Shown one piece after another: positions 1 to 41,234 of a stretch of DNA of 41,234 nt (its first letter is position 1; every line of letters begins with the position of its first letter). This DNA is from Acidobacteriota bacterium (GTDB lineage Bacteria > Acidobacteriota > UBA4820): contig JAKQCT010000026.1 of NCBI GenBank assembly GCA_029559035.1, positions 1-41,234 of the forward strand, written 5' to 3'. Below the pieces are notes generated by a model. It did not search any database. It had not been told where the DNA came from and saw only the letters and a program-made list of their open reading frames with translations. Both the position numbers and the translations under genes were made by a program.

Positions 1-1008
1 AGCCTCTTCGAACGAGGTCTCGTCCCGCAGCTCTTCGTGCGGGGGGACTTTGCGGTAAAAGTTCTCGATGACGTTGGTGCTGCCGTCGGCGCGGCAGAGC
101 GGGAAATAGGCGCAGGACCGGCGGTAGTGGAAACAGAAGGCTGTGTTCTGGTAGAAGACGCCGCGCCGGCGAGCGTCGAGAAAGGCCTGGGTCAGTTCCC
201 AGAGTTCGGACTGCAGCGTCTCGAACCGGTCGCGGGAGAGATAGAGCATCTCCCGGTGGAACATGCCCGGCTCGGTGTATTTGGCAGCCAGACGCTCCTG
301 AAACTCATCGTCGCTCTCCGGCAGCCTGCGCTTGGCGCTGCTTTTGCCGGTCTTGGACTTGGCGATCAGATCGGCCCGCCGCGCCTCGAACTCGGCCTCG
401 GTTTCACCGCGTCCCTGTTGCAGACGGGCCTTCACCAGGATGTTGTAGAGAACGCCCGCTATGCGGATGCCGAGCGTCTGTTCCACGTAGCGGGAGTAGA
501 GGACGATCTGGAAGTCGGTCCAGAGCCGCTCCAGGTAGTCCGCATCCACCTGCGAGGCGGTCTTGTGCTCGAGGAGGAAATGCTCGTCGCCGATCCGGAC
601 TACGCCATCCACCTTTCCGGCCAGCACGAAGCTTCTGGATGAAGCGCCGGTGGCCGGGTTGACGATGTTCCCCTCGAAGGTCTTTTCGAGGGCGGCGACA
701 TCGAACTCCTCGCTTGCATAGCAGGCTGCGTAGCCTTTCATTATTGCTGCGGCCAGGTGCCAGTCCCGCTTCTGATCCTCCTCTTGTGCGCGGTTGACGT
801 ACGTTCGGTCGATGAAATCGATGACGGGCCCCAGGTCCCTGCCACCGTGCCAGATCTCCAGGCACTTATGGATCACCGTGCCGAAGGCCAGGTTGTGGTC
901 CCGTTGCAGGGGAACCAGTTCCTGGATGTAGCGCCACTCGCAGGCCTTGCGGCAGTTGCGGAACAGGCTCCACATCGAATAGGTGGTGGTCGTTCTCGCT
1001 TCCATCAT
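1..1008 (-). CDS. PD-(D/E)XK nuclease superfamily protein, probably Fe-S type (3' end cut by window)
   Basis: The frame is open for 336 codons from 1008 to the window edge and has no stop, so the gene is partial. Residues suit a RecB/Cas4-like nuclease: His47 in GTVIH, Asp134 in KVDG, Glu147 and Lys149 in EHKT, and the Gln167/Tyr171 pair. One or two cysteines near the N-terminus (19, 23) and three near the C-terminal part (292, 299, 305) resemble the four-cysteine Fe-S clamp of AddB- and Cas4-type nucleases. The ATG overlaps the stop of the upstream small gene as ATGA, so the two are translationally coupled. Family membership is read from motifs. The substrate is unknown; a role in element recombination or end processing is inference. 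Confidence 0.8.
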   Translation of the reverse strand, partial: MMEARTTTTYSMWSLFRNCRKACEWRYIQELVPLQRDHNLAFGTVIHKCLEIWHGGRDLGPVIDFIDRTYVNRAQEEDQKRDWHLAAAIMKGYAACYASEEFDVAALEKTFEGNIVNPATGASSRSFVLAGKVDGVVRIGDEHFLLEHKTASQVDADYLERLWTDFQIVLYSRYVEQTLGIRIAGVLYNILVKARLQQGRGETEAEFEARRADLIAKSKTGKSSAKRRLPESDDEFQERLAAKYTEPGMFHREMLYLSRDRFETLQSELWELTQAFLDARRRGVFYQNTAFCFHYRRSCAYFPLCRADGSTNVIENFYRKVPPHEELRDETSFEEA

Positions 1009-1319
1009 GCGGCCCCCGTGGCTTTGAGCTCGGGGCCGACCACGGGGCCGTCACCCACGCGTTCGACTTTGAAGGCTTCTTCGCCGAACTCTCGGGTGAG
1101 GAAGCCGGTGAAGATGCGGGCGATGGCGCGGCCGACCTCGGTCGCCGCATCCACGACGCAGGAGCGCTTGTGCGAATCCAGGCAGAAGGATGCGTCCAGC
1201 CGAACTAGCGACCGGCCGTGAAGGCTCTCGGCGGCGAGCACCGCCAGAAGCAGGGACTCCTCGACGTCCCGGATCGGGACCTTAGAGTCGAAGTTGTATC
1301 GATAAAGTTCTCGGTTCAT
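1005..1319 (-). CDS. Hypothetical protein, 104 aa, coupled to the nuclease
   Basis: I do not recognise a named domain. The start at 1319 is chosen because GGAGG lies seven bases upstream, while the longer open frame to 1409 begins in GC-rich leader DNA without a ribosome site. The protein is soluble with no membrane segment, starts MNRELYRYNFDSKVPIRDVE, and has two cysteines in its centre (near FCLDSHKRSC). Its stop overlaps the nuclease ATG by four bases, so it is probably co-expressed with the nuclease and may assist it. About 100 bases upstream sits a 40-bp motif that is repeated near 11,560. Confidence 0.65.
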   Translation of the reverse strand: MNRELYRYNFDSKVPIRDVEESLLLAVLAAESLHGRSLVRLDASFCLDSHKRSCVVDAATEVGRAIARIFTGFLTREFGEEAFKVERVGDGPVVGPELKATGAA

Positions 1320-1414
1320 GATCTTGCCTCCATTCCGTTCAGTAAGGTCTGTTGGAGGGCGCGCCCGGGCCGGATGCTTTCGGCGACCTCTCGGACGCCT
1401 TCCATGCATCCGAC

Positions 1415-1454
1415 CCGGTCAATACCTACCGGAGGCGGACCCGGACCGTCGGAC
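1415..1454 (-). promoter_or_regulatory. Element leader motif, copy 1
   Basis: Read on the plus strand, CCGGTCAATACCTACCGGAG (1415-1434) is followed by 13 unrelated bases and GTCGGAC (1448-1454). The same layout with the same 13-base spacing occurs at 11558-11597, with 25 of 27 motif bases identical. The first block is an interrupted inverted repeat (CCGGT...ACCGG). Both copies lie 100-200 bases upstream of minus-strand element genes, which suggests a shared promoter, operator or leader element. Confidence 0.55.
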
Positions 1455-1520
1455 GGCGGAGATCAACCCATCTCTTGTTTTGATAACGAACTGTTAGAAT
1501 TGAAAAATCAGGCAATCAAA

Positions 1521-1606
1521 GCGTTGTTACACGTTGTTCCATTTTTTGATTGACAGAAAGCTGATAGGGGTATATCTTGCCATCATGGAACAACACGGAA
1601 CAACAC
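1521..1606 (+). promoter_or_regulatory. Promoter of the GTPase gene with flanking paired operator repeats
   Basis: TTGACA (1550-1555) and TATCTT (1573-1578) are 17 bases apart. On the left are two tandem units, GCGTTGTTAC (1521-1530) and ACGTTGTTCC (1531-1540). On the right is a perfect tandem pair of GGAACAACAC (1587-1596 and 1597-1606), the inverse of the left pair. This gives four sites symmetrically bracketing the core promoter, just before the ribosome site at 1607-1614. It looks like a looping or double-occupancy repressor site. The regulator is unknown. Confidence 0.65.
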
Positions 1607-1622
1607 AAAGGAGGTAATGGAG

Positions 1623-3911
1623 ATGAGCGACAGTAAAGCGAAAGCCACCTTAAGCCGGGGCAGACAAAGCTGGTGCGTCATATTCCGCCATCCCGTTTGT
1701 TTGGGACCAGATGGCAAACAGAAACTGCGAGTCAGGCGGGGGCTGGGCACCCATGAAAAAGAGCAGGCACAAACGCTGGTCGATCAGCTCAATCAAATTC
1801 TTGCCGATCCGGCCTTGTGGAATTTGTCAAGCCGCGAAACCGCGTCAAAGAGCTTTGATGAGAAAATTGTGGCCGCATTTTATGACCCCATGCTTCCGGC
1901 TGCATTCGACCCATGGAGTATCCGGGAAGAGTTTATTCCCCTGCCGGGGGGAAAAGATCCTTCAGACGGTTATGCACGTGTCCTTTTCGTGGGGACCACC
2001 GGTGCCGGCAAGACCACCATTGTTAGACAACTTCTCGGCACCGATCCAGAGCGTGAACGTTTCCCGTCCATATCCGCAGCGAAAACTACCATATGCGACA
2101 TTGAAATCGTTCTCGATGAGGGACCGCTGAGGGCAGTGATTACCTTCATTCCCCGAGACCGCGTTCGGCAATACATTTCTGAGTGCGTTCTTGCTGCCGT
2201 AGTAACCAAGTTGGAGGGCGGGCCTGAGCGGGACGTCATCCGGCGATTCCTCGAACATAGCGAACAGAGGTTCAGGCTGAGTTACATATTGGGCAATCCC
2301 ACCTTTCTTGAGAGATCCGTGACTGACGAGATCGAGGATGAAGACGAAGACTCAATGCTGGACCCCTCCGAACACCAGGAACTCGGAGAAAACGAACGCG
2401 AAGAATTGTTGAATGCTCTTAAAGCATACTTCCGCTCAATCGACCAGCTTGAAGAGAAGGCTAAAGATGTTATGGGAAAAATGGCCAGTGAGCTTGGTAT
2501 CGGGATTGGGCAAGCAACGAAAGAAGACCGTGAGGTTCTTCAGGAGTTGGTTGAAGACCATCTGGCAAACATGGATGAGTTCCACCAGCTCGTGGATGTC
2601 ATTCTGGATGATGTTGAGAGCCGCTTCGATTTTCTGTCGGATGGCGAAACTTCCAAGGGCAAAGATGGATGGCCAATAAAATGGACCTACCAGGATTCTG
2701 ATCGATCCGCTTTTATCAGGCTTGTGAACAGGTTTTCGAGCAATTACGCTCCCAATTTCGGTCGACTCTTGACCCCACTGGTTGAGGGTATTCGGGTGGC
2801 CGGTCCTTTCAGGCCTGATTGGCATGACGGTGCCGTGCCGAAAATCGTAATAATGGATGGTCAGGGAATCGGCCATACGGCTGATAGCACTTCAAGCCTT
2901 TCCACATCAATAACCAGTAGGTTCCGCATGGCCGATGCGATTGTATTGACTGACAATGCTGCACAGCCAATGCAGGCAGGACCGTGTGCCGTGCTCCAGT
3001 CACTGGTCATCAGCGGGCATGAATCAAAATTACTCTTAGCCTTCACTCATTTCGATGAGGTCAAAGGGGATAATCTCCACGGGAATGCTGCAAAAAAAGA
3101 CCACGTCATAGGCTCGTTCGATAACGCTGTTCATGCAATCGGTAAAAGTTTCGGCAGAGAAGCCGAATCCGCACTTCGCAACCTTATTCCTGACCGCCTT
3201 TTCTTTTTTGCCAATATTCAGAGAAGACTGCCTGATTCCGCAAAATTCACACTGTCTGAAATGCGACGGTTCTTGGCTGCGATAGGGTCGTCGATTGTTC
3301 CTGCCGGCCCGGTGGAATATACACCCGTATATGATGTGGCCAACCTTGTTCTGGCGATTCAAAAAGCGGCTCAAGAGTTCCATGATAAATGGCGGGGCAT
3401 TCTCGGTATGGGTTCGGTAGCAGGGGTTAGACCGGAGCACTGGACGAGGGTGAAAGCGCTTTCCCGACGACTGGGAATTTTCAAAGTGGATGAGTATGAC
3501 ACACTGCGGCCGGTTGCTGACATGATAAAGCTCTTACAGATTCATGTAAGCCAGTTTCTTTCAAATCCGCTCGGTTGGTTACCTTCTCCTCCTCCCGATG
3601 AAAGTCAGGATCGTATTGATGCCATTGATGCTGTCAAAAAGGAAGTTTTTACCAGACTCCACGAACTATCAAGGCGCAGGATTTTAGAGGAACGCCTGCG
3701 CGAATGGGTGTCGGCGTATGAACATCGCGGGATAGGGTCGACACGACGTCGGGCGAGAGAAGTTGCGACGATCTATGAAGAAGCGGCACCTATCCCCAAT
3801 GAGATGCCAGGGCCCGACGCGAATAAATTCCTATTTGAGTTGAGAGGGCTTATCGCTGGCTCCGTCAAAACCGCAGGGGGGCAGCTTAGGGGGTGGGCGG
3901 AACAGGAATAG
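1623..3911 (+). CDS. Dynamin-like P-loop GTPase with N-terminal integrase-arm-like domain
   Basis: This 763-residue soluble protein has two visible parts. Residues about 10-60 (SWCVIFRHP, then RRGLGT and a helix ending LVDQLNQIL) look like the arm-type DNA-binding domain of tyrosine recombinases, but no recombinase domain follows. A P-loop GTPase region has GTTGAGKT near 124-131, a switch-like SAAKTT, a DGQG G3 motif near 410 and THFD as a G4-like motif near 475. About 270 mostly helical residues, including an acidic DEDEDED patch, separate the P-loop from G3, as in large GTPases. The start at 1623 is preferred over ATG 1617 because AAAGGAGG ends eight bases before it. It is the only clearly real plus-strand gene in the element and is richer in AT than its neighbours, so it is probably cargo. 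I recall similar proteins without known function; a defence role is inference. Confidence 0.75.
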   Translation: MSDSKAKATLSRGRQSWCVIFRHPVCLGPDGKQKLRVRRGLGTHEKEQAQTLVDQLNQILADPALWNLSSRETASKSFDEKIVAAFYDPMLPAAFDPWSIREEFIPLPGGKDPSDGYARVLFVGTTGAGKTTIVRQLLGTDPERERFPSISAAKTTICDIEIVLDEGPLRAVITFIPRDRVRQYISECVLAAVVTKLEGGPERDVIRRFLEHSEQRFRLSYILGNPTFLERSVTDEIEDEDEDSMLDPSEHQELGENEREELLNALKAYFRSIDQLEEKAKDVMGKMASELGIGIGQATKEDREVLQELVEDHLANMDEFHQLVDVILDDVESRFDFLSDGETSKGKDGWPIKWTYQDSDRSAFIRLVNRFSSNYAPNFGRLLTPLVEGIRVAGPFRPDWHDGAVPKIVIMDGQGIGHTADSTSSLSTSITSRFRMADAIVLTDNAAQPMQAGPCAVLQSLVISGHESKLLLAFTHFDEVKGDNLHGNAAKKDHVIGSFDNAVHAIGKSFGREAESALRNLIPDRLFFFANIQRRLPDSAKFTLSEMRRFLAAIGSSIVPAGPVEYTPVYDVANLVLAIQKAAQEFHDKWRGILGMGSVAGVRPEHWTRVKALSRRLGIFKVDEYDTLRPVADMIKLLQIHVSQFLSNPLGWLPSPPPDESQDRIDAIDAVKKEVFTRLHELSRRRILEERLREWVSAYEHRGIGSTRRRAREVATIYEEAAPIPNEMPGPDANKFLFELRGLIAGSVKTAGGQLRGWAEQE

Positions 3912-3952
3912 GAACCCGTTGATCGCCCCCCAAGCCGTCATCCTCATTACTA

Positions 3953-4540
3953 TTAGAGGTAGTCCCTCAATCCGGCGTCTTCGAAGATCGCGCGCAGCTT
4001 TTTGATGGACTCGTAGATCGTTCCCCGCGGAATCCCGGTGTCGCGGGAGATCTCCGTGACGGTGTCGGTATCGAGACGGCGGCACAGCTCACGCAGCTCG
4101 GGCGGAAGTTTCTCGATTGCCTTGCGAACGTCGAGGGAGAGATCACGCAACTCGGAGGCAGGGCGTGAAAGTCTGCCCGTGCGGCGCAGGTAATCCTCCT
4201 GATCGATGGTCTCCATACGCTCGACGGAGCCGCCTTCCTCGTCTTCCAAGCGGTCGTTGAGCGAACAATTGCAGAGCCGGTAATCCCGCAGTCCGGCCTT
4301 CCGCGCCTCGATGATGGTGGCGATCTTGTGTTCCACCACGCGGGCGATAAAGGTGTTGCGTTGGGCGCGGTCGGGGTTGTACTTGGGCAGGCGTTGGAGC
4401 AGGTCCATCAGCATCTCCTGCTCCAGGTCCTCGCGGTCAGACTCGGTGAAGCCCACCCGTCCGACCAGTTGTCTCGCCTTGTACTTGATGATCTGAACGG
4501 CATACTCGTCGATTCCTTCGTAGCGTTTGTCGAAACCCAT
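3953..4540 (-). CDS. Sigma-70-family (ECF-like) factor
   Basis: The 195-residue product has a region-2-like segment at about 34-75 (DLEQEMLMDLLQRLPKYNP, then FIARVVEHKIA) and a region-4 helix-turn-helix at about 140-185 (IEKLPPELRELC, TEISRDTGIPRGTIYESIKK). This two-domain plan is that of small alternative sigma factors. A charged linker near 98-130 joins them. The start at 4540 has GGAGG five bases upstream, but that site sits inside a perfect 8-bp hairpin, so translation may be controlled. A sigma factor on a mobile element could direct transcription of the element's own genes. Its promoter sequence is unknown; the repeated leader motifs are candidates. Confidence 0.8.
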   Translation of the reverse strand: MGFDKRYEGIDEYAVQIIKYKARQLVGRVGFTESDREDLEQEMLMDLLQRLPKYNPDRAQRNTFIARVVEHKIATIIEARKAGLRDYRLCNCSLNDRLEDEEGGSVERMETIDQEDYLRRTGRLSRPASELRDLSLDVRKAIEKLPPELRELCRRLDTDTVTEISRDTGIPRGTIYESIKKLRAIFEDAGLRDYL

Positions 4541-4657
4541 CTGAGCCTCCTCGGGGCCGAGGAGGAGCTCGTGTGGGTGTCGACCTATGCCGGGACGACC
4601 GCTCTAAACGATGCGAGCGGAGGTGTTGCGAGTACGCCGGTATCGGCGACACCCACA
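4541..4657 (-). promoter_or_regulatory. Structured leader of the sigma gene with sequestered ribosome site
   Basis: Just before the sigma ATG, CCTCCTCG (4546-4553) can pair with CGAGGAGG (4558-4565), an 8-bp stem that hides the ribosome site. Upstream, TGTGGGTGTCG (4572-4582) and CGACACCCACA (4647-4657) form a perfect 11-bp outer stem. Inside it CCGCTC (4599-4604) pairs with GAGCGG (4615-4620), and a CCGG/CCGG helix extends the outer stem. The layout is like a regulatory RNA leader. No known riboswitch class was recognised. Confidence 0.5.
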
Positions 4658-4711
4658 ACGACCTCCGCTCTGCGGCCAGTCTGTTGTCTGGTGATGGACC
4701 GTGCTCTATGG

Positions 4712-4732
4712 CCGGGTCTGAATCAGACCCGG
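4712..4732 (-). terminator. Palindrome spanning the stop codon of the 110-aa gene
   Basis: CCGGGTCTGA and TCAGACCCGG are perfect 10-base arms with one central base. The TGA stop of the upstream gene lies inside the palindrome. There is no T-run after it, so it may protect the mRNA end, slow ribosomes or bind a protein rather than act as a classic terminator. Confidence 0.35.
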
Positions 4733-5055
4733 ACCGCGTCCGCCACGGTCATGCGGACGGGCAATCCGTTGTCGATCATGAGTTCCTGGATCGAGAGCGA
4801 ACGCTCCCGGTCGAAGACCTCGAACAGCTCCGCCACCTTCTTTTTCAGGGCGAAGCCGTCGTTGCCGCGGGATTCGTTCGGCCCGTTGTCCTTGCCGAAC
4901 AGAAACAGCCGCAGCACGGTGGGCGGGGGATCGAAGACCGGCTCGCCGTTTTGGACGCGCAGTCCCTCGATCCGCCCGTAGTTGACCTCCTGCATCAGCT
5001 CGACCAGGCGTTTCCTGGCAGGAGTCAGGGCCGCCTTTGTCACAACATTTGGCAT
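4723..5055 (-). CDS. Hypothetical protein, 110 aa
   Basis: I do not recognise the family. The start at 5055 (MPNVVTKAALTPARKR) is chosen because GGAGG lies six bases upstream, while the open frame before it runs into a terminator-like leader. The protein looks soluble and alpha/beta, with a hydrophobic strand RLFLFG near 49-54 and a helical acidic-basic stretch ALKKKVAELFEVFDRE at 69-84. It lies between the lexA-led operon and the sigma gene, all on the minus strand. The strong hairpin and T-run at 5084-5133, 30 bases upstream, may limit read-through into it. Confidence 0.65.
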   Translation of the reverse strand: MPNVVTKAALTPARKRLVELMQEVNYGRIEGLRVQNGEPVFDPPPTVLRLFLFGKDNGPNESRGNDGFALKKKVAELFEVFDRERSLSIQELMIDNGLPVRMTVADAVRV

Positions 5056-5083
5056 GTCACACCTCCGGTCTGGCCCTCTGGGC

Positions 5084-5152
5084 AAAGAAAAACCCCCGAG
5101 AGGCTGGCCCGGCGAAAGGCTCTCTCGGGGGTTGCTTCAGCGCCCAGAGGGC
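5084..5152 (-). terminator. Rho-independent terminator (possible attenuator) after the lexA-led operon
   Basis: On the minus strand a perfect 12-bp stem, AACCCCCGAGAG (5133-5122) with CTCTCGGGGGTT (5102-5091), is followed by TTTCTTT. An outer 11-bp pair, GCCCTCTGGGC (5073-5083) with GCCCAGAGGGC (5142-5152), encloses the hairpin, and each arm is itself nearly palindromic. The right position for ending the lexA-led transcript and the nested alternative stems also fit attenuation ahead of the 4723-5055 gene. Confidence 0.7.
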
Positions 5153-5259
5153 GTTGTTGCCTAAATTGATTGGTCGCCGGACCAAGCCTTCAGAGGGAAG
5201 GCGTGACAACCGGCGTCGCGGGCGCGACAGGAGGCGTCGCGGAAGGAAAAATCAGAGAA

Positions 5260-6483
5260 TTATGTGGTCCAGGAGGTGGGCTGATCGGGTTGGTAGGATA
5301 GGAACTCCCCGATCTTTAAGGCGTTTTTCAGATGCTGCCAAAGCGGCTCGTGTTCTTTCTTGATGGCTTTCAGTGCACGATGGATTGCGGCTGAGACGGA
5401 CTGGCGAGCGCGTTCTCGGTCACTTGATGCCTCACGGTTTTTCCCGTGGAGGCCGGTGGACCGAGCGATTTCCTCATTAAGCACTTCACGCTCTTCATTG
5501 AGTTTCTCTTTGCGGGCAAGGTCATTATTGGCCTCGGCTTCCGAAAGTTCCTCGTCTATTTCTGTGATTCGTTCCCTATACTCGCGGCGCGCTCGGTCGT
5601 CGATGACCTCGCCGGCGGAGCCGAAGACAATGGTGTTGTCCTTGCCTATGCCTGCACCCCTCAGCGTTGCGGCGTGGATGTCTTGGCCACCGCTTTGAAG
5701 GAGTTGGCAGATGTAGGTCATGCCTACGGAATCCCCGATGCTTTTCGGGACACCGTCATAGACAGCAAGCCAGGTCTTTCCCTGCTTCTGAAATACCCGT
5801 CGATCTTTCGGATGATCTTCGGCCAGTAGAGACTCAATAACACCCAGAATGCCAATCCAATCAATCGAGAAACTCCTCTGGTCGAAGGCGCTATCCAAGG
5901 CTGCAACGATGATCCCCGAAGCGTCCAGTATCCGACGCCCTTCGGGTGAAAGTGCAACGCCACGAGGCGTCAACATAACGATTCTTTGGGATTGTGGGGA
6001 TCGTTCCAAACGTTGACATCTGGATAGGAAATCTTTCTGGTCCGCGTTCAAGATCGAAAAATAAACGTTCAGGCTGCCGATTCCTTCAACACTCTTCTGC
6101 CCCAGCGGAATCAAACCGTCATGATTCTCAAGACCGCTTCCACTGATGCCATTATCGCGACGGATCGCCGCAGCGAGCTTAGGGAGTGAGATATCATACT
6201 GCCGGATGTCGTCTTCGGTGAGTGGTATCGGATCGAAGTAGTCGTCTTCGTCTGCAACCCCGAATATGCCCTTGGAGGTCCGCCGGACAATCAGGTCACC
6301 CCCAGGAGGCAAGTGATTCGGGCGTGGAATCTCCGTGGCCCTTGATGTTTCCCGCAGGATTCCCTCCGCACGAAGAACACCGAGTTCTTCATCCGGGAAG
6401 CGCTCCAATTCTCTATGGAGAAAGACGGGGCACTCGATCTGGTCGAGGCGCTGGAGCACTAAATGGAGAAGCGTCTCAGTCAA
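5260..6483 (-). CDS. Uncharacterised protein (second cargo gene of the lexA-led operon)
   Basis: This 407-residue soluble protein has no membrane segment or signal. The C-terminal half has a beta-rich stretch (about 225-275, TWLAVYDGVPKSIGDSVGMT) and then a charged helical region (about 295-345, EIDEELSEAEANNDLARKEK) ending in a helix and LSYQPDQP. From memory this C-terminal plan recurs in large bacterial ATPase or TPR regulators, but I cannot confirm it without a search. The N-terminal 200 residues are unrecognised. The start overlaps the end of the 6476-7603 gene by eight bases, so the two are coupled and probably act together. It is less GC-rich than the element core, as expected of cargo. 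Confidence 0.7.
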   Translation of the reverse strand: MTETLLHLVLQRLDQIECPVFLHRELERFPDEELGVLRAEGILRETSRATEIPRPNHLPPGGDLIVRRTSKGIFGVADEDDYFDPIPLTEDDIRQYDISLPKLAAAIRRDNGISGSGLENHDGLIPLGQKSVEGIGSLNVYFSILNADQKDFLSRCQRLERSPQSQRIVMLTPRGVALSPEGRRILDASGIIVAALDSAFDQRSFSIDWIGILGVIESLLAEDHPKDRRVFQKQGKTWLAVYDGVPKSIGDSVGMTYICQLLQSGGQDIHAATLRGAGIGKDNTIVFGSAGEVIDDRARREYRERITEIDEELSEAEANNDLARKEKLNEEREVLNEEIARSTGLHGKNREASSDRERARQSVSAAIHRALKAIKKEHEPLWQHLKNALKIGEFLSYQPDQPTSWTT

Positions 6484-7603
6484 TGATGATCCCCCAGTTT
6501 CTCAAATAGCGGAATACGTCTTCGGCATGCGTGGCCCGCTTGAACTTGATCTTGTTGGTGCCGGAGAGTTCGATGCGTTTTCCCCGCCGGTCGTCGGGGA
6601 ACATGATCTTGAATACGGCCCGGCGGATCGTGCCTCCTGGCAGACGCTTGCGGAGATAGTTCTTTTCCAGCGTCTCCATCACATTCTTGGAGCGAACGAC
6701 GAAGGATGGGCCGTGCGTTTGTTGGATGTTGAAATGAAGCTCAGCGAGGAAGGCCGAATGATCTTCGTCGACCGGCATGTCAAAGTCATCTTCCGCTATC
6801 CGCGCGAGATTGATGCGGTCCGCCGATCCAGGCGAGTCGAAAAAGTCTTCGTCCTTGAGGCAGCACTCGGCAAACGCTTTGCGGAGAGCGGTCTCCTCCT
6901 TTTCAAAACCGGCTTCTATTTCCACCTGCCCGGTTTCATTGTTATAGCTGATGAAGTCCTGCTGCGCGGGACGGAGGATGGTCGGTGCAACTTTCGGCCT
7001 CGTGCGGGTTCCCTTGAAAATCAATTCCGCTTTGACCCGTTTCTCGTGGTAGACGATGAAATTCGTGTATGCACCCTCTTGATAGTGGCGGACGAGAACC
7101 CGGTCACTGTTTTTGTGATCCTTGAAGACTTCGGCGAGTTTTGTTTGGAAGGCGCTGGAAGCCGCATCCGCGTCAACGATGCCCGCTGCCGACTTCCCGC
7201 GAAAAATGGTGAAGCGTTCGGCGCGCCAGAGGTTATACCGATCATACGCAAGGGTAAAAGCATCCTCGTTCTCGCTTCTGACCTTCAGACTCATACATTC
7301 GACTGGTAAATCTCCATTGCCGTCCGGTGCGTATCCGCATTCGTTGCAAGCGGCCACGAGGTCTTCATGGCCTCGCTCGGTACAGAGGTCAAAGGCCATG
7401 TAGAGGCTTTCGAGCAGATCGTCCTTGCCGTCCCCGTCGCCATCGACAAGGAATTCCTTGAAGCGGGGAACATCAAGAGATGCGGCGTCAAGCCCGAGTC
7501 GACCATCCCAAAGGCCAACGAAGTTGCGGAGGATGGCCTCTTGGCCCTGGAATTTATCCAAAAACCGATCCGCATTGAACGTTCGATGCTTGAGCTTCCC
7601 CAT
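6476..7603 (-). CDS. Uncharacterised protein with an EF-hand-like loop (first cargo gene of the lexA-led operon)
   Basis: The 375-residue product matches no domain I can name. Residues about 53-66 read DGDGDGKDDLLE, close to the Ca2+-binding EF-hand loop pattern, though position 8 is acidic instead of hydrophobic. The middle (about 170-215) is rich in strands (RVLVRHYQEGAYTNFIVYHE), and the end is basic and helical. It starts only six bases after the lexA stop and its end overlaps the next gene, so lexA and the two proteins form one transcription unit. Function is unknown; placement under a self-cleaving repressor suggests stress-triggered expression. Confidence 0.7.
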   Translation of the reverse strand: MGKLKHRTFNADRFLDKFQGQEAILRNFVGLWDGRLGLDAASLDVPRFKEFLVDGDGDGKDDLLESLYMAFDLCTERGHEDLVAACNECGYAPDGNGDLPVECMSLKVRSENEDAFTLAYDRYNLWRAERFTIFRGKSAAGIVDADAASSAFQTKLAEVFKDHKNSDRVLVRHYQEGAYTNFIVYHEKRVKAELIFKGTRTRPKVAPTILRPAQQDFISYNNETGQVEIEAGFEKEETALRKAFAECCLKDEDFFDSPGSADRINLARIAEDDFDMPVDEDHSAFLAELHFNIQQTHGPSFVVRSKNVMETLEKNYLRKRLPGGTIRRAVFKIMFPDDRRGKRIELSGTNKIKFKRATHAEDVFRYLRNWGIIID

Positions 7604-7609
7604 TCTCTC

Positions 7610-8257
7610 TTACCTCCCTTGTCTGTGCCGGACGGCGATGACCTTGCCGAGAATACGGAGCCCGTCGTCGGGTCCAACCGGGATCGGTCGATGCTTCGGA
7701 TTTTCCGGTCTTAGTTCTATTTTTTCGTCACGAATGAAAAGCCGTTTCACCGTGGCTTCGTCTTCCAATAGGGCGACCACGATGTCTCCGTTCTCAGCCA
7801 CGGGCTGTTCGCGGACCACAACCAGATCGCGTTCTCTGATTCCGGCGTTGACCATGCTGTCTCCGGCAACTTCGAGGGCGAAGCATCTGCCCGACCGGGC
7901 GATCCTGCCTTCGACCATGATCTCGCCGACGATATTCTCCACAGCCAGAATCGGTCGGCCCGCCGCCACGCGTCCGACGATGGGAATGGCGGTCATGACG
8001 GAGAGTGTGTCCTCCGGTTCGCGGACGATGGCAAGACTCCGGGCTTTTCTCGCCTCGCGTTTCAGGTATCCCTTGCGGACGAGCTGGTTCACCTGTCCAT
8101 GCGCACTGGCGTGCGATATCCCGAGAATATCGGCAAGCTCCTTTATGGTCGGGGGGAACCCCCGATGGTTCGTGAAACGGCGTATCTCCTTCAAGGCGTT
8201 GATCTGTGTGTCGGTTATCTCCTCAACAGGGCGTCGGCCTCTGCCTTTACGTTCCAT
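7610..8257 (-). CDS. lexA: LexA-type repressor of the element
   Basis: The 215-residue protein has the winged-helix DNA-binding domain of LexA (FPPTIKELADILGISHASAH, about 34-53) and an S24 protease domain. The expected autocleavage bond Ala99-Gly100 lies in RVAAGRP, the catalytic Ser134 in GDSM and the catalytic Lys171 in TVKRLF. RecA-triggered cleavage would derepress its targets. The start at 8257 is preferred because GAGGT lies seven bases upstream; the longer frame to 8341 begins without a site. The two uncharacterised cargo genes follow six bases after its stop, so it likely controls its own promoter and them. A typical length for the family is 200-240 residues. Confidence 0.9.
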   Translation of the reverse strand: MERKGRGRRPVEEITDTQINALKEIRRFTNHRGFPPTIKELADILGISHASAHGQVNQLVRKGYLKREARKARSLAIVREPEDTLSVMTAIPIVGRVAAGRPILAVENIVGEIMVEGRIARSGRCFALEVAGDSMVNAGIRERDLVVVREQPVAENGDIVVALLEDEATVKRLFIRDEKIELRPENPKHRPIPVGPDDGLRILGKVIAVRHRQGR

Positions 8258-8354
8258 TTCGATGACCTCGGTCTTCCTGAGTCTTGAAAGCCTCATGAAC
8301 GACATCGGCCGCGGTGCCGAGTGGAGGCACACTACGGCCACGTTACAAAATGCT

Positions 8355-8384
8355 ATTATATAACCCTGATAGGCGTCAGGTCAA
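8355..8384 (-). promoter_or_regulatory. lexA operon promoter with palindromic operator
   Basis: On the minus strand TTGACC (8384-8379) and TATAAT (8360-8355) are 18 bases apart, a near-consensus sigma-70 promoter. The spacer holds the interrupted palindrome CCTGA-N6-TCAGG (8365-8380), which overlaps the -35 edge. A repressor bound there would block RNA polymerase, so it is the best candidate operator for the adjacent LexA-type protein. Confidence 0.7.
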
Positions 8385-8429
8385 TTCAAAAAAATGTACA
8401 CAGACCGAGGGAAGGCTTCAACTAATCGA

Positions 8430-8463
8430 AAGGAAAGAGATTGAGGGCGATAGAGGCCCTCAA
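8430..8463 (-). terminator. Terminator after the recombination gene block
   Basis: TTGAGGGC (8441-8448) and GCCCTCAA (8456-8463) form a perfect 8-bp stem with a 7-base loop. On the minus strand it is followed by a pyrimidine-rich TCTCTTTCCTTT tail. It lies 30 bases past the last gene of the recombinase block and before the lexA promoter. Confidence 0.6.
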
Positions 8464-8494
8464 GAATGAGAATGTCGGCAGACGGGTGGAAGGC

Positions 8495-8929
8495 TTATTC
8501 GATGCGGTCTTTGCGCATCTGCGCCCACATTTTGCGCTGACGGTTCCAGTGGGGAACGGCCGCGACGGGCCGGAGGTCCCTCTCCAGGATCAGGTCGCGG
8601 CCCTTGGTTGTATTCGGTAGGAAAAGAATGTCCTCCTGAATGTCCGGAGCGAGATTCAGCAAGTTCATGATCTGGGTGATGCGCGCCCGGGTCACGTAGC
8701 CGAGGCGGGCAAGGTCCGCGTAGTCTTGTACCTCGCCGCGCCGGACCAGCCCGTCGAAGCGGATCGCCAAAGCCAGAAGCCTGGCGACACGGGGGATGTT
8801 CCCTTTGCCGGTTGAACCGCTCTGGTTGTCGGATTGTGCCCCGCCGGACTTGCGTTTGTTTCTCGGCTGGAATGTGAAGCTCACTTCCAAGTGCCCACCG
8901 CCGCCCGAAAGACGTATCGTCGAGGTCAT
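8495..8929 (-). CDS. Helix-turn-helix partner of the serine recombinase
   Basis: The 144-residue protein starts at 8929, where ATGA overlaps the recombinase stop. The N-terminal 35 residues are basic and glycine-rich and probably disordered. Residues about 68-95 (DYADLARLGYVTRARITQIM) form a clear helix-turn-helix like ParB/KorB-type DNA binders, and the C-terminus is basic. Small proteins of this type often follow large serine recombinases on mobile elements, and it may be a recombination directionality factor or repressor. That role is inferred from position. Confidence 0.7.
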   Translation of the reverse strand: MTSTIRLSGGGGHLEVSFTFQPRNKRKSGGAQSDNQSGSTGKGNIPRVARLLALAIRFDGLVRRGEVQDYADLARLGYVTRARITQIMNLLNLAPDIQEDILFLPNTTKGRDLILERDLRPVAAVPHWNRQRKMWAQMRKDRIE

Positions 8930-10539
8930 GTGCGCTCCTCCACTCCACGGGTTCCGTCTCCCATGCACATTGCCTTGATGCCGGGGGATCGGAACGTCAC
9001 GGTCACTTTGCCGTCGCGTCCATCGTAGGCGACACGCTCGACGAGGGTCTTGATGATCCGCGCCTGCTCGCGTGGGGCGAGCGATTCCCAAATGGGATCG
9101 AAAGCCGTGAGGGCTTTCTCCAGGTCTCCCTCGTCCAGTGTTTCTTTCTGAATGGCGACGGTTTCCTCCCGGATGGCGGTCATCCGCTGCTCCAGAGACC
9201 GTATCTGGTCCTGAAGATCGGCCATCTGATCGGTCACCAGCCGTCGGTCCGTGCTTGATGTGGGCGACTCGGCCACAAGGGCGCGGAGTCTGACATCCAG
9301 CCGTTTGAGTTCGCGCTCGTGGGCCCGACGTTCGGTTTCGAGTTCCGTCAATCGCTTTTGGCTCTGTGCCCGCACCTCTGATGCCGTCTTCGAAAAGACC
9401 TCCGTGCTTGAGCCCAAGCCGCGGATATAGTCGACGACCGCGGTTTCGATCTCATGGGCGTTGAGCGATTTGGTCGGACAGGCCGTCCATCCGCGTTGCT
9501 GGGCGGTCAGGCAGACGTAGTAGCGGTAGTGCCTTCCGTTCTTGGCGGTGTAGGTATGCACCATGGCGGTTCCACAGGGCGCGCAGTAGAGCAACCCCCT
9601 CAGCAGCGCTCCGTATTTGTTGCGGATATCCTTTCCGCCGGAGCGGCCGTTGTGCCGCAGGGTATCCTGTACCCGCTGCCAGAGGTCCGGGTCCACGATT
9701 CCCTCGTGCTCCCCGCGGTAAATGGTGCCCTTGTAGCAGACGTTGCCTGTGTAGACGACGTTGGTGAGCAACCGAAAGAGGCTGCTTTTGTTGAACAGAT
9801 TCCCGCCGCGCACATCCCCTCGCTGGGTGGTCCACTGTTTTGCCCCCCACTTGCGGCGTTCGAGTTCCTGCACGACGGGGATCAGTGCTTTATGCTCCAG
9901 GTAGAGGTCGTAGATGCCCCGCACTTTCAAAGCCTCGTCTTCGTTGACGATCAGCCGTCCACCCTTACGATCCACGTCATAGCCTAGGACAGGCATGCCC
10001 CCGACCCATTTGCCCTTCTTGCGGGCCGCGGACATCTTGTCTCTGGTCCGCTCCGAGATGATCTCCCGCTCGAACTGGGCGAAGGAAAGTAGGATGTTTA
10101 GGGTGAGCCGTCCCATGGAGCTGGTCGTGTTGAACTGCTGGGTGACAGAGACAAAGCTCACGGCGTGCTTGTCGAAGAGCTCCATCATGCGGGCGAAGTC
10201 CAGGAGAGACCGGCTCAGACGGTCCACCTTATATACCACCACGCAGTCGATGCCGCCGGATTCGACATCGGCGAAGAGCCGCTTGAGGGCCGGGCGCTCC
10301 ATATTGCCGCCGGTGAAACCACCGTCGTCGTACCGCTCTGAGATGCACAGCCATCCCTCATGCCGCTGGCTCGCGATATAGGCTTCCGCGGACTCCCGCT
10401 GGGCATCGAGGCTGTTGAAGTCTTGGTCGAGACCTTCGTCGGTGGATTTCCGGGTATAGATGGCGCAACGCACGGTCGTCCTGTGAGTCTCCACCGATTG
10501 CCGGATGGATGGATTGTTTCTTTCCGCAGGTCTGCTCAT
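8926..10539 (-). CDS. Large serine recombinase (integrase of the element)
   Basis: The 537-residue protein has the resolvase catalytic domain at about 22-170, with the nucleophile Ser32 in IYTRKST and Arg107/Arg110 in KVDRLSR. A recombinase domain follows at about 185-310, then a zinc-ribbon segment (CAPCGTAM and later YYVC and TACP cysteines, about 325-375) and a long coiled coil at about 395-470. This is the full architecture of phage- and ICE-type large serine integrases, so the gene is probably active. It starts with a four-base overlap with DUF2924 and ends overlapping the helix-turn-helix gene, so the three are one operon. It catalyses integration and excision through Ser-DNA intermediates. 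Confidence 0.93.
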   Translation of the reverse strand: MSRPAERNNPSIRQSVETHRTTVRCAIYTRKSTDEGLDQDFNSLDAQRESAEAYIASQRHEGWLCISERYDDGGFTGGNMERPALKRLFADVESGGIDCVVVYKVDRLSRSLLDFARMMELFDKHAVSFVSVTQQFNTTSSMGRLTLNILLSFAQFEREIISERTRDKMSAARKKGKWVGGMPVLGYDVDRKGGRLIVNEDEALKVRGIYDLYLEHKALIPVVQELERRKWGAKQWTTQRGDVRGGNLFNKSSLFRLLTNVVYTGNVCYKGTIYRGEHEGIVDPDLWQRVQDTLRHNGRSGGKDIRNKYGALLRGLLYCAPCGTAMVHTYTAKNGRHYRYYVCLTAQQRGWTACPTKSLNAHEIETAVVDYIRGLGSSTEVFSKTASEVRAQSQKRLTELETERRAHERELKRLDVRLRALVAESPTSSTDRRLVTDQMADLQDQIRSLEQRMTAIREETVAIQKETLDEGDLEKALTAFDPIWESLAPREQARIIKTLVERVAYDGRDGKVTVTFRSPGIKAMCMGDGTRGVEERT

Positions 10540-11075
10540 TCATTCCTCCTGTTCGGCTCTCCGTTTTGCTTTCGCGGCTCCTTGGATTCCGCAAGTCCGA
10601 AAAAGAGGAATCCGTTCCATTTGCTGCCCGTGGCCTCCTGGGCGATTGCGGAGAGGGACTTGAACCGTCGTCCGTCGTACTCGAAGCCTTTGTCGAGCAC
10701 CTTGACCACGATGTCACGGCCCCGGAACTCTCTGGCCAGCAGCGTTCCGGGCAAGGGCAATCTGCGGTCCCGCAATTGGTGCAACCGGCCGGTCACCGAG
10801 CGCTCCCTGACTTCCATCAACCCCGGTTTCAACGGATCGCGTGGTGTGCGGACCCGGAGATCCGCGTCGTTGGCGATCTCTTCAGCCCTCCGCTTGGCCC
10901 GCTCCGAAAGATCGCCCTCGGCCATGGCTTGAATTCGCCAGGCAATCCGTTTTCGAAGGAAGTCTTTGTGGTACGACCTCGTTTCCTCGCCGAAGACATC
11001 GATATACCGCTCCCGAAGTTCCCCTACGGTCATCCGGGAAAGTGCCTGCACCTGCTGATAAGTCGTTTCATTCAT
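10536..11075 (-). CDS. DUF2924 family protein
   Basis: The 179-residue protein contains the DUF2924 signature: RRLPLPGTLLAREFRGRD, then EYDGRRFKSLSAIAQEATGS and a WNGFLFFGL end. The N-terminal half is helical and basic. DUF2924 proteins are commonly encoded next to large serine recombinases on mobile elements, and the family function is not established. The gene has an AGGAGG site seven bases before its ATG and its stop overlaps the recombinase ATG by four bases. A role as a DNA-binding accessory of recombination is inference. Confidence 0.85.
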   Translation of the reverse strand: MNETTYQQVQALSRMTVGELRERYIDVFGEETRSYHKDFLRKRIAWRIQAMAEGDLSERAKRRAEEIANDADLRVRTPRDPLKPGLMEVRERSVTGRLHQLRDRRLPLPGTLLAREFRGRDIVVKVLDKGFEYDGRRFKSLSAIAQEATGSKWNGFLFFGLAESKEPRKQNGEPNRRNE

Positions 11076-11084
11076 GGCAACCTC

Positions 11085-11228
11085 CTATTTTTCGGACCAA
11101 CCGCCGAAATCGGCCAGCCGCTCCAGCCGTCTCGTGGCGTTAACCACTGCATGAATGAAGGCTTCTATTGGCCGAACAATCAAGTCGATTCTCTGTAAAC
11201 TCTTCGTGTTCTTGGGTTTGCGCCACAT
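11085..11228 (-). CDS. Possible small overlapping gene, 47 aa
   Basis: This out-of-phase frame overlaps the 3' half of the 11140-11361 gene and extends beyond it. The predicted peptide begins MWRKPKNTK and ends LADFGGWSEK, with an amphipathic helix in the middle. Its TAG stop overlaps the AGGAGG site of the DUF2924 gene, a layout typical of coupled genes. There is no clear ribosome site before its ATG, so it might be chance. Confidence 0.3.
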   Translation of the reverse strand: MWRKPKNTKSLQRIDLIVRPIEAFIHAVVNATRRLERLADFGGWSEK

Positions 11229-11361
11229 GGCCGGCCATATCCGGGCTGGATGGCGGCAGGCGGCGTCCCCTCCGGTAACGGAGGTAGCCTTCTCCCAGAA
11301 TCGAGGCGATCTCTGAAATGGTTTCCTCGAGACGAGGTGCTGAGGATTCTCTACGTTCCAT
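11140..11361 (-). CDS. Small conserved-looking protein, 73 aa, at the head of the recombination operon
   Basis: The start at 11361 is chosen because GGAGG lies five bases upstream; the upstream in-frame extension overlaps leader DNA. The peptide has an N-terminal amphipathic helix (RLEETISEIASILGEGYLRY), a basic patch and an ENRLDCSANRSLHS tail. I recall similar tails in small proteins encoded upstream of DUF2924 genes on mobile elements, but no function is known. It is the first gene of the block that continues with DUF2924 and the recombinase. Confidence 0.55.
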   Translation of the reverse strand: MERRESSAPRLEETISEIASILGEGYLRYRRGRRLPPSSPDMAGHVAQTQEHEEFTENRLDCSANRSLHSCSG

Positions 11362-11473
11362 CATGTCCTCCTTGCGGCGACCGCAGGGGGCGTCGTGGAT
11401 GCCGCCGGGAGGATGGGTTCGGCCGTCAAGTCGCCGACCGCGGGTCCACCGATCCGCCCTGAAGGGCGGGCTT

Positions 11474-11597
11474 GGCGTCACCCACAACGGTCTCCGTCTC
11501 TCTCGGCCGCTTCCGCTGTCTGGCGTTTGTCTTTTGCCGGGCGCTTCCGCTCGGCTTCCGGTCGATACTTACCGGAGCTCCTTTCGGGGTGTCGGAC
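11474..11597 (-). promoter_or_regulatory. Element leader motifs upstream of the recombination operon
   Basis: Two motifs found elsewhere in the element sit in this noncoding leader. CCGGTCGATACTTACCGGAG with GTCGGAC 13 bases later (11558-11597) repeats the 1415-1454 motif. GGCGTCACCCACAACG and following bases (11475-11497) match the strand at 4646-4668 in the sigma leader. On the minus strand the second motif reads GGAG..CGTTGTGGGTG, lying about 110 bases before each gene start. No standard -10/-35 pair was seen. Confidence 0.5.
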
Positions 11598-11788
11598 CTG
11601 GGTTGACGACAGGAGAGGCGTTAACAGCGGGCGGAAAAGGAATGGAGAATCGGAGAATCAGGAGGGCACATCCGAAAGCGGCGGGCGAAAACGTCAGCGT
11701 TCATCCGCGAAGCCCGCAGGCTGTGCGGGAATCGGAGAAGAGGAGAGAATGTGTGGGCGGGCGCAAAGCGGCGTGGAATCGCCTGAAA
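11598..11788. other. Noncoding GC-rich stretch at the element's right end
   Basis: No frame here has a convincing ribosome site or protein-like composition. Short near-repeats such as GGAGAATCGGAGAATCAGGAG are present. The recombination junction (attachment site) probably lies here or just right of it, but without the left end or an empty site it cannot be identified. Confidence 0.4.
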
Positions 11789-11823
11789 CAGCAAAACCCC
11801 GAGGGGATGACCCGACGGGGTTT
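11789..11823 (-). terminator. Rho-independent terminator after tRNA-Asn
   Basis: On the minus strand AAACCCCG (11823-11816) pairs with CGGGGTTT (11801-11794), and the inner GGG/CCC can also pair. The tail reads TTGCTGTTT after the final T residues of the stem. It lies 40 bases past the tRNA-Asn 3' end on the same strand. Confidence 0.65.
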
Positions 11824-11863
11824 CGCGCTAACAAATGACCGCTGAAGTTCAGCGGATTAAATT

Positions 11864-11940
11864 TGGCTCCCCGGGAGGGATTTGAACCCCCGACCTAGTG
11901 ATTAACAGTCACCCGCTCTGACCAACTGAGCTACCGGGGA
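11864..11940 (-). tRNA. tRNA-Asn (anticodon GTT)
   Basis: The 77-base gene folds as a full cloverleaf. The acceptor stem is TCCCCGG with CCGGGGA, the anticodon loop is CTGTTAA with GTT, the T-loop has TTCAAAT, and the CCA end is encoded. The tRNA is intact, and the element lies downstream of its 3' end. Confidence 0.95.
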
Positions 11941-11953
11941 GCAGGAACTGCGT

Positions 11954-11982
11954 ATTGTAAGCAAAAAAGCGAAAAAAATCAA
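11954..11982 (-). promoter_or_regulatory. Promoter of tRNA-Asn
   Basis: On the minus strand TTGATT (11982-11977) and TACAAT (11959-11954) are exactly 17 bases apart. The -10 box ends 13 bases before the tRNA 5' end, which fits transcription start spacing. Confidence 0.7.
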
Positions 11983-12032
11983 GGAGGTATACGCGCCGGT
12001 TATTTCCCGCTAGGCACGCCTTCGCCGCCTGG

Positions 12033-12077
12033 AAAACCGGAACCTTCACTTTAAATGCTGATCCTCAGCTTTTCCGG
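12033..12077 (-). terminator. Terminator-like hairpin after rsmG
   Basis: Directly past the rsmG stop, CCGGAA pairs with TTCCGG on the minus strand (12077-12072 with 12042-12037) and is followed by TTTTCC. Inside is the small hairpin GCTGA-GGA-TCAGC. It probably ends the long atp-to-rsmG array. Confidence 0.55.
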
Positions 12078-12674
12078 CTATTTGCCTGAAATTGTTCCAC
12101 ATGGAACAGCCGCGAGAAAGATCCCCCAGCTCTCTTCTATCCTATTTTCAACCGAGAACCCGCATTTCCAAAGTTCCGATTCGTAATACTCGCCGGCTTC
12201 TTTTCCGGTCCATACCAGGAAAGGGGCTCCGGGCTTGAGGCTTTTCTGGACGAGTTTCATGAGCCTTGGACGCAGCTTGACTCCTCTTACCGTTATTCCG
12301 TCAACCGTCTTATCGCCGACTGAAAAGTATTCTTCCGCCGCGCTCTCGATCACTTTTGCGGGAAGGCCAAGCTCCGAAGCGCACTCCCTCAGGAAATAAG
12401 CCTTGAGCCTGGCGGGCTCCAAAAGGATCTACTGATCGGCGTTCCCGCACAGGGCGAGAGGTATCGCCGGGATCCCGCTGCCGCTGCCTATGTCCACGAA
12501 GGTCCCGCCCTTGACGAAAGGCAAGCCGCAGAAGGTCGACTCGATCCCCTTCTCCAGGAGCTCTTCCCTCCCGCTGAAAGAAGTCAGGTTCGTCCTGCTG
12601 TTGCAGATGAACAGCTTTTCGATGTACTTCTCCAACTTATCCCGCTTTTCGGCAGCAAGGTCTTCGTATCTCAT
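12078..12674 (-). pseudogene. rsmG: rsmG (gidB), 16S rRNA m7G methyltransferase, with in-frame TAG at codon 82
   Basis: RsmG methylates N7 of G527 in 16S rRNA using SAM. Residues 1-81 include the SAM motif DIGSGSGIP at 61-69. Codon 82 is TAG (12431-12429) and the same frame then continues ILLEPARLKAYFLREC to a second TAG at 12080, so the two halves are one gene with a nonsense codon, not a frameshift. The neighbouring atpD also ends in TAG, so TAG is an ordinary stop here. A CAG-to-TAG change would explain it. The alternatives are a sequencing error or stop readthrough. The ATG overlaps the mnmG stop by four bases. Loss of RsmG is known to give low-level streptomycin resistance in other bacteria. 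Confidence 0.8.
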
Positions 12675-14494
12675 TTTCTCCTGAGCCTTTCGATCTCCAC
12701 GCGGAGGATCGTCAGCGCCGAAGGCGTCACCCCCGGTATCCGCGAAGCTTCCAGCAGGGTCGCGGGCTTCTTTGAGATCAACCTTTCGACGATCTCCCTC
12801 GAAAGTCCCGGCAGACTCTTGATATCAAGCTTTGCAGGGATCCTTGTTCCCAGAGAGCCGGCCAGCTTCTCCGCTTCCTCCCTCTGCCTTTCCCTGTAGC
12901 CTTCGTCCTTTATCTCGGATACCAGGTACGCCCGCATGAAGGGGTCTTCAAGGGATATTTCACTCATTATATTTGGGATATCCGCGTCCGATCTTTTTAA
13001 TAACGTGTACAGGCTCGATCCTTTCCCCCCGAGCTTTTTCGTTTTGAGGTCCGCGAGATGACGGTCGAAGGCTTTTTCCCTGGACCCGCGGAACCCGGAT
13101 TCCCCTTCCGGTATCAACCCTCTTTCTTCGGCGCAGCCGCTCAGCCTGCGGTAGGCCGAATGGCGGTCCAGAAGAAGCCTGTATTCCGCCCTTGAGGTGA
13201 AAAGCCTGTATGGCTCCAGGACCCCGTTGGCCACGAGGTCTGACACCATGACGCCAAGGTAGCTCTCGTGCCGTCCAAGCCTGAAAGGATCTTTCTTTCC
13301 GAGTTTCGCTCCTATGTTGAAAGCCGCGTAGAGCCCGAGCCCCGCGGCTTCCTCGTACCCCGTCGTCCCGATGATCTGCCCCGCGAAATGTAGTCCTTCG
13401 ACGCCTTTGAAACACAGGTCCATGTCAAGGGATGTCGGCTGGATGAAGTCGTACTCCACCGCGTAGCCGTAAGTCAGGACCTTCGCCTCCTCGAGGGCCG
13501 GAATGGACCTTATGAAGGCGTCCTGAGCCTTCCTAGGGAGCGATGTGGATATCCCGTTCGGGTAGATCTCGTCCGAATCAAGTCCCTGGGGCTCTAGGAA
13601 CACCTGGTGCCTTTCATGGTGGGGGAACTTGACCACCTTGTCCTCGAGGGAAGGACAGTACCGCGGTCCTATCCCGCGGATAAGTCCTTTATAGAGAGGC
13701 GATTCTCCGAGGAACGACCTGACTATCTCCGCGGTCTCCTTGGTGGTGTGGGTGATGTGACAGGCCACCTGCGGAAGCGCCGGGAATGGCCTCGAAAAGA
13801 GAGAGAAAGGTTCCGGAACCTCGTCCCCCAGTTGAGTTTCCGCCGCGTCCCAGTTTATTGACCTTCGGGCAAGCCTCGCGGGAGTGCCGGTCTTGAGCCT
13901 GCCGAAGACCACTCCCTGCTTTTCCAGGTTGTCTGCCAGAAGGTTCGACGAGGGTTCACCGATCCTTCCCCCATAGGTTTCCTCTAGGCCGACGAACATC
14001 TTTGCCCTGAGGAAGGTCCCCGAGGTTATGAGCGCCATCCCGGTCCTGAGAATACGCCCGTCCTCCAGCCGTACGCCTCTGACGCGTCCTGCCGAGACCT
14101 CCAGCTCGACCGCCTCTCCCTGCAAGATCTCGAGTAAGGGGCGTCCGGCAAGTATACGGCGGACTTCCCTTGAATACTCCTCCCTGTCCGACTGACAGCG
14201 CAGCCCCTGGACGGCGGCCCCCTTGCTGCCGTTCAGGATCCTGAACTGGATCCCGGTCCTGTCCGCCGCCTTTGCCATCAGGCCGCCGAGAGCGTCTATC
14301 TCTCTGACCAGGTGTCCCTTCCCGACTCCGCCGATGCTCGGATTGCAGGACATCCTCGATATGGCGTCTCCGTCGTGGGTCACGAGGGCTGTATCGAACC
14401 CCATACCCGACAGGATATAAGCGGCCTCGGCCCCGGCGTGCCCTCCGCCGATGACCACCGCGTCATATTTCGTCCCTTTGTTCCCCGTCCTCAT
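12671..14494 (-). CDS. mnmG: MnmG (GidA), tRNA U34 carboxymethylaminomethyl-modification enzyme, FAD subunit
   Basis: The 607-residue protein is full length for the family. The FAD-binding GGGHAGAEAA motif lies near 16-25, with SCNPSIGGVGKGH just after it, and the C-terminal helical domain ends in a tRNA-interacting region. MnmG and MnmE together install the cmnm5 group at wobble uridine 34 of tRNAs, using folate carbon and FAD. It overlaps mnmE upstream and rsmG downstream by four bases each, as in many bacteria where these genes are co-transcribed. Confidence 0.97.
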   Translation of the reverse strand: MRTGNKGTKYDAVVIGGGHAGAEAAYILSGMGFDTALVTHDGDAISRMSCNPSIGGVGKGHLVREIDALGGLMAKAADRTGIQFRILNGSKGAAVQGLRCQSDREEYSREVRRILAGRPLLEILQGEAVELEVSAGRVRGVRLEDGRILRTGMALITSGTFLRAKMFVGLEETYGGRIGEPSSNLLADNLEKQGVVFGRLKTGTPARLARRSINWDAAETQLGDEVPEPFSLFSRPFPALPQVACHITHTTKETAEIVRSFLGESPLYKGLIRGIGPRYCPSLEDKVVKFPHHERHQVFLEPQGLDSDEIYPNGISTSLPRKAQDAFIRSIPALEEAKVLTYGYAVEYDFIQPTSLDMDLCFKGVEGLHFAGQIIGTTGYEEAAGLGLYAAFNIGAKLGKKDPFRLGRHESYLGVMVSDLVANGVLEPYRLFTSRAEYRLLLDRHSAYRRLSGCAEERGLIPEGESGFRGSREKAFDRHLADLKTKKLGGKGSSLYTLLKRSDADIPNIMSEISLEDPFMRAYLVSEIKDEGYRERQREEAEKLAGSLGTRIPAKLDIKSLPGLSREIVERLISKKPATLLEASRIPGVTPSALTILRVEIERLRRK

Positions 14495-15840
14495 TTTCCT
14501 ATGCAGAAACCGCTGAAAATAAGATCGTACAGCTCTTCCCCCGAAGCTGAAAGGAGCAGTTCGTCTATCTCCCTCTGGGCTTCCCGCGCTTTCTCCGCGG
14601 CAAGAAGCTCGTTCTCTCCGGAAGTCACCGCTTTTTCCGCTTCAGCAAGAGCCGCTTCGATCCCGAGCAGGCATTCTTCCTGCCTTCCGTTCATGAGAAA
14701 AATACCTTTCTTCGGCAGGTTCCTTTTTCCCCACTCGGAAAGCCTCTTTATCAGGCCGTCCATGCCCTCCCCCGTCCTGTTGCTTATTTCAAGGGCTTTT
14801 AGTGCGGCTCCATGGCCTTTTTTTCCGTAAAGGTCCTTCTTCGAGGCAATGAACAAAAGCGGTTTCCTGTCCAGCATCCTCAGCGCTTCATCGTCCGCGG
14901 CATCCCAGCCTCTGCTACCGTCGAAAAGGAACAGGACCGCGTCCGCTCTTTTCGCGCTTTCCAAAGCCCTTAAGATCCCTTCCTTTTCTATCCCGGGCTT
15001 CTTCCTCCTGGCGCCCGCCATGTCCATGAAAACCATGGGTATCCCATCGATGTCGAGCTTTTCCTCTATCATGTCCCTGGTCGTTCCCGGATGAGGCGTG
15101 ACTATCGCCCGTTCCCTTCCCAGCAGGCAATTGAAGAGGGAGGACTTTCCGGAGTTCGGCGCCCCGAATATGGCCACCCTGAAACCTTCACGGACCGGGC
15201 GGCTTCTCCTCGAAAGGGAGAGCGCATCCCTTACGCTTTTAAGGACCGGAAGGAGTTCTTTTTTCCAGGTTTTTATCCCCGGCTGGGGGACCTCTTCCGG
15301 AAAATCTATCCTAGCCTCCCACTTCGCCCTTAGCTGAAGTATAGCCTCTTTAAGGGCGAGGATCCTGGACCGGGAAGATCCGGAGCCGGAGATCCCGACG
15401 GCGCAGGCTTCGAGTTCGGTTTCGGCCCTCACCAGATCGCCGAGGCTCTCAGCTTCCTCCGCGGCCATCTTGCCAGCAAGGACCGCCCGGTATGAGAACT
15501 CCCCCGGAAGAGCTTCCCTCGCCCCCAGTGCGAAGAGGGACGAGCGCAGCCCCCTGATCACGCCTTCCGAGCCGTGGCATTGGAACTCCGCGCAATCCTC
15601 CCCGGTGTAGGAGTTGGGAGATGGAAACGCCAATGCCAGGATCGAGTCCACCGGCTTCCCCTCCAGGTTCCTGAGAAGCCCGCTTACGGCCGTCCTGGGG
15701 TTTTTCCAAGGGTCGGATTTCGAAAAGAAGAGTTTTTTCGTTATCTTTCTGGACAGCGGCCCGGACACTCTCACGGCTCTCAGAGCCGAGCGGCCGGGGT
15801 AGGTCATCTCTCCGAATATGGTTCCTTCAAGGTCAGGCAT
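14491..15840 (-). CDS. mnmE: MnmE (TrmE), tRNA U34 modification GTPase
   Basis: The 449-residue protein has the N-terminal folate-binding domain, a helical domain holding a GTPase insert and the C-terminal FCIGK motif with its essential cysteine. In the GTPase, GAPNSGKS (226-233) is the P-loop and PGTTRD the G2 region. The G3 motif reads DMAG where DTAG is usual, and the G4 motif reads SKKD (333-336) where NKxD is usual. The protein works as a dimer with MnmG. Its start overlaps the yidC end by eight bases and its end overlaps mnmG by four. Confidence 0.96.
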   Translation of the reverse strand: MPDLEGTIFGEMTYPGRSALRAVRVSGPLSRKITKKLFFSKSDPWKNPRTAVSGLLRNLEGKPVDSILALAFPSPNSYTGEDCAEFQCHGSEGVIRGLRSSLFALGAREALPGEFSYRAVLAGKMAAEEAESLGDLVRAETELEACAVGISGSGSSRSRILALKEAILQLRAKWEARIDFPEEVPQPGIKTWKKELLPVLKSVRDALSLSRRSRPVREGFRVAIFGAPNSGKSSLFNCLLGRERAIVTPHPGTTRDMIEEKLDIDGIPMVFMDMAGARRKKPGIEKEGILRALESAKRADAVLFLFDGSRGWDAADDEALRMLDRKPLLFIASKKDLYGKKGHGAALKALEISNRTGEGMDGLIKRLSEWGKRNLPKKGIFLMNGRQEECLLGIEAALAEAEKAVTSGENELLAAEKAREAQREIDELLLSASGEELYDLIFSGFCIGK

Positions 15841-17575
15841 GGGACGGGCGCGAAGGCCCCTTTGGCGTGGATTTCTTTGCCTTCTGGGCTTCGAGCGCCC
15901 TCTTTTCCACCTGCTTGTTGATGATCGCCTGCTGCCCCATTGTCAGGATGTTGTTCGCCAGCCAGTAGAGGGTAAGCCCGGCGGGAGCCCAGAGGCAGAA
16001 CCAGGTGAACATCACCGGCATCGTGTACATCATGACCTTCTGCGTCGGTTCGGTCATCTGCGTTCCGCTCATCATGGTCGAGAGGAACATGGAGATCCCC
16101 ATCAGGATCGGAGTTATGTAAAGCGGGTCGGCAAGGGAAAGATCCTTTATCCACAGGAAGAAATGGGCTCCCCTAAGGTCTATCGTGTTGGGGAGCATCG
16201 TGAAGAGAGCCCAGAAGACGGGAAGCTGGAGAAGGAGCGGAAGGCACCCGCTCATTCCGCCGAGCGGGTTCACTCCCTCTTTCTTGTACAGCTCCATGAC
16301 CTCTTCGTTCATCTTCGCGCGGGTCTGCATGTTCATGCCGATCTTCTTGTACTTCGCCCTGATCTTGTCGATCTGGGGCTTCAGCTTCTTCATCGCCTCG
16401 CCCATCTCCTTCATCTTGACCATCGAGCTCTGGGTGAAAGGATAGAAGAATATCTTCATGACCAGTGTCAGCAGGAGGATCGCTATCCCGTAGTTCGCCG
16501 TGTACGCGTAGAGCTTGTTCAGCCCCCACAGCAGGAAGGCGCAGATCGCCGAGAACCAGCTCCAGCCCCAGTTCATCATCCTGAAGACCTGTCCCCCCAG
16601 CCCTCTCAGGGACGGGTAATCCTTCGGGCCGAGAAACAGCTTCCCCCTGCCTTTCGTTTCAATGATCATCGATATGTCTGTCTCCGAAGGGTGCAGCTCC
16701 TGAAGTTCCGCAGCTACCGACATCGTCCTGACCTTCAGCGAAGAGATGGGCTCCTCAGGAAGGAAAACGGCCGTGAAGTAATTGTTGGCTATGCCCGCCC
16801 AGGAGACGCTTCCTCCGTAGGGCTGATCTTGCGGATCCCCGGAGGGCTTCTTGCCCCTGACCGCCTTGTGGAACTTCCCTCCGGCCTCGTAACCGACATA
16901 TTCCTGCTGGTAATACTTGTTCTTCGCCTGCTCCTTGGTAAGCCTGGAGAATCCCGGCCCCCAGATCAACGGGACGGTTTCGAGGACGCGTCCGTCCCTG
17001 GAAGCGGACATGTCGAACGACATGACATATCCTTTATCTTCCACTCGAAAAGCCTTGATAACGGTATTTCCTTTTCCGTCAGACCACTTGAAGGTCAAAC
17101 CTTGAGCGTTTTGTTCCACATGGAACAGTCCCTCGTTGACGGCCTTGTCATAAGCAGCGTCTCCCGAAAGGACCGCCAGGGGGTAGGACTGTGTGGCTTC
17201 GCTCAAAGGCGAGACAAGGTCGTCCTGGGAGGAAGCTCCTTTTTCCTTGAACTTCTTCATGAAGGCGTGCACCAGCACCGCGCCCCTGTTGGAGAAATGG
17301 AGTTCCATCTCGCCGTTCTCGATCTTGAAGGTGCCGGCCTCATCCGCCGATAGCGGCTCGGACGGGATGATCGGCGGCGCCGGCTGGACGGCGTCCGTGC
17401 GGGTCTCCGGAGAAGCCTTCTCCGCCGTCGCGGGTTGGTTCTTGTTGTCGGTTTGCTCAGGAGGCTTGTTCGGCGTGAAGAACATCGCCCAGACGATAAA
17501 AACTCCCGCGATGAGCGCCGTGGTCAGGATCAACCGTGAAAAGCCGATCGGTTCTTCTTGTCCTATCTGATTCAT
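15833..17575 (-). CDS. yidC: YidC, membrane protein insertase
   Basis: The 580-residue protein has the Gram-negative YidC plan: an N-terminal membrane anchor (LILTTALIAGVFIVWAMFF), a large periplasmic domain of about 330 residues, and five conserved membrane segments (starting YGIAILLLTLVMKIFFYPFT) with the basic cytoplasmic helical loop between them. The long periplasmic domain points to a two-membrane cell. It inserts small membrane proteins such as the ATP synthase c subunit, alone or with SecYEG. The basic C-terminus ends in KKSTPKGPSRPSHA. It directly follows yidD, and no jag gene separates it from mnmE. Confidence 0.97.
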   Translation of the reverse strand: MNQIGQEEPIGFSRLILTTALIAGVFIVWAMFFTPNKPPEQTDNKNQPATAEKASPETRTDAVQPAPPIIPSEPLSADEAGTFKIENGEMELHFSNRGAVLVHAFMKKFKEKGASSQDDLVSPLSEATQSYPLAVLSGDAAYDKAVNEGLFHVEQNAQGLTFKWSDGKGNTVIKAFRVEDKGYVMSFDMSASRDGRVLETVPLIWGPGFSRLTKEQAKNKYYQQEYVGYEAGGKFHKAVRGKKPSGDPQDQPYGGSVSWAGIANNYFTAVFLPEEPISSLKVRTMSVAAELQELHPSETDISMIIETKGRGKLFLGPKDYPSLRGLGGQVFRMMNWGWSWFSAICAFLLWGLNKLYAYTANYGIAILLLTLVMKIFFYPFTQSSMVKMKEMGEAMKKLKPQIDKIRAKYKKIGMNMQTRAKMNEEVMELYKKEGVNPLGGMSGCLPLLLQLPVFWALFTMLPNTIDLRGAHFFLWIKDLSLADPLYITPILMGISMFLSTMMSGTQMTEPTQKVMMYTMPVMFTWFCLWAPAGLTLYWLANNILTMGQQAIINKQVEKRALEAQKAKKSTPKGPSRPSHA

Positions 17576-17811
17576 TATAAAGACCTTTCGCTGTTTTCAG
17601 CCTCTGGGACGGGATCGTAGCCTCCCGCGTGGAAAGGGTGGCACTTCGAGAGCCTCTTGGCCGCCAGCACCCCCCCCTTGAGCGCCCCGAACCTCTCTAT
17701 GGACCCGAAGGCGTAATCGGAACAGGAGGGATAAAACCTGCATGCCGGCGGTAAAATGGGCCTGAAGACCCACCTGTATATCTTTATGAGAAGGAGGAGT
17801 ATTTCCCTCAT
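17575..17811 (-). CDS. yidD: YidD, membrane protein insertion efficiency factor
   Basis: The 78-residue protein has the YidD signature: an N-terminal amphipathic membrane helix, then PPACRFYPSCSDYAFGSIER and CHPFHAGGYDPVP, with the three conserved cysteines. It acts at the inner membrane with YidC to help membrane protein insertion. The start overlaps rnpA's end by four bases and the end abuts yidC, the usual gene order. Confidence 0.95.
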   Translation of the reverse strand: MREILLLLIKIYRWVFRPILPPACRFYPSCSDYAFGSIERFGALKGGVLAAKRLSKCHPFHAGGYDPVPEAENSERSL

Positions 17812-18176
17812 TGCGACAGCTTTTCCGCGAGAAGGGCGAACGATTCCGCCGCCTCCGGCGTCCTCATTTCCGCGGATCCCTTTTTCGCGTTGACGACGAT
17901 GTCGAAGCTCCCGGCGATGAGCGCCCTCTGCCTCCTGAACGCCTCCCTGAGGACTCTCTTCACCCTGTTCCTCACGACCGAACCCCCGACCTTCTTCGAG
18001 ACCGTGAGTCCGAGCCTGTGACGCCCGAGGCCGTTCTCCCTGACGTAAACGACAAAAAGCCGAAAGAAATAAGATCTCTTGATCTCATATACAGAGAGGA
18101 ACTCCCTTCTCTTTCGGAGACGGTCCGTTTTTGCAAAGGTTCCGGTTCTCGGAGTCTTTAGGGCGTGAGGCGCCAT
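17808..18176 (-). CDS. rnpA: RnpA, protein component of RNase P
   Basis: RnpA helps the RNase P RNA cut tRNA 5' leaders. The 122-residue protein contains the family motif [15 protein letters not shown] near 70-84, and the aromatic segment near 37-45. The only reasonable start codon is ATG at 18176, which overlaps the end of rpmH by 19 bases in another frame. Such an rpmH-rnpA overlap is unusual, though Thermus is known to have one. Confidence 0.94.
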
Positions 18177-18292
18177 CGGCCCTTGGCACGCCTGGCGGCA
18201 AGGACCTTTCTTCCGCCCTTGGTGGCCATTCTAGCCCTGAATCCGTGGGTCTTGGCCCTGTGGCGTCTGTTCGGCTGATATGTTCTCTTCAT
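18158..18292 (-). CDS. rpmH: RpmH, ribosomal protein L34
   Basis: The 44-residue protein reads [19 protein letters not shown], followed by the usual [16 protein letters not shown] and RLTP end. This basic sequence is unmistakable for L34 of the large ribosomal subunit. An AGGAAG site lies upstream of the ATG. It starts 29 bases past the atpC stop and overlaps rnpA, so it is probably read with both neighbours. Confidence 0.98.
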
Positions 18293-18321
18293 GACTCAAC
18301 TTCCTTTCGTCGAACGGGTGA

Positions 18322-18747
18322 TTATAGCACAAAACTCTTTTTTTCCAAAAGCAGCAGTTTCTGCGCCGCCTCTTCGTACGAGATGAACGGCCCCCGGTCA
18401 TCCGGTCCGGCCGTCCTGAGCCTGTCCTCGGCGGTCTTTTTCAGCTCTTTCACCCTTTCGATCTCCAGTTCCTCTTCTCTCTCCACTCTTTCCGCTATCA
18501 CGGTCACTTTTTTCGGGAGGACCTCGACGAAGCCTCCCTCCACGAAGAAGCGGCGCGGCTTCCCCGCCGGCCCGGCGAATTCCAGGATGCCCGGGCTCAG
18601 AGTCGAGATGAGCGGAACATGATATACCATGGCGCTCAGGTACCCTTTCGCGCAGGGTATCAGAACTATCGACACTTCCTCCTTCAGGACCCTCCTGAGG
18701 GGGGTTACGATCTCGAGCAATAGGTGCGGTTCGTGCCTGTCGGTCAT
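18322..18747 (-). CDS. atpC: ATP synthase epsilon subunit
   Basis: The 141-residue protein has the epsilon fold: an N-terminal beta-sandwich with MVYHVPLISTLSPGILEF and FVEGGFVEVLPKKVTVIAE, then a C-terminal helical hairpin rich in charged residues. It forms part of the central stalk and can inhibit ATP hydrolysis. Its start is six bases past the atpD stop. It is the last atp gene, with rpmH 29 bases downstream. Confidence 0.95.
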   Translation of the reverse strand: MTDRHEPHLLLEIVTPLRRVLKEEVSIVLIPCAKGYLSAMVYHVPLISTLSPGILEFAGPAGKPRRFFVEGGFVEVLPKKVTVIAERVEREEELEIERVKELKKTAEDRLRTAGPDDRGPFISYEEAAQKLLLLEKKSFVL

Positions 18748-18753
18748 GCCGGC

Positions 18754-20199
<1,446 letters not shown>

Positions 20200-21060
20200 T
20201 TAGCTCTGGGCCTCAGCGCCGCTGACGACCTCTATGATCTCTTTCGTTATCGCCGCCTGCCTCACGCGGTTGGCGTGAAGGGTCAGCTTGTCTATCATTT
20301 CCTTCGCGCTCCTGGTGGCGTTCTCCATGGCCGCCATCCTCGCCCCCTGCTCGGAAGCGTACGATTCCAGGAGAGCCTGAAAGATCGAGAAAGAAAGCTG
20401 CCTCGGAAGGAGCGTCCTGAGTATCTCCTCCTCGGAAGGCTCGAAAATGAACTCCTCCTCGAAAGCGGTCTGGACCTCCTCCCTGCAGAACGGAACAAGC
20501 CTTTTAACGGTGATCTTCTGTGTGATAAGGGTCTTGAACTCGTTGTAGACCAGGTAGACCGCGTCGTACCCTCCCTCGAGGAATAGCCTGGAGGCGTGAT
20601 CTGCTATTTCCCCCGCCTTCTCGTATTCGGGCTTCGAAGAGACCCCTATCCAGATCTTTCCGATCTCGAACTCCCTTCTCTTGAAGAAGTCCCTGCCCCT
20701 CCTGCCGACGATGTCGACCGTGACCTCGGCTCCCGAGTCGGCCTTGTCCTTTATGAACGCCAAAGAAGCTCTCAGGAGGTTGGAGTTGAAAGCCCCGCAA
20801 AGACCGCGGTCGGCTGTGACGACGATGACCCGTACCCTCTTCTCTTCCCTTTCGGAAAGCATCGGATGAGTCCCGTCGGCGGCCCTTCTCGCAAGGGCGC
20901 ACACCACATCTTCAAGCTTGCCTGCGTAGGGCCTCGAGCGCATCATGGCCTCTTCGGCCCTGCGGAGCTTTGCCGCGGAGACCATCTTCATGGCCTTCGT
21001 TATCTGCCCCGTGTTCCTGACCGACTTGATGCGCCTTCTTATGTCCCTTATGTTCGCCAT
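20200..21060 (-). CDS. atpG: ATP synthase gamma subunit
   Basis: The 286-residue protein begins MANIRDIRRRIKSVRNTGQI and ends with the typical C-terminal helix (ARMAAMENATRSAKEMIDKL, then NRVRQAAITKEIIEVVSGA). These helices form the rotating coiled coil in the F1 core, with a Rossmann-like domain between (VIVVTADRGLCGAFNSNLLR). It starts three bases past the atpA stop. Confidence 0.97.
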   Translation of the reverse strand: MANIRDIRRRIKSVRNTGQITKAMKMVSAAKLRRAEEAMMRSRPYAGKLEDVVCALARRAADGTHPMLSEREEKRVRVIVVTADRGLCGAFNSNLLRASLAFIKDKADSGAEVTVDIVGRRGRDFFKRREFEIGKIWIGVSSKPEYEKAGEIADHASRLFLEGGYDAVYLVYNEFKTLITQKITVKRLVPFCREEVQTAFEEEFIFEPSEEEILRTLLPRQLSFSIFQALLESYASEQGARMAAMENATRSAKEMIDKLTLHANRVRQAAITKEIIEVVSGAEAQS

Positions 21061-21063
21061 GGA

Positions 21064-22572
21064 TCAGCCCTTGAGGAAATCCCTCTTGTAATCTCCCAGG
21101 AGCTTGTTCAGGGTTTCCTCCAGATCCTTCGACAGGACCTTCTCCTTCCTCAGGGACTCCATGAACTTCTCGCCGTTCACGTCGAGGTATTCGAAAAGCC
21201 CTTTCTCGAACTCGCGGCATCTTTCGATGGGAAGTTCGTCGAGGTAGCCGTGGGTCCCGGCGTAGACGATCGCTATCTGCTTGACGACGTCGATCGGCTG
21301 GTACTGGTCCTGCTTCAATATCTCGACGAGCCTCGCGCCTCTGTTGAGCTGAGCCTGCGTGGCCTTGTCCAGGTCGGAGCCGAACTGGGCGAAAGCCGCC
21401 AGCTCGCGGTACTGGGCGAGGTCCAACCTCAGCGTTCCCGCCACCCCTTTCATCGCCTTGATCTGCGCGTTGCCTCCTACCCTGCTGACCGATATGCCGA
21501 CGTTGAGCGCCGGGCGGACTCCCTGGTAGAAAAGGTCCGATTCGAGGTAGATCTGCCCGTCGGTTATCGATATGACGTTCGTCGGGATGTAGGCGGAAAC
21601 GTCTCCCGCCTGGGTTTCTATTATCGGAAGGGCGGTCAGGGAGCCCCCGCCGTTCTTAGCGTTGAGCTTCGCCGCCCTTTCGAGGAGCCTGGAATGAAGG
21701 TAGAAGACGTCGCCGGGGTAAGCCTCGCGGCCGGGGGGCCTCCTGAGCAGGAGGGAGATCTCCCTGTACGCCGCGGCGTGCTTGGAAAGATCGTCGTAAA
21801 CGACAAGGACGTCCTTGCCCCTGTGCATGAAATACTCGCCTATGGCGCATCCCGCGTAGGGCGCTATGTACTGCAGGGTCGCCGGTTCCGAAGCGGAGGC
21901 CGAAACAACGATGGTGTGATTCATCGCCCCGTACGATTCGAGCGTCTTGACCACCTGCGCGATGGTGGACCTCTTCTGGCCTACAGCCACATAGATGCAG
22001 ATGACATCCTTCCCCTTCTGGTTGATTATCGTGTCGAGGGCGATCGCGGTCTTGCCTGTCTGTCTGTCGCCGATTATCAGCTCTCTCTGGCCCCTGCCGA
22101 TCGGGATCATGGTGTCTATGGCCTTCAGGCCTGTCTGGAGGGGGACCCTTACCGGCTCCCTCTGGACTATCGAGGGGGCGATAACTTCAAGCGGGCGCCT
22201 CTCGCTTGCTTCTATCTGGGAAGCCCCGTCCAGCGGTTCGCCCAGCGGGTTCACCACCCTCCCCATCAGGGCGTCGCTCACGGGAACGCTGAGGATGTTT
22301 CCGGTCCTTCTGGCCTCGTCTCCCTCTTTGAGGTGGGTGTACTCTCCCAGCAGGACCACGCCTACGCTGTCTTCCTCGAGGTTCAGGGCCATACCGTAAA
22401 GGTCTTTGTCGAAGGAGACAAGCTCGCCCGACATGACCTTGTCGAGGCCGTAGACCCTGGCGATGCCGTCCCCGACGGAGATGACATATCCCACTTCGGA
22501 GACCTGGAGCTTCTTCTCGAAGCCCTGCAGTTCCGCCTTCAGAATCGATTCGATCTCAGAAACCCTTATCAT
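21064..22572 (-). CDS. atpA: ATP synthase alpha subunit
   Basis: The 502-residue protein is full length and carries the P-loop GDRQTGKT at 168-175, the Arg-bearing segment [15 protein letters not shown] and a C-terminal helical bundle. It forms the non-catalytic nucleotide sites alternating with beta in F1. It begins three bases after atpH and ends three before atpG, so the F1 genes are tightly packed. Confidence 0.98.
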
Positions 22573-22575
22573 CCA

Positions 22576-23115
22576 TCACCTCTTAAGGAGTGAATTTCTC
22601 ATGTCTTCAAGGGCCCTTCTGAGGGTCCCGTCGTAAACCCTTGAGCCTATCCTCACTTCGCAGCCGCCTATCAGGTCAGGCTCGACGACCGGCTCGAGCT
22701 CCACCTTCCTGCGGAGTTTCGCGGAGACCTCCGCCTCCAGGGATCTTTTCTGTTCAGCCGAAATGGGCTTCGCGGAAAGGACCTTACCCCTCGCGACTCC
22801 TTCCGATTCATCCGCCAGGTCCGAGATGGAGCTCACCATCTCCCGCCAGATGGAGATCCTTCTCCTTGAGACCACGAGCTTCACGAACGCCTCGAGATCC
22901 CTGTCGAATCCCGCGTTCTTCGCCACAACCTCTATCATCCGCTCCTTTGCCTCGGCCGGGACCGAGGGGTTGGAAAAGAGCTTCTGAAGATCCGGCACGG
23001 CCTCGAGCACCTCCGAAAAGAACCTTGCTTCCCGGAGGATCCTCCGCATTTTTTCCCTGCCGGCCACCGCCATCAGGGAATCGGCGTATTCTTTCGCGAG
23101 CCCTTTGTCAGCCAT
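22576..23115 (-). CDS. atpH: ATP synthase delta subunit
   Basis: The 179-residue protein shows the delta/OSCP pattern: an N-terminal helical bundle (LAKEYADSLMAVAGREKMRR) and a C-terminal domain with VLSAKPISAEQKRSLEAEVS and DLIGGCEVRIGSRVYDGTLR. It links the peripheral stalk to F1. Its start overlaps the end of atpF by eight bases. Confidence 0.94.
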   Translation of the reverse strand: MADKGLAKEYADSLMAVAGREKMRRILREARFFSEVLEAVPDLQKLFSNPSVPAEAKERMIEVVAKNAGFDRDLEAFVKLVVSRRRISIWREMVSSISDLADESEGVARGKVLSAKPISAEQKRSLEAEVSAKLRRKVELEPVVEPDLIGGCEVRIGSRVYDGTLRRALEDMRNSLLKR

Positions 23116-23692
23116 CGGCCCTGTCCCTGATATCTTTTGAAAAAAGCCCTATCAGCCTTTCTTCGTCCTCCGGTCGCATCGCTCCCCGTACCTGCTCGCG
23201 GGCCAGTCTGAGGGCTTCATCCACGGCGATGGCCCTGAGCCGCCTCTCGGCTTCCCGTTCCCTTCTCGAGAACTCATCGTCCGCTTCTTTTCTCAGCCAC
23301 TCCGCGCTCTTCCTGGCTTCGTCGGTGAGCCTCGCCTTTTCTCTTTCCGCCGCCCCCCTCGCTTCAGTTTCGATCTTCGCGACCTCGTCTTCCAGGCGCG
23401 CCATCTTGTCTTCCAGCTCTTTCAGTTTGGCGAGGGACTCCTTCTTCTCTTTCCTTGCGGTCTCGAGAGCGGACTCTATTTCGACCGTCCTCTTCCTCAG
23501 GACGTTGGGAAGCCTCCACCTGAGAAGGTAGTAGAAAAGGCCGGCGACGAGGGTCAGGTTTATGAACTGCCATACGACCGCGGGAATCCCCCAGATCGGG
23601 GAGAACCAGCCATGATGCCCTCCCCCTTCTTCCGAGGCGAAGGCGAGAACAGGAAGGATCATCGCCGCGAGGAATGAAATTCCTTTCTTCAT
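23108..23692 (-). CDS. atpF: ATP synthase b subunit, peripheral stalk
   Basis: The 194-residue protein starts with a hydrophobic leader ending LPVLAFAS and a second membrane helix (VVWQFINLTLVAGLFYYLL), followed by a long charged coiled coil with right-handed repeats. The leader before the membrane helix looks like a cleavable signal, as found in some deltaproteobacterial b subunits. With the next gene upstream it forms the b/b' pair of the peripheral stalk. It overlaps both neighbours by a few bases. Confidence 0.92.
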   Translation of the reverse strand: MKKGISFLAAMILPVLAFASEEGGGHHGWFSPIWGIPAVVWQFINLTLVAGLFYYLLRWRLPNVLRKRTVEIESALETARKEKKESLAKLKELEDKMARLEDEVAKIETEARGAAEREKARLTDEARKSAEWLRKEADDEFSRREREAERRLRAIAVDEALRLAREQVRGAMRPEDEERLIGLFSKDIRDRADG

Positions 23693-24138
23693 GACGGCGC
23701 ACCGCCGTCAAGGATCTTCTCCGCCATCTTCGCCGCCAGGCCGGGGGCCAGGCGCCTCATCTGTTTTTCGGCTTCTCCGAGCGATCTTTCGAACTCGGCG
23801 TTCCGGGCCACGCTCTTGTCTTCGATCTCTTTTCTCACTTCACGGATGAGAGACGCATGGAACTCCGAAACTTCGGCCCTCGCCTTTTCCCTGAGCCTGG
23901 CCGCTTCTTTACGCGCTTCGCTTAGCTTGGCTTCGTAAAGCTCAAGCTTCTCCAGGCTTTCCTCCCGCGCTTTGAGTGAGAGAGCCGAGCTTTCGTCGAT
24001 CCTGTTCTTCCTCTCGTCCAGGACCTTCCTGACAGGCCTGAAGAAAGCGAAATGGAGGAGGATGCCGTAGACGAGGACAGCGCCCATCACTATGGGAATG
24101 TGAAGGTAATGGCGGGCAATGTCGCCTACTAGGTCCAT
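23689..24138 (-). CDS. atpF': ATP synthase b' subunit, peripheral stalk
   Basis: The 149-residue protein has one N-terminal membrane helix (IPIVMGAVLVYGILLHFAFF) then FRPVRKVLDERKNRI and a long coiled coil. It lacks the signal-like leader of the neighbouring b subunit and so is the b' type. It is the first gene of this F1 cluster, with a strong promoter 45 bases upstream. The a and c subunit genes are absent, so they must be elsewhere, as in Geobacter-type genomes. Confidence 0.9.
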   Translation of the reverse strand: MDLVGDIARHYLHIPIVMGAVLVYGILLHFAFFRPVRKVLDERKNRIDESSALSLKAREESLEKLELYEAKLSEARKEAARLREKARAEVSEFHASLIREVRKEIEDKSVARNAEFERSLGEAEKQMRRLAPGLAAKMAEKILDGGAPS

Positions 24139-24182
24139 CGGCTCTCCTTCCCTGAACGGGACCGGCTCAAAGTTTGAACAGA

Positions 24183-24211
24183 GATGATAACAACTTTATC
24201 GAGCCGGGTCA
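24183..24211 (-). promoter_or_regulatory. Promoter of the atp gene array
   Basis: On the minus strand TTGACC (24211-24206) and TATCAT (24188-24183) are 17 bases apart. This is the best promoter seen before the long array from atpF' to rsmG, and no later strong promoter or terminator was seen inside the array. Confidence 0.7.
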
Positions 24212-24274
24212 ACCAGTTGGAAGCGAAACGGGGTGCGCCGGACGGCTAAAAACCCGGGGATCCCGACCCGACGC

Positions 24275-25357
24275 TCAGAGCCATTTTTTCTTCCTGAAAA
24301 AGAACAGCATCAGGACGCCAAGCAGCCCCATGAGCGCGAGAAGGCCGAGATAGCCGAACCGCCATTCCAGCTCCGGCATGTGCCTGAAGTTCATCCCGTA
24401 GATCCCCGCTAGGAAGGTCAGCGGGATGAAAATGGTCGAGATTATCGTCAGGACCTTCATGACCTCGTTGAGCCTGTTGCTCAGGCTTGAAAGGTAGATG
24501 TCGAGCATGCCCGCCGTAATGTCTCTCAGGGTCTCGATTATGTCGATGAGCTGAAGCGAGTGGTCGTATATGTCCCTGAAGTAGATGCAGGTCTGTTTCT
24601 GTATCAGGTCCGACCCGCACCTTTCGAGGAAACCCGCGATCTCCCTGACCGGCCATACCGCTTTCCTGAGCAGGATCAGGTTCCTCTTGAGCCTGTGTAT
24701 CCTCTCGAGTGTTTCGGCCGAGGGGTGGTTCAGGGTCTCCTCCTCGATATCCTCCAGTTTCAGCCCGAGTTTTTCGAGGATCCCGAAATAGCTGTCCACG
24801 CATGCGTCCATCAGCGCGTGGGCGAGGAAATCGGCTCCGGCCTTCCTTATCCGCTCCCTTCCCGAGCGGATCCGTCCCCTCACCGTCTCGAAGACATCGC
24901 CTTCTTTCCCCTCCTGGAAAGAGATGACATAGTTCGATCCGATGATGAGGCTCACCTGCTCGGTATCGATGGAATCGTTCGCCTCGTCGTACTCCGCCAT
25001 CTTCAAAACCACGAACATCAAGTTGTCGAATTCCTTGACGTGCGGCCGCTGTTCCGTGTTGGCGATGTCTTCAAGTATGAGCGGGTTTATCTCGAAACGT
25101 TTTCCGATCTTCTCGATTATCTCCACTTCGTGCACGCCGTCCACGTTGATCCAGGTGACGGTCGCGCGGTCCTTGAAGGGAAAGCACTCCTCGACGTTTT
25201 TAACCTCCCTCTCTTCCAGGGAGCTCTCGTTGTAGTCGATAACCTGGATCTTGACCTTATCGGTGCGTTCTTCTCCCACGTGGACAAGGGTTCCCGGCGG
25301 GAGCCCGGCTTTCTTGGATACCTTCTTGAAGAACCTTCTTTGCTTTCTTCTGCTCAT
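24275..25357 (-). CDS. corA: CorA-type Mg2+/divalent cation transporter
   Basis: The 360-residue protein has a long cytoplasmic N-terminal domain and two C-terminal membrane helices. The family signature GMN lies near 321-323 after the first helix (ISTIFIPLTFLAGIY), and the second helix (YLGLLALMGLLGVLMLFFF) ends in KKKWL. CorA forms a pentamer that lets Mg2+, Co2+ or Ni2+ in. It is a single gene transcribed towards the atp promoter. Its possible -10 box overlaps the -35 of the divergent tRNA-Val promoter. Confidence 0.93.
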   Translation of the reverse strand: MSRRKQRRFFKKVSKKAGLPPGTLVHVGEERTDKVKIQVIDYNESSLEEREVKNVEECFPFKDRATVTWINVDGVHEVEIIEKIGKRFEINPLILEDIANTEQRPHVKEFDNLMFVVLKMAEYDEANDSIDTEQVSLIIGSNYVISFQEGKEGDVFETVRGRIRSGRERIRKAGADFLAHALMDACVDSYFGILEKLGLKLEDIEEETLNHPSAETLERIHRLKRNLILLRKAVWPVREIAGFLERCGSDLIQKQTCIYFRDIYDHSLQLIDIIETLRDITAGMLDIYLSSLSNRLNEVMKVLTIISTIFIPLTFLAGIYGMNFRHMPELEWRFGYLGLLALMGLLGVLMLFFFRKKKWL

Positions 25358-25380
25358 TTTTAACTCCCGTCAAGGGAACA

Positions 25381-25409
25381 TTGTATCGCAAATTCTCTTC
25401 TGTTATCAT
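25381..25409 (+). promoter_or_regulatory. Promoter of tRNA-Val
   Basis: TTGTAT (25381-25386) and TATCAT (25404-25409) are 17 bases apart, and the tRNA begins 11 bases after the -10 box. On the other strand TACAAT (25384-25379) may serve corA, so two divergent promoters may overlap here. Confidence 0.55.
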
Positions 25410-25419
25410 ACGTGTTGCC

Positions 25420-25495
25420 GGGCGGTTAGCTCAGCGGCTAGAGCGCCTGCCTTACACGCAGGATGTCGGGGGTTCAAACCCCTCACCGCCCACCA
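25420..25495 (+). tRNA. tRNA-Val (anticodon TAC)
   Basis: The 76-base gene folds as a cloverleaf with acceptor stem GGGCGGT/ACCGCCC, anticodon stem CCTGC/GCAGG, loop CTTACAC (TAC) and T-loop TTCAAAC. The CCA end is encoded, as in tRNA-Asn. Confidence 0.95.
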
Positions 25496-25546
25496 TTCAC
25501 TGAAAAGGCGCGAGGCCGCTCCTGACCGGAAAAAACTTCATTTCAC

Positions 25547-25576
25547 TTGACAATCAGGCATGTGTTAAGTTAGTGT
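25547..25576 (+). promoter_or_regulatory. Probable promoter of the cytochrome gene
   Basis: A perfect TTGACA (25547-25552) is followed 18 bases later by the weak -10 TAGTGT (25571-25576). The leader then carries the GGAGGA ribosome site before the ATG at 25642. Confidence 0.4.
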
Positions 25577-25641
25577 AACAATGCATCCGGTTTTTCAACA
25601 TGCGCGGGGCTTTAAGGGGGGAGATCCGGGAGGAGGACGCC

Positions 25642-28047
25642 ATGCTGAAAAGATGGACGAGTGGGAGAAGGCTCTTTATCGCGGTCCTGACAGTATTGAG
25701 CGCGGGAGTTTTGATCGCGGTCTTCGCGGCCGTCACGGTCCCGACCGACATAATGCTTCCGGGAACACAGCAGCTGGAGGTGGCGACCTATACAAGCCCC
25801 GCCAACTGCGACAACTGCCACGGAGGCTACGACGCGACCGTAGAACCGGCCTTTCTCTGGCGCGGGGGCATGATGGCAAACGCCACGAGGGATCCCCTTT
25901 TCTGGGCGACCCTGGCTGTAGCCGAGCAGGATTTCATCTACGGAGCGAACCCTTCGACGCGGGGCGGCGCAGGGGACCTCTGCCTGAAATGCCATTCGGT
26001 GAACGGATGGATGGCCGGCAGGTCCACTCCAACGGACGGAAGCGGCCTGAGCGCCTCCGCCGACATAAACGGAGTGGAGTGCGAGTTTTGCCATCTCATG
26101 GTCGATCCCGACCAGCCCGTCAACATAACGGGAACGACCGAAGTACAGAACGGCTCGTTCCTCGCCTATGACGCAACGGAGGCGTACCGCGGAGCCGCAA
26201 TATACGTGCTCAACGGGACCGGGGACCGACTGGGGCCCTATACCACCAATCCTCCTCACGCGGCCCTTCAATCGTCCTTCCACAGGAGCGCTGATTTCTG
26301 CGCGACATGTCATGACGTCAGCAATCCCGCCACGGGCGACCTGGCTCCGGGCAACGCGGCGCAGGTACCCCTCGCGCCCGGGACATTCAGCGGCACGCTC
26401 GGGGGCGGCGTCGACGGGAAGGCAGCCTTCAACAACGCTCCCTACAAGTACGGCGTTACGGAGAGGACTTTCTCGGAGTACACGGCAGGTTCCCTGGACA
26501 CATGGCTGGTCAACGACTTCGCCTCGCTTCCCGCGGACCTCAAAGTGACCGGAGGCGCGCTCTATAACGCCTACATCAAGGCCTGGTCTCCAAGATCGAA
26601 CGCCAACTTCGAGGACGGAACTCTCCGTTATTTCACTTGCCAGACCTGCCACATGGCCCCGAAGACCGGAAAAGGCTGCAATAAAAGCAATTTTCCCACG
26701 AGGACTGATCTGGCTCAGCACGACCAGACTGGAGCGGGCCACTGGATGCCGGACGTTATCAAGTACATGGACACCAAGGGCACGCTGAGGCTCGGGGGCA
26801 GCCTTACCACCAATCACAAAGACGCGCTCACGGCCGGAAAAACGCGCGCAACGGCCCTGATTCAGTCGGCCGCGACCCTCTCCGCCCAGCAGGTGGATGC
26901 GAACCTTTCGGTAAAGGTGACCAACCTGACTGCCCACAAGCTGATAAGCGGCTACCCCGAAGGCAGGAGGATGTGGATAAATGTCCGGTGGTACGACTCC
27001 GGGAATAACCTGATATATGAGAACGGTGCTTACGGAAACATAGGAAGGACGGCTACCGACCTCAACAACATCTCACACCAGGTTCAATCCATAGTCGATC
27101 CTTCCAGTACGAGAGTATACGAAGCGGGGATGGGAATGGACCAGGCGTGGGCCGCCACCCTCGTTTCCCTCGGGTATCCATCAAACCTGACGCTGACCTG
27201 GGACAGGATGACGGACCTTCCCGAACACACGCTGGGAGAACTTGCCGGAAGCACCCCCGGGACCGAATACCACTCGTTCCATTTTGTCCTGAACAATGTG
27301 GTGGTCTCGGACAACAGGATCCCGCCGTACGGATTTAATTACGATGAGGCGAGAACCAGGAACTCCCTGCCCGTCCCCGACACGCAGTTCGGGAACCCCG
27401 GCCCTGGAGGAACTTTCAACTATTGGGACGACGTGCTGTTCACCATTCCTTCCACCGCCGTCTCGGCACAGATAAGGCTCTATTACCAGCAGACCAGCTG
27501 GGAATACATACAGTTCCTCTGGAAGCAGAACGACGGGTTGAACGCTTTCCTGGGGGCGGAGGGTATCAACATGCTCGACGCCTGGCTCAACAACGGACAG
27601 TGCGCTCCCGTCCAGGTGGCCCTTGCGACGGTGAGCGGCCTGACCCCTCCCGTTCTTTCGCCGGTGGGGGAGGCGTCTCACCAAAATGTCGCGGCCGAAC
27701 ACATGAAAGCGGTCTGGGACGCAGCCAACAATGAGATCGACCTCAGGTACATGCCTGCGTGCGCCGCCACCGACCACACCGTCTATTACGGCCCGATATC
27801 CTCGGTACCGAGTTACGGATATTCCGGATCGGTCTGCCTCGGCGACACGACGGGAACAGTCAGCATCGCCCCCCCCGCAGACAATTATTTCTTCATAGTC
27901 GTCGCCAACAACGGCGAAACGGAGGGATCTTACGGCAAGGATTCCTCGAACGCCCAGAGGCCGGAGGCCGTGGGCGTTGGTTCTTGCGATTACGACCAGG
28001 ACCTCAGCGGGACATGCGACGCGACCTTCAGGAGGAAAAGCCTCTAA
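25642..28047 (+). CDS. Exported pentahaem c-type cytochrome
   Basis: The 801-residue protein begins with a basic N-terminus and a long hydrophobic segment (LFIAVLTVLSAGVLIAVFAA), which sends it to or anchors it at the periplasmic side. Five CXXCH haem-binding sites lie at 56-60, 114-118, 147-151, 220-224 and 333-337. A beta-rich C-terminal half follows, including NRIPPYGFNYDEA and YQQTSWEYIQFLW segments that I recall from multihaem cytochromes of anaerobes, and then a fibronectin-III-like tail with two Cys. ATG 25642 is preferred over ATG 25600 because GGAGGA precedes it. It likely passes electrons in a respiratory chain; the partner is unknown. Its stop overlaps that of the convergent TIG gene. 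Confidence 0.88.
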   Translation: MLKRWTSGRRLFIAVLTVLSAGVLIAVFAAVTVPTDIMLPGTQQLEVATYTSPANCDNCHGGYDATVEPAFLWRGGMMANATRDPLFWATLAVAEQDFIYGANPSTRGGAGDLCLKCHSVNGWMAGRSTPTDGSGLSASADINGVECEFCHLMVDPDQPVNITGTTEVQNGSFLAYDATEAYRGAAIYVLNGTGDRLGPYTTNPPHAALQSSFHRSADFCATCHDVSNPATGDLAPGNAAQVPLAPGTFSGTLGGGVDGKAAFNNAPYKYGVTERTFSEYTAGSLDTWLVNDFASLPADLKVTGGALYNAYIKAWSPRSNANFEDGTLRYFTCQTCHMAPKTGKGCNKSNFPTRTDLAQHDQTGAGHWMPDVIKYMDTKGTLRLGGSLTTNHKDALTAGKTRATALIQSAATLSAQQVDANLSVKVTNLTAHKLISGYPEGRRMWINVRWYDSGNNLIYENGAYGNIGRTATDLNNISHQVQSIVDPSSTRVYEAGMGMDQAWAATLVSLGYPSNLTLTWDRMTDLPEHTLGELAGSTPGTEYHSFHFVLNNVVVSDNRIPPYGFNYDEARTRNSLPVPDTQFGNPGPGGTFNYWDDVLFTIPSTAVSAQIRLYYQQTSWEYIQFLWKQNDGLNAFLGAEGINMLDAWLNNGQCAPVQVALATVSGLTPPVLSPVGEASHQNVAAEHMKAVWDAANNEIDLRYMPACAATDHTVYYGPISSVPSYGYSGSVCLGDTTGTVSIAPPADNYFFIVVANNGETEGSYGKDSSNAQRPEAVGVGSCDYDQDLSGTCDATFRRKSL

Positions 28048-31000
28048 AAGCTGTAACAGTCCCCGCTGCTGTCGATGTCTCTGCCCTGGCCAGCTTCGCC
28101 TTCTCCGCTTGCGTTGACGCCCACGACCAGATACCAGAAGAAGCTGTCTTCCGGAGGAGATTCCGATAAGCCGGAAAGGCTCGTCTCCTCCTGAAGTGTT
28201 GATTCCCCCCTGAGACAGGAATCTATCTCCGAGGAATACAGGTTCTGCAGATCCGCGGGAACGCCCCGGTAGATTCGGTAACCTCCGAGCGCGTCGGGGT
28301 TCTCGGGCCAAGCGAGAGAATCGGAGGTTGTCCAGACAAGGGCTTCCGGTTCGCTTGTCCCGGGCGCCGTTTCGCGCGGGATGTCGTAGGAGAATAGCCC
28401 GTATGTGCCGCTCATCTGCCCTCCCGAGATGATCCTCACTTCCCGGTCAACCCCCTCGCCTGGAGGCGTGAGGAATGTTACCTGCACGTGGCTCCAAGAC
28501 TGCTGAGTTCCGGGGACACCGTCAACCAGAACGGTTCCGCCCGTCCCGAAATTCTCTCCGTTCACTGTCACAAGAGTCCCTCCGGCAGCCGTGCCGTTAG
28601 TTGGGACGGAAGAAATCACGGATGGGGGGAGGTAGGAGAAAAAGAGCTGGTTGCTGGGCTGTCCGTTCACGACGACATGGACCGGCACGTTGGCGCCCTG
28701 GCCTTCGGGCATCGTGAACTGGATCCAGTTGTTGGTCCATGCGAGCGGGGCCGCGTCGTTCCCGCCGACATACAGAGTCCCGCCCGTGCCCAGGTTGTCC
28801 CCCGCCAGCGTAACGGTGTAGCCGCCGGCAGTCCCCCCGGTAGAAGGATCGATAAGGGTGAGCACGGGGGCACCGTAATAACTGTAAAATACGCTGTTAC
28901 TCAGCTGGCCACCGGACATCACACGCACGGAAAGATTTTGACCCGACCCGGCAGGAGCCAGGAAGGTTATCTCCGTGTGGCTCCATGACTGCACTGTCCC
29001 GGGATTCCCGTTGATCGTCACGCTGCCGGTCGTCCCGAAATCGGTCCCGGTAAGAGCGATGAGGTTGCCCCCCGCTTCCGGTCCCTCCGACGGGACTATT
29101 GTGGAGATGACCGGGGGGAGGTAGGAGAAGGGCGTCGAGTTGCTGTGCTGTCCCGCGACAGCGACGATCACAGGAAGGCCCGCTCCCTGCCCTTCGGGGG
29201 AAAGAGCTGTGACCTGAGTGTGCGACCAGGACTGGACGGAACATGGTATTCCGCCGACAGTTACGGCGCCTGACATTCCGAAATTATCTCCCGAGATGGT
29301 TAGAGGCGTTCCGCCGATCGTCGGCCCTAAGGAAGGGACGACGCCCGTGATCGAAGGCGGGCTGTAAGAGAAATGGACGGTGTTGCTCTGGGCGCCTGAA
29401 ACCGTCAAATAGATCGGGATGTTAGTCCCTTGTCCCGGGGGCATCGCGAACTCCACCGAATTATGGGTCCACGAGGACGGCGCGACGATGTTCCCTCCTA
29501 CGCTCAATGTGCCGGAGGACCCGAAACTGCTTCCCGAGAGCGTTACGGGATAGCCGCCTTCGGTCCGTCCGCCCGCGGGATTGATGGCGTTTATCACCGG
29601 GGGGGAGTAAGAAAACGAAACGACATTGCTCGTCTGCCCGCCGACGGTCACGAAAACCGGGAGGGAAATCCCCTCTCCCGACGGGGTCAGGAAGGAAACC
29701 AGCGTATTTGTCCATGTTTGAGACGCCACGGGGGAACCGTTGAACATGATCGTCCCGCTAGCCCCGAAGTTAATTCCGGTAAGAAACACCGTTGTTCCGC
29801 CTCCGGTCGGTCCGATGGACGGTTCAATGTTGTTTATGACAGGCGCGTCGTATGAGAAGGGCACCGCGTTGCTGGTTTGTCCCGCGACCGCAACGATCAC
29901 GGGAAGGCCTGTCCCCTGCCCCTGAGGCGTGTAGAAGGATATCTGGGTGTGGGAACTGCCGTTCAGGGGACAGTTCGTGCCTCCGAGGGTAACGGCAGGG
30001 GCAAGACCGAAATTCTGGCCTGTCAGGGTGACAAGGGTACCGCCTTCGGTCGGCCCGTGGCTGATATCCATGGAGTCTATGACGGGCGGGCCGAACGAGA
30101 ACGGCAGGGAATTGCTCGTTTGCCCGCTTATCGTCACTGAAAGAGTATTGTCCGTCCCCTCTCCCGTCGGCGATACGCAGACTATCTGGCCGTGATCGAC
30201 CGAAACGACTGGAAGCGGCTGGGCGACGCCCGATATCACCGCCGTGACCGTCGTATCCGGCATGCTGCTCCCGAAATTGTTGCCGTTGAGGGTGATCGAC
30301 GCGCCCCCGCCGGTCGGGAATGGCAGAGGCACCATTGACGAGATAACCGGCGGATCGTAGTTGAACGCCATCGGATTGCTGTCCTGGCCTCCGGTTGAGA
30401 GGATAACCGGGCGGGTTACACCCTGTCCTGCGGGCGTTAAGAAGCTGACAGAAGTATCTGTCCAAAGGTCTATCGATCCGGGATTCCCTCCCACGGTTAC
30501 GGTTCCCGCAGTCCCGAAATCGGTTCCGGTCAGCGTGACCAGCGTGCCGCCCTGGGTCGGGCCGTGGCTGGGCTCTATCGAGTTGATCACGGGCTCGTTA
30601 TAGTTGACCATCATTGGATTGCTCTGCTGCCCGCCCGCCGTGACGATGACCGGGACCGTGCCGGATCCCGGAGGCATCAAAAATTGGATTTCCGTGTTGC
30701 TCCAGCTCAGTATATCGGTCACCTGGGTGCCGTTGACGGCGAGATTACCCTGGACGGTTCCGAAGTTGCTCCCCGAAAGCGTGGCCGCCCCTCCGGCCGT
30801 AGGAAAGCTTGCCGGAGCTATGCCGGATATTTGAGGAGGATCGTAACTGAACGTGGCGGGGCTGCCGGACTGGCCGCCCGCGATGACAACTACAGGAATG
30901 TTCGCCCCTGTTCCCTGAGGAAGAGTAAAAGTTGCCTGCGTATGGCTCCAGGAAAGCGGTGTTACCGGCGTTCCTGCCACTGTAATGCCCCCTCCTGCTT

Positions 31001-33107
31001 CAGATCCGAAATTGCTTCCCGCCACCGTTATCGTCACGCCGCCGGCGGCCGGGAACCCTCCCCCTTCAGAGGAAATTGAAGATATTGAGGGAGCTGAATA
31101 CGAAAAAGTAGAGATGGCCGCAACCGATTGGCCGTCGTCCCTGGTCACTCTAACTGCCAGGTTCGCGCCTTCGCCTGCAGGCAATAAAAACCTTATTTCC
31201 GTATCGGACCACTGAATAATCGTACCGGTGTTCGGACCCACTTCAACATCTCCCGAACCCTGGGCATCGCAAAAATTGGAGCCCGCTACCGTTACCTCAA
31301 CCCCCCCCTGCGTGGGGCCGAAAATGGGTAAAAAGTTAGTTATGGACGGACTGCCGCCGAACTGTAAAGGGTTCGCCGACTCACAACTGCTTCCCCAGGA
31401 CGTCGCGACAACGGCTTTGTACCATCCGCAAGTGATCGAAGGAGCTAGGAATATTATCTGCGTATCGTTCCAGGATACGATCGTTGCGTTGAGCCCTCCA
31501 ACGTGGACGGTCCCCTGGACAGGACCCAGATTTGTGCCGGTGAGGGTTACGTTGATTCCCGGCGTCACGGTTGTGGGGGTCATGTTCGTGATATTACAGG
31601 TGTAAGAAAAAGCGTTCGGCTTGACGCAGGGGCGTCCGTCGGATGTCGTCACCGACACGTCGTGCTTGCCACCGGTCCCCGCGGGGGCGGTGACCGTTAT
31701 GCCGGTATCGGTCCAGCCGGTGACAGCAGCCGGGGCCGCTCCGATTTTGACCGATCCTTCAACGGTACCGAAATCTTCTCCGGATATGGTCACCGAAGTG
31801 CCTCCTGCAGAAGGTCCTTCGGAAGGCGCCACACTTTGGATAAGGCAGGAGGGGACATAGGCGAACTTGTCAGGGCTGGCGGCCGGACGGCTGTCGAATG
31901 TCTGGAGTTCGACGTCCAGGCCGCTTCCAGTCCCCGCTGCCGCACGGAAAGTTATCTGCTGGTGGCTCCACGATTCGATGGTCCCGGTGAACGATCCTAT
32001 CCTCGCCATCCCCGTGTTCTTGCCGAAACTGCTGCCAGTGATCGTAACGAGCGTGCCTCCCGATTCAGGGCCCGAGGCAGGGGAACTGGAAGATATCGAC
32101 GGAGGGTCGTAGTTGAAAGTGACCGTATTGCTCGTCCCGTTGGGATTGACGACATAGACCGGAACATTAACTCCATACCCTTCCGGGCATGAAAAGGTTA
32201 TCTTTGACCCGGACCAGCTGATATAGGTGGTGGGACTATTTTTAAAATAAAGTACTCCCTCGCCCCCGCTGAAACTTCCGCTCAGCGTTATGGTTATGCC
32301 CCCCACAGTAGGGCCTTGAGTGGGACTGATGGATAAGATATTAGGAGGAGCCAGCATGGCTTCGTCCGAAACTTCACCATCATGCCGTCGGGCTTTTTTA
32401 ACCTCCTCTTCCGATGCGTTGTCAGGAGGATCGTTCAAGGTCTTTTTCGCACAAAGCAGCAGGCTCGCTTTCACGGGGTGCGAAACAGGCTCCTCGGAGC
32501 CGAACAATCCTATCCTCCATCCTCCTTCTTTCACGGGCCGGATGTTCCAGGAGGCTTCTATTTCCCGCCCGGCGGAGTCCACGGCGGATTCGAGGCGAAG
32601 CTCGAACCCGGGCGACCCGTCCGCCGAGATGAAAAGGGTCGTGGGAAGTTCACCCATTTCCGCCCGCCACGGTTTTCCCAGAGTCATGCAGGCGCCGGCC
32701 AGCAAAGATTCTCCATCCTTCCCGGAACCGTATGGGACGGTCGCCTCGAGAACAAGCCCGCGAGGACTCATGAAGGCGTCCAGGAGCGCCCCTTCAGCAA
32801 AGTATCTCACTCCGTCGCCCGCCGCGACCGGGATGCCCGCCTGAGCGCCGCCTTCCGTTGAAGACCCGCACGGCGAGGACAACGCAAGCCTCATCGGATG
32901 GCCGCCTTTCGCGGGCAGTATTTTTAGTTCGTTTTCGAGGAAACAGACCCTGAAACCCTGCCTGAGGTTCACTGCCGTGTAACTTCCTTGGTCAGGATCG
33001 CATGCCGGCGGCGGGACCCACTCCGCTTCATGCCGGGACGCGATCGCGACTGTTCCAACGGTCAAAAAAACAATGACGCCGAATAAAACCGATATCGTTT
33101 TTTTCAT
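28044..33107 (-). CDS. Very large exported IPT/TIG-repeat protein
   Basis: The 1,687-residue protein has a Sec signal peptide (MKKTISVLFGVIVFLTVGTV, cut near AIAS), an N-terminal domain of about 230 residues and about 16 tandem IPT/TIG immunoglobulin-like repeats, each with a GP..GG..VT..G..FG core and a SW(S/T)...(I/V).F turn. The C-terminal 100 residues are fibronectin-III-like (YRIYRG) and end in a Cys. Such rod-like proteins are usually surface or outer-membrane-attached adhesins or matrix proteins. The start at 33107 is chosen because the promoter -35 (TTGACA) covers the longer frame's start at 33158. No clear membrane anchor or sorting motif is seen at the end. Confidence 0.85.
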   Translation of the reverse strand: MKKTISVLFGVIVFLTVGTVAIASRHEAEWVPPPACDPDQGSYTAVNLRQGFRVCFLENELKILPAKGGHPMRLALSSPCGSSTEGGAQAGIPVAAGDGVRYFAEGALLDAFMSPRGLVLEATVPYGSGKDGESLLAGACMTLGKPWRAEMGELPTTLFISADGSPGFELRLESAVDSAGREIEASWNIRPVKEGGWRIGLFGSEEPVSHPVKASLLLCAKKTLNDPPDNASEEEVKKARRHDGEVSDEAMLAPPNILSISPTQGPTVGGITITLSGSFSGGEGVLYFKNSPTTYISWSGSKITFSCPEGYGVNVPVYVVNPNGTSNTVTFNYDPPSISSSSPASGPESGGTLVTITGSSFGKNTGMARIGSFTGTIESWSHQQITFRAAAGTGSGLDVELQTFDSRPAASPDKFAYVPSCLIQSVAPSEGPSAGGTSVTISGEDFGTVEGSVKIGAAPAAVTGWTDTGITVTAPAGTGGKHDVSVTTSDGRPCVKPNAFSYTCNITNMTPTTVTPGINVTLTGTNLGPVQGTVHVGGLNATIVSWNDTQIIFLAPSITCGWYKAVVATSWGSSCESANPLQFGGSPSITNFLPIFGPTQGGVEVTVAGSNFCDAQGSGDVEVGPNTGTIIQWSDTEIRFLLPAGEGANLAVRVTRDDGQSVAAISTFSYSAPSISSISSEGGGFPAAGGVTITVAGSNFGSEAGGGITVAGTPVTPLSWSHTQATFTLPQGTGANIPVVVIAGGQSGSPATFSYDPPQISGIAPASFPTAGGAATLSGSNFGTVQGNLAVNGTQVTDILSWSNTEIQFLMPPGSGTVPVIVTAGGQQSNPMMVNYNEPVINSIEPSHGPTQGGTLVTLTGTDFGTAGTVTVGGNPGSIDLWTDTSVSFLTPAGQGVTRPVILSTGGQDSNPMAFNYDPPVISSMVPLPFPTGGGASITLNGNNFGSSMPDTTVTAVISGVAQPLPVVSVDHGQIVCVSPTGEGTDNTLSVTISGQTSNSLPFSFGPPVIDSMDISHGPTEGGTLVTLTGQNFGLAPAVTLGGTNCPLNGSSHTQISFYTPQGQGTGLPVIVAVAGQTSNAVPFSYDAPVINNIEPSIGPTGGGTTVFLTGINFGASGTIMFNGSPVASQTWTNTLVSFLTPSGEGISLPVFVTVGGQTSNVVSFSYSPPVINAINPAGGRTEGGYPVTLSGSSFGSSGTLSVGGNIVAPSSWTHNSVEFAMPPGQGTNIPIYLTVSGAQSNTVHFSYSPPSITGVVPSLGPTIGGTPLTISGDNFGMSGAVTVGGIPCSVQSWSHTQVTALSPEGQGAGLPVIVAVAGQHSNSTPFSYLPPVISTIVPSEGPEAGGNLIALTGTDFGTTGSVTINGNPGTVQSWSHTEITFLAPAGSGQNLSVRVMSGGQLSNSVFYSYYGAPVLTLIDPSTGGTAGGYTVTLAGDNLGTGGTLYVGGNDAAPLAWTNNWIQFTMPEGQGANVPVHVVVNGQPSNQLFFSYLPPSVISSVPTNGTAAGGTLVTVNGENFGTGGTVLVDGVPGTQQSWSHVQVTFLTPPGEGVDREVRIISGGQMSGTYGLFSYDIPRETAPGTSEPEALVWTTSDSLAWPENPDALGGYRIYRGVPADLQNLYSSEIDSCLRGESTLQEETSLSGLSESPPEDSFFWYLVVGVNASGEGEAGQGRDIDSSGDCYSF

Positions 33108-33129
33108 GGCAGCACCCATCCTCGATACA

Positions 33130-33159
33130 ATGATGTAATGGTTCCATAGTGTTGTCAAG
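33130..33159 (-). promoter_or_regulatory. Probable promoter of the TIG-repeat gene
   Basis: On the minus strand TTGACA (33159-33154) and CATCAT (33135-33130) are 18 bases apart. This decides against the 51-base longer open frame, whose ATG would lie within the -35 box. Confidence 0.5.
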
Positions 33160-33259
33160 ATACCATGCCCAAGTTTTCTGTCTTTTTATAAAAGAGAAAA
33201 GCGCTGTTCTACTTTTTTTCCGCAGGCTCCGGCAGGAAGTCGGCGAGGTAGCTCCCCAC

Positions 33260-33928
33260 TTAGTTTCGTAGAATGTTTATCAGGCCGTCGTCCATTCCGA
33301 TGAATTTCACCCCCATGCCCGCGGCGATCTCAGCGGAGTCGTTCCTGAGGCTGTAAACGACCTCTCCCCTCAGGGATATCGGAGACTTGAGTCCGGGCAG
33401 AAGCAGTTTGATGTTCAGCTTCGCCCCCTCGTCAGCCGGATGGTCAGTGCACAGATACATCCCGCCTTCGCTCATAGTCGCGGACCGCATTTCCCTTTCG
33501 CCGTTTCCGTCATCTACAAGGACCTTCAGAGACATCCTCGCGCGGAGATGCTGCCGCTGATGGCTGAACGACAGATGCCTCTCCATGAGGTCGTGTATGG
33601 TGCTGAAAGTCACGGGCTTCGTGAGGTATTCCGCGCAGCCGGCTTTTCGTGCAAGGAGCTTCGTTTCAGGCGTCCCGTCCACCGAGACCATCACGACCGG
33701 GATCTCCGGCGAATATTTCCTCTCGCGGACCCTCGCGCAGAACTCCATTCCGTCCATCTCCCTCATGTGCGCTTCGCAGGTCACAAGGGAAGGCCTCGAC
33801 CTTTCTATCACTGCCAGCCCCTCGTCGGCGCTGTCGACATGGGCCGCGTTGTACCCGAGGCGAAGGAGGACGTACCTCAGGAAATGGCCGAAAGTCTTCG
33901 AAGGGTCAACTATCAAAACTTTCTTCAC
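33260..33928 (-). CDS. Receiver domain fused to PilZ domain, degenerate receiver
   Basis: The 222-residue protein starts with GTG behind GAGGAGAGG. A response-regulator receiver (1-120) has IVDPS near 6-10, VSVDG at 81-85 and the Lys104 of TKP. The expected phospho-acceptor Asp in the third strand is Glu52 in TCEAHM, so phosphorylation there is unlikely. A C-terminal PilZ domain has RQHLR (125-129) but T151-M-S-E-G-G in place of the usual (D/N)xSxxG, so c-di-GMP binding may be weak or altered. PilZ-receiver proteins often tune motility, adhesion or matrix output; the neighbouring TIG protein could be a target, but this is inference. Confidence 0.8.
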   Translation of the reverse strand: MKKVLIVDPSKTFGHFLRYVLLRLGYNAAHVDSADEGLAVIERSRPSLVTCEAHMREMDGMEFCARVRERKYSPEIPVVMVSVDGTPETKLLARKAGCAEYLTKPVTFSTIHDLMERHLSFSHQRQHLRARMSLKVLVDDGNGEREMRSATMSEGGMYLCTDHPADEGAKLNIKLLLPGLKSPISLRGEVVYSLRNDSAEIAAGMGVKFIGMDDGLINILRN

Positions 33929-34043
33929 TGCCTCTCCTCTACGCAGGATGGAGATTCCCCGCCTCTTTCATAATAACACGAGGCTCGCAAATTCTCCGTT
34001 GACCCCGAATTCTTGAGGAAAAATCAGTTTACCAAGAAAGATG

Positions 34044-34112
34044 CCTTATTGCCCGCGGGAGCGGGGGAACAACGCCCCAAAGCGCCCGGTCCGATAAGGA
34101 CGCGGGTTTTTT
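34044..34112 (+). ncRNA. Candidate small RNA ending in a strong plus-strand terminator
   Basis: On the plus strand CCCG-GTCC (34085-34092) pairs with GGAC-g-CGGG (34098-34106), with one bulged base, and is followed by six T residues (34107-34112). No plus-strand gene ends here, so it is an orphan terminator. Upstream CCTTAT (34044-34049) can pair with ATAAGG (34094-34099) and CCCGCG (34052-34057) with CGCGGG (34101-34106), either of which would compete with the terminator stem. The 5' end and promoter are not clear. Confidence 0.4.
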
Positions 34113-35224
34113 CACTCGTCCCCGTCCTTTTTTTCTTCCCGCTCGAGAACATCCTTTGATCTTGACAGGACCTCCCTGGCCGCGTAAAAGGTCAGGGTCA
34201 CGGCCGTTATCGGGATGGCGAAATATAGCATCGCGGCGCTGAACGCGGGAAGGGCGTCATGGTGGGACGAGGCGAGGACGAGGTAAAGGGTGTAGGCGAA
34301 GTAGTATCCGAGCAGGAGCGCGCCTTCCTTCCTGCAGATCCTCCCGCCGGTGAAGAAGAGCGGAAGACAGGCGAGCGCCACCGATATCATCACCGGGATG
34401 TCGAACCTGAGCATGGCGGCGGAAACCTCAAGCCCCCGGGGCGCCGCGATCGCGGAAAGGCCGAGGACGGGCATGGTGTTGAAAAGGTTGCTCCCCACGA
34501 CGTTACCCACGGCTATGTCGCGCTCGCCCCTTATAGCCGCTATGACCGAAGTGACTATCTCAGGCAGGGATGTTCCCGCGGCCACCACCGTCAGGGCGAT
34601 CACAGACTCGCTGACTCCCAGAACCTTGGCGAACGATACCGCGCCGTCGACCAGCAGCCGTGAACCGACGACGAGCAGGCCCAGGCCGAATGCCGCCAGC
34701 ACGATGTTCTTCATCGTGTCAATTCTTCCCCTTCCGGCACCGGCCAGGTCCCTGGAATACTTCTCTTTTATTTCGCCGTTCTCCCTGCGCCCCTGTCGGA
34801 CGAGGATCCAGCAGTAAAGGACAAAATTGGCGACGAGGATCGCGCCGTCGATCCTGCCGATCTTCCCGTCAATGGAGAAAACGAGGACGGCGGCGGAAAC
34901 CAGTATCATCAGGGGCACGTCCAGCCTGACCAGCCGGCTCGAAACGGAAAGGGGAGCGATGAGCGCAGACAGGCCGAGGATCAGCAGAACGTTCAGGATG
35001 TTGCTTCCCACCACGTTGCCCACTGCGATGTCCGCCTGGCCGGATAACGCCGCCTTGAGGCTGACCGCGAGCTCGGGTGAACTGGTCCCGAAAGCGACCA
35101 CCGTCAGGCCGACGATCAGCGGCGAGATGCCTAGTGAAGCCGCCAGGCGGGACGACCCGCGCACTAGGCACTCCGCCCCGGCAACCAGAAGGCCCAATCC
35201 TGAAAGGAACAGAAATATCGCCAT
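34112..35224 (-). CDS. Ca2+/cation antiporter of the CaCA family (YrbG-like)
   Basis: The 370-residue membrane protein has the two inverted alpha-repeats of sodium/calcium exchangers: VVAFGTSSPELAVSL with VGNVVGSNILNV, and VVAAGTSLPEIVTSV with VGNVVGSNLFNT. A charged cytoplasmic loop rich in Lys/Arg/Glu separates the halves and the C-terminus ends in a charged tail (LEREEKKDGDE). It exchanges Ca2+ for Na+ or H+ across the inner membrane. It is a single gene; its 3' end lies at the T-run of the opposite-strand terminator. Confidence 0.9.
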   Translation of the reverse strand: MAIFLFLSGLGLLVAGAECLVRGSSRLAASLGISPLIVGLTVVAFGTSSPELAVSLKAALSGQADIAVGNVVGSNILNVLLILGLSALIAPLSVSSRLVRLDVPLMILVSAAVLVFSIDGKIGRIDGAILVANFVLYCWILVRQGRRENGEIKEKYSRDLAGAGRGRIDTMKNIVLAAFGLGLLVVGSRLLVDGAVSFAKVLGVSESVIALTVVAAGTSLPEIVTSVIAAIRGERDIAVGNVVGSNLFNTMPVLGLSAIAAPRGLEVSAAMLRFDIPVMISVALACLPLFFTGGRICRKEGALLLGYYFAYTLYLVLASSHHDALPAFSAAMLYFAIPITAVTLTFYAAREVLSRSKDVLEREEKKDGDE

Positions 35225-35338
35225 GCCGGTGTTCCTCTTTTCTCCAAAATCCCGGGCGCGCCTCCCGCCCGGAGAAAGATAACGCTACCCCATATCTCCT
35301 TTATCGTCAACAACCCGCGACAGAAGCCAGACGCACAA

Positions 35339-35401
35339 TTGACCAGGAATCAGGAGGTTTTATTGGTCACACTTGACAACATGGTCAGAAGCGACTATAT
35401 T
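35339..35401 (+). promoter_or_regulatory. Promoter and operator region of the S24 repressor operon
   Basis: TTGACA (35373-35378) and TATATT (35396-35401) are 17 bases apart, near the sigma-70 consensus. The hexamer TGACCA occurs at 35340-35345, and its inverse TGGTCA at 35364-35369 and 35382-35387, the last within the spacer. These repeated half-sites fit autoregulation by the repressor encoded next. Confidence 0.65.
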
Positions 35402-35420
35402 ATGATCGTGGAGGATGGTC

Positions 35421-36011
35421 ATGAGCGTCGGTTCGAGGATCGCCAACATAAGGCAGACGAGGGGGATATCCCAGGGAAAGCTGGCGCGGATGCTGGGTTG
35501 GGACCCGTCGAACCTGGCGAGGATAGAGAAGGGCAGAGTCAACCCGTCCCTCAGGACCGTGGAAGAGATAGCCGAAAAACTTGACATCCCCGTCTCGATG
35601 CTTCTCGACGACACCCCCGTTCCGGAACGCATCGCAGTTGTCGCCTTCGCCTCCGCCGGCGAAGCCGTCAGCTTCACCGACCAGAACTATCCGCAGGGCG
35701 GCGGGATGTACTACATCGACAGACCGCCCCTTTTCACCGACCCCAACGGCTTCGGCGTCGAGGTCTCGGGCGACAGCATGGTCCCGAAGTACGAGGACGG
35801 GCAGGTGGTGCTGGTGGACACGAGGAAAAGGCCTGCGAGCGGCGATTTCGCAGTGATCGGCCTTGTAAGCGGCGACAAGTACGTCAAGAGATACAGGGAG
35901 GCTCAGGGAGTGGTGATCCTCGAATCGGTGAATCATCTCTATCCTCCCGTTGTTATACAGAAAGAGGAAGTCAGGTTCGCCTACAAGATAGTCTGGGCGA
36001 AGGAAAGGTGA
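35421..36011 (+). CDS. CI/LexA-like repressor with HTH and S24 protease domains
   Basis: The 196-residue protein has an XRE-type helix-turn-helix at about 7-60 (SQGKLARMLGWDPSNLARIE, then NPSLRTVEEIAEKL) and an S24 serine protease domain. The expected self-cleavage bond is Ala79-Gly80, the nucleophile Ser119 is in SGDSM and the base Lys156 is in YVKRY. RecA-stimulated cleavage would free its targets. The ATG at 35421 is chosen over 35415 since GGAGG lies six bases upstream. It leads an operon with the DUF72, polymerase and perhaps DinD-like genes, so it likely controls them. Confidence 0.88.
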   Translation: MSVGSRIANIRQTRGISQGKLARMLGWDPSNLARIEKGRVNPSLRTVEEIAEKLDIPVSMLLDDTPVPERIAVVAFASAGEAVSFTDQNYPQGGGMYYIDRPPLFTDPNGFGVEVSGDSMVPKYEDGQVVLVDTRKRPASGDFAVIGLVSGDKYVKRYREAQGVVILESVNHLYPPVVIQKEEVRFAYKIVWAKER

Positions 36012-36014
36012 CGG

Positions 36015-36920
36015 ATGTTCGATAACGTCCGCGTGGGAGTCGCAGGCTGGACATATCCCGACTGGAAGGGATTCGTCTATCCGCGCAAAACGCCGCGCAA
36101 CTTCCATCCTCTTCCGTTCCTCGCGGAAACCTTCGACATCGTCGAGGTCGATTCATCCTTCTACAGGATCCCCGACCCGATCACCGCTGGGGAGTGGGCG
36201 AGAAAAGTATCGGATTTCCCGAAGTTCCGCTTCTCGGTGAAGCTCTTCCAGGGTTTCACCCACACGAGGAAAGCCTCTCTCATAGAGGAGCGCGCCTTCC
36301 ACAGGGCGATCGAGCCGCTGGTCAAGTTCGGGAAATTCTCCTCGCTTCTCGTCCAGCTTCCCTGGTCGTTCAGGAACATCCCGGAGAACAGGAAGGTGCT
36401 CGCCGACATCCTCTGCCGCTTCGCCGATTATCCCAAGGCGGTCGAGCTGAGGCACAGCTCCTGGGTGAAGATAGACATCCTTTCGTTCCTGAGGGAGCAC
36501 AACGCCACCTTCTGCAACATAGATCAGCCGGTCTTCGCCCACTCGACGGGGCCGACCGCCGCGGCGAGCGGAGAGCTTTCCTACTTTCGCTTCCACGGAA
36601 GGAATGCCGCCTCATGGTTCAAGGAGGGGGTCGGCAGGGACGAGCGCTACAACTACCTCTACTCCCATGACGAAATGGCCTCCTGGGTGGAGACGGTGAG
36701 GGACACGGCCGTCGTGGCGAACGAGGTGGCGGTCATCTTCAACAACCATTACAAGGGACAGGCGGCGGTGAACGCGCTGGAGTTCGCTCATTCCGTCAGG
36801 GAGAAGAAGGTCGCGGTCATGGAAGACCTCATCCCCCACTACCCGCGGCTTGAATCGATAACCTCGCGGCCCGTTCAGAAAACTCTTTTTGCTGGCGTAT
36901 CCTCTTCATATAACGGATAA
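36015..36920 (+). CDS. DUF72 (YecE-like) family protein
   Basis: The 301-residue protein has the DUF72 TIM-barrel pattern: RVGVAGWTYPDWKGFVYPRK near the start, then FDIVEVDSSFYRIPDP, FRFSVKLFQGFTHTRK and, near the end, VAVIFNNHYKGQAAVNALEF. Biochemical function of the family is not established. It starts three bases after the repressor and ends eight bases before the polymerase start. DUF72 genes recur near DNA-repair genes, but that link is only recalled. Confidence 0.88.
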   Translation: MFDNVRVGVAGWTYPDWKGFVYPRKTPRNFHPLPFLAETFDIVEVDSSFYRIPDPITAGEWARKVSDFPKFRFSVKLFQGFTHTRKASLIEERAFHRAIEPLVKFGKFSSLLVQLPWSFRNIPENRKVLADILCRFADYPKAVELRHSSWVKIDILSFLREHNATFCNIDQPVFAHSTGPTAAASGELSYFRFHGRNAASWFKEGVGRDERYNYLYSHDEMASWVETVRDTAVVANEVAVIFNNHYKGQAAVNALEFAHSVREKKVAVMEDLIPHYPRLESITSRPVQKTLFAGVSSSYNG

Positions 36921-36928
36921 AGGGGGAT

Positions 36929-39900
36929 GTGGTGTCTTTCCTCCCCCTTTTCCGTTCCTTTTACACCTTTTATTCGGGAACGATACCGCCTGAAAGAATA
37001 GCGGCCCTCGCGAAGCTTCACGGCTACGACCACGCGGCCATCGCCGACAGGGACGGCCTCTACGGCGCGATAAAGTTCTACAAGAGCGCGAAGGAGTGCG
37101 GCGTGAAACCGGTCATAGCCGCGGAGATCACGAGCCCCGCGGGCGGCGCACCGATTTTTCTTGTCGCCAAAGACCTCTCTGGTTACGCCTCCATCGCCAG
37201 GCTCGTCACCAGGAGGAAGCTCCACCCCGGCGAATTCGACCGCGAAAAAGAGACGGCTTACGAGGCTAAAGAAGAGAACATTTTCATCCTCTCTTCGAGC
37301 CCCGAAACGATCTATCGGCTCGTCAGAGAGGGCGCGCCGAAAAGCTCCCTGTTAATAAGGCTTTCGGGCATAAAGGAGGAGGACCGACAGGCTGAAAAGG
37401 CGAAAACCCTCTTTGATTTGCCTTTTGTCTTCGCGCCTCTCTTCGCCTTCGAGAAAGAAGAGAACCTTTCGACCCACAGGCTCCTCAGGGCGGTGAAGCA
37501 TCTTCCGCCGGAGCACGCGGCCGAAGCGGTCGCGCGCGGCGCGAAAGAGCTGGTCGAAAGGCTCGGAATGACCGAGGCTCCGCTCCTCGCGAGTGCCGAA
37601 TTGGCGGCGCGGACCGAAATCGAAATCCCCCTCTACAAGTTCATCCTGCCCCGTCCACCGCTGAAAGAAGGAGAGGTCGCCGAGGAAAAGCTGAGGGCGA
37701 CCGCCTTCGCGGGCCTCGCGAAGAAGAACAGGAAACTGACTCCCGTCTACGTGAAGAGGCTCTCCTCCGAGCTCGACATGATATGCTCCCTCGGCTTCGC
37801 CGGATATTTCCTCCTTGTGAAAGAGATCGCCGATTCGGCTTCGGCGATGGGCTTCCCCTATCTCGGCAGGGGCTCGGGCGCATCCAGCCTCGTCTCCTAC
37901 TGCCTGGGGCTAACCCACGTCGATCCGGTGAGGCACAACCTCTATTTCGAAAGGTTTTTAAATCCCGAGAGAAAGAACCTGCCGGACATAGACCTCGATT
38001 TCTCCTCCGCCGACAGGGATTTCGTCATAGAGAAAGTGATAAAGAACTACGGCGAGGAACATGTCGCGATGATATCGACACACAACTGCTTCTCGACCCG
38101 CTCGGCCTTCCGCGAGATCGGCAAGGCGCTCTCCATACCGGAAGAGGAGATCTCCGCGGTGGCAAAGGCGCTGCCGCATGTCGATATAGACCATCTCAGG
38201 AAGGCGATAAAACTGAAGCCCGAGGCGAGGAAGATCGCGTGGAAGGACGGCCCGTGGCTCAATGTCCTCTCGGTGGCGAGGCAGATAGACGGCTTCCCGA
38301 GGCATCTCTCCGTCCACTGCGGCGGCATCGTCGTCGCGCCCGTCCCGCTCACCGACAGGACCGCCCTCGAACGTTCGGCGAAAGGGGTGCCGATAACGCA
38401 GTACGACATGTTCGACATCGAGGACCTGGGGCTCGTGAAGATAGACCTTCTCGGCAACCGCTCGCTCGCGCTGATGACCGAAGCTGTCGCCACGATAAAA
38501 GAGGAGACGGGCCATGTCCCGCCGATCTTCCCCCCTGAAAAGACCTTCGACGACCCTGCGACGGTCGAAACGGTCTCCTCGGGAAAGACGATGGGCTGTT
38601 TCTACATCGAATCGCCCGGGATGAGACAGCTCCTTCAGAGACTGAACACGCGCACCTTCGAGGAGCTTACCGCCGCCTCGTCGATCATCCGTCCCGGCGT
38701 CGCCGAATCGGGGATGATGGACGCCTACATCAAGAGGTCGCGCGGAGAGGAGAAGGTGGAATACCTCCACCCCGACCTCGAAAGGCTGCTCAAGGAGACC
38801 TTCGGCGTGATGGTCTACCAGGAGGACGTGTTGAAAGTCGTGCACGAGTTCGCCGGCCTCTCGCTCGGCGAGGCCGACCTCATCAGGCGCGCGATGAGCG
38901 GCAAGTACAGGTGCCACGGCGAGATGGAGAAGCTGGGCAGGAAGTTCTTCGAGAGCGGCAGGGCGAGGAAGATAAGCGAGCATGTCCTTTCGGAGCTGTG
39001 GGAGCAGGTGCGGTCGTTCGCCGGCTACGCATTCTGCAAGGCGCACTCGGCCTCCTTCGCGCAATTATCCTTCCAGTGCACCTACCTGAAGGCGCACTAT
39101 AAAGAGCACTTCTTCCCCGCGCTCATCAACAACTGCGGCGGCTTCTATCCCACCTCGGCCTACGTCGAGGAGGCTAGAAGGAACGGCATGAAGATACTGC
39201 CGCCCGACGTGAACCTCTCGGACGACGTCTTCAGGGGAAGGAGCGGGGAGCTGAGAAGCGGCTTCTTCGTCCTCCGGGGGGTCCAGCGAAGGCTCATCGA
39301 GAGGCTTTACGAAGAACGGGGCGAGGGGCCCTTCTCGTCGTTCTCCGACCTTCTCGCGAGGCTCGAGGGGGGCTTCAAGACAAAGGAGATCGAAACGCTG
39401 ATACTGGCGGGAGCGCTCGACTCCTTCGGCCCCCACCGCGGCCACCTCCTTTCGCTCATGAGGATCTGCGAAGGGAACCCGAAAAAAGCGAAAGAGATGG
39501 AGAAAAGGGGAAGTTATCTATCTTATTACCCGCCCAAGGTTACGCCGTCGCTCCCGAAGGCACTCTGCTTCGCCGACATCGCGAAACGGGGGAAGGACCC
39601 CTTCGGCCCGCTCTCGCTCTCGGAGCTTCTCGAGGGCGAGCGCTTCGCCCTCGGCTTCTGCCCCACGGCCCACCCCTTGACGCCGATGCTTCCCTGGGCG
39701 GAGAAGACAAAGCTCGTCCTCGCGAAGGACCTCGACAAGCACCAGGGGAAGAAGGTCTCACTCTTCGGCCAGGTGGTCACCTACAAGAGGCTTCCCACCA
39801 AGAAGACGGGCGAGGGGATGGCCTTCGTCACCCTCGAAGACCCGACCGGCCTCATGGAGCTGGTCTTCTTCCCCAAAGCCTACACAAATTTCGGCGCGCT

Positions 39901-40042
39901 GATCACCCAGGGATTCCCCATCAAGGCCGAAGGCTTCGTCGGAAGGATGGACGAAGGATTGCCGGTAACAGTCAACAGCGCCGCCCTCATGCCCGCCATG
40001 CGATTGCCGAAGGCTGTGGAGTGGAGGGAAGAGGTGGCGTAG
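36929..40042 (+). CDS. dnaE2: DnaE2/ImuC-type error-prone DNA polymerase III alpha
   Basis: The 1,037-residue protein has the C-family polymerase plan: PHP domain, palm with the catalytic NLPDIDLDF motif near 350-357, fingers and thumb with GYAFCKAHSASFAQLSFQ, and a C-terminal OB fold (VSLFGQVVTYKRL). The N-terminal PHP metal ligands are lost: the usual LHxHSxYS reads LFRSFYTFYSG, and the DHDG motif reads DRDG, so it should lack proofreading through PHP. Length fits DnaE2 instead of DnaE1 (about 1,160). GTG at 36929 or 36932 is the start, after AGGGGG. It is the main enzyme of an apparent SOS cluster; no imuA/imuB is present in the window. Confidence 0.9.
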   Translation: MVSFLPLFRSFYTFYSGTIPPERIAALAKLHGYDHAAIADRDGLYGAIKFYKSAKECGVKPVIAAEITSPAGGAPIFLVAKDLSGYASIARLVTRRKLHPGEFDREKETAYEAKEENIFILSSSPETIYRLVREGAPKSSLLIRLSGIKEEDRQAEKAKTLFDLPFVFAPLFAFEKEENLSTHRLLRAVKHLPPEHAAEAVARGAKELVERLGMTEAPLLASAELAARTEIEIPLYKFILPRPPLKEGEVAEEKLRATAFAGLAKKNRKLTPVYVKRLSSELDMICSLGFAGYFLLVKEIADSASAMGFPYLGRGSGASSLVSYCLGLTHVDPVRHNLYFERFLNPERKNLPDIDLDFSSADRDFVIEKVIKNYGEEHVAMISTHNCFSTRSAFREIGKALSIPEEEISAVAKALPHVDIDHLRKAIKLKPEARKIAWKDGPWLNVLSVARQIDGFPRHLSVHCGGIVVAPVPLTDRTALERSAKGVPITQYDMFDIEDLGLVKIDLLGNRSLALMTEAVATIKEETGHVPPIFPPEKTFDDPATVETVSSGKTMGCFYIESPGMRQLLQRLNTRTFEELTAASSIIRPGVAESGMMDAYIKRSRGEEKVEYLHPDLERLLKETFGVMVYQEDVLKVVHEFAGLSLGEADLIRRAMSGKYRCHGEMEKLGRKFFESGRARKISEHVLSELWEQVRSFAGYAFCKAHSASFAQLSFQCTYLKAHYKEHFFPALINNCGGFYPTSAYVEEARRNGMKILPPDVNLSDDVFRGRSGELRSGFFVLRGVQRRLIERLYEERGEGPFSSFSDLLARLEGGFKTKEIETLILAGALDSFGPHRGHLLSLMRICEGNPKKAKEMEKRGSYLSYYPPKVTPSLPKALCFADIAKRGKDPFGPLSLSELLEGERFALGFCPTAHPLTPMLPWAEKTKLVLAKDLDKHQGKKVSLFGQVVTYKRLPTKKTGEGMAFVTLEDPTGLMELVFFPKAYTNFGALITQGFPIKAEGFVGRMDEGLPVTVNSAALMPAMRLPKAVEWREEVA

Positions 40043-40043
40043 C
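40019..40043 (+). repeat. Direct repeat, copy at the dnaE2 3' end
   Basis: The 25-base sequence at the end of dnaE2 encodes EWREEVA plus stop. An almost identical copy (23 of 25 bases, two mismatches) lies at 40956-40980. The repeat brackets the Bro-N/DinD-like gene. Confidence 0.75.
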
Positions 40044-40113
40044 GACAGCGCTGAAGAGCCGAAGTGCTGAAGCCTTGTTAGTGTAAGATATAGATGTTCA
40101 GAGGAGAGATCGA

Positions 40114-40938
40114 ATGGAAACGACCAAGATCGCGCTGTTCAAGGGAAAAAAGATAAGGAAAACACTGCATGAAAACGAATGGTGGTTCTCGGTAGTGGAT
40201 GTTGTCGAGGCGCTTACGGACAGCCTTAATCCAAGAGATTACTGGTTCAAGATGAAGGTCAGAGTTAAGGAAGAGGATGGTTTTGAACCGTCGACAATTT
40301 GTCGACAGTTGAAATTACCCGCTCCAGACGGCAAAATGCGAGAAACAGACTGTGCCAACACTGAAGGACTTTTCCGTATCATCCAATCCATTCCTTCACC
40401 TAAAGCCGAACCTTTCAAACGCTGGCTCGCGAAGGTCGGTTATGAGAGAGTACAGGAAATAGAGAACCCCGAACTTGCAGCCAAGCGCACCAGGATAATT
40501 TACAAGCTCAAAGGCTATCCCGAAGATTGGATCGAGAAGAGAATGAGGGGAATAGCCATCCGCGAAGAACTGACCGACGAATGGCAAAAAAGGGGGGCGG
40601 AAGAGGACAGGGATTACGAGATATTGACAGGCGAGATCTCCAAGGCCACTTTCGGCGTAACCCCGAACCAATACAAGAAACTCAAGGGATTAAAGCGGGA
40701 AAACTTGCGCGATCATATGGACGATTTCGAGCTGATCTTCACAATGCTCGGCGAAAGAGCGACAACCGAGATCCACAGGAATGAAGATTCCAAGGGAGTC
40801 CCCAAGCTTAAAAAAGACGCCCAGTCCGGAGGGGCGATAGCAGGCAACGCCAGAAAGGAACTTGAAAAGAAGCTGGGAAGATCCGTCGTGTCGAAAAAGA
40901 ACTTCCTTCCGGAGAAAAGAAGAAAGAATATAAAGTAA
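40114..40938 (+). CDS. Bro-N domain protein with DinD-like C-terminus
   Basis: The 274-residue protein has an N-terminal Bro-N (phage antirepressor-like) domain at about 5-105, with WWFSVVDVVEALTDS and a TEGLFRIIQSIPSPKAEPF motif. A C-terminal part at about 185-265 (YKKLKGLKRENLRDHMDDFE, then ARKELEKKLGR) resembles DinD, the SOS-induced protein of E. coli, which is also 274 residues. A GGAG ribosome site precedes the ATG. Near-identical copies of the dnaE2 tail flank it, so it may have been inserted as a cassette. A role in DNA-damage response or as an anti-recombination factor is inferred from DinD. Confidence 0.8.
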   Translation: METTKIALFKGKKIRKTLHENEWWFSVVDVVEALTDSLNPRDYWFKMKVRVKEEDGFEPSTICRQLKLPAPDGKMRETDCANTEGLFRIIQSIPSPKAEPFKRWLAKVGYERVQEIENPELAAKRTRIIYKLKGYPEDWIEKRMRGIAIREELTDEWQKRGAEEDRDYEILTGEISKATFGVTPNQYKKLKGLKRENLRDHMDDFELIFTMLGERATTEIHRNEDSKGVPKLKKDAQSGGAIAGNARKELEKKLGRSVVSKKNFLPEKRRKNIK

Positions 40939-40955
40939 GCATGCCCAAACCCGTC

Positions 40956-40980
40956 GAGTGGAAAGAAGAGGTGGCGTAGC
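40956..40980 (+). repeat. Direct repeat, second copy after the DinD-like gene
   Basis: This copy sits at the end of a short remnant (40941-40979) that reads MPKPVEWKEEVA plus stop, matching the dnaE2 tail MRLPKAVEWREEVA with one deletion and a few changes. The preserved reading frame and stop codon show it derives from a dnaE2 3' end. Confidence 0.7.
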
Positions 40981-40982
40981 TT

Positions 40983-41234
40983 CTACTCGTAATGCGACCA
41001 CATGCGGATCACTTTGACGGCGTGTTCTTTTGAATAGACCTGATAGACCAGCCTATGTTGGATGTTTATCCTTCTTGAATACGCCCCGGCAAGATCGCCG
41101 AGCAGTTTTTCAAACGGAGGAGGGTTCTTGAACGGGTCCTCTTTCAAGACCTCCAGGAGCTCGATCGCTTTTTCCTTGAGCCCCGCTTTCTTGAGCTTCT
41201 TCGCGTCCTTCTGCGCCTGCGGCGCAAAATAGAG
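40983..41234 (-). CDS. YoeB/Txe-family toxin (5' end cut by window)
   Basis: The visible 83 residues cover nearly all of a YoeB-type mRNA interferase, lacking only the first few. The strand-rich core (YSRRINIQHRLVYQVY), the preceding EDPFKNPPPFEKL segment and the C-terminal VIRMWSHYE fit the family, whose conserved Arg, His and Tyr near the end form the active site. It stops at TAG and converges on the DinD-like gene. The cognate antitoxin (YefM-type) should lie upstream, outside the window. Confidence 0.85.
   Translation of the reverse strand, partial: LYFAPQAQKDAKKLKKAGLKEKAIELLEVLKEDPFKNPPPFEKLLGDLAGAYSRRINIQHRLVYQVYSKEHAVKVIRMWSHYE

Follow-up and report, generated by a model that had tools for sequence, protein, structure and literature searches.

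The window, the whole 41,234-nucleotide stretch of Acidobacteriota DNA analysed here, carries near one end a gene (1623–3911, plus strand) for a 762-residue protein in which an integrase arm-type domain is joined to a dynamin-like GTPase. The protein family is undescribed. It adds to the bacterial dynamin-like proteins a variant in which such a GTPase is combined with autoregulation by an integrase arm, a regulation that is strongly supported by the sequence comparisons below. No entry of Pfam, NCBIfam, PHROG or PADLOC matched the window protein above cut-off, no sequence relatives were found in the PDB, and no description of the family was found in the libraries or in openly searchable papers. 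Our preferred reading, to which we assign a probability of about 0.6, is that of a mobile, single-gene dynamin-like GTPase that would be autoregulated by its captured integrase arm and would act as an effector that blocks infection. It may thus show how parts of an integrase have been put to new use as the switch that controls a mobile GTPase. A single protein and a DNA fragment of 80 bp would suffice for a direct test of the DNA-binding claim.

The gene and its element

The open reading frame spans positions 1617–3911 of the plus strand (764 aa). The start at 1623 was preferred, since it follows a Shine–Dalgarno sequence (AGGAGG, 1609–1614) and agrees with the starts of the homologues. The gene is present in a single copy in the 2.86-Mb assembly. 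No other gene is on the plus strand in the part of the element that the contig shows (1–11,100), and the GC content of this gene is 51.5%, against 58–61% in the surroundings. An initial sequence-only reading had noted both the lone orientation and the AT-richness, and both are borne out, the former for the visible part of the element.

The other recognisable genes of the element are on the minus strand. A phage exonuclease gene cut by the contig end (1–1008; phrog_1218, E = 3e-50) marks the carrier as phage-like. It is accompanied by genes for a phage-type sigma factor (3953–4540; phrog_1740), a LexA-like repressor (7610–8341) whose promoter has no copy of the GTPase operator, a large serine recombinase (8926–10539; phrog_95 integrase) and a DUF2924 protein (10536–11075). 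As the contig stops inside the element, this is probably a prophage or phage-like element with one end visible. The DUF2924 and recombinase module also adjoins a family member in the viral contig L045. Including a gene for a small protein, three genes are common to the two (window 8495–11075, minus strand; L045:5477–7652), and both the window element and L045 have the GTPase. Two overlapping minus-strand genes (407 and 375 aa, 5260–7603) lie between the LexA-like and sigma-factor genes and gave no convincing family match. That their open reading frames (5260–6483 and 6476–7603) are relatives of the L045 neighbours was considered and was unsupported on comparison.

The GTPase domain

Modelling of the protein by AlphaFold2 with 21 homologues gave a mean pLDDT of 83 and a pTM of 0.80. 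Residues ~110–760 form the dynamin-like GTPase part. The order of elements in the model is P-loop, switch I, a strand pair, an insertion of ~200 residues, G3 and G4. The P-loop GTTGAGKTT (G1) occupies residues 124–132 (1992–2018, plus strand). The insertion, which follows switch I and is mainly helical (residues ~178–405; 2154–2837, plus strand), separates it from the G3 motif DGQG (residues 412–415; 2856–2867, plus strand) and the G4-like motif THFD (residues 475–478; 3045–3056, plus strand). This confirms the earlier observation that G3 and G4 lie far beyond a large helical insert. The GTPase motifs are invariant or nearly so in 21 homologues; the conserved set is GTTGAGKTT, switch I FPSxSxAKTT, DG(Q/E)G and THFD, in which G3 reads DGQG or DGEG and G4 has H instead of K. 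The protein therefore shows the P-loop, switch I threonine, DxxG and (N/T)KxD-like G4 of a dynamin-superfamily G domain.

SynDLP came first (E = 5e-8) in a Foldseek search of the PDB, and each of the ten best folds was either a dynamin-like protein or an EHD ATPase, which supports the dynamin-like assignment made from the sequence. The TM-scores of the dynamin-like matches to the query are low (0.14–0.26, and 0.14–0.24 for the best ten), thus suggesting a dynamin-like G domain within a different body. The closest solved folds are bacterial dynamin-like proteins (SynDLP, IniA, Campylobacter DLP1/2, DynA and LeoA, the last of which is also a weak match in PADLOC). Unlike these, the window protein has an N-terminal arm-type domain and the ~200-residue insertion between switch I and G3. 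It also lacks membership at the sequence level: Pfam Dynamin_N did not match it, and reached 14.8 bits in the homologue L017 and 13.5 in L023 (cut-off 27). Hydropathy gave no transmembrane segment in the window protein. Most genes for bacterial dynamin-like proteins come as operon pairs (PMC6104087), whereas the window GTPase is a single gene.

A second architecture is seen in a distant relative of 977 residues (L038:286–3219). It keeps the G domain and the tail, has SKTD as G4 and no arm, and fuses the same G domain, in front, to a PtuA/AriA-type ATPase. The window protein has no such ATPase domain.

The arm domain and its relation to integrases

Residues 1–95 (1623–1907, plus strand) comprise an integrase arm-type domain (three strands and a helix) and two helices. 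Residues 1–94 modelled alone with AlphaFold2 gave a pLDDT of 88, with strands at 9–12, 17–23 and 35–40, a helix at 46–61 and the two further helices. A Foldseek search of the PDB with the arm domain alone gave no significant match. The family profile matched, through its N-terminal part, four planctomycete open reading frames of 470–570 codons. All four read as tyrosine recombinases, and two (L165 and L166) were checked by NCBIfam. Their N-termini scored 30–36 bits against the arm profile (n = 4) in a search that covered these four sequences only, the fair E-values being the per-genome ones of 9e-6 to 8e-4. In L165, the match extends to profile position 91 (GTSDEREALEVSRALATMVRNQEWW...FGERAASAFYDP). 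Weaker arm-profile matches in Pseudomonadota include three integrases, for which hhalign gave a probability of 80–93%, the three having themselves been picked by the same profile. DUF6538 was a weak match in 8 of 25 family members. The catalytic RHRY domain of tyrosine recombinases is absent from the window protein. The claim of an integrase-arm-like N-terminus with no recombinase domain is thus supported by homology to tyrosine integrase N-termini, the PDB fold search of the domain being null. The homology, the order of three strands and then a helix, and tandem arm-type sites near the gene are all present.

In the Actinoallomurus homologue (L023:9536–10000), an unrelated N-terminal stretch of ~150 aa stands in the place of the arm. 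It was read by eye as ASCH-like; searches of Pfam, NCBIfam and the PDB did not confirm this.

Promoter and operator

The gene is preceded by a sigma-70-type promoter, TTGACA-17-TATCTT (1550–1578, plus strand), with the boxes at 1550–1555 and 1573–1578 and a gap of 17 nt. It matches the consensus, and its position is conserved in homologues. The promoter lies between two operator pairs. The left pair, GTTGTTAC-AC-GTTGTTCC (1523–1540), is upstream of the −35 box, and the right pair, GGAACAAC-AC-GGAACAAC (1587–1604), covers about +1 to +20. A 20-nt inverted repeat (1523–1542 and 1585–1604) flanks the promoter on either side; these are the operator repeats of the sequence-only reading. GTTGTTCC is present in 5 copies in the window (1.3 expected), three of them at this promoter. 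The paired motif GTTGTTNCNNGTTGTTNC is found at just these two promoter-flanking places in the entire 2.86-Mb assembly.

The upstream regions of every homologue were read, and the layout GTTGTTCC-n2/3-GTTGTTCC, core promoter, GGAACAAC-n2/3-GGAACAAC is near-universal. Half-sites are spaced 10–11 bp apart within pairs, and the left and right pairs mostly 57–66 bp apart (47 in L011), which places the four half-sites roughly on one face of the DNA. An operator scoring 26–32 of 32 is present within 260 bp of the start in 34 of 36 arm-bearing homologues, a set that includes some near-identical phage copies. The background over 5,535 windows has a mean score of 18 and a maximum of 25. Homologues without the arm (n = 6) score 17–21; they represent two independent losses (L006, and a Rhodococcus/Actinoallomurus group), and no arm remnant was found upstream of them. 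The other two arm-bearing homologues are exceptions. In L030, a perfect operator (32/32) stands ahead of a DUF4258 gene inserted between the operator and the GTPase, and in L034 a degenerate copy stands at the right place.

The GTPase promoter carries the top operator score of the entire locus in all 33 arm-bearing loci scanned (566 kb). Within a locus, the left operator arm resembles the right one more closely than it does between loci (0 of 5,000 permutations), and in L016 as in L024 the inner half-site is changed alike in both arms. In a blind sample of 399 genomes, a full relative found by the protein profile (G606) has an operator of 32/32, and the relaxed operator pattern was found at no other place in these genomes.

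Conservation, co-loss, covariation and this hold-out strongly support regulation of the GTPase gene by its own protein. That the regulation is repressive is inferred from the sites, which flank the −35 box and cover the start region. The tight control proposed earlier is strongly supported, and the comparison extends it: the same operator is kept from phylum to phylum and follows the presence of the arm domain. It is unusual that one regulatory site can still be recognised in Planctomycetota, Actinomycetota, Chloroflexota and Bacillota alike. The operator would remain so well kept because it moves along with its probable reader, the GTPase protein.

The operator beside integrase genes

Among 2.9 million viral contigs, 14 loci have the strict operator pattern, and 3 of these loci are family members. 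A tyrosine integrase is present at 10 of the 11 others, mostly directly adjacent and of two types; these loci come mostly from one related prophage group, so the count stands for a few events. L071 and L078 have the repeats immediately ahead of the integrase start. For three planctomycete integrases with the shared arm domain (L166, L167 and L169), tandem TGTTACAA repeats at 12–13 bp lie in the stretch from a tRNA-Val gene to the integrase, and these are likely arm-type sites. The simplest reading is that the arm domain was captured together with its arm-type sites. The half-operator GTTGTTCCNNGTTGTTCC occurs at 83 places in the viral contigs, with no clear pattern save a few repeat clusters beside a primase-like gene. 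Four phage contigs (L089, L098, L131 and L133) have clusters of GTTGTTCC repeats just past a primase-like gene, and no integrase was seen nearby.

The self-regulated tyrosine integrase IntS of prophage KplE1 has the same kind of N-terminal domain as the window protein. The intS promoter overlaps the attL sites for IntS and TorI, arm-type sites included, and self-repression of an integrase gene through a promoter overlapping its own att sites is known for this system; changes made to the arm sites one by one left the repression unrelieved (PMC2951348). Unlike IntS, the window protein lacks both a core-binding and a catalytic domain, and the promoter enclosed by its sites is that of a GTPase gene rather than an integrase gene.

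Distribution and genomic context

About 50 relatives were found in at least 9 phyla, on plasmids, prophages and chromosomal islands; the scans gave 25 genome loci, 11 plasmids and 15 viral contigs. No family member was found in the phage genome records, and no relative among 99 genomes of the window's own phylum. In blind samples, the seed genome was alone among 397 Actinomycetota and was the only full-length match among 294 Planctomycetota; in 399 Pseudomonadota, the seed was joined by one full and one distant relative. A further match (G596) is a TraD-like coupling ATPase and was rejected as spurious. Identity across phyla is 37–68% over about 750 residues. Such identity despite the rarity is what one expects of a gene that is rare and moves horizontally. 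In the viral contigs L046–L055, the gene stands alone on the opposite strand among phage structural genes (gene identities by eye). Plasmids, prophages and the patchy distribution support the view of the gene as cargo of mobile elements. Near the homologue in L020 is a class II ribonucleotide reductase gene (13699–18570) with an intein bearing a LAGLIDADG domain.

The neighbours of the homologues include type IIG restriction, DrmD-like and ZorD/DpdE-like helicases, MmeI-like enzymes, BREX and OLD-like ATPases. DISARM, type IIG (MmeI-like) and SNF2-helicase modules are recurrent at L003, L006, L022, L023 and L029, but none of their known models includes the GTPase. From annotation, 7 of 8 plasmid loci have defence genes, as do 3 of 5 control windows taken from these plasmids, a difference that is not significant, and enrichment in defence islands was rejected on this count. 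The homologue survey proposed with the sequence-only reading thus bears out linkage to mobile elements, but linkage to defence islands only as a weak enrichment against a small control. PADLOC 2.0 gave no convincing match to the whole protein, only weak matches to the P-loop (mad8 at 1.9e-5, mad3 and LeoA).

To our knowledge, few bacterial dynamin-like proteins are tied to phage resistance. Among them, DynA guards Bacillus subtilis against phages via delayed lysis (PMC8844932). Carriage by prophages and islands, the defence-like neighbours, the fusion to a defence-type ATPase and this bacterial dynamin precedent suggest that the GTPase gene probably has an anti-phage or phage-exclusion role.

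Proposed mechanism and alternatives

We propose that the arm domain sits on four arm-type half-sites that lie along one face of the helix, a pair to either side of the gene's own promoter. Judging from conservation and co-loss, this binding would keep expression of the gene low. When a phage or foreign DNA enters, this may alter the GTPase's nucleotide state or its oligomeric state, or titrate the arm domain; the complex would then open and the gene would be derepressed. The dynamin-like GTPase would assemble and block or delay infection. A role in superinfection exclusion or defence would suit a gene that prophages and islands carry. In a more specific form, which we consider unlikely, the captured arm would be both autorepressor and sensor of the invader: the att arm sites of entering integrative elements would titrate the protein off its operator and switch the GTPase on. 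If true, such immunity would work by reading the signals with which mobile DNA integrates.

Who reads the operator is one point on which alternatives differ. A separate regulator, either the LexA-like protein of the element or a host factor, is the least probable of them. A LexA-like repressor is indeed encoded in the same element, but the operator is common to at least 9 phyla and absent elsewhere in its own genome, including the lexA promoter, and operator and arm domain are missing together in two lineages (L006 and the Rhodococcus/Actinoallomurus group). The LexA-like protein itself was rejected as regulator on two grounds, the lexA promoter without an operator and the conservation of the operator in hosts without the element. 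The arm could instead serve mainly to target the GTPase to the att sites of incoming integrative elements and so block integration or excision, binding to its own promoter being secondary. The domain is common to integrases and the GTPase, and outside the family the strict operator is almost confined to integrase loci in prophages, with two integrase types. Yet the prophages whose integrases have the exact site are a narrow group, homologues lacking the arm persist, and the operator is conserved with its spacing and symmetry at the GTPase's own promoter in every phylum seen. We regard this targeting role as unlikely.

Other alternatives dispense with defence. An accessory protein of mobile elements (a regulator of replication, partition or transfer) rather than a defence effector seems improbable, though we rate it above the other alternatives. 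Plasmids, prophages and islands carry the gene, and mobile elements are what arm domains normally serve. Ordinary chromosomes also have the gene, however; no replicon, relaxase or recombinase type is fixed and no partner gene is conserved, and in prophages it is a lone opposite-strand gene amid structural genes. It is very unlikely that the protein remodels membranes in stress or membrane repair, with no conflict with phages, and has spread by chance on mobile DNA. The fold similarity to SynDLP, IniA and the Campylobacter DLPs is in favour of such a role, but the gene is rare, patchy and prophage-borne, and a DNA-binding domain with a self-operator is unusual for such proteins.

Other features of the window

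The rsmG/gidB gene adjoining the element (12078–12674, minus strand) is split into two open reading frames (12078–12422 and 12429–12674), apparently by a frameshift or a stop in a gene that is normally intact. A tRNA-Ser(CGA) predicted at 13609–13687 (plus strand) lies within the mnmG coding region on the opposite strand and is probably a false positive. Further along, a protein with several CxxCH haem-type motifs (25600–28047, plus strand) abuts a 1704-aa protein of repeated IPT/TIG-like domains (28044–33158, minus strand).
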